Under the pieces are notes generated by a model. It was given only the letters and a program-made list of their open reading frames with translations. It did no database searches and was not told where the DNA came from. The position numbers and the translations under genes are program-made. 50,801 nt of DNA from Burkholderiales bacterium (lineage in GTDB: Bacteria; Pseudomonadota; Gammaproteobacteria; Burkholderiales; Casimicrobiaceae), in contig JADZAQ010000093.1 of NCBI GenBank assembly GCA_020852555.1, forward strand, positions 1-50,801, given 5' to 3'. Shown piece by piece: positions 1-50,801 of the stretch. The first letter of the stretch is position 1. Each line of letters begins with the position of its first letter.

Positions 1-549
1 CGCGCCGACTTGACGCACATGGAATCCGACTCCCAGGGTCGCACACGGCTCGAATACCGGGTGCCGGCGCGCGGGCTCATCGGCTTCCAGGGCGAGTTCA
101 TGAACCTGACCCGCGGCACCGGGCTCATGAGCCACGTCTTCGACGCCTACGCGCCGGTGAAGGGCGACATTCCCGAGCGTCGCAATGGTGTGCTGGTGTC
201 GGCCGAGGACGGTGCGGCGGTTGCGTATGCGCTGTGGAAGCTGCAGGAGCGCGGACGCATGTTCGTGTCGCCGGGCGAGCCGCTGTACGAAGGCATGATC
301 ATCGGCATTCACAGCCGGGACAATGACCTCGTGGTCAACCCCATCAAGGGCAAGCAGCTCACCAACATCCGCGCCTCGGGCAAGGACGAGGCGATCGCGC
401 TGACGCCACCGATCGCGCTCACGCTCGAGTACGCGGTGGAGTTCATCGCCGACGACGAGTTGGTCGAGATCACCCCGAAGTCGATCCGCATCCGCAAGCG
501 GCACCTGAAGGAGCATGAGCGCAAGAAGGCGAGCCGTGAAGCGGCGTAG
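1..549 (+). CDS. typA: Ribosome-associated GTPase TypA/BipA, C-terminal part (5' end outside window)
   Basis: This is the C-terminal part of the translational GTPase TypA/BipA, which binds the 70S ribosome and assists 50S assembly and growth under stress. The reading frame is open from the first base, so the GTPase and EF-G-like domains lie outside the window. What remains includes the family-typical strings YRVPARGLIGFQ, TRGTG and NPIKGKQLTNIR, followed by the BipA-specific C-terminal domain and a basic tail (KRHLKEHERKKA). No internal start needs to be invoked: the first ATG at 10 is just an internal Met. The gene stands alone, 81 bp before the next gene. Identification is secure from the conserved C-terminal motifs. 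Confidence 0.95.
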   Translation, partial: RADLTHMESDSQGRTRLEYRVPARGLIGFQGEFMNLTRGTGLMSHVFDAYAPVKGDIPERRNGVLVSAEDGAAVAYALWKLQERGRMFVSPGEPLYEGMIIGIHSRDNDLVVNPIKGKQLTNIRASGKDEAIALTPPIALTLEYAVEFIADDELVEITPKSIRIRKRHLKEHERKKASREAA

Positions 550-630
550 CCTCGCGAGTGTGGGGGAGACCTGCGCGGCGTAGCCGGCGGTACGCTCGCC
601 CGACCTGCGCCCCGGTATGATCGTGCGGTC

Positions 631-1386
631 ATGATCCGCGCAGTCTTCTTCGATCTCGACGACACCCTCGTCGACCACCATCACGCGGCGCAGGCGGCGC
701 TGGCCGGCGTGCGCGAGCGCTTCGCGGCGCTTCACGCCGTCGGCGCCGAGGCGCTCGCGGCCGAGCACCAGCACGTCCTCGAGGACCTCCATCACGACGT
801 CGCGATCGGCGTGCGTACGGCTGGCGAAGCGCGCATCGAGCGCTACCGGCGGCTCTTCGCGTTCGCCGGCGCCGATGCGCGCCATGCCGCTGCCGCCGCC
901 GAACTGCACCGGCGCGTCTACCAGGCGAATCGCCGCGCAGTCGACGGCGCGCTCGATCTCGTCGTTCGGCTGCGAGAGCGACTGCGCATCGTCGTGGTGA
1001 CCAACAATACCGTTGCCGAACAGGAGGAAAAGCTCACGTCGTTCGGCTTCGCGTCGCATGTCGATGCCCTCGTTACCTCGGAGGCGGTGGGTGCGGCGAA
1101 ACCGGACCCGCGGATCTTTCGTGCCGCCCTCGACCGCGTGCGTTGCGAGGCGCACGAGGTGGTGATGGTCGGCGATGCGTGGCACGCCGACGTGCTCGGG
1201 GCGAACGCCGCCGGCATCCGCGCGATCTGGCTCAACCGCCACGGCGTGGCGCATCCCGATCCCGCGCTCGCCCTCGAGCTTCGCTCGTTCGTCCCCACCG
1301 CGCAGGTGGCCGCACTCGTCGTGCCGGATCACGCGCTGCTGATGCGACGCGGCGGCGCGGAGCCAGGCGCGGGGCGATCCGGATGA
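631..1386 (+). CDS. HAD-superfamily hydrolase (phosphatase-like)
   Basis: A 251-residue haloacid dehalogenase-type hydrolase, probably a small-metabolite phosphatase. Motif I is FFDLDDT with the nucleophile and acid Asp8 and Asp10. Motif II is the VVVTNN stretch, motif III the Lys in AAKPDPRIF, and motif IV VMVGDAWHAD. An alpha-helical cap lies between motifs I and II, as in subfamily IA. The substrate cannot be deduced; pyrimidine 5'-nucleotidase (YjjG) and phosphoglycolate phosphatase are the closest types. The ATG at 631 follows a TATGAT hexamer at 616-621, so the leader may be very short. Its stop overlaps the next gene by ATGA, which suggests co-transcription with the DUF2891 gene and rmuC. 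Confidence 0.85.
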   Translation: MIRAVFFDLDDTLVDHHHAAQAALAGVRERFAALHAVGAEALAAEHQHVLEDLHHDVAIGVRTAGEARIERYRRLFAFAGADARHAAAAAELHRRVYQANRRAVDGALDLVVRLRERLRIVVVTNNTVAEQEEKLTSFGFASHVDALVTSEAVGAAKPDPRIFRAALDRVRCEAHEVVMVGDAWHADVLGANAAGIRAIWLNRHGVAHPDPALALELRSFVPTAQVAALVVPDHALLMRRGGAEPGAGRSG

Positions 1387-2450
1387 GCGCGACCGCCGAT
1401 CTCTTGTCGACCGAGCAGGCGGCGGCGTTCGCGCGCATCGCCCTCGGCAACGTCGTGCGCGAGTATCCGGCAAAGCAGGATCACGTGCTGGGCGGGCCCG
1501 ACGACGTGCAGGGACCACGCCAGTTGCATCCGGCCTTCTACGGCAGCTTCGACTGGCATTCGTGCGTGCATATGCACTGGCTGCTCGCCCGCGTGCGACG
1601 ACTCTTTCCGTTCCTCCCCGTGGTCGGGGCCATCGAGGCGATCTTCGACGCACACTTGACGCCGGCGAACATCGCCGCCGAGTGCGCGTATTGCGCTCGG
1701 CCGCTCGCGCGCGGCTTCGAGCGGACGTACGGCTGGGCGTGGCTCCTCGAGCTCGCCCACGAGCTCGCCCGCGCCACGGACGAGTCCGCGGCACGCTGGC
1801 AGCGCACGCTGCGTCCTCTGGTCGAAGTGATCGTCGCCGGCTACCTCGAGTACCTGCCGCGGCAGCGCTACGCGATCCGGCACGGGCTGCACGCCAACAG
1901 CGCCTTCGGCCTCGCCTTCGCCCTCGACTGGGCGCGGGCGAGCGGACAACGTGCGCTGGCGAATACCTGCACCGATGCCGCGCAGCGCTGGTTCGTGGAC
2001 GATTGCGACGTCCCCGTGCGGTGGGAACCCTCCGGCAGCGACTTCCTGTCGCCGGCCTTGATGGAAGCCGATTGCATGCGGCGCGTGCTCGCTCCCGAGG
2101 TCTACGATGCGTGGCTCGCGGCATGCCTTCCCGCTCTCGACGGTGACGGTGCGGTCGCACTCCTGGCGCCGGCGCTCGTCGATGAGCGCAGCGACGGCCA
2201 GCTCGTGCACCTGGACGGCCTGAACCTCGCGCGCGCCTGGAACCTGCGCGGCATCGTCGCTGCGTTGCGGCCCAACGATGCGCGCGTGGCGCCGCTGTCG
2301 CACCTCGCCGCGCTGCACCTCGCCGCCGGCCTCGCCGGCGTCGCCAGCGACGATTACGGTGGCGCGCACTGGCTGGCGACGTTCGCGACTCTCGCCCTCA
2401 CCGCGCAGGCCGATGCGGCGCACGCATCACCTGTACCCGGCGCACCATGA
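1383..2450 (+). CDS. DUF2891 family protein
   Basis: A 355-residue protein of the DUF2891 family, whose function is unknown. Family hallmarks visible are HPAFYGSFDWHSCVHMHW near residue 45, the FERTYGWAW segment, and repeated aromatic/His motifs (HGLHANSAF, PSGSDFLSPALMEAD) that resemble an alpha/alpha-barrel protein. There is no signal peptide and no membrane segment. The ATG at 1383 is chosen because it overlaps the HAD stop (ATGA) and begins the conserved part; the reading frame is open further upstream without homology. It overlaps rmuC by another ATGA at 2447-2450. Family assignment is firm; the biochemical role is open. Confidence 0.85.
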   Translation: MSATADLLSTEQAAAFARIALGNVVREYPAKQDHVLGGPDDVQGPRQLHPAFYGSFDWHSCVHMHWLLARVRRLFPFLPVVGAIEAIFDAHLTPANIAAECAYCARPLARGFERTYGWAWLLELAHELARATDESAARWQRTLRPLVEVIVAGYLEYLPRQRYAIRHGLHANSAFGLAFALDWARASGQRALANTCTDAAQRWFVDDCDVPVRWEPSGSDFLSPALMEADCMRRVLAPEVYDAWLAACLPALDGDGAVALLAPALVDERSDGQLVHLDGLNLARAWNLRGIVAALRPNDARVAPLSHLAALHLAAGLAGVASDDYGGAHWLATFATLALTAQADAAHASPVPGAP

Positions 2451-3772
2451 ACGAGCCGTGGCTCATCGCGAACCTCGCGGTTCTGGCCGGCGTCGTGGTG
2501 CTGGTGGTGGCCGTCCTCGTGCGCACGATCGGGCTCGCGGGTGCGCGCCGTGAGGAGTTGCGCGAGGCGCTTCGCGAGTCGGTCGAGATGCGCGCGCGCA
2601 TCGATGCCGTCACCGCGCAACTCGCCAACGTGGAGCGCGACATCCGCCAGGACCTCGCCAATGCGCGCAGCGAGCAAGGCCAGGCGGGGGTGGGGCTGCG
2701 TACCGAGCTGGGGGCGGCGATGGGCCGCTTCGGCGAGCAGATCACGACGCTCACGCACTCCAACGAGGAGCGTCTCGACGCCATGCGCAGCACCGTCGAA
2801 CGCCGCCTCGATGCCTTGCGTGACGACAATGCGCAGCGGCTGGAACAGATGCGGACGACCGTCGACGAGAAGCTCTCCGCCACGCTCGAACAGCGTTTGG
2901 GTGAGTCGTTTCGACTCGTCTCGGAGCGGCTCGAGCAGGTGCACCGCGGCCTCGGCGAGATGCACTCGCTCGCGATCGGCGTGGGTGACCTGAAACGCGT
3001 GCTCGCCAACGTCAAGACGCGCGGTACCTGGGGCGAAGTGCAGCTCGCCGCACTCCTCGCCGAAGCGCTCGCCGCGTCGCAATACGCGGCCAACGTCGAA
3101 ACGATCCCGGGCTCCGGCCAGCGCGTCGAGTTCGCCATTCGCCTGCCCGGTCGCGGCGACGATGCGCTGCCGTGCTGGCTGCCCATCGACGCCAAGTTCC
3201 CGCTCGACGAATGGCAACGCCTGCAGGAGGCGCTCGAACGTGCCGACGCGCCGGCTGCGGAGTTCGCCCGCAAGACGCTCGCCGAACGTCTCAAGGCAGA
3301 GGCGAGGACGATTCGCGCAAAGTACGTCGCGCCGCCGTACACCACCGATTTCGCGGTGCTCTTCGTGCCGACCGAGGGCCTGTACGCGGAGATGATGGCG
3401 CGGCCGGGACTCGCCGAGTTGCTCCAGCGCGAGCACCGGGTGACGCTCGTCGGCCCCACCAATGTCCTGGCGCTCCTCAACAGCCTCCAGCTCGGCTTTC
3501 GCACGCTCGCCATCGAGCAGCGATCGCACGAGGTGTGGCGCGTGCTGGCCGCGGTCAAGACCGAATTCGGCAAGCTCGGGGAGCACATCGCGAAGGCCAA
3601 GGAGAAGGTCGACCAGGCGAGTCGCACCCTCGACGAGACCGGCGTGCGCAGCCGCGCGATCTCCCGGCGATTGCGCGACGTCGAGGCGCTGCCGGACGAC
3701 GACGGGCAGCGGATGCTCGTCACGTCGGCGAGCAGTGGCGACGACACCGCGGCGCCGTCGGACGCGGGCTGA
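2447..3772 (+). CDS. rmuC: DNA recombination protein RmuC
   Basis: A 441-residue RmuC homologue. RmuC limits inversions at short inverted repeats and is thought to be a membrane-anchored nuclease. Residues about 3-27 form one transmembrane helix (LANLAVLAGVVVLVVAVLV). Residues about 35-175 are a long heptad-rich coiled coil. The rest is the RmuC domain with the conserved segments LKRVLANVKTRGTWGE, LPIDAKFPLDEW, KYVAPPYTTDFAVLFVPTEGLYAE and VTLVGPTNVLALLNSLQ, typical of its restriction-endonuclease-like fold. The C-terminal about 25 residues are low complexity. It overlaps DUF2891 by ATGA and is followed by mtfA after 12 bp. Confidence 0.95.
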   Translation: MNEPWLIANLAVLAGVVVLVVAVLVRTIGLAGARREELREALRESVEMRARIDAVTAQLANVERDIRQDLANARSEQGQAGVGLRTELGAAMGRFGEQITTLTHSNEERLDAMRSTVERRLDALRDDNAQRLEQMRTTVDEKLSATLEQRLGESFRLVSERLEQVHRGLGEMHSLAIGVGDLKRVLANVKTRGTWGEVQLAALLAEALAASQYAANVETIPGSGQRVEFAIRLPGRGDDALPCWLPIDAKFPLDEWQRLQEALERADAPAAEFARKTLAERLKAEARTIRAKYVAPPYTTDFAVLFVPTEGLYAEMMARPGLAELLQREHRVTLVGPTNVLALLNSLQLGFRTLAIEQRSHEVWRVLAAVKTEFGKLGEHIAKAKEKVDQASRTLDETGVRSRAISRRLRDVEALPDDDGQRMLVTSASSGDDTAAPSDAG

Positions 3773-3784
3773 GCGGTCCCACGC

Positions 3785-4576
3785 ATGTTCGAGGCGCTCC
3801 GTCGTTGGCGTCGTGACCGCACGCTGCGCTCGCTGGCGATCCCCGATGCGCTGTGGCGCGAGGCGCTGGCCGCGCTGCCGTTCCTCGCGATCTACACCGA
3901 GGCCGAGCTCGAACGGCTGCGCGACAAGGTCGTGCTCTTTCTCGACGCCAAGAGCATCGTCGGCGCCGGGGGACACGCGGTGACGCCGCTGCAGCGCGTG
4001 ATCATCGCCTTGCAGGCCTGCGTGCTCGCGCTCGAACTCGATCCTGATTGCTACGACGGCTTCGAGAGCGTGGTCGTGTATCCCGACGAATTCGTGCCGC
4101 GCTGGGAGTGGGAGGACGAAGCGGGCGTGGTGCACGTCAACGACGACCCGCTCGCCGGCGAGGCGATGGAGCGCGGGCCGGTGATCCTGTCGTGGGCCGA
4201 CGTCGAGGCGAGCCAGGACTGGGACGCCACCGGCATGAATCTCGTCATCCACGAGTTCGCGCACAAGATCGACATGCGCAACGGCAGCGCGAACGGCTGT
4301 CCGCCGCTGCCACCGGAACTCGCGCCCGACGTGTGGCAGGCAACGATGCAGCGGGCGTTTGCCGACTTCGCGCGCAAGGTCGCGCGTGGCGCGCGCACGG
4401 CGATCGACCCGTACGCGGCGGAGAACCCGGCGGAGTTCTTCGCCGTGCTCTCCGAGGTGTTCTTCGTCGAGCCCGCCCTGCTGCGCCGCGAGTATCCCGA
4501 CGTCTACGCGCTCTTCACCCGCTTCTACCGCCAGGATCCGGCGGCGCGCACCGCGCTATTGCGCGACGATGCCTGA
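3785..4576 (+). CDS. mtfA: Zinc-dependent peptidase MtfA (M90 family)
   Basis: A 263-residue MtfA-type metallopeptidase. In E. coli MtfA binds the Mlc repressor and so affects glucose PTS expression; it also has aminopeptidase activity. The zinc motif is visible as HEFAHKID (His156, Glu157, His160), with the downstream third-ligand region YAAENPAEFFAVLSEVFF. The N-terminal part carries the family strings FLDAKSIVGAGG and VVVYPDEF. It starts with ATG 12 bp after rmuC. Its last 21 bp overlap the 3' end of the convergent mog gene, so no terminator space exists between them. Whether an Mlc-type partner exists in this organism cannot be told from the window. Confidence 0.92.
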   Translation: MFEALRRWRRDRTLRSLAIPDALWREALAALPFLAIYTEAELERLRDKVVLFLDAKSIVGAGGHAVTPLQRVIIALQACVLALELDPDCYDGFESVVVYPDEFVPRWEWEDEAGVVHVNDDPLAGEAMERGPVILSWADVEASQDWDATGMNLVIHEFAHKIDMRNGSANGCPPLPPELAPDVWQATMQRAFADFARKVARGARTAIDPYAAENPAEFFAVLSEVFFVEPALLRREYPDVYALFTRFYRQDPAARTALLRDDA

Positions 4577-5125
4577 CGCACGCTGCGCGCTCTTCGGCCG
4601 GAACGCCTTGCACACGGCGTCGTGCGTCTCGATGTACGGCCCGCCAATCAGGTCGATGCAGTAGGGGACGGCAGGAAAGATCCCGTCGAGCGTTTCCTTG
4701 ATCGCCTTGGGCTGGCCCGGGAGGTTCAGGATGAGCGCGCCGCCGCGGACGACGCCGACCTGCCGCGAGAGGATCGCGGTCGGCACGTACTGGAGGCTCA
4801 CCGCGCGCATCCGCTCGCCGAAGCCCGGCAGCACCTTGTGCGCGACGGCGAGCGTCGCCTCCGGCGTCACGTCGCGCGGCGCCGGGCCGGTGCCGCCGGT
4901 GGTCAGCACGAGTTGACAGCCTTCACGGTCGACGAGGTCGACGAGCGTGCGCTCGATCGCCGCCTGCTCGTCGGCGATGAGGCGCTGGACGACCTCCCAG
5001 GGTGTCTTCAGCGCCGCGGCGAACCACTCGCGCAAGCCGGGCAGCCCGCGGTCCTCGTACACGCCGGCGAAGGCACGATCGGATACCGAGACGAGGCCGA
5101 TGCGCAGGGCGGCGGCAGCGTTCAC
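4556..5125 (-). CDS. mog: Molybdopterin adenylyltransferase
   Basis: A 189-residue MogA-type enzyme. It adenylates molybdopterin with ATP before molybdate insertion during molybdenum cofactor synthesis. Visible signatures are LVSVSDRAFAGVYEDRG at the N-terminus, the nucleotide-binding LVLTTGGTGPAPRDVTPEAT, and the C-terminal LNLPGQPKAIKE loop. The start is GTG at 5125; it overlaps the stop of darP as GTGA, indicating translational coupling of the darP-mog pair. Its 3' end overlaps mtfA tail to tail. Length and motifs fit the Mog rather than the MoaB subgroup. Confidence 0.93.
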   Translation of the reverse strand: MNAAAALRIGLVSVSDRAFAGVYEDRGLPGLREWFAAALKTPWEVVQRLIADEQAAIERTLVDLVDREGCQLVLTTGGTGPAPRDVTPEATLAVAHKVLPGFGERMRAVSLQYVPTAILSRQVGVVRGGALILNLPGQPKAIKETLDGIFPAVPYCIDLIGGPYIETHDAVCKAFRPKSAQRASGIVAQ

Positions 5126-5694
5126 GGCTGCTCCGGCGCCGCCACGGCGTTGGCCGCCGGCGCGGTCGCGAGCGATCGCAGGTGGCGGAAGAGCGCGCGG
5201 TAGCGATGCGGCGGACCGCCGCGCGCGCGCTCGACGCGGGCGTCGCGCACGAGCGTGGCGATGGCGCGGCGATCGACCGCCGGAAACTCGGCGGCGAGGC
5301 GGTCGAGTGCGTCATCGTCGCGCAGGAGCGCCTCGCGCCAGCGCTCGGCAGCGGCGACTTCGGCGGCGTCGGTCGGCTGGCCGTGCGCGAAACGGGCGAG
5401 CGCGGCGCGGATCGGCTCGGCGTCGATGTCGCGCATGAGCTTGCCCACGTATTGCAGCGCGCGCCGCCGCCCCTCATGGGTACGCGTCGCGCGCGCTTCG
5501 CCGACGGCGTCGGCAAGGCGCTCGGGGAGGTCGAGTTCGGCGATGCGCACGGGATCGAGTGCGACGAGCGCCTCGCCGAGATCCTGCAGTTCGTGCATCG
5601 CCACCTTGCGGCGCGTCTTCGACGGCCGGTCGGCCGTGGAGACATCGCCGGGAGAAAGAGCGGATGCGTCGCGCGACGCTGGCGTTCGAGGCAT
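5122..5694 (-). CDS. darP: Ribosome biogenesis factor DarP (YjgA/DUF615)
   Basis: A 190-residue DUF615 protein, DarP/YjgA, which helps the 50S subunit mature near the peptidyl transferase centre. Family signatures are the basic KTRRKVAMHELQDLG N-terminal segment, RREGRRRALQYVGKLMR-like central helices (EGRRRALQYVGKLMR seen) and a C-terminal RYRALFRHLRSL. The ATG at 5694 gives the usual length; the frame continues upstream without homology. It is coupled to mog by a GTGA overlap and is divergent from pmbA, with a 198-bp spacer between them. Confidence 0.9.
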   Translation of the reverse strand: MPRTPASRDASALSPGDVSTADRPSKTRRKVAMHELQDLGEALVALDPVRIAELDLPERLADAVGEARATRTHEGRRRALQYVGKLMRDIDAEPIRAALARFAHGQPTDAAEVAAAERWREALLRDDDALDRLAAEFPAVDRRAIATLVRDARVERARGGPPHRYRALFRHLRSLATAPAANAVAAPEQP

Positions 5695-5892
5695 GGAGTG
5701 GGAAAGGGCAGCCCGATGAAGAACGCCGCCGCCCTTTGCTATGATAACCGCTGCCCGGCCGCCGCGGGCTCCTTGCCGCGCCAATCGATTGCGCGCACGT
5801 CGAAAGCGGTTCGGCGTGCCATCGTTTTGTTCTCGCGGCCGCCGACGAATGCCGAAGCTGTCGCCGATGTGCGATCTCCCCCATCCCGCCCC

Positions 5893-7290
5893 ATGACCGA
5901 GTCGCCTGTCGTACGTGCCCCCGAGCTTGCCGGTGATGAGCGGTCGCCTGCGACTCGCCGGACGTTTCCGGTCGCCACCGCGGATCTGGAGCGCGTCGCC
6001 ACGCAGGTGCTCGAGGCCGCGCGGCAACGCGGCGCCACGGCTGCCGAAACCGAAGTCTCGCAAGGGGTCGGGCAGGACGTGACGGTGCGCCACGGCGAGG
6101 TGGAGACGATCGCCTATCACCGTGACAAGGCGGTGAGCGTCACCATTTTCGTCGGACAGCGTCGCGGACACGCGAGCACCGCCGATTTTTCCACCGCAGC
6201 CATCGCCGCGACGGTCGACAAGGCAGTGACCATCGCCCGCTATACGGCCGACGATCCCGCGGCAGGGCTCGCCGATGCGGCGCGCCTGGCCCACGTCTGG
6301 TCCGACCTCGACCTCTATCACCCCTGGGATCTTCCGATCGACGAGGCAATCGCGCTGGGTCGCGACGCGGAGCGCGCCGCACTCGCGGTCGACCGGCGCC
6401 TGACCAACAGCGAAGGCGCCACGGTGGCCAGCGGCGAGTCCGAGTTCGTCTACGCGAATACGGCGGGCTTCTTCGGCGGCTATCGCAGCTCCCGGCATCA
6501 CGTCGGTTGCGCGGTGGTCGGCGAGCAGGACGGTACGTTGCAGCGCGACTCCTGGTTCACCGCGGCCCGCGCGCCCGGTGATCTCGAACCGGCGTCGCGC
6601 GTCGGGCGCACGGCCGGCGACCGTACCCTGCGCCGGTTGGGCGCCCGCCGCCTCGGCACGCGCGAGTGCCCCGTGCTCTTCGAGGCGAGCGAGGCGGCCG
6701 ACCTCATCGGCTTCTTCGTGCAGGCGGTGTCCGGAGGCAGCCTCTATCGCAAGTCGTCGTTCCTGCTCGACTCGCTCGGCCGCGAGGTCTTCGCGTCGCA
6801 CATCCAGTTGCGCGAGGAGCCGCACCTGCCGCGCGGGCGGGGCAGCGCGCCGTTCGACGGCGAAGGCGTGGCGACGGCGGCGCGCGATGTCGTGCGCGAT
6901 GGCGTGGTCCAGGGCTATTTCCTGGGCTCGTACTCGGCGCGCAAGCTCGGCATGACGAGCACCGGCAACGCCGGCGGCAGCCATAACCTCGTCCTCGCCA
7001 CCGGCGACGACGATTTGCCGGCGCTGCTCGCCCGCATGGGGCGCGGCCTCTTCGTGACCGAGCAGCTGGGGCAGGGGGTGAATCCGGTCACCGGCGATTT
7101 TTCGCGCGGTGTCGCCGGCTTCTGGGTCGAGGGCGGGATGCTTGCGTATCCGGTCGAGGAGATCACCATCGCGGGCAACCTGCGCGACATGTACCGTGGC
7201 ATCGTTGCCACCGGCAATGACGTCGACCGCCGCGGTTCGCGGCACACCGGCTCCATCCTCGTCGACCGCATGACGGTCGCCGGACGCTGA
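5893..7290 (+). CDS. pmbA: Metalloprotease-family protein PmbA/TldE
   Basis: A 465-residue PmbA (TldE) protein, the partner of TldD in the heteromeric TldD/E protease that matures microcin B17 and degrades CcdA in E. coli. Visible family segments include RHGEVETIAYHRD, GHASTADFS, LYHPWDLPIDEAI, the C-terminal STGNAGGSHNLVL, FVTEQLGQGVNPVTGDFSRGVAG split over residues about 385-410, and EGGMLAYPVEEITIAGN. The ATG at 5893 is chosen because homology starts soon after; the open frame back to about 5002 overlaps darP antisense. A TATGAT hexamer lies at 5740-5745 in the spacer. The next gene follows after 2 bp. Confidence 0.93.
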   Translation: MTESPVVRAPELAGDERSPATRRTFPVATADLERVATQVLEAARQRGATAAETEVSQGVGQDVTVRHGEVETIAYHRDKAVSVTIFVGQRRGHASTADFSTAAIAATVDKAVTIARYTADDPAAGLADAARLAHVWSDLDLYHPWDLPIDEAIALGRDAERAALAVDRRLTNSEGATVASGESEFVYANTAGFFGGYRSSRHHVGCAVVGEQDGTLQRDSWFTAARAPGDLEPASRVGRTAGDRTLRRLGARRLGTRECPVLFEASEAADLIGFFVQAVSGGSLYRKSSFLLDSLGREVFASHIQLREEPHLPRGRGSAPFDGEGVATAARDVVRDGVVQGYFLGSYSARKLGMTSTGNAGGSHNLVLATGDDDLPALLARMGRGLFVTEQLGQGVNPVTGDFSRGVAGFWVEGGMLAYPVEEITIAGNLRDMYRGIVATGNDVDRRGSRHTGSILVDRMTVAGR

Positions 7291-7292
7291 CG

Positions 7293-8954
7293 ATGCGCGT
7301 CCCGCAGGCGCGATCGGCGAGTCGGACGCACCCCGTCCTGTCGTGGCTGCGCTCGTTCAACGATCCGCTGTCGAGTGCCGCCAATGCCGCGCGGTGGATC
7401 GCACAGCTTCCTTCGGGCGACATCACGCGGGTGCAAAGGGAAACGCTCGATCTCATCGCGTCGTTTCCGGGAGTGCACAAGGACGCCGGAGCCGGCCAGG
7501 TCGAGGCACTCCTGCGCATCGACGGCCGCATCGAGCCGGTGCTCGAGGAACTCACCCGCCAGTACACGCAGAACTACCAGAAGAGCACCAGCATCGAGTC
7601 GCGTCTGTGGCACGCCGTATTCGATCTCGTCAAGGCGTTCGTCAATGCCTACCAGATCGCCCTCAAGGCGGGCTTCCCGCGCGTCGAGAACAAGCGCTGG
7701 CGGGCGATCCTGCCGTGGGTGATCGTGCGTCTCGCGCACTATCGCGGCCTCGACGGGAAGTACCGCCTGTTTCGCTACAGCCACTGGATTCCCGCGCAGT
7801 GGCGCGAGTTCCACGAGCTCTACGAGTACGCCCGGCTGCGTGGCTGGCAGCGCGAGCAGTTGGTGTTCGGGGTGGGCGCGTTCGCCACCCCCGGCGTATC
7901 TTTCGAGCAGGAGTACGTGAAGACGCTGCTCCTGATGCGCCTCGATTCGGGGAACTTCACGCCCGATCAGGTGGAGTGGGTCGCCCGCCAATTGACCGAC
8001 TGGGCGCCGACGCTCGCCCTGACCGTGCCGCCTTCGGAAGGAGCGCCGTTCATCCTCGACCTGGCCGGCACCGCGGGGTTGCGTCGTCGCCATCGTGCGC
8101 CCACCGGCGGACGGCTCCTGTGCCTCGACGCCGGACCGGTGTATTCGCGCATCGTCGAGCGCCTGCGCTGGCTGCCCGAGCAGGACGGCGACGGCGCCGG
8201 CGCGGGTGATTTGCCGGTGCGCGAGCAGCGGCTGTTGCTGGTGCGCCTCGCCTCACTCTACGGCCCCGACGCGATCGCGCAGGCGCCGCGTGCGCCGCGC
8301 GTGCAGAGCGAGGCCGACGTACGCGTGGTGGTGGGGCTCGCGGCGTTGACGCGGGCGGTCGCCGAGATCGATCGGCTTCCGGACGAGGCGCGCACTCCCG
8401 GCGTGGTCGCGAGCTTCGACGAGGCCACGCAGATCATCCATCCGCACGTGAACCCGGAGTCGGTCTCGCGACGGGTCCGTGGCTCCACGTGGCGCATGAC
8501 CGATCGCAGCGATACCGGCTGTCGCCTCGTGGCTCCGGCCAGGGACGCGCCCGCCCGGCTCGGCGAGCTCGTCGCCATCAAGGAAGGCGAGCTGTGGATG
8601 CTGGCGGTCGTGCGCCGCATGCAGCGCTTGCAGGTCGACGAAGTGACCGTCGGTGCCGAGATCGTCTCGCGGCGTCTGGTGCGCGTGCTGATGCGCAGCT
8701 GGGTCGCGCCGGCCGCGACCGATGGCGCGGCCAGCGAGCGCCCCTTCTTCGGCCTCTACCTGCCCGCGCATCCCGCCAATCGGCAGGCGACGCAGCGCAG
8801 TCTCGTCGGGCCTGCCGACCGGGTCACCGCCGACGGCATGGTCGAGCTCGACACCGGCAGCGCGCGCTATCTCATCCGCTTCACGCAAATGCTCGAGCGT
8901 CAGGCCGACTGGTCGTGGGCGATGTTCACGGCGGTGCGCAAGCTCGACGGGTGA
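7293..8954 (+). CDS. Conserved hypothetical protein, 553 aa
   Basis: A 553-residue cytoplasmic protein I do not recognise by name. It starts with ATG two bases after the pmbA stop, so it is likely co-transcribed with pmbA. It has no signal peptide or membrane helix. The first about 250 residues are helix-rich (LRSFNDPLSSAANAARWI, QNYQKSTSIESRLWHAVFDLV). The last about 150 residues are beta-rich, with KEGELWMLAVVRRMQRL and a terminal segment suggesting a small barrel; a degenerate PilZ-like fold is possible, but no RxxxR / D-x-S-x-x-G pair is obvious. I infer a conserved betaproteobacterial protein from the lack of shadow-ORF character; the role is unknown. Confidence 0.7.
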   Translation: MRVPQARSASRTHPVLSWLRSFNDPLSSAANAARWIAQLPSGDITRVQRETLDLIASFPGVHKDAGAGQVEALLRIDGRIEPVLEELTRQYTQNYQKSTSIESRLWHAVFDLVKAFVNAYQIALKAGFPRVENKRWRAILPWVIVRLAHYRGLDGKYRLFRYSHWIPAQWREFHELYEYARLRGWQREQLVFGVGAFATPGVSFEQEYVKTLLLMRLDSGNFTPDQVEWVARQLTDWAPTLALTVPPSEGAPFILDLAGTAGLRRRHRAPTGGRLLCLDAGPVYSRIVERLRWLPEQDGDGAGAGDLPVREQRLLLVRLASLYGPDAIAQAPRAPRVQSEADVRVVVGLAALTRAVAEIDRLPDEARTPGVVASFDEATQIIHPHVNPESVSRRVRGSTWRMTDRSDTGCRLVAPARDAPARLGELVAIKEGELWMLAVVRRMQRLQVDEVTVGAEIVSRRLVRVLMRSWVAPAATDGAASERPFFGLYLPAHPANRQATQRSLVGPADRVTADGMVELDTGSARYLIRFTQMLERQADWSWAMFTAVRKLDG

Positions 8955-9023
8955 GGCTGGTCGTCGCTCGTCACCGCGTACGACGTCGTCGCCAGGGTAC
9001 GCCGCACCTGCATCGCCGGCGAT

Positions 9024-9057
9024 GGAAGAAAGACGACCCCGCCGCAGCAGGGTCGTC
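9024..9057 (-). terminator. Rho-independent terminator after the TRAP receptor gene
   Basis: On the minus strand an 8-bp perfect stem GACGACCC/GGGTCGTC (9032-9039 with 9050-9057) encloses a 10-nt loop and is followed by TTTCTTCC. It sits 30 bp past the stop of the receptor gene and also lies between two convergent transcription units. Confidence 0.75.
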
Positions 9058-9086
9058 GGTCGGGCCGCCGATGCGCGCCCGTGGCG

Positions 9087-10196
9087 TCACTTCTTGGCGG
9101 GGGCGGCGCGGCCCGCGCGCTCCGCGGCGATCATGAAGTTGTCGAAGCGGTTCTCGGCCACCGAGAACCACTCGACTTGTGCCGTGCGGAACTCCTTCCA
9201 CGGCCCGTAGATCTTGGCGAACTTGGCGTTCTTGGCGGCGATCTCCTCGTACACCTCGGTGGTCGCCTTGTAGCACGCCGCCATGATGTCGTTGGAGAAC
9301 GGGGCGAGCTTGACGCCATTGGCGAGCAGGCGCCGCAGCGCCGGCGGATTGAGCGCATCGTACTTGGCGAGCATGTCGAGGTTCGCCTCGGCAGCCGCCG
9401 ACTCGAGGATCGCCTGATAGCTCTTCGGCAGTTCCTCGAACGCCTTGATGTTGACGAAGAGCGAAAGCTCGGGACCGCCCTCCCACCAACCCGGGTAGTA
9501 GTAGTACTTGGCGACCTTGTAGAAGCCGAGCTTCTCGTCGTCGTACGGGCCGACCCACTCGGCGGCATCGATGGTGCCCTTCTCGAGCGACGGATAGATG
9601 TCGCCACCCGGAATCTGCTGCGGAATGAGGCCGAGCTTCTGCAGCGGCAGGCCGCCGGTGCCGCCGATGCGCATCTTGAGGCCCTTGAGGTCGGCGACGG
9701 TCTTGATCTCCTTGCGGAACCAGCCGCCCATCTGCGCGCCGGTGTTGCCGGCGGGAAGGTTGTAGATGTTGTAGTCCTTGTAGAACTCGCGCATCAACTG
9801 GATGCCGCCGCCGTGGTACATCCACGCGTTCTGCTGGCGGGCGTTGAAGCCGAACGGGATCGCGCAGCCGAAGGCGAAGGTCGGATCCTTGCCGAAGAAG
9901 TAATACGGTGCCGTGTGCGCGCACTGGACGGTGGCGTTTTGCACCGCATCGACGACGCCGAAGGCGGGAACGAGTTCCCCGCCGGCGTAGACCTGGATCT
10001 GGAACTTGCCGTCGGTGGCCGCGGCGACCCGCTTCGAGATGACGTCGGCGGCACCGAAGATCGTATCGAGGCTCTTCGGAAAGCTCGAGGCGAGGCGCCA
10101 CTTCACTTCCGGCTGCGCTTGCGCATACACGGGCGCCGATCCGGCGGCGAGGATGCCGGCGAGCCCGGCGTGTTTGACGAATGAACGACGTTCCAT
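9087..10196 (-). CDS. TRAP transporter substrate-binding protein (DctP/COG4663 type), copy 1
   Basis: A 369-residue periplasmic receptor of a TRAP transporter. The N-terminus MERRSFVKH with the hydrophobic AGLAGILAAGSA and AQA site looks like a Tat or Sec signal peptide. Mature-protein motifs include DGKFQIQVYAGGELVPAFG, the ligand-arginine segment LKMRIGGTGG, and EWVGPYDDEKLGFY, as in COG4663 receptors (FcbT1; TakP-like 2-oxo/hydroxy acid binders). The ATG at 10196 is chosen over an in-frame upstream start because a near-perfect AAGGAGG lies 7 nt before it. It is highly similar to the receptor at 12641. No permease gene adjoins it; the lysR gene lies upstream on the same strand. Confidence 0.92.
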   Translation of the reverse strand: MERRSFVKHAGLAGILAAGSAPVYAQAQPEVKWRLASSFPKSLDTIFGAADVISKRVAAATDGKFQIQVYAGGELVPAFGVVDAVQNATVQCAHTAPYYFFGKDPTFAFGCAIPFGFNARQQNAWMYHGGGIQLMREFYKDYNIYNLPAGNTGAQMGGWFRKEIKTVADLKGLKMRIGGTGGLPLQKLGLIPQQIPGGDIYPSLEKGTIDAAEWVGPYDDEKLGFYKVAKYYYYPGWWEGGPELSLFVNIKAFEELPKSYQAILESAAAEANLDMLAKYDALNPPALRRLLANGVKLAPFSNDIMAACYKATTEVYEEIAAKNAKFAKIYGPWKEFRTAQVEWFSVAENRFDNFMIAAERAGRAAPAKK

Positions 10197-10446
10197 CCGA
10201 TTCCTCCTTCGATGAATGAGGCCGCCTTGGGTCGGCGACACGACTCGAGCTCGCGCCTGCCGACTACCCGCCGAAGCTCTTCAAGAAAGTATCGGTAACG
10301 TAGCTTGCGGGGCGCAACGCCGCCGCGATTCTAGCAATACATCGGGCCGGGTGCCGGATCTTTTCACTCGCCCGCGACCGGCGGTACGCGGCGTGCGCGA
10401 AGCGTCGTCGACTACCGCAGCGCGGCGCTGCTCGTCAGGGGGCGAG

Positions 10447-11319
10447 CTAAGCGGCGCGCCAGGCCCTGGCGAGATCCATGAGGTGCGAAGCTGCTGCCGA
10501 AGGTATCGCGTCGGCGCGGCGGATGCCGACGACCCAGCGACGCAGATCCGGCAATCCAATTGCCTCGTAACGTAGTTTTAGACTATCGAACTCGGAATCC
10601 GGAATGAGGTCAGGCAATACACATACGCCGAGCTTGCAGGACACGAGGCGCAGCATCGCATCGACGGTCTCCACTTCGGCCACGACGTGGCGATCCAACC
10701 GCGCCCGATGGAGCATCTGCCGCAGCGCGTAGTTCTTGGGAAACGTGATCAGCGGCATCGTCCAGGGTGGTCCGTCGTGCGCCGGCACGTCGACCGGCGT
10801 GTCGCGATGGTGAACGAGACACATGCGCTCCTCGAAGAGGCGCTCGACGTCCAATCCGTCGATGGTGACCGCGACGTCATAGACGAAGCCGAGATCGACC
10901 TTGCCCGAGGCCACCAGATTGACGACCTCGGGCGAGCCGCGGCCGAGGATGTAGGTGTTGACGGCCGGGTACGTGTGGCGGAATTGGGCGAGCAGTTGCG
11001 GCAGGAAATACAGGCTCAGCGTGTGCACCATGGCGATCCGGATCGACCCTTGCACGAGACCGAATTCGGTGCGCAGCAGGTCGACCGCCTGGTCGATCGC
11101 GGCAAATGCGGGCCGCGCGGTGGCTTCGAGCCGCTTGCCGGTGTCGTTCAGGACGACGCCGCGTCCGGTCCGGGTGAAGAGCGGTCGGCCGAGGTGATCC
11201 TCGAGCTGCTTCAACTGCCGGCTCAATCCCGACTGCGACACGCCAAGCCGCTCGGCGGCTTCGGAGAGCGAGCCGGTCTCGGCAATGGTCAGGAAATAGC
11301 GGATCCGCTGGTCGAGCAT
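10447..11319 (-). CDS. LysR-family transcriptional regulator
   Basis: A 290-residue LysR-type regulator. The N-terminal winged helix-turn-helix shows MLDQRIRYFLTIAETGSLSEA and RLGVSQSGLSRQLKQLE, and is followed by the periplasmic-binding-like effector domain (SIRIAMVHTLSLYFLPQLL, LGVCVLPDL). The ATG at 11319 begins the conserved domain directly. It is transcribed away from the metallo-beta-lactamase-fold gene and towards receptor copy 1, with 250 bp in between, so it is a plausible regulator of one or both flanking units. The 175-bp divergent spacer has an AT-richer core around 11345-11400, as expected for LysR operators. Effector unknown. Confidence 0.93.
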   Translation of the reverse strand: MLDQRIRYFLTIAETGSLSEAAERLGVSQSGLSRQLKQLEDHLGRPLFTRTGRGVVLNDTGKRLEATARPAFAAIDQAVDLLRTEFGLVQGSIRIAMVHTLSLYFLPQLLAQFRHTYPAVNTYILGRGSPEVVNLVASGKVDLGFVYDVAVTIDGLDVERLFEERMCLVHHRDTPVDVPAHDGPPWTMPLITFPKNYALRQMLHRARLDRHVVAEVETVDAMLRLVSCKLGVCVLPDLIPDSEFDSLKLRYEAIGLPDLRRWVVGIRRADAIPSAAASHLMDLARAWRAA

Positions 11320-11494
11320 GGGGGCCGGAGGGTCGCGCTCGTGCGCATATCGCCTATGACTGCCGCTGCATGGCTCGCGGGTATGCGATTGCGAATAATG
11401 ACCGCATGCCGCGCTCGCCGGTCGCGCCGTGCGGTCGCGAGATGGTGCCGGCACGGCGGCGTGGTTCGATCATCGGTGGAACCCGGAGGCTCCA

Positions 11495-12370
11495 GTGGCA
11501 CAGTGCACGATACGTTATTTCGGGTGGTCGTCGCTTTCAGTGAGCACGCCCGACGGCGTGTTCCTGTTCGACCCCTTCTTCCGCAAGTACTGCGGCGTAC
11601 AGTGGTTCGACGCGGCGGACTTCGCCACGGCGAAGTATATCGCGGTGACTCATGGGCACGAGGAGCACTTCCTCGACGTTCCCGAACTCGCCCGGCGCAC
11701 CGGCGCACTGGTGCTGGGGCCGGGATCGGTCACCCGTTTCCTGCACCGCCGCAACCGCATCGGGGAGGCACAGTTGGTCACGCTGGAAGCCGGCCAGACC
11801 AAGGCGCTCCGTGGATTTCGGGTCGACGCGTTCGCGTGGAAGCACCGCGACGTGAACCTCGTGAAGTCGGTCAGCAAGGCGGTGCTGAAGGGCAACTTCA
11901 CGCAACTCGCCTGGGCCTGGCACAGCGCGACCCAGGCGCCGTTCCACGCTCCCTACACCGGCTATCGGCTCACGCTGCCCGATGGCATGACGATCCTCAA
12001 CTACAACGAAGGCTTCAACAGCAAGATGACCGACGCCGAGATCGCAGCGCTCGGTCGCGGCGCCCGCACCGACGTCCTGCTGGGCGGGATGCAGCTCGAT
12101 TTCACCGAGGACGTCTTCCGCGGCGTGAAGGCACTCGCGCCCAAGCTCATCCTCCTCTATCCGCCACACGACGCGCTGCACACGATGATGGGAGCCACGT
12201 CCCGGCCGTGGCCGGAATTCGCGGCCGCGGCGCAACGCGCGGCACCACAGGCCAAGGTCGTCATGCTCGAGCCGGGTGTGCAGGTCGACGTCGGTGACGG
12301 CTCCGTCGCGCATTTCGAGAGCGTTGCGGCACGCCCGGGGCAATTCGCGAGCACCCCTGTCCGCAGCTGA
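11495..12370 (+). CDS. Metallo-beta-lactamase-fold hydrolase (UlaG/COG2220-like)
   Basis: A 291-residue protein of the metal-dependent beta-lactamase fold, related to the UlaG/COG2220 group. The metal motif reads HGHEEHFLD, that is H-x-H-x-E-H, with Glu in place of the usual Asp of HxHxDH. Further family features are GPGSVTRF, LEAGQTKAL and GGMQLDF. The GTG at 11495 is preferred because a GGAGG lies 5 nt upstream and the homologous sequence (CTIRYFGWSSLSV) begins there; the frame also offers an ATG at 11429. The gene diverges from lysR and precedes receptor copy 2, so it may process the transported compound. Substrate is not inferable. Confidence 0.8.
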   Translation: MAQCTIRYFGWSSLSVSTPDGVFLFDPFFRKYCGVQWFDAADFATAKYIAVTHGHEEHFLDVPELARRTGALVLGPGSVTRFLHRRNRIGEAQLVTLEAGQTKALRGFRVDAFAWKHRDVNLVKSVSKAVLKGNFTQLAWAWHSATQAPFHAPYTGYRLTLPDGMTILNYNEGFNSKMTDAEIAALGRGARTDVLLGGMQLDFTEDVFRGVKALAPKLILLYPPHDALHTMMGATSRPWPEFAAAAQRAAPQAKVVMLEPGVQVDVGDGSVAHFESVAARPGQFASTPVRS

Positions 12371-12640
12371 TCGTCAGCCGAATGACGGATTCTGTATGCG
12401 AATGATAGAATTACGTGCTGTCGTGCCATCATGTCGCCCGAGGCTGCCAGGATCAACGTGGAGCGGTGTCGAGCGGCAGCCGGACGGGTCGACCCCAATT
12501 CGAGCCGGCACCGGCGATCGGCGCGTGTGAACAGCTTGCCGGCTTCGGTCGGCTCTCAGGTCGCCGGCGCAGGCCGGTGTCTCACCCTGCCGGTCCTGAA
12601 CCGGCTTGTTGCCTCGCCCATTCAATCGGAGGGAAATTCG

Positions 12641-13747
12641 ATGGAACGTCGTTCATTCGTCAAGCACGCCGGTCTCGCCGGCATCCTCGCCGCCGGCTCG
12701 GCGCCTGCGTTCGCACAGGCGCAACCCGAGATCAAGTGGCGCTGCGCCTCGAGCTTCCCCAAGTCGCTCGATACGCTCTTCGGCACGTCCGAGATGATCA
12801 CCAAGCGCGTCGCCGCGCTCACCGACGGGAAGTTCCAGATCCAGATGTACGCGGCCGGCGAGATCGTGCCCGCGTTCGGCGTGGTCGACGCCGTGCAGAA
12901 TGCGACGATCCAGGCCTGTCACACGGCGCCGTACTATTTCTTCGGCAAGGATCCGACGTTCGCCTTTTCCTGCGCGATTCCGTTCGGGCTCACGTCGCGC
13001 CAGCAGAACGCGTGGATGTACCACGGCGGCGGGCTGCAGTTGATGCGCGATTTCTTCAAGGGCTACAACATCTACAATTTCCCTGCGGGCAACTGCGGCG
13101 TGCAGATGGGCGGCTGGTTCCGCAAGGAGATCAAGACCGTCGCCGACCTCAAGGGCCTCAAGATGCGCATCGGCGGCACCGGCGGCCTCGTGATGCAGAA
13201 GCTGGGCGTCGTCCCGCAGCAGATCCCCGCCGGCGACATCTACCCGTCGCTGGAGAAGGGCACCATCGATGCCGCCGAGTGGATCGGGCCGTACGACGAC
13301 GAGAGGCTCGGTCTGTACAAGATCGCCAAGAACTACTACTACCCGGGTTGGTGGGAGGGCGGCACCGAGTTCGACATGTTCGTCAACATGAAAGCCTTCG
13401 ACGAGCTGCCGAAGACGTACCAGGCGGCATTCGAGTCCGCCTGCGCGGAGGGCAACATCGACATGCAGGCGAAGTACGACGCACTCAATCCGCCCGCGTT
13501 GCGCCGTCTCCTCGCCAACGGCGTCCAGCTCCGTCCATTCTCCAACGAGATCCTGGCGACGTGCTACAAGACGACGACCGAGGTCTACGACGAGATCGCC
13601 AGCAAGAACGCGAACTTCGCCAAGGTCTACGGCCCGTGGAAGGAGTTCCGCGCGAGCCAGAACGAGTGGTTCGCGGTGGCCGAGAACCGCTACGACGGGT
13701 TCATGATCGCCGCGCAGCGTGCGGCGCGCACCGCCGCCAAGAAGTAA
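12641..13747 (+). CDS. TRAP transporter substrate-binding protein (DctP/COG4663 type), copy 2
   Basis: A 368-residue TRAP receptor, a close paralogue of the one at 9087-10196: even the signal peptide is the same (MERRSFVKHAGLAGILAAGS). It shares LKMRIGGTGG and EWIGPYDDERLGLY, and ends in a similar basic tail. The ATG at 12641 has GGAGG 8 nt upstream, so the open frame before it is ignored. It is convergent with the DctM permease gene and separated from it by a hairpin terminator, so receptor and permease are not in one transcript although they are adjacent. Small organic acids (2-oxo or hydroxy acids) are likely ligands by family; the exact one is unknown. Confidence 0.92.
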   Translation: MERRSFVKHAGLAGILAAGSAPAFAQAQPEIKWRCASSFPKSLDTLFGTSEMITKRVAALTDGKFQIQMYAAGEIVPAFGVVDAVQNATIQACHTAPYYFFGKDPTFAFSCAIPFGLTSRQQNAWMYHGGGLQLMRDFFKGYNIYNFPAGNCGVQMGGWFRKEIKTVADLKGLKMRIGGTGGLVMQKLGVVPQQIPAGDIYPSLEKGTIDAAEWIGPYDDERLGLYKIAKNYYYPGWWEGGTEFDMFVNMKAFDELPKTYQAAFESACAEGNIDMQAKYDALNPPALRRLLANGVQLRPFSNEILATCYKTTTEVYDEIASKNANFAKVYGPWKEFRASQNEWFAVAENRYDGFMIAAQRAARTAAKK

Positions 13748-13775
13748 CCGACTGCGGCGTCGGCGTCGTCACCCG

Positions 13776-13799
13776 GGCCCCGCTCGCGCGGGGCCTTTC
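13776..13799 (+). terminator. Hairpin terminator between convergent receptor and permease genes
   Basis: A 7-bp GC stem GGCCCCG/CGGGGCC (13776-13782 with 13789-13795) with a 6-nt loop is followed by TTTCC on the plus strand. It lies 28 bp after the receptor stop. Confidence 0.7.
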
Positions 13800-13880
13800 C
13801 ACGTCTGGCGGGCCGTGGTGCCGGCGCATCGGCAGCCGGCAACCCTCGCCGGCGCGTAAGCGCCGGTCCGTTGCGACCCT

Positions 13881-15755
13881 TCAGCGTGACGGCGGCGCAC
13901 CGCCCGACGTTGGCGCGGCCCCCTTGTGGTCAGCGGGTGGCGACGATGAACCGGGCGCCTGGTCGGTCGTGGCGCCCATGCCGGCTTCCGTGCCGGTGCC
14001 CGCGTCGCTGCCTTTCCCGGGCTCGCCCCCCGTCGCGGGTTCGCCTTCGGTGGCCGGTTCGCGGAGGAGCTTCTCGAGCGATTGCTCGGCTTGCTCCTGC
14101 TCGGACGGTTGCGTCGCGCCACCGAGGCCGAACGACGACGTTTCGTCGACCGGCACCTCGATGTGGATGGTCTTCGGGTCGATCTTGCTCTGGTCTTTCT
14201 TGTAGACCATGACCATTTCGGGGAACGTGATGACGATCGCGATCATGACGATCTGGATGAGCACGAACGGCACCGCGCCCCAGTAGATCTGCCCGGTGGT
14301 CACCGGCGCGATCGTCTTGCGCGTGATCTTGTCGACGTACGGCTTTTCGGCGGCGACGCTGCGCAGGTAGAAGAGCGCGAACCCGAACGGCGGGTGCATG
14401 AACGACGTCTGCATGTTGACGGCGAGCAACACGCCGAACCAGATGAGGTCGATGCCGAGCTTGTCGGCAACGGGTCCGACGAGCGGGATGATGATGAACG
14501 ACAGCTCGAAGAAATCGAGGAAGAAGGCGAGGATGAAGATGAGGATGTTGATGACGATGAGGAAGCCGAGTTGGCCGCCCGGCAGGCTCGTCAGCAGGTG
14601 CTCCACCCACACGTTGCCGTTGACGCCGTAGAAGGTGAGGCTGAACACGCGGGCGCCGATCAGGATGAACACCACGAAGGTGGAGAGCTTCAGCGTGGTG
14701 TCCATTGCCTGCTTGAGCAGCGGCATCGACAGCCGCCGCCGGGCGAGCGCCATGATGAGCGCGCCGGTCGCGCCCATCGCGCCGCCTTCGGTCGGGGTCG
14801 CCACACCGAGGAAGATCGTGCCCAGGACGAGGAAGATGAGTGCCAGCGGCGGGATCAGGACGAACGTGACCCGCTCGGCGATCTTCGAAAGCAGGCCGAG
14901 CCTCAGCACGCGGTTGATGACCGCGGCGAAGAACGCCACCGCGGCACCGGCAACCGTGGCGACCACGATCAGCTCGTCGGTCGGATGGCCGGCGAGCTTC
15001 CATTCGGCGTAGCCGACCGCCGCCGCGATCGACAGCACGAGCAGGATGACGAGCGAGCGCACGCCGCTCGCGCCGCTGTCCTCGCGAATCGTGCGCGCCT
15101 CGGGCGGGAGCGCCGGCGCCCAGGCGGGCTTGACCATCGTGATGCCGAAGATGTAGAGCGCGTAGAGCCCCGCGAGAGTGATGCCGGGGATGAAGGCGCC
15201 CGCGTACATGTCGCCGACCGAGCGGCCGAGCTGGTCGGCCATGATGATCAGCACGAGCGACGGCGGGATGATCTGCGCGAGCGTGCCCGACGCCGCGATC
15301 ACGCCGGAGGCGAGTCGCCGGTCGTAGCCGTAGCGCAGCATGATCGGCAGCGAGATGAGGCCCATCGAGATCACGCTCGCCGCAACCACCCCGGTCGTGG
15401 CGGCGAGCAGCGCGCCGACGAAGACCACCGCGTAGGCGAGCCCGCCGCGCAGCGGGCCGAAGAGCTGCCCGATGGTGTCGAGGAGATCCTCGGCCATTCC
15501 GGATCGCTCGAGGATCAAGCCCATGAAGGTGAAGAACGGGACCGCGAGCAGGGTGTCGTTGGACATCACCCCCCAGACCCGATCGGGCAGCGCCTGCAGG
15601 AGCGAGAAATCGAGGAGGCCGAACCAGATGCCGACGAACGCGAAAACGATGCCGACGAAGCCCAGCGAGAATGCCACCGGGAAACCCAGCAGCATCACGA
15701 TGATGAGGCCGACGAACATCAGCGGCGGAAGGTTCTCGATGACCCAGGCGGTCAT
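13881..15755 (-). CDS. dctM: TRAP transporter large permease subunit (DctM)
   Basis: A 624-residue integral membrane protein, the large subunit of a TRAP transporter, which couples Na+ entry to solute uptake. About 12-13 hydrophobic segments are visible, with family motifs PFFTFMGLILERSGMAEDLL, GVVAASVISMGLISLP, GTLAQIIPPSLVLIIMADQ and GVATPTEGGAMGATGAL. The last about 80 residues after the final membrane segment are a Gly/Pro/Glu/Thr-rich low-complexity tail, which makes the protein much longer than the usual 425-470 residues; an internal soluble loop near residue 220-240 also adds length. It overlaps dctQ by ATGA. Confidence 0.93.
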   Translation of the reverse strand: MTAWVIENLPPLMFVGLIIVMLLGFPVAFSLGFVGIVFAFVGIWFGLLDFSLLQALPDRVWGVMSNDTLLAVPFFTFMGLILERSGMAEDLLDTIGQLFGPLRGGLAYAVVFVGALLAATTGVVAASVISMGLISLPIMLRYGYDRRLASGVIAASGTLAQIIPPSLVLIIMADQLGRSVGDMYAGAFIPGITLAGLYALYIFGITMVKPAWAPALPPEARTIREDSGASGVRSLVILLVLSIAAAVGYAEWKLAGHPTDELIVVATVAGAAVAFFAAVINRVLRLGLLSKIAERVTFVLIPPLALIFLVLGTIFLGVATPTEGGAMGATGALIMALARRRLSMPLLKQAMDTTLKLSTFVVFILIGARVFSLTFYGVNGNVWVEHLLTSLPGGQLGFLIVINILIFILAFFLDFFELSFIIIPLVGPVADKLGIDLIWFGVLLAVNMQTSFMHPPFGFALFYLRSVAAEKPYVDKITRKTIAPVTTGQIYWGAVPFVLIQIVMIAIVITFPEMVMVYKKDQSKIDPKTIHIEVPVDETSSFGLGGATQPSEQEQAEQSLEKLLREPATEGEPATGGEPGKGSDAGTGTEAGMGATTDQAPGSSSPPADHKGAAPTSGGAPPSR

Positions 15756-16354
15756 GGCTTCGCCTCCGCGGCGGCGTCACGCTGGCGCGCGATTTCCTCG
15801 GCCAGCTCCTCCTCGGAGCTCTTCCCGGCATGCTTCTCCATCGGGTCCGGGATGAGGCCCCGCAGGAACGCGATCCGCTTGATGAGTTCGGAGATCGCCT
15901 GCAGGATCAGCAAGACGAAGCCGACCGGCACCAGCAGGCGCGCCGGCCAGATGATGAGTCCGCCCGCATTGGTCGAGACCTCGTTGCGCACCCACGCGTC
16001 CTCGAGCAGCGGCCAGGACAACCACGCGATGAGGACGCACATCGGGAAGATGAAGAAGACGATGCCGATCACGTCGATCCAGTTTCGCGCGCGCCGCGAA
16101 AGTCGGGTCGAGATGATGTCGATGCGTACGTGCTCGTTGCGCAGCAGCGTGTAGCCCGCACCGAGCAGGAACGTCGCCGAGAACAGGTACCACTGGATCT
16201 CGAGGTACGCGTTGGAGCTGTAGTCGAAGAGCTTGCGGACGGTGGCGTTGGCGGCGCTGATCAACACCGTGACCAGGATGAGCCACGACAGCCAGCGCCC
16301 AATGCGTGTGGAAATCGCGTCGATGAGGCGGGACAAGCCGAGCAGCGCATTCAA
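15752..16354 (-). CDS. dctQ: TRAP transporter small permease subunit (DctQ)
   Basis: The 200-residue small membrane subunit, four transmembrane helices, which pairs with DctM and the periplasmic receptor. Motifs include ANATVRKLFDYSSNAYLEIQWYLF, GAGYTLLRNEHVRIDI and TNAGGLIIWPARLLVPVGF. I place the start at TTG 16354: GGAGGAG lies at 16361-16367 with a 6-nt spacer, and the sequence before it has no homology. A longer ATG version from 16417 would put 21 unconserved residues in front. The C-terminus is a charged cytoplasmic tail. It forms an operon with dctM (ATGA overlap), diverging from glyA. Confidence 0.9.
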   Translation of the reverse strand: MNALLGLSRLIDAISTRIGRWLSWLILVTVLISAANATVRKLFDYSSNAYLEIQWYLFSATFLLGAGYTLLRNEHVRIDIISTRLSRRARNWIDVIGIVFFIFPMCVLIAWLSWPLLEDAWVRNEVSTNAGGLIIWPARLLVPVGFVLLILQAISELIKRIAFLRGLIPDPMEKHAGKSSEEELAEEIARQRDAAAEAKP

Positions 16355-16518
16355 ATGGAACTCCTCCGCATGCGGCGTGGGATGCCGCGCCGTCCTGGCT
16401 TCGTCGACCCCCGGCAAGGGATGTGGCGGCGCGGACGCCGGCAGATTATAGGGGAACGTCTCCGCGCTGTGTGTAGAATGCCACGAACGCTAGTCTCGCT
16501 CCCGGAGCACCACCTTTC

Positions 16519-17766
16519 ATGTTCTCGCGCCATATCACCCTCGAAGCGTCCGATCCGGAAGTCTGGCAGGCGATTGCCGGCGAGAATCGCCGGCAGGAAG
16601 ATCACATCGAGTTGATCGCATCGGAGAACTATGCGTCACCGGCGGTGCTCGCGGCGCAGGGCACGCAGCTCACCAACAAGTACGCGGAAGGATATCCGGG
16701 CAAGCGCTACTACGGCGGTTGCGAGTGCGTGGACATCGTCGAGCAGCTCGCGATCGAACGTGCGAAGAAGCTCTTTCACGCCGATGCGGCGAACGTCCAG
16801 CCGCACTCCGGCGCGCAGGCCAACCAGGCGGTCTTCTTCGCGGCGCTCGAGCCGGGTGACACCATCCTCGGCATGAGTCTGCCGCACGGTGGCCACCTGA
16901 CGCACGGGTCGCCGGTGAACCTGTCCGGCAAGTGGTTCAAGGTCGTTGCCTATGGCCTCGAGCCCAGGACCGAGCGCATCGACTACGCGGCTGCCGAGCG
17001 CCTCGCGCACGAGCATCGACCCAAGCTCATCGTGGCCGGTGCTTCGGCGTATTCGCGGGTGATCGACTGGAAGCGCTTTCGCGAGATCGCCGACGCCGTC
17101 GGCGCGAAGCTCATGGTCGACATGGCGCACTACGCGGGGCTGGTCGCCGCCGGCGTCTATCCGTCACCCGTGGGTATCGCCGACTACGTCACCACCACCA
17201 CGCACAAGACGCTGCGCGGGCCGCGCGGTGGACTGATCCTCACGCGCGCCGAGCACGAGAAGGCGATCAACTCCGCCGTCTTCCCGGGACTGCAGGGCGG
17301 TCCGCTCATGCACGTGATCGCCGCCAAGGCGGTCGCACTCGGCGAAGCACTGCAGCATGATTTCAAGGTCTATCAGGAGCGCGTCCTCGAGAACGCGCGG
17401 GTTCTGGCGCGGGTTCTCGCCGGTCGCGGCGTACGCATCGTCTCCGGCGGCACCGATTGCCACCTGTTCCTGGTCGACCTGCGCGGCAAGCGGATCACCG
17501 GCAAGGACGCCGAGGCGGCGCTCTCGCGCGTGCACATCACGGTGAACAAGAACACGATCCCCAACGACCCCGAGAAGCCGTTCGTGACCTCGGGGATCCG
17601 TCTGGGCAGCCCGGCGATCACGACGCGTGGTTTCGGTGAGCTCGAATGCGAGGAGCTCGCGCACCTCATCGCCGACGTTCTGGACGCACCCGCCGATGCG
17701 ATGATGGAGAAGCGCGTGCTGGCGGCCGTGGCGACCCTCACCGGCAAGTTTCCCGTCTACCGCTGA
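16519..17766 (+). CDS. glyA: Serine hydroxymethyltransferase
   Basis: A 415-residue PLP enzyme that interconverts serine and glycine, loading one-carbon units on tetrahydrofolate. The PLP lysine is Lys230 in [14 protein letters not shown]. Other hallmarks are [28 protein letters not shown] and [20 protein letters not shown] (split at residues about 350-370). Length is normal. ATG 16519 is preceded by CGGAG at 9-13 nt. A TAGAAT hexamer near 16474 may be its -10 box. It is followed by nrdR after 22 bp, a common betaproteobacterial order. Confidence 0.97.
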
Positions 17767-17788
17767 CCCGCGAGGTCACGCGAGCGCG

Positions 17789-18277
17789 ATGAAATGCCCG
17801 TTCTGCGCGAGTGCCGATACGCAGGTCGTCGACTCCCGCGTGTCGGAGGCGGGCGACTCGATCCGGCGGCGGCGGCGCTGCCCCGCGTGTCAGAAGCGCT
17901 TCACGACCTACGAGACCGTCGAGTTGCGGCTGCCGCAGGTCGTCAAGACCAACGGCAGTCGCGCCGATTTCTCGGTCGAGAAGCTTCGCGTCGGCTTCGC
18001 GCGCGCGCTGCACAAGCGGCCGGTGCCGACCGGCTACGTCGACGCGGCGGTCGAGCGCATCGTCGCGCAGGTGCTGGCGCTCGGCGAGCGGGAGATTCCC
18101 TCACGGCGAATCGGCGAGATGGTGATGCAGGAGCTCTACCAACTCGACCAGGTGGGTTACATCCGCTTCGCCTCGGTGTATCGCGCCTTTCAGGACGCCT
18201 CCGATTTTCGCGACGCACTGCGCGAGGTCGAGGTGCCGCCGCGCACGGCACGCCGCCCTCGCCGCACGAAATCGTAG
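17789..18277 (+). CDS. nrdR: Transcriptional repressor NrdR
   Basis: A 162-residue NrdR. It senses dNTP/ATP through an ATP cone and represses ribonucleotide reductase genes. The N-terminal zinc ribbon is visible as MKCPFC...[12 protein letters not shown] (four Cys), with the RRRRR basic stretch, then the ATP-cone domain ([38 protein letters not shown]). Length is typical. It lies between glyA and ribD, 7 bp before ribD, so it shares the riboflavin transcript as in many proteobacteria. Confidence 0.97.
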
Positions 18278-18284
18278 GCTGCGG

Positions 18285-19379
18285 ATGGCCAGCGACGCCG
18301 ATCGCGCCTGGATGGCGCACGCGCTTGCCCTCGCCGAGCGCGGGCTCTTCGCGACGACGCCGAATCCTCGCGTCGGCTGCGTGATCGTGCACGGCGGCAC
18401 GGTGCTGGGCGAGGGCCATCACGCCCGCGCCGGCGAGCCGCATGCCGAGATCGTCGCGCTCGCCGATGCCGCACGTCACGGCCGCGACGTGCGCGGCGCG
18501 ACGCTCTACGTGACGCTCGAGCCCTGCAACCACCGCGGACGCACGCCACCGTGCGCCGATGCCGTGCTGGCGTCGGGCGTGCGGCGGGTGGTGATCGCCA
18601 TGGCCGACCCGCACGGTCGCGCCGGCGGCGGCGCCGCGCGCCTGCGTGCCGCCGGCGTCGAGGTCGAGACGGGCGTCGAGGAGGCGGCTGCACGCGAGCT
18701 CAACATCGGCTTCGTCGCGCGCGTGACGCGCGGCACGCCGTGGGTACGCGTGAAGATCGCGGCGAGCCTCGATGGGCGCACCGCGCTCGCCAATGGTGCG
18801 AGCCGCTGGATCACCGGACCCGAGGCGCGTGCCGATGGCCACGCCTGGCGGGCCCGCGCCTGCGCGGTGCTGACCGGGATCGGCACGGTGCTGGCTGACG
18901 ATCCCGCGCTCACCGTGCGGGCGGTGGCCACGACTCGCCAGCCGCTGCGCATCGTCGTCGACCGGGAAGCGCGCACGCCGCCGCAGGCGCGCGTGCTCGC
19001 CGGCGGCAACGTGCTCGTGGTGAGCGCGGGTGCCCGGCATTCCGGGTGGGGTGACGCCGTCGAATCGATCGCCCTGCCGGATGGTGCGGGCTACGTCGAT
19101 CTGCACGCGCTCGCGCGGCATCTCGCCGAACGCGGCATCAACGAGCTGCACGTCGAAGCCGGCGCGCGGCTCGATGCCGCGTTGCTCGACGCCGAGCTCG
19201 TCGACGAGCTCGTCGTCTATCTCGCACCCGACGTCATCGGCGATCCGGCGCGCGGCATGTTCGAGCGCGTGACGGGCCTGTCCGCGCTGGCGGAGGCGGC
19301 ACATTTCGAATGGCACGACGTGCGTCGCGTGGGGCGCGACCTGCGCCTCATCGCGCGGCGGCGGAAGGAGGAGAGCTGA
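18285..19379 (+). CDS. ribD: Bifunctional riboflavin deaminase/reductase RibD
   Basis: A 364-residue two-domain enzyme catalysing the second and third steps of riboflavin synthesis from GTP: deamination of the pyrimidinone, then NADPH reduction of the ribosyl side chain. The N-terminal deaminase domain has the zinc ligands in HAEIVAL and PCNHRGRTPPCADAV. The C-terminal reductase domain shows VKIAASLDGRTALANGAS, WITGPEAR and VLTGIGTVLADDP. ATG 18285 follows nrdR by 7 bp. The stop overlaps the ribE start (TGATG), and a GGAGGAG lies before ribE. Confidence 0.96.
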   Translation: MASDADRAWMAHALALAERGLFATTPNPRVGCVIVHGGTVLGEGHHARAGEPHAEIVALADAARHGRDVRGATLYVTLEPCNHRGRTPPCADAVLASGVRRVVIAMADPHGRAGGGAARLRAAGVEVETGVEEAAARELNIGFVARVTRGTPWVRVKIAASLDGRTALANGASRWITGPEARADGHAWRARACAVLTGIGTVLADDPALTVRAVATTRQPLRIVVDREARTPPQARVLAGGNVLVVSAGARHSGWGDAVESIALPDGAGYVDLHALARHLAERGINELHVEAGARLDAALLDAELVDELVVYLAPDVIGDPARGMFERVTGLSALAEAAHFEWHDVRRVGRDLRLIARRRKEES

Positions 19380-19984
19380 TGTTCACCGGCATCGTGCAGG
19401 CGGTGGGGCGAATCGTGACCACGGCCCCGCAAGGCGACGGACTGCGGCTTACCATCGATGCCGGCCCGCTGCCGGTGGACGACGTCGCACTCGGCGACAG
19501 CGTCGCGGTGGCCGGCTGCTGCCTCACCGTGATCGCGCGCGACGGTGCGCGTCTCGATTTCGACGCGTCGGCCGAGACGCTGCGCTGCACGACCGGGCTC
19601 GATCGTCCAGGCGATGTCAATCTCGAGCTCGCGCTGCGCTTCGGTGATCGGTTGGGCGGCCACCTGGTGAGCGGTCACGTCGACGGTGTGGGGCGGGTGG
19701 TCTCGTTCGGCGCCGTCGTCGACGATCCGGCGGGCAGCCACGAGCTCGTGGTCGAAGCTCCCGCCGATCTCGCCCGCTTCATCGCCGCGAAAGGCTCGGT
19801 CACCGTCGACGGCGTGAGCCTCACCGTGAATGCGGTCGACGGCGCGCGCTTCGCCGTGAACCTCATCCCGCACACGCTCGCGGTCACCACGCTGAAATCG
19901 CTCGGCCCCGGCGCGCGCTGCAATCTCGAGATCGACCTCGTCGCGCGCTACGTGGAGCGGCTGCTGGCGGGCGTTCGCGCGTGA
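19379..19984 (+). CDS. ribE: Riboflavin synthase, alpha chain
   Basis: A 201-residue riboflavin synthase, which dismutates two 6,7-dimethyl-8-ribityllumazine molecules to riboflavin. Two homologous lumazine-binding barrels are visible: MFTGIVQAVGRI with GCCLTVI and LGGHLVSGHVDGVG in the first half, and the matching DLARFIAAKGSVTVDGVSLTVN in the second. Start overlaps the ribD stop. It is the last gene of this rib cluster; ribBA and ribH lie 24 kb further on, and a 164-bp spacer precedes mmsA. Confidence 0.96.
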   Translation: MFTGIVQAVGRIVTTAPQGDGLRLTIDAGPLPVDDVALGDSVAVAGCCLTVIARDGARLDFDASAETLRCTTGLDRPGDVNLELALRFGDRLGGHLVSGHVDGVGRVVSFGAVVDDPAGSHELVVEAPADLARFIAAKGSVTVDGVSLTVNAVDGARFAVNLIPHTLAVTTLKSLGPGARCNLEIDLVARYVERLLAGVRA

Positions 19985-20148
19985 TTGCGCTTCGCTTCCA
20001 TCATGGCGACGAACCACTGAGCGCCACCGGCGTCTGCTGCGTAGCGGGCACCGAATCACGGCGATGCTGCGGTTGTGCTTGGCGTGCCCGCCGTGCCGGG
20101 TGAAGTACCATTGACACTTGCCCGATGACGCGCACAGCAGAGGAATCG

Positions 20149-21657
20149 ATGGACACCACGACTCGCGAACGCCTGCCGAACTGGATCGGCGGCTCGGCCA
20201 CGCCTGCCCGGACCACGGAGTATGGCGAAGTCACCAATCCTGCCACCGGCGCCGTGGCCTGCCACGTGCCGTTGAGCGACGCCGCGGACGTCGATGTCGC
20301 GGTGCAGGCCGCCAAGGCGGCGCTGCCGGCGTGGCGCACCCACCCGCCGCTGCGCCGGGCGCGGATCATGATGCGCTTTCGCGAGCTCATGGATGCGCAG
20401 CGCAAGGACCTCGCGCGCATCATCACGCGTGAGCACGGCAAGACGCTCGCCGACGCCGAAGGCGAGGTCACGCGCGGCATCGAGGTCATCGAGTTCGCGA
20501 CCGGCATCCCGCATCTGTTGAAAGGCGAGTTCAGCGAGAACGTCGGCACCGAGGTCGACACCGTTTCGCTGCGCCAGGCGGTTGGCGTGTGCGCGGGCAT
20601 CACGCCGTTCAACTTCCCGGCGATGGTGCCGCTGTGGATGTTTCCGGTGGCAATCGCCTGCGGCAATACCTTCGTGCTGAAGCCCTCCGAGCGCGATCCG
20701 TCGCTCGCCAACCGGATGGCGGAACTCCTCAAGGACGCCGGACTGCCCGACGGCGTCTTCAACGTCGTCCACGGCAACAAGGAAGCCGTCGATGCGCTGC
20801 TGGCGCATCCCGACGTCAAGGCAGTGTCGTTCGTCGGCTCCACGCCGATTGCGCAGTACATCTACGAAACCGGCGCCCGCCACGGCAAGCGCGTGCAGGC
20901 GCTGGGCGGCGCCAAGAATCACGCCGTGGTGCTGCCCGACGCCGATCTCGATTTCACCGTCGAGGCCCTCGTTGGTGCCGGATACGGCTCCGCTGGCGAG
21001 CGCTGCATGGCCATCTCGGTGGTCGTCGCCGTGGGTGAAGTCGCCGACACGCTAGTGGCCAAGCTCTCGGCACGCGCGCAGCGCGTCGTGGTGGGCCCCG
21101 GCGATGCGCCCCGCATCGAGATGGGTCCGGTCATCACGGCCGCGGCGCGCGAGCGCATCACGGGCTACATCGACCGCGGCGTTGCCGAAGGCGCGAAGCT
21201 CGTCGTCGACGGTCGCCCGCTGCGCGTTGCCGGACACGAGCGCGGATTCTTTGTCGGTCCGACGCTCTTCGACGCTGTCGCGCCGTCGATGGCGATCTAT
21301 CGCGACGAGATCTTCGGGCCGGTGCTGGGCGTGGTGCGCGTCGAGTCGCTGCGCGAGGCGATCGACCTCATCAACGCCAATCCCTACGCCAACGGCACCG
21401 CCATCTTCACGCGCTCGGGCCACGCCGCCCGCAAGTTCCAGAGTGAGATCGAGGTCGGAATGGTCGGCGTCAACGTGCCGATTCCGGTGCCGATGGCCTT
21501 CTACTCGTTCGGCGGCTGGCGGGCGTCGCTCTTCGGCGATCTCAACGTGCACGGCACCGACGGCGTGCGCTTCTATACCCGCTTGAAGACGGTGACGAGT
21601 CGCTGGCCCGACGACGGCAGCGCAGCACCCGGGTTCCACATGCCGATGCTGGGGTAG
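20149..21657 (+). CDS. mmsA: Methylmalonate-semialdehyde dehydrogenase (CoA-acylating)
   Basis: A 502-residue MmsA-type aldehyde dehydrogenase, which converts methylmalonate or malonate semialdehyde to propionyl- or acetyl-CoA in valine, beta-alanine and inositol breakdown. Family signatures are the glycine-free start of the NAD site [38 protein letters not shown], and the catalytic Cys286 in [12 protein letters not shown] prefer ATG 20149 (GAGGAA 4-9 nt before it) to ATG 20125. The C-terminus [12 protein letters not shown] ends at a sequence that recurs downstream at 24238-24264. The acyl-CoA theme recurs with gcdH and malonyl-CoA decarboxylase in the same block. Confidence 0.93.
21631..21657 (+). 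repeat. Direct repeat, copy 1 (3' end of mmsA)
   Basis: The last 27 bp of mmsA, including its stop codon, recur at 24238-24264 in the same orientation with one mismatch (A/G). Between the copies lie Fic, HigBA and DUF433/DUF5615 relics. See the copy-2 entry. Confidence 0.85.
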
Positions 21658-21729
21658 GGGCGCGCGCTGCGGTAGCGTGGCGGGCGCTCGCCGCGTGCCG
21701 GATGCCGCGCGCGGCCGGCGTTGGGTCGA

Positions 21730-22902
21730 TCAGCGCTTGCTCTCATCCACGTTGTCCTCGGTTACCGAACCCATCGTCCATCGTTCCATCGCGGCGAAAT
21801 ACCGGGTGCCCCGACCTACTCCGGTCTGGACGAGGAGGCCGTGCCGGACGAGTTCTTCCAGATCGCGGTAGGCAGTTGCCCGTGAGACGCGCGTCAGGTT
21901 GCGGTATTTGTCGGTGCTCATTCCGCCCTCAAACCCGCTCGATCCGGCGTCCAGTATTCGATTCACGGCCTTTCTCTGGCGCTCGCTCAGCGGAGCCTGT
22001 GCGTGCTGCAACCAGAATCGCGCCTTGGCCAACGACAGATCGATGACCGCTTCAGATGCAAGGCACGCGTCCTCGAACTGCGCCACGAACCACGCGAGCC
22101 ATCGCGTGATGTCGAGATCAGCTCGGGACGCGGCATTCAGCTCGGCGTAATACTCGTTGCGGTGTTCCGCCAAACGGCGCGACACGCTATAGACCCGCTG
22201 ATCCAGCTCGGCATCTTGCGCCAAGGCGAGGTCGATGATGGCGCGGCCGACGCGACCATTGCCGTCCTCGAATGGGTGCAGGACTTCGAACCACAGGTGC
22301 GCGGTCCCGGCACGCAAGAGACCGTCGACGGCACGATCACGCGAGCTCTGGAACCAGCCGAGGAACGTAGCGAGCTCGTTCGGAAGACGCCGCGATGGCG
22401 GCGCCTCGAAGTGGACCTCTTCCCGCCCGACGGGGCCGCTCACGATTTGCATCGGAGTCGCGTGGGTGCGCAATGCGCCGGACCTGACCTTCCTCATTCC
22501 GGCGAACCCGGTCGGAAATAGCGCTGCCTGCCACCCACACAGGCGCTCGACCGTCAGAGGGTCTCGCCAGCGCCGCGTCGCGTCGTCCATGAGGTCGATC
22601 AACCCTTCGACTGATCGCGACGCTGCCCCGACCGACGCCATTCCCAGACGTCGCGCTACCGACGACCGGACGGCGCTCAAGTCGAGCTGTTCGCCCTCGA
22701 TCCGGGCGGTCGCGTTCGCCTCTTCGACCCAGATATCGGCCAGCGCGGATCCGAGATTGGCCAAGCCAAGCGCCTCGGCCTTGCCCAGGACGCGGCCCTG
22801 CGCGCTGCGCGCCCGATTCAGCGCAGGGGCGACAACCTTCATGTCGAAGATGAACTTCGGCCAGTCCGGGTGCTGCCAGATCCAATGAGGCGTATTGGGC
22901 AT
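21730..22902 (-). CDS. Fic-family adenylyltransferase with C-terminal winged helix
   Basis: A 390-residue Fic protein. Fic enzymes transfer AMP (or other groups) from nucleotides to protein hydroxyls. Domains: DUF4172-like N-terminus (PNTPHWIWQHPDWPKF), an N-terminal class II inhibitory helix TARIEGE (Thr65-Gly70, S/TxxxEG), the complete Fic motif HPFEDGNGRVGR (His209-Arg220), and a C-terminal DeoR/MarR-like winged helix (TRVSRATAYRDLEELVRHGLLV). ATG 22902 is taken; an in-frame GTG at 22908 would add two residues. It is transcribed against mmsA and away from higBA. A palindrome at 22907-22927 over its likely transcription start suggests autoregulation. Active-site residues look intact. Confidence 0.92.
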   Translation of the reverse strand: MPNTPHWIWQHPDWPKFIFDMKVVAPALNRARSAQGRVLGKAEALGLANLGSALADIWVEEANATARIEGEQLDLSAVRSSVARRLGMASVGAASRSVEGLIDLMDDATRRWRDPLTVERLCGWQAALFPTGFAGMRKVRSGALRTHATPMQIVSGPVGREEVHFEAPPSRRLPNELATFLGWFQSSRDRAVDGLLRAGTAHLWFEVLHPFEDGNGRVGRAIIDLALAQDAELDQRVYSVSRRLAEHRNEYYAELNAASRADLDITRWLAWFVAQFEDACLASEAVIDLSLAKARFWLQHAQAPLSERQRKAVNRILDAGSSGFEGGMSTDKYRNLTRVSRATAYRDLEELVRHGLLVQTGVGRGTRYFAAMERWTMGSVTEDNVDESKR

Positions 22903-22906
22903 GGAC

Positions 22907-22935
22907 ACGCTTCAAGAAGTGAAGCGTAAAGTATA
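22907..22935 (-). promoter_or_regulatory. Likely fic -10 box and palindromic operator
   Basis: An inverted repeat ACGCTTC-N7-GAAGCGT spans 22907-22927. On the minus strand TATACT at 22935-22930 is a good -10 hexamer with no convincing -35. Transcription would start inside the palindrome, 15-25 nt before the fic start, an arrangement that fits repression by the winged helix of the Fic protein itself. Confidence 0.5.
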
Positions 22936-23115
22936 CCCTTGCGGCTCCAGTGCGTTGCGCATCGTTCTGTGGCGACATGGATTCGCGTGCTCGACTGACC
23001 GCTTCCACGGTGGCCTCAGCCGTGTGGGATCGCACGGAGAGTGGTGCGGGATGCTTCGGATTGCAGCGTGGACTCACTACGGCGCAGACCTCCCGGCATT
23101 GATCGAGCTGTCGGA

Positions 23116-23176
23116 TGCCGGGGAAGCTCGGGACCTGGCCACGCAGCTCGTTTATCCTGGTCTGCGCCGCTGCGAG
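23116..23176 (+). repeat. 61-bp imperfect repeat upstream of higBA
   Basis: This stretch aligns without gaps to 24275-24335 with 47 of 61 identical bases (77%). Both copies end immediately before the -35 region of a TA promoter. The best conserved part reads CTGCGCCGC. Its nature is unknown. Confidence 0.6.
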
Positions 23177-23179
23177 AGC

Positions 23180-23207
23180 TTGCCGTCTATATACGAACGG
23201 GTATAAT
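23180..23207 (+). promoter_or_regulatory. higBA promoter with partial palindrome
   Basis: TTGCCG (23180-23185), 16-nt spacer, TATAAT (23202-23207). The spacer and -10 include TATACGAACGGGTATA, an imperfect inverted repeat that could be the HigA operator. Confidence 0.6.
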
Positions 23208-23208
23208 C

Positions 23209-23571
23209 ATCAGCCAGAAACGCAAACTCCTGTATTGGGAAGGCTCGTCGAAGAAGGACTACAAGGAGTTCCCGATCGACGTGCAGAAGGACATGGGCGT
23301 GGCCCTGTTCGTCGTCCAGTTGGGCGGCACGCCGGATTCGGCGAAACTCTGGAAAGGGCTTGGCTCCGGCGTGTACGAGCTGGTGGAAGACCACCGGAGC
23401 GACGCCTTCCGTGCGGTCTATACCGTGCGGGTCGGCGACGCAGTGCATGTGCTTCATGCGTTCCAGAAGAAATCCAAGTCCGGCGTCGCCACGCCGCAGC
23501 CGGACGTGGAACTGATCGAGAAGCGACTGAAAGCAGTGCTCGCCCGCTACCGGGCGAGCGGGAGAACGTGA
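23209..23571 (+). CDS. higB: HigB/RelE-type toxin (Gp49 family), start codon not canonical
   Basis: A RelE/ParE-superfamily toxin of the phage Gp49/HigB type, expected to cut ribosome-bound mRNA. Family motifs are clear: LYWEGSSKKDYKEFP, VALFVVQLGGTPDSAK, GLGSGVYELVEDH, FRAVYTVR and VHVLHAFQKKSKSG. The expected N-terminus (SQKRKLLYWEGS) is preceded by ATC at 23209 where family members would have ATG. No in-frame ATG, GTG or TTG exists between 23044 and 23278 that fits; a CTG at 23230 and a GTG at 23281 (which would remove conserved residues) are the alternatives. The gene overlaps higA as TGATG. Either it uses a rare start codon or the toxin is silenced. Confidence 0.8.
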   Translation: MSQKRKLLYWEGSSKKDYKEFPIDVQKDMGVALFVVQLGGTPDSAKLWKGLGSGVYELVEDHRSDAFRAVYTVRVGDAVHVLHAFQKKSKSGVATPQPDVELIEKRLKAVLARYRASGRT

Positions 23572-23885
23572 TGACCCGTATCGACCATCCCGAAGGCACC
23601 GACAACGTGCTGCTCGACCTCGGTTTCGGGGACGCCGAAGAACTGTCGGCGAAGGCCGCGCTCGCACTCAAGCTCAACGAGCTGATCGACCAGCGCGGTT
23701 TGAGCCAGACCGAGACGGCGGCGATCACCGGCATGACCCAGCCGAAGGTGTCGCAGGTGCGCCGCTACAAGCTCCAGAACATTTCGCTCGAACGGCTGAT
23801 GCAGGCACTGGTGTCGCTCGACCAGCACGTTGAAATCGTGGTGCGTCCGGCGCAGAACGCGCACGGCATCACTGTCGCCGCCTGA
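23571..23885 (+). CDS. higA: HigA-type antitoxin, XRE family
   Basis: A 104-residue antitoxin with a helix-turn-helix of the XRE/Cro type (LSQTETAAITGMTQPKVSQVRRYK at residues about 45-68; split motif LSQTETAAITGMTQ). The C-terminal ISLERLMQALVSLDQHVEIVVRP is the family's dimerisation/beta segment. It neutralises HigB and represses the operon. ATG 23571 overlaps the toxin stop. The same C-terminal motif appears as a relic at 25337-25462. Intact by length. Confidence 0.92.
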   Translation: MTRIDHPEGTDNVLLDLGFGDAEELSAKAALALKLNELIDQRGLSQTETAAITGMTQPKVSQVRRYKLQNISLERLMQALVSLDQHVEIVVRPAQNAHGITVAA

Positions 23886-24054
23886 GCCAAGACTGTTCGT
23901 TTCAGTCGGCGCCGACAACCATTACCCCACATCGCATGTAACGGCGTGGCCACGGTCAGAGCGTAGATCGTTGCCCGCGCACCGTTGAAGGGCGGCATGC
24001 CGCGTTTCTTCGCGTGATAGATGCACACGGTGGGATCAAGCGAAGTGGAAACAA

Positions 24055-24156
24055 ACGAGGGCGGAGTTCCCCACCTTGCACCTCCACCACATCCGTGCGG
24101 CGCTCACCTATGCGGCGGAGCTCGCTCGCGAGCGCGTGGCGCTCGTTCCCGCCTGA
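24055..24156 (+). pseudogene. Relic of a DUF433 antitoxin (C-terminal end)
   Basis: The frame ending at TGA 24154-24156 reads RAEFPTLHLHHIRAAL then TYAAELARERV. This matches the closing helices of DUF433 antitoxins, which typically read DIRAALAYAAELARERV. No start and no N-terminal domain are present, so it is a truncated fragment. It lies in the 513-bp stretch 23886-24398 without an intact gene; 23886-24054 shows nothing else I can name. Confidence 0.6.
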
Positions 24157-24162
24157 CGGTCC

Positions 24163-24237
24163 GTGGAATTCAAACTCGACGACAAGTGCATTCGAATCCG
24201 CGACGCCGGACTGGGTCGTCGCTATGGGATGGCGCCG
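24163..24237 (+). pseudogene. Possible relic of a DUF5615 (PIN-like) toxin start
   Basis: From GTG 24163 the frame reads VEFKLDDKCIRIRDAG, resembling the N-terminus of DUF5615 toxins (FKLDENL...RDAGHDV), the usual partner of DUF433, whose relic ends 6 bp upstream. The frame then runs into the mmsA tail copy. The match is short, so this is tentative, but gene order supports it. Confidence 0.4.
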
Positions 24238-24264
24238 GGGTTCCGCATGCCGATGCTGGGGTAG
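24238..24264 (+). repeat. Direct repeat, copy 2 (second mmsA tail)
   Basis: 26 of 27 bases match the mmsA 3' end (21631-21657). In frame it reads APGFRMPMLG plus stop, against [10 protein letters not shown] in mmsA. It has no upstream mmsA sequence attached. The copies bracket 2.6 kb with Fic, HigBA and relics, like the ends left by site-specific or illegitimate insertion at a gene's 3' end. Confidence 0.8.
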
Positions 24265-24274
24265 AGGGTAGGGG

Positions 24275-24335
24275 TGCCCGGGAAATTCTGAAAGTGGCCG
24301 CGAGGCTTGCTTATCCGGGTCTGCGCCGCGGCGAG
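24275..24335 (+). repeat. 61-bp imperfect repeat upstream of the PIN toxin module
   Basis: Second copy of the element at 23116-23176 (77% identical, gap-free). It begins 10 bp after the mmsA tail copy and ends directly at the TTGACT of the next promoter. Confidence 0.6.
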
Positions 24336-24382
24336 TTGACTTTGTCCGGGCGTGTTGGCACACTTGTTGAAATATTCAACAA
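24336..24382 (+). promoter_or_regulatory. Putative vapBC promoter and operator
   Basis: TTGACT (24336-24341) is a good -35; the -10 17 nt later (CACACT) is weak. TTGTTGAAATATTCAACAA at 24364-24382 is an inverted repeat with perfect 8-bp arms, 16 bp before the antitoxin start: a fitting operator for a ribbon-helix-helix antitoxin dimer. Confidence 0.6.
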
Positions 24383-24398
24383 TGGGAGACGCATCGAG

Positions 24399-24632
24399 AT
24401 GGCGACCGTGAATTTCAGTGTCCCCGAAGACATAAAGGACGCTTTCAACAAGACGTTTGCCGGAAGGAACAAGAGCGCCATCGTTGCCGAACTGATGAAG
24501 CGGGCCGTTGAAGAGGAAAAGCAGCGGAAGCGTCAAGCGCGAGCGATTGACCGATTGGTCGCGCGTCGTGAATCGAAACAACCCGTGTCAACGGACGCTT
24601 TCCATGGCGCCCGCGAGTCGTTGCGAAAATGA
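24399..24632 (+). CDS. vapB: VapB-like antitoxin (ribbon-helix-helix type)
   Basis: A 77-residue antitoxin. The N-terminal MATVNFSVPEDIKDAFNKTF then NKSAIVAELMKRAVEE has the beta-strand-helix-helix pattern of MetJ/Arc-type DNA-binding antitoxins; the charged C-terminal half would be disordered and wrap the toxin. ATG 24399 follows the operator palindrome. The stop overlaps the PIN toxin start by ATGA, so the two are translationally coupled. Confidence 0.85.
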   Translation: MATVNFSVPEDIKDAFNKTFAGRNKSAIVAELMKRAVEEEKQRKRQARAIDRLVARRESKQPVSTDAFHGARESLRK

Positions 24633-25093
24633 ACGTCGTCGTAGACGCAAGCGTCGCGATCAAATGGATAGTTCCGTTCAAGAGCGACGAGGCAGATTCA
24701 GGGCGGGCGCTCCAATTGCTTTCCCACGTACGGAATGGCGAAGTCACGCTCTATCAACCCCCTCACTGGTTCGCCGAGATTGCCGGCGTGATCGTACGGT
24801 TGAGCCCGGCGACTATCCAAGAAGACATTGCCGATCTGTACGAGATCAAATTCCAGCGCATCGAGGGCAAGGCTCTGTATGTTCAGGCCTGCAAGCTGGC
24901 GCGAGCGCTTGACCATCACTTGTTCGATACCCTGTACCATGCCGTGGCGCTCCACGTCCCTGATGCCGTTCTGGTTACGGCAGACGAGCGCTACTATGAC
25001 AAAGCGCATTCTCTCGGCCAGATCGTTCGCTTGGCTGAAGCGGGGGATCTCCTCGGACAGTTCGAGCGCCGAGCGCAAAGTAAGCGGATTTGA
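24629..25093 (+). CDS. vapC: PIN-domain toxin (VapC-like)
   Basis: A 154-residue PIN-domain ribonuclease, the toxin of a type II TA pair. The four acidic metal ligands are present: Asp6 (NVVVDAS), Glu50 (HWFAE), Asp100 (HLFDTLYHAVAL) and Asp119 (VTADERYY). PIN toxins of this kind cleave tRNA or rRNA in the cytoplasm. The ATG overlaps the antitoxin stop. Length and motif spacing are normal, so it should be active unless bound by VapB. The next open frame starts at its stop codon. Confidence 0.9.
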   Translation: MNVVVDASVAIKWIVPFKSDEADSGRALQLLSHVRNGEVTLYQPPHWFAEIAGVIVRLSPATIQEDIADLYEIKFQRIEGKALYVQACKLARALDHHLFDTLYHAVALHVPDAVLVTADERYYDKAHSLGQIVRLAEAGDLLGQFERRAQSKRI

Positions 25094-25104
25094 GCGAGGA
25101 TGCG

Positions 25105-25401
25105 ATGTCGAGCGTTACGCTGACCAACGTCAAAGCGAGCCAGTTGCCGGAAGCCTGGCGTAAGCGCGCCAAAGTCACCGGCGATCAATTGGTGACGGCT
25201 ACCATCGCGCTGCCGGCGCGCAAGTTGGCCAAGAAGAAGCCGAACGCGATTTTCCGCATGTGGTCGGATCGCACCGACCTCGATCCGGCCGCCTACGTGC
25301 GCGCGTTGCGCGCGCCACGCCGCGCATCCCGCCGGTTCACGTCACTGCCAAGACGGAAATGTGTCCGGCCCCACTCGCCGCCGGCCGCGGGCGGATCATG
25401 A
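25105..25401 (+). pseudogene. Orphan antitoxin-like fragment
   Basis: From ATG 25105 the frame reads MSSVTLTNVKASQLPEAW, then a charged centre and FRMWSDRTDLDPAAYVRALRAPR up to about 25320. This resembles small antitoxins paired with PIN toxins, which end in a WxDRxDxxDxxxYVRxLR motif. Beyond that the sequence (to the stop at 25401) is not family-like, and it runs over the antisense HigA relic. No toxin follows. I read it as an antitoxin whose 3' end and partner were lost by a junction near 25320-25340. Confidence 0.5.
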
Positions 25402-25462
25402 TTTCGACGTCCTGGTTCAAGGAGGTCAGGAACGCCAGCAGGCGCTCGACCGAGAACTGGCC
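25337..25462 (-). pseudogene. Relic of an XRE/HigA antitoxin C-terminus
   Basis: On the minus strand, directly after the PemK stop and in the same frame, the sequence reads GQFSVERLLAFLTSLNQDV then EIMIRPRPAASGAGHISVL to a stop at 25339-25337. This parallels the intact HigA at 23571 (ISLERLMQALVSLDQHVEIVVRP). The helix-turn-helix part is missing, so it is a truncated copy joined to the toxin gene's 3' end. Confidence 0.65.
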
Positions 25463-25885
25463 TCAGACTGGTTGCGGCGGCAACGTGGCAGTGTATGCCG
25501 CTTGCGCGCGACGCATCAGGCTCGGATGCAGGATACCCAGTTTTGGAGTCTGTCCATAGGACGGGATTGGCGGAACGCGAAACCACTCGTCCGTGTACGG
25601 CAGGCTCACCGTCCGGCGCAGGTCAAATTTGGTGGGAAAGCTGAGCCCGGCTGCGCGATACGCTTCGCCATCGGTCGGTGAAATCAAGAACTCGCCGGCG
25701 TATAGATGGGCCGTTCCTTGCGACGTCCCATAAGCCGCGACGACTGCTTTTGTCCCGTCGGACATATTGGCGAATCCAACGACAAGGGCTGGCCTGGGTT
25801 TCGGCCCGGGCTTCCCGATGCTTTCGGGGAAGCGGCAATAGACAACGTCACCGAGGGCGGGAAGAGGAAACTCGTTTGCCGCCAC
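25463..25885 (-). CDS. PemK/MazF-like toxin
   Basis: About 140 residues of the PemK/MazF-type (SH3-like barrel) growth-inhibitor family, which act as mRNA interferases. Visible motifs: FPLPALGDVVYCRFPES, KPGPKPRPALVVGF, VAAYGTSQGT, PTKFDLRRTVSLPY and LGILHPSLMRRAQ. I choose GTG 25885 as start since the domain begins right after; it overlaps the antitoxin gene by 38 bp. An upstream in-frame ATG (26104) lies wholly inside the antitoxin gene. The 3' end joins a HigA relic. Function is by family only. Confidence 0.75.
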   Translation of the reverse strand: MAANEFPLPALGDVVYCRFPESIGKPGPKPRPALVVGFANMSDGTKAVVAAYGTSQGTAHLYAGEFLISPTDGEAYRAAGLSFPTKFDLRRTVSLPYTDEWFRVPPIPSYGQTPKLGILHPSLMRRAQAAYTATLPPQPV

Positions 25886-26183
25886 TTGGTCTTGAGTCCC
25901 GAGTTGTTTGCGACGGATCTTCGAACAACGACTCCGTGACAACTGCTTCGCCGTGCTTCCTGCGGACGATTTCGGTAATTGCGCGATGCTGCTCCTCTGT
26001 GATCGGCCCATTGTCGCGCGGATACCGCGGAACATGACGCTGGGCGAGATCGACCAAAGCGCGATGCACGGCGGCCGTTTCCGATAAATCCAAAGCTCGC
26101 GCAATTGCCTTCATGGTGGCGCGACTGATTCCCTCCTTGGAATCCTTATCGCGAAATCGAATGAGTAGGGCTTCGTCTGCCAT
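25848..26183 (-). CDS. Antitoxin partner of the PemK-like toxin
   Basis: A 111-residue protein. Residues about 8-60 (FRDKDSKEGISRATMKAIARALDLSETAAVHRAL split) form a ribbon-helix-helix-like or short helical DNA-binding region; the charged C-terminal half (ITEEQHRAITEIVRRKHGE) would bind toxin. The last 15 residues (SRPSGGKRVSSSRPR) may be an out-of-family extension. It precedes and overlaps the toxin gene and follows a strong promoter with a palindrome, the standard layout of an autoregulated TA operon. The antitoxin family is not firmly identified. Confidence 0.7.
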   Translation of the reverse strand: MADEALLIRFRDKDSKEGISRATMKAIARALDLSETAAVHRALVDLAQRHVPRYPRDNGPITEEQHRAITEIVRRKHGEAVVTESLFEDPSQTTRDSRPSGGKRVSSSRPR

Positions 26184-26208
26184 GGAAAACCCCGTAATGC
26201 TATGAAAA

Positions 26209-26247
26209 GATATAAAAACTATATCAGCATGCGATTTCGGATGTCAA
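26209..26247 (-). promoter_or_regulatory. Strong promoter and operator of the PemK-like TA pair
   Basis: On the minus strand TTGACA (26247-26242), 18-nt spacer, TATAGT (26223-26218). The inverted repeat GATATA-N5-TATATC (26209-26225) covers the -10, suited to antitoxin binding. This is a markedly AT-rich spot in GC-rich DNA. Confidence 0.75.
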
Positions 26248-26264
26248 TGGGGGAGTGAGCCGGC

Positions 26265-27002
26265 CTACTTCGCCTGCGCAGCGGTACCGTCGCCCTCGCT
26301 CAGACGGAAGTCGAACTGCAGTGCGAGGGGAAAGCGGATCGGCCGCAGCCGATCCTCGGCCGGCTTGAACCGGGCGGCGCGCAGCGCGGTGCGCACTTCC
26401 TCCGCAAATTCGTCGGAGCCTTCCGGGAACTCGATCTCGCTGGCCTCGCCCTGCTCGTTGACGACCACCCAGGCGATGACCGAATCCTCGCGGCCGGCGG
26501 CGAGCGCGGCGGGCGGATAGCGCGCGACGATGGCCGCGGTCATCCTGGGTCGCTTGCCGATTTCCACGGGGAACTCGCGCAGGGTCCGGTCGTAGAGTTC
26601 GCCGAGCCGGCTGCGGTCGCGCAAGACGACGGCGGTCGCCTTGCCGATACCCAGATTTCCGTTGCCCGGTGCCGGCTCGGGCGGGGCGATCGGGCTCGGT
26701 GTCGCCGCGATCTCCGGCAGGGTCAGGGTGGCGAGCGGCTCGCGGTGGCGCGATGCGAGTGCGACGGGTACGGGCGCGGGCAGAGTCTCCAACGAGGCGG
26801 TGACGTCGGGCGTCGTGATGACGGCACGCAGTGGCGCCGGGTCACGCGGGGTATCGCCGGTGCGCGCACCTGACCCCAAGGTCAGTGCCACCAGCGAGAC
26901 GTGGATCACCACCGACGCCGCGATGGCGCACACGAGTGCGGGCGGAACGGGGCGGCTCGGCTGCGGCATCGTACGCAGGGGAGCGAAGACGGAGGCGGTC
27001 AT
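26265..27002 (-). CDS. TonB-family C-terminal domain protein
   Basis: A 245-residue TonB-like protein. One transmembrane helix near residues 23-42 (LVCAIAASVVIHVSLVALTL) is followed by a Pro/Ala-rich periplasmic linker and a TonB_C domain (VARYPPAALAAGREDSVI, FAEEVRTALRAARFKPA). TonB proteins carry proton-motive energy from ExbBD to outer-membrane receptors, but no exbBD or receptor gene is nearby. It lies 3' of pilY1 on the same strand, 127 bp away with a hairpin between, so it is probably a separate unit or read-through partner. Function in pilus biology is possible but unsupported. Confidence 0.8.
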   Translation of the reverse strand: MTASVFAPLRTMPQPSRPVPPALVCAIAASVVIHVSLVALTLGSGARTGDTPRDPAPLRAVITTPDVTASLETLPAPVPVALASRHREPLATLTLPEIAATPSPIAPPEPAPGNGNLGIGKATAVVLRDRSRLGELYDRTLREFPVEIGKRPRMTAAIVARYPPAALAAGREDSVIAWVVVNEQGEASEIEFPEGSDEFAEEVRTALRAARFKPAEDRLRPIRFPLALQFDFRLSEGDGTAAQAK

Positions 27003-27067
27003 GCTGAGGTCGCACTACGGCTGAGGTTGCGGGCAGCCCCGTCCGGTCGATCACATCCGGAAGCAGC

Positions 27068-27097
27068 GAGGCGGCCACCAATCCTGGCGGCCGCCTC
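27068..27097 (-). terminator. Hairpin after pilY1
   Basis: Perfect 9-bp arms GAGGCGGCC/GGCCGCCTC (27068-27076, 27089-27097) with a 12-nt loop, 33 bp past the pilY1 stop. The following bases are not a clear T-run, so it may attenuate rather than terminate. Confidence 0.45.
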
Positions 27098-27129
27098 GGC
27101 ACACGCTGTGAAAAGCTCGGGTCAGTGCA

Positions 27130-30100
27130 TCATTCCCCGCCCAGCAAGCGCCACGACATCCGGGTGCCGATGCCCGTGTACTTGTTCTTGATCTTCGCGG
27201 GTTTGATGCCGGGTACTTCCTGCGAGCCGATGATGCCGACCACCTGGCTGCCATCGTCCTGGATCATGCCGACCGTCTCGATATCGACGAGGCCCATTTC
27301 GAAGTCGATGCCGGGGATGACGGTCCCCAGATCGTTCTGGGTAAGCGACTCGCCGGTGGTGTAGTCGCGCGCATACAGCCTCGCCGGCAACGAGATCAGA
27401 CATGGATCGTCCTGCACCTTGGTGCCGACGTACGCTGCCACGTTCACGTTCGACTGCGGGTCGACGACGATGCGTTGCGAATCACCGTCCTCGTTCGGCA
27501 GATCGTGGTACCAGCCGTTCGGCGCGCCGCCGACGATGGCGCTCACGCCATCGGCGTTGGTGGCTGCCATCGTGTCCCGCGGCTGGATCGGCAAACCGGT
27601 CGTGGCGGGCGCCAGCAGCGTGCCGTCGCGAATCGCGTACATCGTCTGGGTCTGCGGTGGATTCGGCGTCGTGAGGTCCGACGTATCGAGCAGACGGCCG
27701 GTCCCGATGAACACGTAGCGATCCACACCGCTGTTGATTTCGATTTCGATCTGCGGCGCGACGGTCACGGGCTGCGCGGCTCCGCTGGGGTCCTTGAGCT
27801 GCGCGAACAGCACCGCGGGCGCGGTCTTGTACGAGTCGACATCCGAGACGTCGATGCGCCACACGTTGCCCAGGAGGTCGCCACCGTAGATCTGCTCGGC
27901 GACCTGATTGTTCTGGTTCTTCACGAAGGCGTGGATCTGCGCGAGCCCCGACGCCTGCCCGCTGCCGGACGGTTGGCCGGCGCTCGTGGTGACGGTGCTG
28001 AGGAGCGTACCCGTCTTGGCATCGAGGAAGAACACCTTGCCCTTGCCGGACGTGTTGTCGTAGCCACCGGTGACGATCACCACCCACCGGCACTTGACGC
28101 CGTCGCCGCAGGTCACGTTGCCCCCGGAATCGCGGACCTTCACGATCACCGGCCGTCCGTACGAGTACTTGACCTCGGAATTGCTCCATTCCCACAGGAC
28201 CTTGCCGGCAGCCACGCCTTCGTCGGCGGCGTTGGGATCGGTAAGATCGAGTGCGTAGTAGCTGTTGCCCCCCTTGCCGAGACCACCGACGACGATCGTG
28301 CGCCAGTCGTCGCCGGCACCGAAATCGACATCCGCGGTGCGCGGCGATGAATCGACGTACATGTGGTGCTTGTAGATCGGCACGCCGCCGTCCTGGTAGG
28401 TGAGCGCCTGGATGCCGCTCGCATCCTCGTTCACCGTGCCGGCTTCACCCTTGAAGAGCGCCTTTGGAATGTAGGCGAAGACTTCGGTGCCACCGCCCGC
28501 GGATACCGGGACGGCGGGTTCCGTCGACGTGGCGGACTTGGGCATCGGTCCGGCATCGAAGACGTGCACCATGCCGTCGTTGGCGGCCGCGACGACCCGT
28601 ATGGCGCGATCCTTGTGCGTGCTCTTGAACGCGGCGTAGCCGGCATCGGTGGATTCCTGGTATGGCCGATCCGGGTTGAAGACGATCACCGGTTTCGCGT
28701 TACTGATATCGCCCATGGCACCGAAGCGCTTGCGGAACTGGCCGATTCCCGTGCCTTCGATCGGCGCGCCGGCATAGGTGTTGCCGCCGCGCAGGTAGGC
28801 GACGATCTTCTTCTGCTGCAAATTTCCCGTGGCGTCTGGCGCGAGCGACAAGCGCTGGGCACTGGAGAGGCTGTCCCATTGAAACGGGATACCTGCCGCC
28901 CCCTTCATGGTCACGATGCGTCGATGATCGGGATCCAGCCACGGCTCCGCAACGCCGGTGACGGCCGGATCGATCTGCGCGGCGAGTGCCTTCGTTGCGG
29001 ACCACCACGTCTTCACGGTGTTGCCGGTGGCGGGATTGATCTGGATCTTCAGGAGATCACCCGCCCAGCCGGGCTCGATCGTCGGCTCGAAGATCACGTC
29101 GTTGCCGGCATCGAGCACCTGACCGCCGAAGGCGGCGCCGGCACGCGACTTCCGCTGGTTCTGGATGCCGGCCAGGATGCTGGCGAGGCCGTAGGAAACC
29201 TCGAGGGGCGAGCGCGCGAAGACGAAAGAGCCACGCGCCATTACCGTCGCGTGCCACAGGTCGTCCACCGCCACGGCGCCAGCGCCGAGACCCTTCGGGT
29301 AGATCGGATTGTACGGTTGCGTGAGGTTGGGCCAGTTGAGGGCGCCGCTCTTGATGCCGAGGATCGTCGCCAACTGGTTTGCCTGACCTGCGGCATCGAG
29401 GGTGCCTTCCGCGCCGAACGAAATGGCGTTGAAGTTCACGTGCTGCCAGAACGCGACGTCCTTGGTGGGGTCGAGCGCCGGATAGTAATAATCACCCGGC
29501 GCGTAGACGCCGAGCGGGTACGGCGGCGGCGTGCACAGCGGTGCGTCCTCCGTGCAGGTGAGGACGCTCTTTTCGCCCGATTGGTTGGGCACATCGTTCT
29601 TGAGGCTCGGCCGCAGGTCGCGCGCCCAGTAGTACGTGGCGACGTCGGCGAGCGTATCGGAGACGGCAACGCCCTGCCGGAACGGCAACGGCCAGGCGCC
29701 TGCGGCCATGCCGTCGAGCTTGTGGTACGGCTTCTCCAGGGCTTCGTCCCCGGTGGCGCCGAGGGCGACGAGCGAGGCGTCGATGTCGTCGTCCTGGTCA
29801 CCGATCGACGCGACTTGCGCAACCTGGTTGGTCTTGCCGTCGGTGAACAGGATATGGTAGTTCGCCTGGCAGGTGAGCGACGCTCCACTGGGCTTTTTCG
29901 CGATCGGGTCACTGGCACCGTTCGGCAGCGGGTTGATGTACGCCGGCAGGCCGCTCGCGCCGCCCGTCTCGACGAGATTGCCGATGCGGATCATCGCCGA
30001 GAGCGTCGGCGTCTTGAATTTGTCGACCGCGATGCCGAAGAGCTTCGCGTACCACGCGGTGCGCTGCGTCAAGTCCCAGTCGGCGACGTCGAGCCAGATG

Positions 30101-32679
30101 ACCGGTATACCGTCTCCCCAAGGGTCCGGCTCGTCACCGAGCGTGTGGAAACCGACGCGGTACGCGATCGGGTCGGGCGGCACGTTGGTGAGGTACGAGA
30201 ACGCCTGTGACGCCGTCGTCTTGGCGGCGAGCAGGCGCGTGCTGTAGTACGCGTACCAGTTGGCGTAGTTGATCGATTCCGAGGTTTCCGGCCGCGGATC
30301 GGCGGTGTCGAGCCACTTCCGTCCACCCGGATACGGCGTGGCGCTCGCACCGAATTCACCGGCCCCCGGGAACGCCAGCGCATTGCCCGGGAAGAGGTCC
30401 ACCCGCGTGAACTTGCCGTACTTCACTTCCTTGAAGCGTTGCAGATCGTTGCTCGCCGCACAGGTGCCGGCACCGAAGCCGCGCCACTGGTCGTTGGCCG
30501 TCATGTTGCGGTTGTCGCAGAACTCGACGCTCTCGACGACGTAGTAGTGACGCGGGATCTGCACCGTCGTGCCGACGGTCGGGCAACTCGACGTCACCTG
30601 CTGGGTAAAGGCGCCTGTCTGCGTGAGCGCGTACCCGTACGAAGTAGTTCCGCCGGCCTTGTTGGCGGGATATACGTCGTTGATATTCGTGCGCGAGTAC
30701 GTGGCAAGACCGGCACCCGGCGTGCCCATTACTGCATAAGGAAGATTGTTGCGCCGGCACACGACGCCGTTCCCGTTGGCGTCGTCGAGCATCGACACGT
30801 TGGGAACCACGGCCGCGTTCGTATTGGGATCGAAGAGCAGCTTGTTGCAGGTGGGGCTTGCATCGTTGTCGTAGATCCTGGTGCCGCCACTGCAGTCTGT
30901 GATGTTCGTCGTTATGTTGGGGCAATCGGCATTGGAACTGCACGCGGCATTGCTGATGCTGCACTTGCCGTAGGTCGAGGGAGGAGTGTCGGCGATGCAG
31001 GTGCAGGCGAGGCATTCCGGGACCGTACCCGTTCCGGGTGTATTCGAGCCCGAACCGCCGGTGCCGGCTTTGCAGTACCGCTCCGCGGGATCGGTCTTGC
31101 ACGCCGCCGGGTTGTAGTTCCGCGCGTCCGGATCCGGATTGCAGACCTTCGCATTCGCGTTGCACGTCTGCGGGGTGTCGCTGCCGATCGGCGTGCCGCC
31201 GACGCAGCCGATGATCCTCGCCGTGTCTTTCGGGTAGTACGGCGACGTCTTGTCGCACCAGAGCGACTTGACGGATATCTGCCGATAGAAGAACTTCGCA
31301 TCGATGGTGCTATTCGACGATTGCCACGGGTAGTTGTAATCGGCGGCTGCCACCGGGGCGCCGGAGGCAGCCGACGCGTCGTACTTCGTGCCGTTGATGC
31401 GGCACCACGCCCCCGCTCCTGCTCGGTACTGTCCGTTCGAGTCGCCGACGTCGAGCGCCGTCGCCCCGTTCGGGCCCGAGGGCCAGTTGGGATCGTTTTC
31501 GAGCGTCGGCCAGTCGGTGTTGCAGTACAGTCGTACTCCGACCTTGATGCTGAGGTTGTCCTTGACGGTCGCCGCCCACATCGGTGTCACGCCGGCCGCC
31601 GTTTCGAAGGTCGAATACGGATCGCGATCGACCGAGGGCGTGCCCCACTTCAAGGTCGTCGAGGCATAGTTCCCGTTGGCGTCGGTACCGGTGTTGGTCA
31701 GCGGCGTCCCGTCGGCGATCTTGGGCGCGGTGTACGTCACCGCCGGGTTGTACGCCAGCCGGTTGAATCCGGCGGCGTGCAGGGGCGGATCCGCGAACGT
31801 CGAGCCACCCTGGATCACGACCTGCCGCCCCCCTGCGGCAGTGAGTGGCGTGACGTTGGCGACGGCTTCGATCTGGTATGTGAACTGCGTCGGGCTGATC
31901 TTGGTGATCTGGAAGACGCCGTAGTACGGCCACGAGTTCGCGTTGGAAGCGGGTGGCGTTGGCGGTACCACGTTGCTCGAATTGTGCTGGATGAGAACGT
32001 AATCACCCGTACTGAGCGGCGCGAAATTGAGCGCCGTACCGGTGACGGTGGCGGTGACCGTGCCGCCGATGGAAATGGGCCCCGGACGCGTGATGCTCGA
32101 GGTGCCGATGGCCGAACCGGTGGACGAGATGTTGACCGCCTGCTGCGCACAGGTCGCGGTGCCGGCGCCGCTGCGGCAATACGAGGCGCTCGTCACGATC
32201 TGGATCGCACTGTAGCCGGTCGCCACGCCTATCGGGGTGCCCGCCGTCGTTCCCACCTCGTATTCGAGCGTGGTGGTGCTCGGCTTGTTCACGACCTGGA
32301 AGAAGCCGTTGTACTCGGGTTTGTTGGCGCCGATGACGTTGATCCAGTCGCCGACTTCGATCGTGCTGATGGTGCTGACCGAGCTCGTCCGCGCACGATA
32401 GATGCCGCCGGTGAACGGACCCTGGCGACTCAGCGAGACATTGATGTTCCCGGCCACGTTGGTGAGGTAGTCCGGGAGGAAGTTGTACTGCATGCTCCCC
32501 GAATCATCGAGCGTGAAGATGATGTTGGGCTTGGCCGAGACCTTCGAGGCGATCGGAGTGTCGGCGAGCGGCGTCGGCGCCCCGTACACGGACGTGACCG
32601 GAAACAGGACCATGGTCCAGGCGAGGAACGCGGTCAGCGCTCGGGCGAGGAAGAGGCGGAGCGGATGGGTGGGTCGCAT
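27130..32679 (-). CDS. pilY1: Type IV pilus tip protein PilY1
   Basis: An 1849-residue PilY1, a pilus-tip adhesin and mechanosensor that primes pilus assembly with the minor pilins. A signal peptide covers residues about 8-34. A von Willebrand A-like start follows, with a MIDAS-type DDSGS at Asp58-Ser62 (NIIFTLDDSGSM). A Cys-rich segment lies around residues 500-590 (CKTDPAERYC, CLACTCIADT). The C-terminal third is the conserved PilY1 beta-propeller (RVVAAANDGMVHVFDAG, VVGGLGKGGNSYYALDLTDP, YGGDLLGNVWRIDVSD). It is clearly longer than the 1161-residue P. aeruginosa protein, the extra length lying in the N-terminal half. Last gene of the minor pilin operon. Confidence 0.95.
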   Translation of the reverse strand: MRPTHPLRLFLARALTAFLAWTMVLFPVTSVYGAPTPLADTPIASKVSAKPNIIFTLDDSGSMQYNFLPDYLTNVAGNINVSLSRQGPFTGGIYRARTSSVSTISTIEVGDWINVIGANKPEYNGFFQVVNKPSTTTLEYEVGTTAGTPIGVATGYSAIQIVTSASYCRSGAGTATCAQQAVNISSTGSAIGTSSITRPGPISIGGTVTATVTGTALNFAPLSTGDYVLIQHNSSNVVPPTPPASNANSWPYYGVFQITKISPTQFTYQIEAVANVTPLTAAGGRQVVIQGGSTFADPPLHAAGFNRLAYNPAVTYTAPKIADGTPLTNTGTDANGNYASTTLKWGTPSVDRDPYSTFETAAGVTPMWAATVKDNLSIKVGVRLYCNTDWPTLENDPNWPSGPNGATALDVGDSNGQYRAGAGAWCRINGTKYDASAASGAPVAAADYNYPWQSSNSTIDAKFFYRQISVKSLWCDKTSPYYPKDTARIIGCVGGTPIGSDTPQTCNANAKVCNPDPDARNYNPAACKTDPAERYCKAGTGGSGSNTPGTGTVPECLACTCIADTPPSTYGKCSISNAACSSNADCPNITTNITDCSGGTRIYDNDASPTCNKLLFDPNTNAAVVPNVSMLDDANGNGVVCRRNNLPYAVMGTPGAGLATYSRTNINDVYPANKAGGTTSYGYALTQTGAFTQQVTSSCPTVGTTVQIPRHYYVVESVEFCDNRNMTANDQWRGFGAGTCAASNDLQRFKEVKYGKFTRVDLFPGNALAFPGAGEFGASATPYPGGRKWLDTADPRPETSESINYANWYAYYSTRLLAAKTTASQAFSYLTNVPPDPIAYRVGFHTLGDEPDPWGDGIPVIWLDVADWDLTQRTAWYAKLFGIAVDKFKTPTLSAMIRIGNLVETGGASGLPAYINPLPNGASDPIAKKPSGASLTCQANYHILFTDGKTNQVAQVASIGDQDDDIDASLVALGATGDEALEKPYHKLDGMAAGAWPLPFRQGVAVSDTLADVATYYWARDLRPSLKNDVPNQSGEKSVLTCTEDAPLCTPPPYPLGVYAPGDYYYPALDPTKDVAFWQHVNFNAISFGAEGTLDAAGQANQLATILGIKSGALNWPNLTQPYNPIYPKGLGAGAVAVDDLWHATVMARGSFVFARSPLEVSYGLASILAGIQNQRKSRAGAAFGGQVLDAGNDVIFEPTIEPGWAGDLLKIQINPATGNTVKTWWSATKALAAQIDPAVTGVAEPWLDPDHRRIVTMKGAAGIPFQWDSLSSAQRLSLAPDATGNLQQKKIVAYLRGGNTYAGAPIEGTGIGQFRKRFGAMGDISNAKPVIVFNPDRPYQESTDAGYAAFKSTHKDRAIRVVAAANDGMVHVFDAGPMPKSATSTEPAVPVSAGGGTEVFAYIPKALFKGEAGTVNEDASGIQALTYQDGGVPIYKHHMYVDSSPRTADVDFGAGDDWRTIVVGGLGKGGNSYYALDLTDPNAADEGVAAGKVLWEWSNSEVKYSYGRPVIVKVRDSGGNVTCGDGVKCRWVVIVTGGYDNTSGKGKVFFLDAKTGTLLSTVTTSAGQPSGSGQASGLAQIHAFVKNQNNQVAEQIYGGDLLGNVWRIDVSDVDSYKTAPAVLFAQLKDPSGAAQPVTVAPQIEIEINSGVDRYVFIGTGRLLDTSDLTTPNPPQTQTMYAIRDGTLLAPATTGLPIQPRDTMAATNADGVSAIVGGAPNGWYHDLPNEDGDSQRIVVDPQSNVNVAAYVGTKVQDDPCLISLPARLYARDYTTGESLTQNDLGTVIPGIDFEMGLVDIETVGMIQDDGSQVVGIIGSQEVPGIKPAKIKNKYTGIGTRMSWRLLGGE

Positions 32680-32712
32680 CGGGAAGCTCCCTGCGGTACG
32701 CGTGCCCCGTGA

Positions 32713-33333
32713 TCAGCGCAGGAAGGTCTGCGCGTACGTCACGGCATTGGTATTGGGAATGTCCGCCCGCACCGTGACCCGGAAGAGGGGGATCGGCGGC
32801 AACGGGATCGGCTTGTATTTGTTGTCGGTGCCGGCATTCGGCACCTTCGGAGGCAGGATGTCGCAGTGACCGATGATCTCGCCCGGAGTGACCGCGGCCA
32901 TGTTGCACACGCGCTCGATCACCCAGCGGACTTCCACGCCGCTGACGCTGTCCGAGTACGCCGCCGGAAAGCCCGCGCCGGTGTAGGCGGTGCTCATGGC
33001 GGAGTAGGCGCCGGTCAGGAGTTGCGGCACCCCGTGCGTCGATTCATTGGCCTGGATGAAGGCGTAATAGTTCTTCGCGGTCTCGCTCGCGTTCTGCGTG
33101 GCGAGGGATTTGGACTTGTAGATCGTGTCCACCGCCTTCTCGATCGCGTAGTTGACCGGCGCCTGTGACGAGGTGCGAAACGCCATGTTGCCGGCGACGC
33201 CGGAGCTCGTGTCGATCGAGCGCATCAGCGTGAGTCCGGCGAGCATGAGGATCACCATCGCGATCAGCGCCACGAAGAGCACGACGCCGCGCTGGCGGGG
33301 CCGCAGCGACGTATGGATGCGGATCGGTCTCAT
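32713..33333 (-). CDS. pilX: Minor pilin-associated protein PilX
   Basis: A 206-residue PilX-like minor pilin. After the basic leader ending in RQRG the helix VVLFVALIAMVILMLAGLTLM follows; as usual for PilX it lacks the Glu5 of major pilins. The MRSIDTSSGVAGNMAFR segment is the PilX N-terminal signature. The C-terminal half has two Cys (CNMAAV, GHCDIL), likely a disulphide. Its start overlaps pilW's stop by ATGA; pilY1 follows after 33 bp. Confidence 0.9.
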   Translation of the reverse strand: MRPIRIHTSLRPRQRGVVLFVALIAMVILMLAGLTLMRSIDTSSGVAGNMAFRTSSQAPVNYAIEKAVDTIYKSKSLATQNASETAKNYYAFIQANESTHGVPQLLTGAYSAMSTAYTGAGFPAAYSDSVSGVEVRWVIERVCNMAAVTPGEIIGHCDILPPKVPNAGTDNKYKPIPLPPIPLFRVTVRADIPNTNAVTYAQTFLR

Positions 33334-34673
33334 TGCGGTGCGGTCCCGGCGTAGAGCGCGTTGCGCAGCGGAATGACGGTCTCGTAGACGCGGTAGCGCC
33401 AGCCGTCCTCCATGACCTTGCCCGACTGGTCGGCACCGGCCGGGATCTTGATGCGGTTCGGGCAGTCGGCGTCGGTGTTGTCCGGGCAGTTGAAGATGTA
33501 CTGGTCGGCGCGAGTGCCGGTGACACCGTCGATCGTGGTCGCGCTCGTGCGGAAGAGGCCGGGATCGCGGAAGTCGGGCTCGTCGGCACGCACGACGAAG
33601 GCGAGGCGCACCGCGACGATGCGATTGAGGAGATTGGCCGGCACGCCGCCCTCGCCGGCCTTGATGACGCTATCCGGCGACCAGCCGGCGCTGCCCGCGA
33701 TGGCGCAGTCGCCGTCGTCGGTGGGGCGCGCCCAGCATTCGAAGCGTCCGGGAAGCGTGCCGTTGGCGGCGACGGCCCCGGTGTCGATGCCGTACTGCGC
33801 CTTCATCCAGACGATGTTCTGCGCGATCGGGACGGGAACCGCCGCCGCATTGGCGCAACCGTCGGCGAACATGCAATTGGTCGTGCGCAGTTGCCTGTTG
33901 GCGATGTCGTAGCGCACGCGCCGGGCGCCACCCACGCCATCGTCGTGGCCGAGGATGACCAGCATTGCGCCGGTCCCTGCGGCATTCTGGGGAACCCCTT
34001 TGTAGCCGATCGTCGTCTTCGGGGCCGCCTGGGTCAGCTTGACCTCGCCCGAATCGTCCATGAGCCGCGCCGTAGCCGGTGCAGCCGATGCGATCCGGAT
34101 GAGTCCGCAGTGACCCGTGCCGTTGTTGGCGATCGCCACCGCCCAGTAGGGGTGGGTGGCGGTGGGTAGCGAGACCTTGCCCGGCGTCATGAATCCGTTG
34201 GGGGATTGGACCTGGATGTCGGCGCCCGCCGCGACCGTGTCGGTGACGGCGTCGACCGGGCGAAACGGCACCGGCCACACGACGTGCGGCGAGCCGCCCT
34301 GGCGCGAGATCAGCGAATCCGGGTTCTCGCCGGTTCCCGCGGTGATGATGATCGGAATCGGCTTGAGCGTCGTCTCTTTGCTCGTGGCGGCCCCGCCTTC
34401 GTCCTTGGTGCACGTGATGAGATCGTTGTATCCGCTGCTGAGGCCGTTGCCGCCGCTCGCGATATCCTGGCTCGCCATGAACTGCGTGACGAGCCCGGTG
34501 ATCTGCGCGTCGGCGGTGCCGATCGCCGTGCGCTTGTAGTTCTCGGCGACCGCGAGCATGTTGTACACGACCACGACGACAATGAGGCCGATCAGGATCC
34601 CGATCATCGTTTCCATGATGCCGACGCCGCGCTGACGGGCGCCGAGATCGAAGCGATGCCGCGTGCGGATCAT
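33330..34673 (-). CDS. pilW: Type IV pilus minor pilin PilW
   Basis: A 447-residue PilW-like prepilin. The leader peptide ends in ARQRG and is followed by VGIMETMIGILIGLIVVVVV, with Glu at position 5 of the mature protein. The remaining beta-rich globular part is large, which is normal for PilW, with several Cys (CWARPTDDGDC, CPDNTDADC) that may pair. It overlaps pilV upstream and pilX downstream by ATGA, showing tight operon structure. PilW connects PilX/PilY1 to the pilus-tip priming complex. Confidence 0.9.
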   Translation of the reverse strand: MIRTRHRFDLGARQRGVGIMETMIGILIGLIVVVVVYNMLAVAENYKRTAIGTADAQITGLVTQFMASQDIASGGNGLSSGYNDLITCTKDEGGAATSKETTLKPIPIIITAGTGENPDSLISRQGGSPHVVWPVPFRPVDAVTDTVAAGADIQVQSPNGFMTPGKVSLPTATHPYWAVAIANNGTGHCGLIRIASAAPATARLMDDSGEVKLTQAAPKTTIGYKGVPQNAAGTGAMLVILGHDDGVGGARRVRYDIANRQLRTTNCMFADGCANAAAVPVPIAQNIVWMKAQYGIDTGAVAANGTLPGRFECWARPTDDGDCAIAGSAGWSPDSVIKAGEGGVPANLLNRIVAVRLAFVVRADEPDFRDPGLFRTSATTIDGVTGTRADQYIFNCPDNTDADCPNRIKIPAGADQSGKVMEDGWRYRVYETVIPLRNALYAGTAPQ

Positions 34674-35140
34674 TGATTCGCTCCGATCGATGCCATCACG
34701 TCGTATTTGTGCGTCACCGTGTCGCCCGGCGGCTGCCAGGTGATGGTAATGGTGACCATCGAGTTGGTCTGTAGCGCCGGATTGGCAGGGACGATCGGCC
34801 CGCTCTGCACGTCGACCACCGGCGGCGTCGCCGCGGTATTCGGCAGCCGTGCCGCGACGAGATCCTTGAATTCAGTGTAGCCCGCGCCGGTCCCCGGATC
34901 GCTGTTGTAGTTGGCTTGCAGGTTCGTCGTGAGCCGATCGGTGAGCCACATGTCGGTGATGAGCCCGTTGGCGAGTGCCGCCGCCTCGGCGCGGTTGCGT
35001 GCGTCGCCCGTTTCCTGCAACGAACGCGCGAGCAGTCCCACCGAACCCAGGATGCCGAGTGCCACGATCAGAATCGCGATCAGCGCCTCGAGCATGAACG
35101 ACCCAGCCTGGAGTCGTGTCGGAGTCAGGTCGCGTTTCAT
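34670..35140 (-). CDS. pilV: Type IV pilus minor pilin PilV
   Basis: A 156-residue PilV-like prepilin. The leader LTPTRLQAG is cut before SFMLEALIAILIVALGILGS, which carries the Glu5. The helix is followed by the PilV-type segment ARSLQETGDARNRAEAAALAN. Start ATG 35140 overlaps the fimU stop by ATGA, and its stop overlaps pilW likewise. The open frame upstream to 36076 is antisense/shadow over fimU and pilE and is not used. Confidence 0.9.
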   Translation of the reverse strand: MKRDLTPTRLQAGSFMLEALIAILIVALGILGSVGLLARSLQETGDARNRAEAAALANGLITDMWLTDRLTTNLQANYNSDPGTGAGYTEFKDLVAARLPNTAATPPVVDVQSGPIVPANPALQTNSMVTITITWQPPGDTVTHKYDVMASIGANQ

Positions 35141-35691
35141 GTCGGGCAGGCCTTGCCGTCGGTGGGCCAGACGAGGTTGGGATCGGGGTCGCACACCCGC
35201 ACGCCGCTTCCGCCGGCGCCGTTGGCGATCAGCACGCGCAGGCCGGTCGGTTTGGAGGCGGAGCTCATCGTCACGTCGACCCGGGTGATGGGCTCGGTCG
35301 GGACGTTGGCATTGGCCGGCTGGATCATCCCGAAGGCGTTGAAGGTGACCGTCGTGCTGTTCGTCGGGGTGGGATTGACCTCGGCGAGCTTGGCTCCTTC
35401 GGCGAATGCGCCTTCGCGGAGCTTGTCGGTCTTGCCGACGATGTTGACGTGCCACTCGTCGGTGCCGACCGTGAATTCGACGCTGGTATTGCGCATGATC
35501 GCCTCGGCCTGCGCGAAGCGGATCCCATCGGCCATGGCCGATGCGGCAGAGGTGATCTGCGCATCGGCGATCCACCGCGAATAGCCGGGGGCGGCGAGCA
35601 GGATCAGGATCACCGCGATGGCGAGCCCGACCATGAGCTCGATCAGTGTAAAGCCGCGCTGTGCGCCTGAGCGTGGGCCGCAGAGCGTCAC
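35137..35691 (-). CDS. fimU: Minor pseudopilin FimU/GspH family
   Basis: A 184-residue FimU (GspH/FimT) prepilin. The cleavage site is QRG before [20 protein letters not shown], with Glu5. The GspH signature [18 protein letters not shown] follows. It starts with GTG 35691, coupled to the pilE stop (GTGA). FimU is part of the minor pilin complex that initiates pilus assembly. It is distinct from the FimT-like gene at 37202. Confidence 0.88.
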
Positions 35692-36134
35692 TGGCAGCTC
35701 CCGTCCTTGCGCACCGCCCAGCACCCGGTCGCCGCCGTCCAGCCGGCCGGGCCCGTCGACGACTTCGCGCCCGTCTGGGTGACGTTGTACTTGAAGTCCG
35801 CCGACATGCCGGCGGCCGGGCGGCCGGTTGCGGTAGCCGTATAGGTCGTGGCCGAGCCCAGGACACAGGAAAGCTCGAAGGCATCGCCACCTCCTGGTGT
35901 CGGCGGGGCGATGCCACAGGCACCGCCGTTCGAGTACGTGCGATTGTCGAGGAAGTACTTCTCCATCTGGGCGCGGTAGTCGCCGAGCTTGGTCGTGGCG
36001 TCGATGATCTTGCTGCGCTGGATGTAGTCGAAGTAGGAGGGCAGCGCGATCGCGGCCAGGATGCCCACGATCGCAACCGTGATCATCACCTCGATCAGCG
36101 TGAAGCCGCGAAGGCGGCGGCGGGCGGTAGCCAT
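35688..36134 (-). CDS. pilE: Type IV pilin PilE
   Basis: A 148-residue type IV pilin of the PilE type. The short leader [10 protein letters not shown] precedes [27 protein letters not shown], the hallmark helix with Glu5. Then [28 protein letters not shown] matches beta-proteobacterial PilE, and a C-terminal Cys pair (CWAV, SCQ) forms the D-region. First gene of the minor pilin operon; AGGGAG lies 6-11 nt before ATG. A sigma-54-type promoter lies at 36186-36171. Confidence 0.93.
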
Positions 36135-36170
36135 GCGGGAACTCCCTTGGGTCGATGTGGATAGTAATTG

Positions 36171-36186
36171 AGCAAGGCGCGGGCCA
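36171..36186 (-). promoter_or_regulatory. Sigma-54 (-24/-12) promoter of the pilE operon
   Basis: On the minus strand TGGCCCGCGCCTTGCT matches TGGCACG-N4-TTGCT with one mismatch, with the GG and GC at the correct spacing. Transcription would start near 36161, about 27 nt before the pilE ATG. Sigma-54 with PilR is the known control of pilin genes in other proteobacteria. Confidence 0.7.
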
Positions 36187-36322
36187 CGTCAAGCGCTGAC
36201 CAGTGGCTGACCACGGGGAACGGACGGCAGGAACCCGCGGCGGCACTCGGCGGACGTCGGCCCGCCCGCCGGATGGCGGTCCGTCAGTCGTGGCGGCAGG
36301 GTACCGCAGGTGACGCCTGCCG

Positions 36323-36418
36323 TCGCTCACGGGCACGCGACGCCGGTCCGGGCGACTCGCACCCGGCCGCCGTTGGCGAGCACGACCTCGACCGCGGGGC
36401 GGCCGGTCCGGGAGATGG
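36323..36418 (-). repeat. Second copy of the fimT 3' end
   Basis: These 96 bp align without gaps to 37198-37293 with 85 identical bases (89%). On the minus strand they keep the fimT frame (GRPAVEVVLANGGRVRVART then GVACP and stop). There is no start and no pilin helix, so only the tail is duplicated. Copies bracket the HigBA pair at 36467-37140. The remaining bases of 36135-36466 hold the pilE leader and no other gene I can see. Confidence 0.85.
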
Positions 36419-36466
36419 ATCGGGTCCGTGACATCACGCATCCCGGCGCGAAGTGGCGAGCAACGG

Positions 36467-36805
36467 CTACTGCACTCCCAGTTCCACCCGCTTTCCGATT
36501 CTCGACAGCATCAGCACGAGAGCATCGATGGTGAATTTCTGGACTTTGTGATTCATCACATCGGACACGCGAGGGCGGGTGACTTGCAACACTCGGGCGG
36601 CGGCAGTCTGGGTGACGCTTTCTGTCTTGATCCAGCGTGCGATCTCGTCCATGAGTTGCCGCTTGATACGAATCGACTCGTCGATCTGCGCGTCCACTTC
36701 TCGCAGGAGATGCGCTGCCTCATCGCGCGGAAAGCCCAGATCCTCGAATATGTTGTCGTCCGCTTCGGTGCGATGCCGAGACTCGGTGTCGATCTTCCTG
36801 TTCAT
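36467..36805 (-). CDS. HigA-type XRE antitoxin (second module)
   Basis: A 112-residue XRE-family antitoxin. The helix-turn-helix reads VTQTAAARVLQVTRPRVSDV at residues about 66-85, followed by FTIDALVLMLSRIGKRVEL, typical of HigA-like antitoxins. The N-terminal 50 residues are charged and helical. Its ATG overlaps the toxin stop (ATGA). Order toxin-antitoxin is the HigBA order. It differs clearly from the HigA at 23571, so the two modules are not recent copies of each other. Confidence 0.9.
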   Translation of the reverse strand: MNRKIDTESRHRTEADDNIFEDLGFPRDEAAHLLREVDAQIDESIRIKRQLMDEIARWIKTESVTQTAAARVLQVTRPRVSDVMNHKVQKFTIDALVLMLSRIGKRVELGVQ

Positions 36806-37140
36806 TTTCGTGTACCTCTTTCCTTGATCACGGCACGGTAGCGGGTTGCGGCGATTTCAATGTCGATCTTGCTCGTCTTGCGACCCTGCTTCTGGAAGCA
36901 GTGCAACACATAGATCGCTTCTTCCAGCTTGGCCACGTACATGATCCGAAACCAGCCGTCGGCGCATGAAATGCGAAGCTCGCGCCCACCGGGTCCGAGT
37001 CGCTCAAACGGCTTCCAGTCGGTCGGCACGAGGCCGCGCTGAACGAGGCGAAGTTCACGACCTGCCTGTTTGCGCGCATGGTCCGGAAACGCCTTGAGGT
37101 CGTCGAGCGCCGTTCCCCGCCAGTCAATGGGTTTGTTCAC
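36802..37140 (-). CDS. RelE/HigB-type toxin (second module)
   Basis: A 112-residue Gp49/RelE-superfamily toxin. Visible are WRGTALDDLKAFPDHAR, GLVPTDWKPFERLGPGGREL, WFRIMYVAKLEEAIYVLHCF and FQKQGRKTS. This is the phage-derived HigB subgroup, ribosome-dependent mRNA interferases. ATG 37140 follows a run of seven or more C (GGGGGGG on plus) and a palindrome at 37154-37171. It sits 61 bp past the stop of fimT on the same strand. Intact by length. Confidence 0.9.
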   Translation of the reverse strand: MNKPIDWRGTALDDLKAFPDHARKQAGRELRLVQRGLVPTDWKPFERLGPGGRELRISCADGWFRIMYVAKLEEAIYVLHCFQKQGRKTSKIDIEIAATRYRAVIKERGTRK

Positions 37141-37153
37141 GGGGGGGCATCAT

Positions 37154-37171
37154 TGTATGAAATTTGATACA
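37154..37171 (-). promoter_or_regulatory. Palindrome and likely -10 of the second higBA
   Basis: TGTATGAAATTTGATACA (plus strand) has arms TGTAT/ATACA around AAATTT. On the minus strand TACAAT overlaps its end as a -10. It lies 13 bp before the toxin start, an apt autorepression site. Confidence 0.5.
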
Positions 37172-37201
37172 GCGTGGGTGCGACACGACGTTCTTTGTCG
37201 C

Positions 37202-37792
37202 TCACGGACAGGTGACGCCGGTCCGGGCCACCCGTACCCGGCCGCCGTTGGCGAGCACGACCTCGACCGCGGGTCGGCCGGATCGGCAGACGGTGAAGGT
37301 GCCCATCTGCAAGGCGCCGCTGGCCATCCGGGTGTGGCCGAATGCGGTGTAGGACACGTAATCGCGTACGGGGCGGTTGCCGCGGACGCTGATCCGAGGC
37401 TGGGACGCCGGTTCCACGCGGAGAAGCGGTTCGTCATCGCCGCGATCGCCGTCGCCGTCGGTGTCGGCAAAGGTGATCCAGCCGCGCTCCCAGCGCCCGT
37501 CGTCGGCGCAGCGGGTGCCGTCGGCCGACGGGCAGACATCGACGCGCACGCCGCGCTTGAGCGCCTCGCCACGGGCGAAGGCCAGCGCGTTGGTGAGCGC
37601 GGTCACCCGGTCGCGCAGTTCGAGGTCGGCGATCACCGTGTGGTAGCCGGGCAGGGCGAGCGTGAGGAGGATGCCGCCGATGGTCAGCGCGACGATGAGC
37701 TCGAGGAAGGTGAAGCCGCTGGGCGCGCAACGTGCGGCGGATACCCTTCGCGGGCGGTGGCCGGGTGACCGAAGGGCGGGGTCGAGGCGCAT
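37202..37792 (-). CDS. fimT: GspH/FimT-type pseudopilin
   Basis: A 196-residue prepilin of the GspH/FimT family. The leader ends in APSG before FTFLELIVALTIGGILLTLA, with Glu5, then the family segment TNALAFARGEALKRGVRVDVC and a C-terminal domain ending in RVARTGVTCP. ATG 37792 gives a 26-residue leader, long but plausible. It stands apart from the pilE operon, separated from it by a TA module. Its last 85-92 bp are duplicated at 36323-36418. FimT-like proteins support pilus assembly or bind DNA during transformation. Confidence 0.9.
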   Translation of the reverse strand: MRLDPALRSPGHRPRRVSAARCAPSGFTFLELIVALTIGGILLTLALPGYHTVIADLELRDRVTALTNALAFARGEALKRGVRVDVCPSADGTRCADDGRWERGWITFADTDGDGDRGDDEPLLRVEPASQPRISVRGNRPVRDYVSYTAFGHTRMASGALQMGTFTVCRSGRPAVEVVLANGGRVRVARTGVTCP

Positions 37793-37903
37793 GCCCCGAC
37801 GCTAGGCCGCTGCCGGTACCTCCTGCCATTGATCGGACGGATGAGGCGGCGCGGTCACGGCGTCGCCGTTGCGACGGGTGGGCTGCCGCGGTAATCTGCG
37901 ACG

Positions 37904-38239
37904 ATGCAACATCCAGTTTCCGTTTCACCGGACATCCTGGGCGGCACCCCCGTCTTCTCCGGGACGCGCGTCCCGGTACAGACCTTGCTCGACTATCTTC
38001 AGGGGGGAGAAACGATCGAGGATTTTCTCGACGGCTTTCCCAGCGTCACTCGAGAGCAGGTCTTGTCCTTCCTCGACCTTGCGAAGGATCGTTGTGTCGA
38101 AGCGATCGAACAGGGGCGCGAATGCGAGGCCGTGCCGACCGGGAAGCGCATCGGTGTCGCCAAGGGCAAGTTCGAGGTGCCGGACGACATCGATCTCGAG
38201 AATGACGAGGTTGCGCGTCTCTTCATGGAGCAATCTTGA
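37904..38239 (+). CDS. Chimeric antitoxin: DUF433 domain with Phd-like C-terminus
   Basis: A 111-residue antitoxin. Residues 1-about 68 are DUF433 (VSPDILGGTPVFSGTRVPVQ, EDFLDGFPSVTREQVL), a helical DNA-binding domain normally paired with DUF5615 toxins. Residues about 80-111 (RIGVAKGKFEVPDDIDLEN then DEVARLFM) look like the toxin-binding tail of Phd/YefM-type antitoxins, which pair with PIN or Doc toxins. The following gene is a PIN toxin fragment, not DUF5615, in line with the tail. Its stop overlaps the toxin's TTG start. The fusion is inferred from motif recognition. Confidence 0.75.
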   Translation: MQHPVSVSPDILGGTPVFSGTRVPVQTLLDYLQGGETIEDFLDGFPSVTREQVLSFLDLAKDRCVEAIEQGRECEAVPTGKRIGVAKGKFEVPDDIDLENDEVARLFMEQS

Positions 38240-38356
38240 ATTTGCTCCTCGACACGCATGTCGCACTCTGGGCCATCACCGGCAGCTCCAGGTTGCAAGC
38301 AAATGCACTCGATCTGATCGAAGCACCTCGAAACACCGTTGGATCAGCGCCTCAAG
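38236..38356 (+). pseudogene. Truncated PIN-domain toxin (VapC-like)
   Basis: From TTG 38236 the frame reads LNLLLDTHVALWAITGSSRL then QANALDLIEAPRNTV, the N-terminus of PIN toxins that pair with Phd-like antitoxins. The next expected residues, W-I-S-A-S-S, are present one frame over (TGGATCAGCGCCTCAAG minus one T), so a 1-base deletion has occurred, and homology ends at about 38356, exactly where the convergent hicB gene ends. The remaining active-site residues are missing, so the toxin is dead and the antitoxin orphaned. Confidence 0.75.
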
Positions 38357-38768
38357 CGACCCGCACTTCGAGGTGCCGGCCGAGCGCGCGCGCCGCGGCT
38401 TCGATCTGATCGAGGCGCGAGGCATGGTGCAGATCGAACAATCGGTCGACCTGCGGCATGTGCCATCCGAGGCGCCTTGCCAGTTCAGTCTTCTTGATGC
38501 CTTGCTCGGTCATCGCCTGGTACACCCCCAGCTTGGCGCTTTCCAGCGCCGACGGCCGGACCGTGCGCTGACCGCGTTTGGGTTTGCTGGGCACGGGTAA
38601 CGGCTTGCGTGCGTTCACATAGAACGATAGCGCTGTTTCCAGCGCGTCGACGGCCTGAAGTAGTGCGTCGTCTTCATCGGCGCCGAAGGTCAACGCTTCG
38701 GGGACGTCGGGGAAGATCACCAGGACGGTTTCGCCGTCAGGCTTCAGGATTACGGGATAGTCGAACAT
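38352..38768 (-). CDS. hicB: HicB-type antitoxin
   Basis: A 138-residue HicB antitoxin. The N-terminal degraded RNase H-like fold reads YPVILKPDGETVLVIFPDVPEALTFGADEDDAL, split here as FPDVPEALTFG; a central ALETALSFYVNARKPLPVPSK follows. The C-terminal XRE-type helix-turn-helix is KKTELARRLGWHMPQVDRL. It neutralises HicA and represses the operon. It is 10 bp downstream of hicA. Its stop codon sits at the breakpoint of the truncated PIN gene. Confidence 0.9.
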   Translation of the reverse strand: MFDYPVILKPDGETVLVIFPDVPEALTFGADEDDALLQAVDALETALSFYVNARKPLPVPSKPKRGQRTVRPSALESAKLGVYQAMTEQGIKKTELARRLGWHMPQVDRLFDLHHASRLDQIEAAARALGRHLEVRVA

Positions 38769-38778
38769 TGCCGCGGCC

Positions 38779-38958
38779 TCACTTCAATTCGAGTTGACGC
38801 TTGATGGCGGCTACGAGACCCTTGCCCAGGTCGGCGGTGCCGTGCATGGGGAGCGTGGACTGCTTGCCGTTCAGAAACACTTTCAGATGCGAACCCTTCC
38901 CCGGCTCGAAGGTGGCGCCCTGTTGCTCCAGCCACTTCTTCATCTGCTTGGAGTTCAC
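38779..38958 (-). CDS. hicA: HicA-type mRNA interferase toxin
   Basis: A 59-residue HicA toxin with a double-stranded-RNA-binding-like fold. The catalytic His is in GKGSHLKVFLNGK; N-terminal NSKQMKKWLEQQGATFEPG and C-terminal GTADLGKGLVAAIKRQL fit the family. I start it at GTG 38958, which gives the usual length of about 60 residues; an in-frame ATG further inside would remove the first helix, and the longer frame upstream is antisense to gcdH. The downstream hicB completes the pair. Confidence 0.88.
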   Translation of the reverse strand: MNSKQMKKWLEQQGATFEPGKGSHLKVFLNGKQSTLPMHGTADLGKGLVAAIKRQLELK

Positions 38959-39011
38959 GTCGTAAGCATAAACATTTCTGTTATGTCCGTCGACGGGTGA
39001 CCGGGTCCGGG

Positions 39012-39026
39012 TGACCCGATGGGTCA
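39012..39026. promoter_or_regulatory. Small palindrome between hicA and gcdH
   Basis: TGACCC-GAT-GGGTCA, perfect 6-bp arms, lies in the 143-bp divergent spacer between hicA and the acyl-CoA dehydrogenase gene. It could be an operator for either; no assigned factor. Confidence 0.3.
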
Positions 39027-39101
39027 ATACACGGCTGCCGGCAACGCGGCTCTCGCGTTGATTGGCATAATGCCCCGACCTCGCGCCTGCCGGAGACCCC
39101 G

Positions 39102-40295
39102 ATGACTGCCCCACGCACCGACGCCCGCCCCGTCTTCCACTGGGACGATCCGCTTCTCCTCGACCGGCAGCTGACCGACGAGGAACGCATGGTGCGCGAC
39201 ACTGCGCACGCCTATGCACAGGAGAAATTGCTTCCGCGAGTGCGCGAGGCCTTCCGGCACGAGACCAGCGACCCGGCGATCTTTCGCGAGATGGGCGAAC
39301 TGGGCCTGCTCGGCGCCACGCTGCCGGCCGAGTACGGCGGGGCGGGGCTCAATTACGTCTGCTACGGACTCATCGCCCGCGAGGTCGAGCGGGTGGATTC
39401 CGGCTATCGCTCGATGATGAGCGTGCAGAGCTCGCTCGTGATCTATCCGATCTTCGAGTACGGCAGCGAGGCGCAGCGCAAGAAGTTCTTGCCGAAGCTC
39501 GCGACCGGCGAGTGGATCGGCTGCTTCGGGCTCACGGAGCCCAACCATGGCTCCGATCCGGGGTCGATGGAAACGCGCGCGCGCAGCGCGCCGGGCGGCT
39601 TCAAGCTCTCCGGCGCCAAGATGTGGATCAGCAATTCGCCGCTGGCCGACGTGTTCGTGGTCTGGGCGAAGGATGATCAGGGCATCATCCGCGGCTTCAT
39701 CCTCGAAAAAGGGATGAAGGGCCTGAGCGCGCCGAAGATCGAGGGCAAGTTCTCGCTGCGCGCGTCGATCACCGGCGAGATCGTGATGGACGACGTGTTC
39801 GTGCCGGAAGAGAACCTGCTGCCCAACGTGCAGGGGTTGAAGGGGCCGTTCGGCTGCCTGAACAGCGCGCGCTACGGGATCGCCTGGGGCGCGCTCGGCG
39901 CGGCGGAATTCTGCTGGCACGCCGCGCGCCAGTACACGCTCGACCGGAAGCAGTTCGGCCGGCCGCTCGCCGCGAACCAGCTGATCCAGAAGAAGTTGGC
40001 CGACATGCAGACCGAGATCACGCTGGGCTTGCAGGGCTGCCTGCGGCTCGGGCGGATGAAGGACGAGGGGAGCGCGTCGCCCGAGATCACCTCGATCATG
40101 AAGCGCAACTCCTGCGGCAAGGCGCTGGAGATCGCGCGCGCGGCCCGCGACATGCACGGCGGCAACGGCATCGTCGACGAGTTCCACGTGATCCGCCACG
40201 TGCTGAACCTCGAGACCGTCAACACCTACGAAGGCACGCACGACATCCATGCGTTGATCCTGGGGCGCGCGCAGACGGGGATCGCGGCGTTTTGA
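39102..40295 (+). CDS. gcdH: Glutaryl-CoA dehydrogenase
   Basis: A 397-residue acyl-CoA dehydrogenase of the glutaryl-CoA type, which oxidises and decarboxylates glutaryl-CoA to crotonyl-CoA in lysine, tryptophan and aromatic catabolism. Features: [55 protein letters not shown], and the catalytic Glu in [16 protein letters not shown]. These match GcdH rather than short-chain acyl-CoA dehydrogenases. ATG 39102 begins with the family's [13 protein letters not shown] region soon after. Neighbours are TA genes upstream and small-acid metabolism genes downstream. Confidence 0.92.
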
Positions 40296-40350
40296 GGCTG
40301 CCCCGCAGGTTGACCGCCGGGCATTAGCTTGTCACGATGACGCGGTGATC

Positions 40351-40578
40351 ATGTTGACAAGCGCCAGGACTCTGGTCGTGTGCATACGAAACGCTGGCTA
40401 CCCTGCGTCGTTGGAGTTGCGCAAGCTGTACGTCGCGGTGCCCGACCCTGAGGCGCACAAGCACAAACAAATTCGCGTCATCGACGAATCAGGGGACGAC
40501 TATCTCTATCCGCAGAACTTCTTCGTTGTCGTGGACCTTCCGCCAACGACGCGACGGCGTGTTCTGGAAGCGGCTTGA
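40351..40578 (+). CDS. Small conserved protein of unknown function
   Basis: A 75-residue protein (MLTSARTLVVCIRNAGYPASL, split at LTSARTLVVCIRNAGYPA, then LRKLYVAVPDPEAHKH and VIDESGDDYLYPQNFFV). The strand pattern and the ESGDDYLYP motif suggest a compact beta-rich fold; I recall similar short proteins in bacterial genomes but no function. ATG 40351 is taken; GTG 40345 is in frame two codons earlier. It lies alone between gcdH and the FAH gene. Codon use is like its neighbours, and the protein ends cleanly before the next gene. Confidence 0.65.
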   Translation: MLTSARTLVVCIRNAGYPASLELRKLYVAVPDPEAHKHKQIRVIDESGDDYLYPQNFFVVVDLPPTTRRRVLEAA

Positions 40579-40640
40579 CCCGGCGCGTTGCCACGCGAGC
40601 CCGACCACCTTGCCGTGAATCCACAAGGACTCATCACCTC

Positions 40641-41351
40641 ATGCCCGCCACGACCTACGCCATTCCACTGTGGGATCCGCCGAGCGTTCCCATCGCCGGA
40701 TCGAACGAGCGCTTTCCGGTGCGCCACATCTTCTGCGTCGGCCGCAACTACGCCGATCATGCCAAGGAGATGGGCGGCGATGCAGCCAAGGAGCCGCCGT
40801 TCTTCTTCACCAAGGCGGCCGATGCCATCGTACCGGTGGTGCCGCCCAACGTCGGGCGCATCCGCTATCCCAAGGCGACGGCGAACCTGCACCACGAGCT
40901 GGAACTCGTCGTTGCCATCGGGCGCAGCGCAGCCGACCTCACGCCGGAGCGCGCCGGCGAATGCATCTTCGGCTACGCGGTCGGCCTCGATCTCACGCGC
41001 CGCGACCTGCAAAACGACATGCGCGAGAAGAAGCGGCCGTGGGACATCGGCAAGTCGTTCGCGCAGGCGGCGCCGATCGCGCCGATCCATCGGGTGAGCG
41101 AGACGGGAATCCTCGCCAAGGGCGCGATCACGCTCGAGGTGAACGGGGTATCGCGGCAGCGCGGCGATCTCGCCGACATGATCTGGGACGTCGCGCACAC
41201 GCTCGCATTTCTGACCAAGTACTACGAGCTCCTCCCGGGCGATCTCGTGTTCACGGGAACGCCGGCGGGCGTCGCGGCGGTGGCCCCCGGCGATCGCCTC
41301 GAAGGACGCATCGAGGGTCTGACGCCGCTGGTGCTCGACATCGTCGCGTGA
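40641..41351 (+). CDS. Fumarylacetoacetate hydrolase-family protein
   Basis: A 236-residue FAH-family enzyme. The family includes fumarylpyruvate hydrolases, oxaloacetate decarboxylases and acylpyruvases. Signature: IFCVGRNYADHAKEMG, ELELVVAIGR, GYAVGLDLTRRDLQ, KSFAQAAPIAP and the C-terminal LLPGDLVFTGTPAGVAAV. The Glu/Glu/Asp metal site is present (HHELELV, DLT). ATG 40641 begins the conserved region; the frame upstream is not conserved. The stop precedes the next gene closely, and both may act on aromatic-amino-acid breakdown products. Confidence 0.9.
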   Translation: MPATTYAIPLWDPPSVPIAGSNERFPVRHIFCVGRNYADHAKEMGGDAAKEPPFFFTKAADAIVPVVPPNVGRIRYPKATANLHHELELVVAIGRSAADLTPERAGECIFGYAVGLDLTRRDLQNDMREKKRPWDIGKSFAQAAPIAPIHRVSETGILAKGAITLEVNGVSRQRGDLADMIWDVAHTLAFLTKYYELLPGDLVFTGTPAGVAAVAPGDRLEGRIEGLTPLVLDIVA

Positions 41352-41445
41352 TGAGCGCCAACAAGTACGGCAAGCCGCGATGCGGATGCGCCCCGGGGCG
41401 GGCCGGCGCGAAGCGATGGCGAACGTGCCCGCGAGGCCGCCGCCC

Positions 41446-42285
41446 ATGACCCTCACGCCGGAGGAGATCGAGCGCGGCTACGACAACCGCGCCGCGGTGC
41501 CGGAGCACGCGCGCTTCCTCGCCGAGTGCGCGCAGCGCTCGAAGGAGGCGCGCGACAGGTTCCGGCCGGCGCTCGACCTGCGTTACGGACCCAATGCCGG
41601 CGAGGTCCTCGACCTCTTCGTGCCGGCAGGCCCGACGCGCGGCACGCTGGTGTTCATCCACGGGGGCTACTGGCGGACGCTGTCCAAAGCCGAGTACTCC
41701 TACGTTGCGGGGCCGATGCTCGCGCAGGGCATCGCCTGCGCGGTGATCGATTACGACCTCGCGCCGAAGGTCTCGGTGGGGATCATCGTGGAGGAATGTC
41801 GACGGGCGCTCTTGTGGGTCGCTCGTGAGGGGCGCAAGCACGGCGCGAACCCGGACGATGTCGTCGTGGCGGGTCACTCGGCCGGGGGGCACCTGGCGGC
41901 GATGATGGCGGCGACCGACTGGTCGTCGGCGGGGCTTGCCCGTTCTCCCCTCGTCGGCGCGTTGTCACTCTCCGGGGTGCATGACCTGACACCGCTCGTG
42001 GGCTTCTCGTACAACGTCGACATCCGGCTCGACCTCGCCCAGGCGACGGCGCTGTCGCCGGCGTTCCTGCCGCCGCGGGCGAATGTGCCGCTCTGCATCG
42101 CCTGCGGCGCGGCGGAGACGAGCGAGTTCCGGCGCCAGTCGCAGCTCATGTGGGACGCCTGGCCGCAGCATCGCCGTCCGGTCGAGGGACCGCTCTTCAT
42201 CGCCGATAGGCACCACTTCGACGTGGTGCTGGAGCACGCCGATCCGGAAAGCGCGCTGAGCCGCGCAACGCTCGCGCTCTTTTGA
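41446..42285 (+). CDS. Alpha/beta hydrolase, kynurenine formamidase-like
   Basis: A 279-residue alpha/beta hydrolase of the arylformamidase/carboxylesterase type. It shows HGGYWRTLSK (oxyanion hole HGGxW), the nucleophile elbow GHSAGGHLAA, and a C-terminal acid and His in the segment ending HHFDVVLEH. YDNRAAVPEH near the start is typical of N-formylkynurenine hydrolase-like proteins, which would fit gcdH in tryptophan catabolism, but no other kyn gene is present. The start is uncertain: ATG 41446 (used), 41416 and 41380 are in frame. Family firm, substrate not. Confidence 0.8.
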   Translation: MTLTPEEIERGYDNRAAVPEHARFLAECAQRSKEARDRFRPALDLRYGPNAGEVLDLFVPAGPTRGTLVFIHGGYWRTLSKAEYSYVAGPMLAQGIACAVIDYDLAPKVSVGIIVEECRRALLWVAREGRKHGANPDDVVVAGHSAGGHLAAMMAATDWSSAGLARSPLVGALSLSGVHDLTPLVGFSYNVDIRLDLAQATALSPAFLPPRANVPLCIACGAAETSEFRRQSQLMWDAWPQHRRPVEGPLFIADRHHFDVVLEHADPESALSRATLALF

Positions 42286-42304
42286 GCGAGGCAGCGGCTG
42301 CGGA

Positions 42305-43621
42305 TCACGCCTCGGGCATGGCGAGGGTGCGTGCCCGCCGGGAAGCGACGATCTCGCCGGCGATGAATTTCTCGTGGTTGGCCTCGATCGCACGCGATTC
42401 GTAGACGTAGTTCACCATCAGGCCGAGCGACTCGCGCAGCCGCTTTCGCGACGTGTCGGCGAGCCAGTTGATCCGCTCCAGGCGGGCGCCGTTGTTGAGG
42501 TGGAACCTCGCCACGGGATCGCGTACCGGTTCGCCGCGCTCCGCAACCTGTTGCAGATAGGTCGCGCACAGGCGCAGCAACGGCAGACGCAGCGATGCCA
42601 GCCGTTCCACGAGGCCGGCCGCGTCGGCCGCCAACCGACCCACCTCCGTGCCGAGCGTCGCTGTGACAGCGGCCAGCGCCTCCTTCATCGCCCTGGACCG
42701 CCGGTCGCCACCGCCACGGAGGAGGGACTCGAGCCAGGTCACGAATCCCGGGACGGGCGATAGCGTGCAGAACAGCTCGAGCCGGGGAAGCTCGCGCGAG
42801 AGCACCTCCACGACGTTCTTGATCAGGAAGTTCCCGAGCGACACGCCGCGCAGTCCCGGTTGGCAGTTGCTGATCGAGTAGAACACCGCCGTGGTCGCGC
42901 GGCCTGGATCGCTCGGCTCGGGGCGAGCGTCGAGGAGCGGCGCCACGGTCTCGGCCATCCGCTTCGCGAGCGCCACTTCCACGAAGATCAGCGGCTCGTC
43001 GGGCAGCGCCGGATGGAAGAAGGCGTAGCAGCGGCCATCGGCGTCGAGGCGGCGGCGCAGATCGTTCCAGTCGCGGATCTCGTGTACCGCCTCATGGGCG
43101 ATGATCTGCTCGAGCAGATACGCCGGCGTGCGCCAGTCCACGCGAATGACCTGCAGGAAGCCGGGGTTGAACCACGACGACAGCAGGTGCCTGAAGTCCC
43201 AGTCGACCGCCTCGAGCTCCGGTTGACCCGATTGCAATTCGAGCAGGCGCTCGCGCATGCGCAAGATCGCCGCGGTGCCCCCGGGCGCGCGGTTGAGGCG
43301 GCGCAACAACTCCTGCCGCGGTGGCTCCGCTGCCACGCTGAGCCGCGCGAGATGGGCGGCCGAGCACTCGGCGGCATAGTCCTGCGCCGCGGCGAGCACC
43401 TGCGCAGGGTCGGGCGAGAAGTCGGCCCGCAGGGCGTCGAAGAAGCGCGCCTCGTCCTTGCGGTCGAGCGCAGCGTACAGGTCGAGCGTCGCGCGAGCGA
43501 GCGACACGCCGGCGGCCCCGCCGCGCTCGGTGAGCAGCTTCCGGCAGCTCGCGACGAGGCGCTGCAGCGCCACGCTGGCACCGGCGCTCGCCGTGGTTCG
43601 CTTGCGGACCGAGTCGAACAT
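42305..43621 (-). CDS. Malonyl-CoA decarboxylase
   Basis: A 438-residue malonyl-CoA decarboxylase, which forms acetyl-CoA and CO2 from malonyl-CoA. Family segments: LSSWFNPGFLQVIRVDWRTPA (split as SWFNPGFLQVIRVDW), YAFFHPALPDEPLIFVEVAL, FYSISNCQPGLRGVSLGNFL, SPVPGFVTWLESLL and ARFHLNNGARLERINW. Catalytic candidates Ser (SISNCQ) and His (FHLNNGA) are present. ATG 43621 is used; a 13-residue longer version from 43660 has no support. It is convergent with the hydrolase gene and divergent from ribBA. Together with mmsA it points to malonate-semialdehyde or malonyl-CoA turnover. Confidence 0.92.
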   Translation of the reverse strand: MFDSVRKRTTASAGASVALQRLVASCRKLLTERGGAAGVSLARATLDLYAALDRKDEARFFDALRADFSPDPAQVLAAAQDYAAECSAAHLARLSVAAEPPRQELLRRLNRAPGGTAAILRMRERLLELQSGQPELEAVDWDFRHLLSSWFNPGFLQVIRVDWRTPAYLLEQIIAHEAVHEIRDWNDLRRRLDADGRCYAFFHPALPDEPLIFVEVALAKRMAETVAPLLDARPEPSDPGRATTAVFYSISNCQPGLRGVSLGNFLIKNVVEVLSRELPRLELFCTLSPVPGFVTWLESLLRGGGDRRSRAMKEALAAVTATLGTEVGRLAADAAGLVERLASLRLPLLRLCATYLQQVAERGEPVRDPVARFHLNNGARLERINWLADTSRKRLRESLGLMVNYVYESRAIEANHEKFIAGEIVASRRARTLAMPEA

Positions 43622-43780
43622 GGATGCGCGCCCCTGTGTGGCGAAGCACGTCGGCTTCACGTCACGCGAAAGTATGCCGTGGACCGCGCGTGCGCAACCC
43701 TTCGTTCTGCCGCTCCGTGGCCGGGCACCGCCTACGGTAGAATTGCGGCTTACCCCCTATCAACCGAAGAGCCGCTTGCC

Positions 43781-44887
43781 ATGGCACTTGCCTCCATTCC
43801 CGAGATCGTCGCCGCGTTCAAGGCGGGGCGCATGGTGGTACTGGTCGATGAGGAGGATCGCGAGAACGAGGGCGACGTGGTGATCGCCGCCGATCTTGTC
43901 ACCCCCGAGGCGATCAACTTCATGGCGCGCCACGCGCGCGGGCTCGTCTGCCTGACGCTCGAGGAAGACCGCTGCCGCCGACTCGGGTTGACGCCGATGA
44001 CCGCCGTGAACCGCTCGGGCCACGGGACGGCCTTCACGGTGTCGATCGAGGCGGCGCACGGCGTCACCACGGGCATTTCCGCTGCCGACCGCGCGCTGAC
44101 CGTGCACGCCGCCGTCGCACCCGGCGCGAAGCCCGAGGACATCGTGATCCCCGGCCACATCTTCCCGATCACGGCGCAGCCCGGCGGCGTGCTGGTGCGC
44201 GCCGGGCACACCGAGGCGGGCTGCGATCTCGCGCGGCTGGCCGGATTTACCCCGGCAGCGGTCATCTGCGAGGTCATGCGCGAGGACGGCACGATGGCGC
44301 GGCTGCCCGACCTCGAGCGCTTCGCCGACGAGCACGGTCTCTTGATCGGTACCATCGCCGATCTCATCCAGTACCGCAGCCGCACCGAGCGGCTCGTCGA
44401 GCGCATCGCCGAGCGGCCGCTCAACACGCCGCACGGCGCATTTCGCCTCGTCGTCTATCGCGACAAGCTGAGCGACGCCACGCACCTGGCGCTGGTGCGC
44501 GGGCCGATCGCACCGGACGTGGAGACGCTGGTCCGCGTGCACGAGCCGCTCTCGGTGATGGACTTGCTCGATGCCGACCGCGCGGCGCATTCGTGGACCG
44601 TGCCCGGCGCGCTGGCGGCGATCGCCGCGGCGGGTCGGGGCGTGATGGTGCTGCTGCACCGACCCGAGAGCGCCGCCGAGCTGCGGCAGCGCGCGATTTC
44701 GGATGCAACGTCGTTGCCGTCGAAGGTGGATCTGCGCAACTACGGCATCGGCGCGCAGATCCTGCGCGACCTCAACGTCGGCCGGATGCGACTTCTCGCG
44801 CACCCGCGCAAGATGCCGAGCATGGCGGGCTTCGGTCTCGAGGTGACCGGCTACGAGAGCGAGATGGCGGCGAAGGCCGCGTCGTGA
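43781..44887 (+). CDS. ribBA: 3,4-dihydroxy-2-butanone-4-phosphate synthase with degenerate GTP cyclohydrolase II domain
   Basis: A 368-residue RibB(A). The N-terminal about 205 residues are a complete DHBP synthase ([55 protein letters not shown] split, GCDLARLAG), making the four-carbon unit of riboflavin from ribulose 5-phosphate. The C-terminal half aligns to GTP cyclohydrolase II in shape ([38 protein letters not shown]) but lacks all three zinc cysteines, so it is probably inactive for GTP; a separate RibA is expected elsewhere. A TAGAAT hexamer lies at 43738-43743. ATG 43781. ribH follows after 10 bp. Confidence 0.92.
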
Positions 44888-44897
44888 GGCACCCGCG

Positions 44898-45365
44898 ATG
44901 GCCGTGAGGCGTATCGACCCCGATCGGTCCGGCGACGGCCTGCACGTGGCCATCGTGCAGTCGCGCTTCAACGCCGACGTGGGTGCGGGCCTGCTCGCCG
45001 GCGCGTTGCGTGCGCTGCGCGAGGCGCGCGTGGCCGATGAGCACGTCACGCTGGTGACCGTGCCCGGTGCGCTCGAGACGCCGCTCGCGCTGCAGCGGCT
45101 CGCCCAGACCGGGGACTACGACGCGCTGGTGGCCCTCGGTGCGGTGATCCGCGGCGACACGTACCACTTCGAGATCGTGAGCAACGAATCGGCGGCGGGT
45201 GTGTCGAGCGTCGCGCTCGAGTTCGGCATCCCGGTCGGGAACGGCATTCTCACCTGCGACACCGATGCGCAGGCGCTGGCGCGCATGGACCAGAAGGGCT
45301 TCGAGGCGACGCAGGCGGCGCTCGAGATGGCGAACCTCCTGCGGGCGATCGATGGTGAAGACTAG
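44898..45365 (+). CDS. ribH: 6,7-dimethyl-8-ribityllumazine synthase
   Basis: A 155-residue lumazine synthase, condensing the DHBP unit with the pyrimidine to give lumazine, the substrate of RibE. Visible: VAIVQSRFNADVGAGLL, VPGALETPLALQRL, ALGAVIRGDTYHFEIVSNES with the catalytic His, and IPVGNGILTCDTDAQAL. Length is typical of the icosahedral or pentameric enzymes. It begins 10 bp after ribBA and overlaps nusB by 14 bp. Confidence 0.96.
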   Translation: MAVRRIDPDRSGDGLHVAIVQSRFNADVGAGLLAGALRALREARVADEHVTLVTVPGALETPLALQRLAQTGDYDALVALGAVIRGDTYHFEIVSNESAAGVSSVALEFGIPVGNGILTCDTDAQALARMDQKGFEATQAALEMANLLRAIDGED

Positions 45366-45807
45366 CCGCGACGCCGCGGCGAGTCCGCGACGCGCGGCGC
45401 GCGAACTCGCCTTGCAGGGCCTCTACGAGCGCCAGGTCGCGGGCAACGCGGCGAGCGACGTCTACGGCGATCTCGCCGCGGGTTCCGGCTACGTGCACGC
45501 CGACCGGACGTACTTCGACGAGCTGTGGACGGGTGTCGTCGCGCAGTACGACGAGCTCGTCGCCCGCATCACGCCGCACCTGTCGCGCAAGCCTGCCGAG
45601 CTCTCGCCGGTCGAGCGGGCGATCCTCGTCATCGGTACCTGGGAGCTCGTCAATCGCCCCGAGATCCCGTACAAGGCGGTCATCGACGAAGCGATCGAGC
45701 TCGCCAAGACCTACGGGGGCACCGACGGGCATCGTTTCGTCAACGGCGTCCTCGACAAGGTCGCGGCGCAGGCGCGGGCGGTGGAGATCGCCGCGCTCGC
45801 TCGCTGA
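45352..45807 (+). CDS. nusB: Transcription antitermination factor NusB
   Basis: A 151-residue NusB, which with NusE binds boxA RNA to prevent termination in rRNA operons. Signatures: SPRRAARELALQGLYERQVAG, LSPVERAILVIGTWEL, EIPYKAVIDEAIELAKTYGG and HRFVNGVLDKVAA. ATG 45352 is used; GTG 45355 is one codon later. The start lies inside ribH, implying coupled translation. The order ribH-nusB-(…)-thiL is the common proteobacterial one. Confidence 0.95.
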   Translation: MVKTSRDAAASPRRAARELALQGLYERQVAGNAASDVYGDLAAGSGYVHADRTYFDELWTGVVAQYDELVARITPHLSRKPAELSPVERAILVIGTWELVNRPEIPYKAVIDEAIELAKTYGGTDGHRFVNGVLDKVAAQARAVEIAALAR

Positions 45808-45817
45808 GCGCGCGGCC

Positions 45818-46846
45818 ATGCGCTGGCTCGCGATCTGCTTCGTCGCTCTCGGCGCGGCGTGGCTCGCGCCGACGGGCGCCAGCGCACAGACGCGCAGCGT
45901 CGTCGTGTACTGCAGCCACGATGCCGATGCCTGCGAGCTCGCCGGCAAGACGTTCGAGCGCGAGACCGGGATTCGCACCTCGATCGTGCGCAAGGCGACC
46001 GGCGAGTACTACGCGCAGTTGCGCGCCGAGCGCGACAAGCCGCGCGCCGACGTGTGGTACGGCGGCACCATCGATCCGCTGCTGCAGGCCGCGGGGGAGG
46101 GGCTGCTCGCCGAATATCGCTCGCCCAACCTCGGTCAACTGGCGCCGTGGGCGCAGTCGGTCACGCAGCGCAGCGGCTACCGCGTGGCCGCGATCTACAA
46201 GATCATCATCGGCTTCGGCGTCAATCGTGAGCTTCTCGCCCGGCGCAAGCTCGTCGCACCGCGCTGCTGGTCCGACCTCACCGGGTCCGCGTACCGGAAG
46301 GAAATCGAGCTCTCCAATCCGGTGACGAGCGGCACCGGCTACACCATCCTCGCGACGCTCGTCACGCTCTACGGCGAGGACGGTGCCTTCGCCTACCTCG
46401 CGAAGCTCGCCCCCAACGTCGTCCGTTACACCCAGTCGGGGACGGCGCAAGGGCCGTCGGTCGCGCGCGGCGAGGTCGCGGTCGGCGTCTCGTTCGTGCA
46501 CGAGTTCATCACGCAGCAGCTCGCCGGCTTTCCCGTCGACATCGCGATTCCCTGCGAGGGGACCGGCGCCGCCCTGGGCGGCATGGCGCTCGTCGCCGGT
46601 GCGCCGCACCCCGTCGAGGCGCGCGCGTTCTACGACTGGGCGCTCACCCGCGACGCGCAGGAACTCGCCAACCAGACCAAGAACCTCATCATCCCCGCCA
46701 ATGCGAGCGCGACGGTTCGTCCGGAGGCGGCACGCTTCGCAACCGCGCCGATGCTCGACGTCGATCCCATGAAGTTCGGGCAGCCGGACGAGCGCAAACG
46801 GCTCCTGACGCGCTGGCAGCGCGAGATCGGCGATGCCGCACGCTGA
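45818..46846 (+). CDS. Extracellular solute-binding protein, iron(III)-type ABC family
   Basis: A 342-residue periplasmic binding protein. The signal peptide MRWLAICFVALGAAWLAP with an ASAQ cleavage site is clear. The mature part (VVYCSHDADACELAGKTFE, RADVWYGGTIDPLLQAAGEG, GQLAPWAQSVTQRSG, SNPVTSGTGYTILAT) fits the FbpA/AfuA-like iron or small-ligand binding group. No ABC permease or ATPase gene is adjacent, so it is an orphan receptor; it sits between nusB and thiL, overlapping thiL by 14 bp. Binding of Fe3+ is likely by family but the metal tyrosines were not aligned. Confidence 0.85.
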   Translation: MRWLAICFVALGAAWLAPTGASAQTRSVVVYCSHDADACELAGKTFERETGIRTSIVRKATGEYYAQLRAERDKPRADVWYGGTIDPLLQAAGEGLLAEYRSPNLGQLAPWAQSVTQRSGYRVAAIYKIIIGFGVNRELLARRKLVAPRCWSDLTGSAYRKEIELSNPVTSGTGYTILATLVTLYGEDGAFAYLAKLAPNVVRYTQSGTAQGPSVARGEVAVGVSFVHEFITQQLAGFPVDIAIPCEGTGAALGGMALVAGAPHPVEARAFYDWALTRDAQELANQTKNLIIPANASATVRPEAARFATAPMLDVDPMKFGQPDERKRLLTRWQREIGDAAR

Positions 46847-47921
46847 CCCGCCGGGATCCGCGGCGACCGATCCGGCCACGGCTCCTGCGCGGAGCGAGTT
46901 CGCCCTCATCGAGCGGTACTTCCGTCGCCCGGTACACGACGCCGCGGTACGCCTGGGGATCGGCGACGATGCGGCGATCGTGGCTCCGGCGGCGGGCAGC
47001 GAGCTCGTCCTGGCGGTCGACATGCTCGTCGAAGGGCGGCATTTCCTGTCCGGTGCCGACCCCGAGCTCCTCGGTCACAAGGCGCTCGCCGTGAACCTCT
47101 CCGATCTCGCCGCGATGGGCGCGCGCCCGCGCTGGGCGCTCCTCGGCTGCGCACTCCCCGACGCGAGCGAGGCATGGCTCGCCGCATTCACCCGGGGTCT
47201 CTTTGCACTCGCCGATCGCTACGACGTGACGCTGGTCGGCGGCGACACGACGCGCGGGCCGCGCAACCTGTGCGTGACGGTGGTGGGCGAACTCCCGGCG
47301 GGAACCGCGATCACCCGCGCGGGCGCCAAGGCCGGTGACGATGTGTGGGTATCGGGCACGCTGGGCGACGCGATGCTCGCACTGGCGGCGATCGAGGGTC
47401 GTGCGGCGCTGTCGGCAGCGAGCCTCGCGAGCCTGCGCGTACGCCTCGAGCGTCCCGAGCCGCGCGTCGCACTGGGCATCGCCTTGCGCGGCGTCGCGTC
47501 GGCCGCGCTCGACGTCTCCGATGGGCTCACCGGCGACTTGCGGCACATCCTCGATGCCTCGCGCGTGGGGGCGACGCTCGACCTGACCGCGATCCCGCGT
47601 AGCGCGCCACTCGCGGCGCTGTTCGAGGGCGCCGCGCGCAGCGCTGACGATGATCGAACGGCGAGCGGCCGGCCACCCGGCCACCGCTCGCCGCGAGAGC
47701 TCGCGCTCGCCTGCCTGCTCGCCGGCGGTGACGATTACGAGTTGTGCTTCACCGCCGCTCCGGCGCGCCGCGACGACGTGCTGCGTGCCGCGGGCGCGGT
47801 TGGCATCCAGGTCGCGCGGATCGGTACCGTTACCGGCGAGGCTGGTTTGCGCGTGCGCGACGCGGCCGGCGCGCTGCTCGCCGCGCTGCCCAGCGCATTC
47901 GACCACTTCGCCATCGGATGA
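46833..47921 (+). CDS. thiL: Thiamine-monophosphate kinase
   Basis: A 362-residue ThiL, which phosphorylates thiamine phosphate to the active diphosphate. Motifs: FALIERYF, GIGDDAAIVAPAAGSELVLA (metal-binding Asp-Asp), AVNLSDLAAMGARPRW, GGDTTRGPRNLCVTVVGEL, SDGLTGDLRHILDAS and GGDDYELCFTAAP. It carries a slightly long loop (SADDDRTASGRPPGHRSP) before the last motif. Start overlaps the upstream gene by 14 bp and the stop overlaps pgpA by ATGA. Confidence 0.95.
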   Translation: MPHADPPGSAATDPATAPARSEFALIERYFRRPVHDAAVRLGIGDDAAIVAPAAGSELVLAVDMLVEGRHFLSGADPELLGHKALAVNLSDLAAMGARPRWALLGCALPDASEAWLAAFTRGLFALADRYDVTLVGGDTTRGPRNLCVTVVGELPAGTAITRAGAKAGDDVWVSGTLGDAMLALAAIEGRAALSAASLASLRVRLERPEPRVALGIALRGVASAALDVSDGLTGDLRHILDASRVGATLDLTAIPRSAPLAALFEGAARSADDDRTASGRPPGHRSPRELALACLLAGGDDYELCFTAAPARRDDVLRAAGAVGIQVARIGTVTGEAGLRVRDAAGALLAALPSAFDHFAIG

Positions 47922-48403
47922 CGCGCCCCACGCTCGCCTTCCTGCTCCAGCATCCGGCGCACTTCATCGCGCTCGGCTTCGGCAGTGGGCTCGCGCCGGT
48001 GGCGCCGGGCACCTTCGGCACGCTGGTCGCGATTCCCATTGCGCTCGCAGTGCGCGGCTACGCGGGCGACGCGACGTTTCTCGCCGTCATCGTCGTGCTG
48101 CTCGGCGTCGGCGCCTGGGCCGCCCAGGTGACCGGGCGCGCGCTCGGCGTGCCGGATCACGGCAGCATCGTCATCGACGAGGTGGCTGCATTCCTTCTCG
48201 TGCTCTTCTTCACCGGTGTGACGCCGCTGCGCATCGCGATCGCTTTCGTCTTGTTTCGCTTCTTCGACATCGTCAAGCCGCCGCCGATCCGGCAGGTCGA
48301 CGCGGCGCTGAAGAGCGGCATCGGCGTGATGCTCGACGACGTGGTCGCGGCCGGCTACGCGCTGCTCGTGTTCGCGGTCGGACAGCGGGTGTCGGGATGG
48401 TGA
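47918..48403 (+). CDS. pgpA: Phosphatidylglycerophosphatase A
   Basis: A 161-residue membrane phosphatase that removes phosphate from phosphatidylglycerophosphate to give phosphatidylglycerol. Motifs GSGLAPVAPGTFGTLVAIPI, GSIVIDEVAAFLLVLF and FRFFDIVKPPPIRQVD match PgpA; several hydrophobic segments place it in the inner membrane. ATG overlaps the thiL stop (ATGA). It precedes pncC by 82 bp. Confidence 0.94.
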   Translation: MTRPTLAFLLQHPAHFIALGFGSGLAPVAPGTFGTLVAIPIALAVRGYAGDATFLAVIVVLLGVGAWAAQVTGRALGVPDHGSIVIDEVAAFLLVLFFTGVTPLRIAIAFVLFRFFDIVKPPPIRQVDAALKSGIGVMLDDVVAAGYALLVFAVGQRVSGW

Positions 48404-48485
48404 CCTGCCGGCCATCGCGCTGCGCTGCGCAGGCGGTACGCGCGGTGGCCGCGGTTGCCCGCCGCGACGTGGGGGAGGCAGCGGC

Positions 48486-48974
48486 ATGACGGAATGCGAG
48501 CGCCTTGCCCGCGAGCTCGGCGACGTCCTCGTCGCGCGCGGCTGGCGGTGCGCCACGGCGGAATCGTGCACCGGAGGCCTCGTCGCCGGGGCGATCACGG
48601 AGATTGCCGGCAGCTCCGACTGGTTCGACCGTGGTTTCGTGACCTACAGCAACGACGCCAAGGAAGCGATGCTGGGGGTGCCGTCGGCGATGCTGGCGAC
48701 GCACGGCGCGGTGTCCGAGCCGGTCGCCCGCGCGATGGCCGAGGGCGCGCTCGCGCACAGCCGCGCCACCGTCGCGGTGGCGATCACGGGCGTCGCCGGT
48801 CCGGGTGGGGGCAGCGCCGCCAAGCCGGTCGGAACGGTCTCTTTCGCATGGGCCGCGCAGGGCCAGCCGACCACGGTCGAGACGCGGCATTTCGACGGCG
48901 ACCGGCGCGCGATTCGCCTGGCGAGCGTGACGGCGGCCCTCGCCGGGCTTATCGCCGCCGCGCATCGGGCGTAG
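48486..48974 (+). CDS. pncC: Nicotinamide-nucleotide amidohydrolase (PncC/CinA C-terminal type)
   Basis: A 162-residue PncC. It deamidates nicotinamide mononucleotide in NAD recycling. The family segments are CATAESCTGGLVAGAITEIAGSS (split), GFVTYSNDAKEAMLGV and AVAITGVAGPGGGSAAKPVGTV. It is the stand-alone C-terminal domain of CinA, without the COG1058 half. GGGGGAGG lies 7-14 nt before ATG 48486. It sits just upstream of recA, as in many proteobacteria. Confidence 0.94.
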   Translation: MTECERLARELGDVLVARGWRCATAESCTGGLVAGAITEIAGSSDWFDRGFVTYSNDAKEAMLGVPSAMLATHGAVSEPVARAMAEGALAHSRATVAVAITGVAGPGGGSAAKPVGTVSFAWAAQGQPTTVETRHFDGDRRAIRLASVTAALAGLIAAAHRA

Positions 48975-49105
48975 CGCCGCGCGTAGCATCGGGGGGTAGC
49001 ACCGGAATCGCGGCGGCGCGCCGGCGCATGGAAGGCAGCTTCGGCGGTGGGCGGGATCCAGCGGGTACTGTCGATCGGTCGGATGGGTTAGACCACCCGG
49101 ATGAC

Positions 49106-49135
49106 TTGTGTCGAACGATCGTTCTATGCCATGAT
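49106..49135 (+). promoter_or_regulatory. recA promoter region with GAAC-N4-GTTC palindrome
   Basis: TTGTGT (49106-49111) and CATGAT (49130-49135) are separated by 18 nt. The perfect 12-bp palindrome GAACGATCGTTC (49113-49124) lies in the spacer, where a repressor would block polymerase. The expected CTGT-N8-ACAG LexA box was not seen in 48975-49202, which otherwise holds no gene. Confidence 0.5.
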
Positions 49136-49202
49136 TCGGCCACGTGACGCGCCTGCCTTCCCGGCCGCCTGGCCGCCGGGCGCTACACTCGGAGACCTCA
49201 CC

Positions 49203-50252
<1,050 letters not shown>

Positions 50253-50262
50253 CCGGCACGCG

Positions 50263-50763
50263 GTGCGCTCCGGGCGTTCCCGATCGCGGAGCAGCGATCA
50301 GGCGCCGCCGTCGCCGAAGGCGCTGGCCGTGCGCTGGCTCGCCCGGCGTGACTATAGCCGCGCCGAACTCGCCGCACGGTTGCGGCGCAGAGGCGTAGCG
50401 GACGACGCGATCGAGCGCACGCTCGCCGACCTGGTCGCGGCGGGGTATCTCTCGGATGCCCGTTATGCCGAGGCTGTCGTCGCGCAGCGCGTCGGCCGCT
50501 TCGGCAAGCGGGCGATCGTCCACGCGCTGCAGGAGCGCGGCGTCGCCGCCGCCGACGTCGCGCAGGCGATGGCCCAACTCGCCGAACGCGACGAGGTCGA
50601 CGACGCCTGCGCGCTGTGGCAGCGGCGGTTCGGGATCCGACCGGTCGACGATCGCGACAAGGCGCGGCAGGTCCGCTTTCTGCAGGCGCGCGGTTTTTCG
50701 CTGTCGGTGGCGCTTGCGGTGCTGCGGCGTGCCGGCGCCGCCGGCGACGATGCTTCTGCCTGA
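50263..50763 (+). CDS. recX: Regulatory protein RecX
   Basis: A 166-residue RecX, which binds RecA filaments and inhibits them. Three-helix repeats are visible: RWLARRDYSRAELAARLRRRGV, LVAAGYLSDARYAEAVVAQRV (split) and the repeats GKRAIVHALQERGV and RFLQARGFSLSVALAVL. The start is GTG 50263, 10 bp after recA; the long antisense-like frame upstream overlaps recA. The last 38 bp of the window hold no gene start I can confirm. Confidence 0.92.
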   Translation: MRSGRSRSRSSDQAPPSPKALAVRWLARRDYSRAELAARLRRRGVADDAIERTLADLVAAGYLSDARYAEAVVAQRVGRFGKRAIVHALQERGVAAADVAQAMAQLAERDEVDDACALWQRRFGIRPVDDRDKARQVRFLQARGFSLSVALAVLRRAGAAGDDASA

Positions 50764-50801
50764 GGTTCATCCACGGCACCGCCGGAGCCGCGTCGGAAGA
50801 A

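Follow-up and report, generated by a model that had tools for sequence, protein, structure and literature searches.

The HigBA toxin-antitoxin pair beside fimT in this Burkholderiales genome was probably acquired by an insertion that duplicated about 97 bp of its target, the 3′ end of fimT. The basis of this reading is observed: the fimT tail is present in two copies, two relatives carry the site without the insert, the displaced copy is continuous with the ancestral spacer, and a like architecture occurs elsewhere. Throughout, the window refers to the whole stretch of DNA that was analysed, 50,801 nucleotides in length.

The fimT tail repeat and the HigBA pair between its copies

When the window was compared with itself, the 3′ end of fimT was recovered as one member of a direct repeat of 97 nt with 89% identity (E = 3.7e-29), and we denote the two members as tail copies A and B (Table 1). 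The recurrence of the tail had been noticed in the initial annotation and was reproduced here, as 37198-37293 and 36323-36418 are identical at 85 of 96 positions without a gap and with the frame preserved through TGA. The 11 substitutions between the copies fall in six synonymous and four replacement codons. One boundary of the repeat lies 5 bp past the fimT stop codon, and the opposite boundary lies two codons before a conserved cysteine. A search of the organism's own genome with the fimT tail, scoring 40 of 127 first-look candidates, recovered the tail at full length in two places; two further matches, of 33 bp and 41 bp, were weak. The fimT product matched PF12019 (GspH) and PF07963 (prepilin N-terminus), both above cut-off, and its score against the NCBIfam GspH model was below the cut-off of that model.

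Table 1. Features of the fimT locus and the inserted segment, in window coordinates
Feature	Position	Strand	Basis
fimT / GspH-type minor pilin gene, intact, terminating in tail copy A	37202..37792	-	ORF list; PF12019 4.2e-18
Tail copy A: final codons and stop of fimT plus the following 5 bp; the copy in use	37197..37293	-	repeat search, alignment
18-bp imperfect palindrome TGTATGAAATTTGATACA upstream of higB	37154..37171	.	sequence scan
higB-type toxin gene (Gp49), GTG start	36802..37140	-	PF05973 1.7e-23
higA-type antitoxin gene (HTH_37), 4-bp overlap with higB	36467..36805	-	PF13744 3.1e-18
Non-duplicated insert, 778 bp: HigBA and short spacers	36419..37196	.	ORF list, repeat bounds
Tail copy B: displaced duplicate lacking a gene body; runs directly into the ancestral spacer before the next pilin gene	36322..36418	-	repeat search, comparison with relatives
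Next pilin gene (ComP/type IV pilin), also downstream of fimT in G006 and G009	35688..36134	-	ORF list, Pfam, relatives

The initial annotation had also placed an intact toxin-antitoxin operon between the tail copies, which holds; the HigB and HigA genes are both open. The toxin gene comes first, followed by the HTH antitoxin gene, on the same strand as fimT. By Pfam the genes of the insert are HigBA and not restriction-modification genes, and the insert appears from its sequence to be a self-contained, predicted addiction-type pair without a transposase. A Pfam search of the two genes and four further ORFs in or across the insert (36310-36534 +, 36428-36841 +, 36579-36827 +, 36828-37127 -) found no integrase, and the four ORFs had no Pfam match up to E 0.01. 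Neither NCBIfam nor PADLOC gave the pair a name. In sequence comparisons with solved structures, two HTH chains matched HigA and no relative of HigB was found, and a scan for promoters and terminators found none. The palindrome upstream of higB is a putative HigA operator. The HigBA pair of the relative G009 is 81% alike at the DNA level, a likeness confined to 36455-37172, which covers hardly more than the two genes and the putative operator region.

The site in relatives and the divergence of the two tails

Relatives that carry fimT without HigBA beside it do exist, namely G006 and G009, whose fimT proteins are 79% and 65% identical to that of the window. Both have one full-length fimT with one tail, a short spacer and then a ComP-type pilin gene, with no HigBA there. 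In the alignment with G006, window 32467-36411 corresponds to 1929-5857 and window 37202-37853 to 5773-6433, and the two halves overlap on the same 85 bases of G006, which are its single fimT tail. Both halves likewise overlap in G009, at 8031-8087. Behind copy B, the spacer is similar to that after fimT in G006, most clearly in the last part before the next pilin gene. No same-species or sister-strain genome was found for the comparison. The empty site in both relatives supports the earlier proposal that HigBA inserted at the fimT 3′ end and that the second tail is part of the same event. DNA matching the HigBA segment was found in 5 of the 22 genomes of the genus, the organism's own included; the match in G010 spans 28 bp only, and those in G009, G011 and G014 are not at fimT, with no repeats found bracketing these three pairs. 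A remnant of an older, separate GspH gene corresponding to copy B was sought in G006 and G009, and it was not found.

The two tails are more similar to each other than to those of the other genomes compared, with 79 of 90 positions identical between A and B versus 70 of 90 for the best match of either among 24 relatives, a comparison in which two tails (G025 and G012) are out of register and from which the loci of 5 of the 29 relatives were left out. The initial annotation suggested that the tail came from another allele or is old. An old local duplication fits these distances, whereas the 24 relatives offer no nearer tail that would speak for a foreign allele, and among them the copy is not closer to a foreign fimT than to the resident one. 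A and B have diverged by 12%, roughly half of what separates them from G006; if the duplication was local, the insertion would therefore postdate the split from G006 and would not be young. Because the tails differ by this much, identity at the time of insertion cannot be seen at fimT itself.

Judged by the majority over 10 relatives, copy A looks derived at seven of the 11 sites (8, 17, 56 and 62 synonymous; 9, 78 and 80 in replacement codons) and copy B at three (replacement at 0 and 4, synonymous at 59), a difference that is not significant (p = 0.34); the remaining site is tied. Copy B is nearer than copy A to G006 (70 versus 68 of 90) and to G009 (69 versus 65 of 90). In copy B a Cys codon has become Ser, while the cysteine is present in 10 of the 10 relatives compared, and this loss is as expected of an unused copy. 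A tree of the 90-bp tails, with low supports, gave a branch of 0.08-0.11 for A and about 0.035 for B, and did not settle the grouping of A with B. The distance of the fimT body to G006 was 0.211, compared with 0.207 for the neighbouring minor pilin gene, and was the second highest among seven non-tail segments (range 0.158 to 0.31). We also considered a mosaic fimT body and rejected it, as there was no clear excess divergence from G006. Taken together, an old local target duplication explains the tail distances and matches the Caballeronia case described below, and the extra, apparently derived bases of copy A leave room for an imported tail.

The window contains further insertions. Initially, two toxin-antitoxin insertions had been counted, each with a copy of its target gene's tail; this stands for fimT, but the case at mmsA (TIGR01722) is more complex, its tail copy (24232-24267; 36 bp, 89%) lying inside a 4.6-kb multi-gene insertion (window 21625-26298) with a Fic gene, a Gp49/HTH_37 pair and a PIN-domain gene. 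In G006, the match to the TonB-type gene region lies within about 50 bp of mmsA, so the 4.6 kb was inserted in the window. A second repeat (23113-23176 / 24272-24335) is located beside the Gp49 and HTH_37 pair (23212-23885 +), and the insertion was perhaps built in nested steps. A HigBA relative (L122, G014:C5:183000-191000) lies just downstream of mmsA in G014, the same neighbour as that of this other toxin-antitoxin insertion. On the other side of fimT, between it and an acyl-CoA dehydrogenase gene, window 37853-39064 holds a DUF433 gene and a HicBA-like pair; the segment is without counterpart in G006, where its flanks are 33 bp apart, and is another insertion of the toxin-antitoxin type. 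Absent from G006 as well is a stretch of ~2.4 kb with alpha/beta hydrolase and malonyl-CoA decarboxylase genes (41351-43780; flanks about 89 bp apart there). Finally, a 1.1-kb inverted repeat with 83% identity (9086-10218 / 12619-13748) possibly represents two paralogous genes in opposite orientation.

Bracketing repeats at other toxin-antitoxin loci

We surveyed related loci for direct repeats flanking the pair, with a minimum length of 40 bp, an E-value of 1e-6 or lower and both copies no more than 1.2 kb away. These thresholds were chosen once a first look with wider settings had been taken. The HigBA set comprised 136 loci (83 + 29 + 24), the window's own locus not being counted, and 130 were tested after dropping L198, which is the same place as L088, and five loci with short flanks (L080, L089, L111, L146 and L152). 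The HicA set comprised 70 loci, of which nine were skipped for short flanks and 61 tested, with the limits on length and E unchanged but with flanks of 1.5 kb starting 40 bp beside hicA, hicB thus falling in the flank. Bracketing repeats were present at 13 of 130 HigBA loci versus 5 of 220 control sites (0/64, 3/66 and 2/90), and at 16 of 61 HicA loci versus 8 of 180 partly overlapping control windows. The corresponding values, Fisher p = 0.002 for HigBA and p = 7e-6 for HicA, ignore kinship, the loci not being phylogenetically independent.

The hits were classified by eye. In 6 of the 13 HigBA hits the repeat is a gene 3′ end with the gene body outside the bracket, namely L066, L084, L105, L143, L148, where the body is cut by the contig start, and L197, where the block ends 10 bp before the stop. 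L104 is near a gene end but 51 bp short, the gene body lies inside the bracket at L088 and L186, L098 and L149 are non-coding repeats, and L073 and L131 fit no clear class. Among the 16 HicA hits, four are gene ends with the body outside: L241 (2 bp before the stop), L263 (a 5′ end, dinB-like), L273 and L275 (26 bp short). Two are paralogues (L280 and L284), and the other ten are non-coding, attC-like or unclassified; at least five of the eight HicA control hits look like tandem paralogues. Considering that many hits are other repeats, paralogues or of another topology, the raw enrichment overstates the gene-end class. The gene-end blocks are 55-222 bp in length, and their target genes differ by locus, including oxidoreductase, holA-like, der-like and dinB-like genes (names given by eye). 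Beyond 1.2 kb, the duplicated stretch is a gene 5′ end with its start codon at L070 and a gene 3′ end at L108. Other kinds of repeat were also seen by eye, with HicA bracketed by attC-like repeats at L255 (1359-1457, 1912-2011) and L300 (1506-1557, 2193-2244), and HigBA at L131 bracketed by a 176-bp repeat of 94% identity (1043-1218, 2581-2756) that is partly tRNA-like. ARAGORN finds no tRNA in the L131 repeat.

Insertion with duplication is seen more cleanly than at fimT in locus L066 of Caballeronia calidae, where HigBA adjoins a gene, by eye one for an oxidoreductase, at its 3′ end. A 69-bp block starting at the stop codon stands on both sides of the pair, and the copies are identical at 67 of 69 positions. 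The target gene was present in 54 of the 58 genomes searched, own included, and 19 sister loci were fetched, of which 11 are empty, five have HigBA sequence and three were assigned to neither. In the 11 empty loci both copies of L066 align to one and the same 69-bp stretch. Moreover, when each of 14 sister sequences is compared with the two copies, the distances differ by no more than 2 bases, as expected of a local duplication. In the five other occupied Caballeronia loci the spare copy has decayed, although in four of them it still starts at the stop codon, whereas that of L066 is 97% intact. If these loci go back to one shared insertion, gene conversion or a later arrival is needed, and gene conversion between the repeats is a possible source of the fresh spare tail. 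The same HigBA lies by the same gene in several Caballeronia species (L066, L161, L162, L169, L170 and L173). A weaker third case is the HicA locus L275, where a duplicated 222-bp stretch lies near a gene 3′ end; the stretch occurs once in the relative G306, though the far flank could not be aligned. Empty-site tests at L148 and L197 yielded no informative relative among those compared.

Alternatives, proposed process and known systems

We weighed the local target duplication against other origins of the two tails. A foreign fragment consisting of a fimT tail and HigBA could have come from a related species by homologous recombination in fimT together with an illegitimate join, so that copy A is foreign and copy B resident, and natural transformation may give joins of these two kinds. 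Such an import would agree with the larger number of apparently derived bases in copy A (seven versus three sites), with the slightly nearer position of copy B to both G006 and G009, and with the type IV pilin and ComP-type genes of the organism. Nevertheless, we consider it unlikely: among the 24 relatives no tail is nearer to A than B is, the fimT body has diverged about as much as the neighbouring pilin, the Caballeronia copies are equally near to the empty-site sequences, and the duplicated 5′ gene ends at L070 and L263 are not predicted by import alone.

Copy B could instead be what is left of a tandem fimT/GspH paralogue that lost its body on the arrival of HigBA. Tandem paralogues are common and account for at least five of the eight control hits that were inspected. 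At fimT this origin is very improbable, given that G006 and G009 have a single full-length fimT with one tail overlapping both copies and that A and B are mutually closest. We give similarly little credence to site-specific integration by an element bringing its own version of the gene 3′ end, as integrase-bearing islands do. The anatomy resembles integration that regenerates a gene tail, but the insert is 778 bp without a detected integrase, the target genes vary between cases, and the blocks range from 55 to 222 bp. An assembly artefact might be suspected in a draft genome of 282 contigs with an estimated contamination of 5.07%; it is the least credible origin of all, as 11 sites distinguish the copies and both flanks keep the gene order of G006 and G009.

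For the target duplication, we propose that the HigBA module inserted at the fimT 3′ end and that about 97 bp of the target was duplicated in the process. The duplicated block includes the last codons and the stop, so the fimT frame is complete via copy A and the gene survives, with copy B left as a redundant tail between HigBA and the next pilin gene. Both tails were presumably identical at insertion, and a break or replication event may have been repaired such that ~50-220 bp of target came to flank the incoming module, for which a staggered break with fill-in or template switching onto the incoming DNA are candidate physical routes. Selection would remove insertions that split genes, and duplicates spanning a gene end or a spacer would survive. 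Addiction probably maintains the pair, even though recombination between the repeats could delete HigBA. More tentatively, HigBA and HicAB may share with restriction-modification systems a recombinase-free entry into chromosomes that duplicates ~50-220 bp of target, in which the survivors span a gene end (3′ or 5′) and addiction guards the module from deletion.

To our knowledge, how chromosomal toxin-antitoxin pairs without their own transposase or integrase enter new places is an open question. The scars around a minority of related pairs hint at spread without an own transposase. With a duplicated host-gene end as a recognisable scar, insertion events become countable and roughly datable, and the spread of these pairs can be tested both across genomes and in naturally transformable laboratory strains. 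The scar also ties toxin-antitoxin mobility to one already described for restriction-modification genes, for whose long target duplication Nobusato et al. (2000) and Furuta et al. (2010) are reportedly cited.

Integrase-bearing islands and prophages restore the 3′ end of the gene into which they integrate and, as at fimT, leave the target frame complete with the displaced tail on the far side. The fimT-type insertions differ from them in that no integrase was found, the insert is below a kilobase, the targets differ, the blocks are variable, and both 3′ and 5′ ends are involved. Integron toxin-antitoxin cassettes are flanked by attC and so also place toxin-antitoxin genes between direct repeats, but attC repeats are recombination sites, unlike the host-gene pieces at fimT. 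In the excerpted text of PMC2869330, transposed Arabidopsis genes are similarly bracketed by direct repeats that often match the orthologous site without the gene; that case is eukaryotic, has no addiction function, and ectopic recombination between repeats is one route discussed there.

The nearest known system is found among restriction-modification genes. Insertion with long target duplication is the scar named for such genes in Helicobacter pylori, according to excerpts of PMC1643837, PMC3874152, PMC3154945 and PMC4978471, and the passage of PMC3874152 attributes the long duplications to restriction-modification systems. A discussion of toxin-antitoxin evolution cites Nobusato for restriction-modification systems (PMC2654758, in excerpt). 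Laboratory movement of restriction-modification genes, as given in the excerpt of PMC3031569, proceeded mainly through IS elements with short duplications, and thus the long-duplication route is not what was caught there. Among titles and abstract openings of the open-licence literature, we found no report of the long-duplication scar for toxin-antitoxin pairs; the kind of event is known, and its extension to type II pairs appears new within the literature searched. As far as these excerpts describe it, the restriction-modification scar resembles the fimT case in having an addiction-type pair, no transposase, a variable direct duplication of ~100 bp and a comparison with the empty site, and it differs in its cargo, which at fimT is a type II toxin-antitoxin pair rather than a restriction-modification system. 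We therefore file the fimT HigBA as a variant of insertion with long target duplication and not as a member in the narrow sense.
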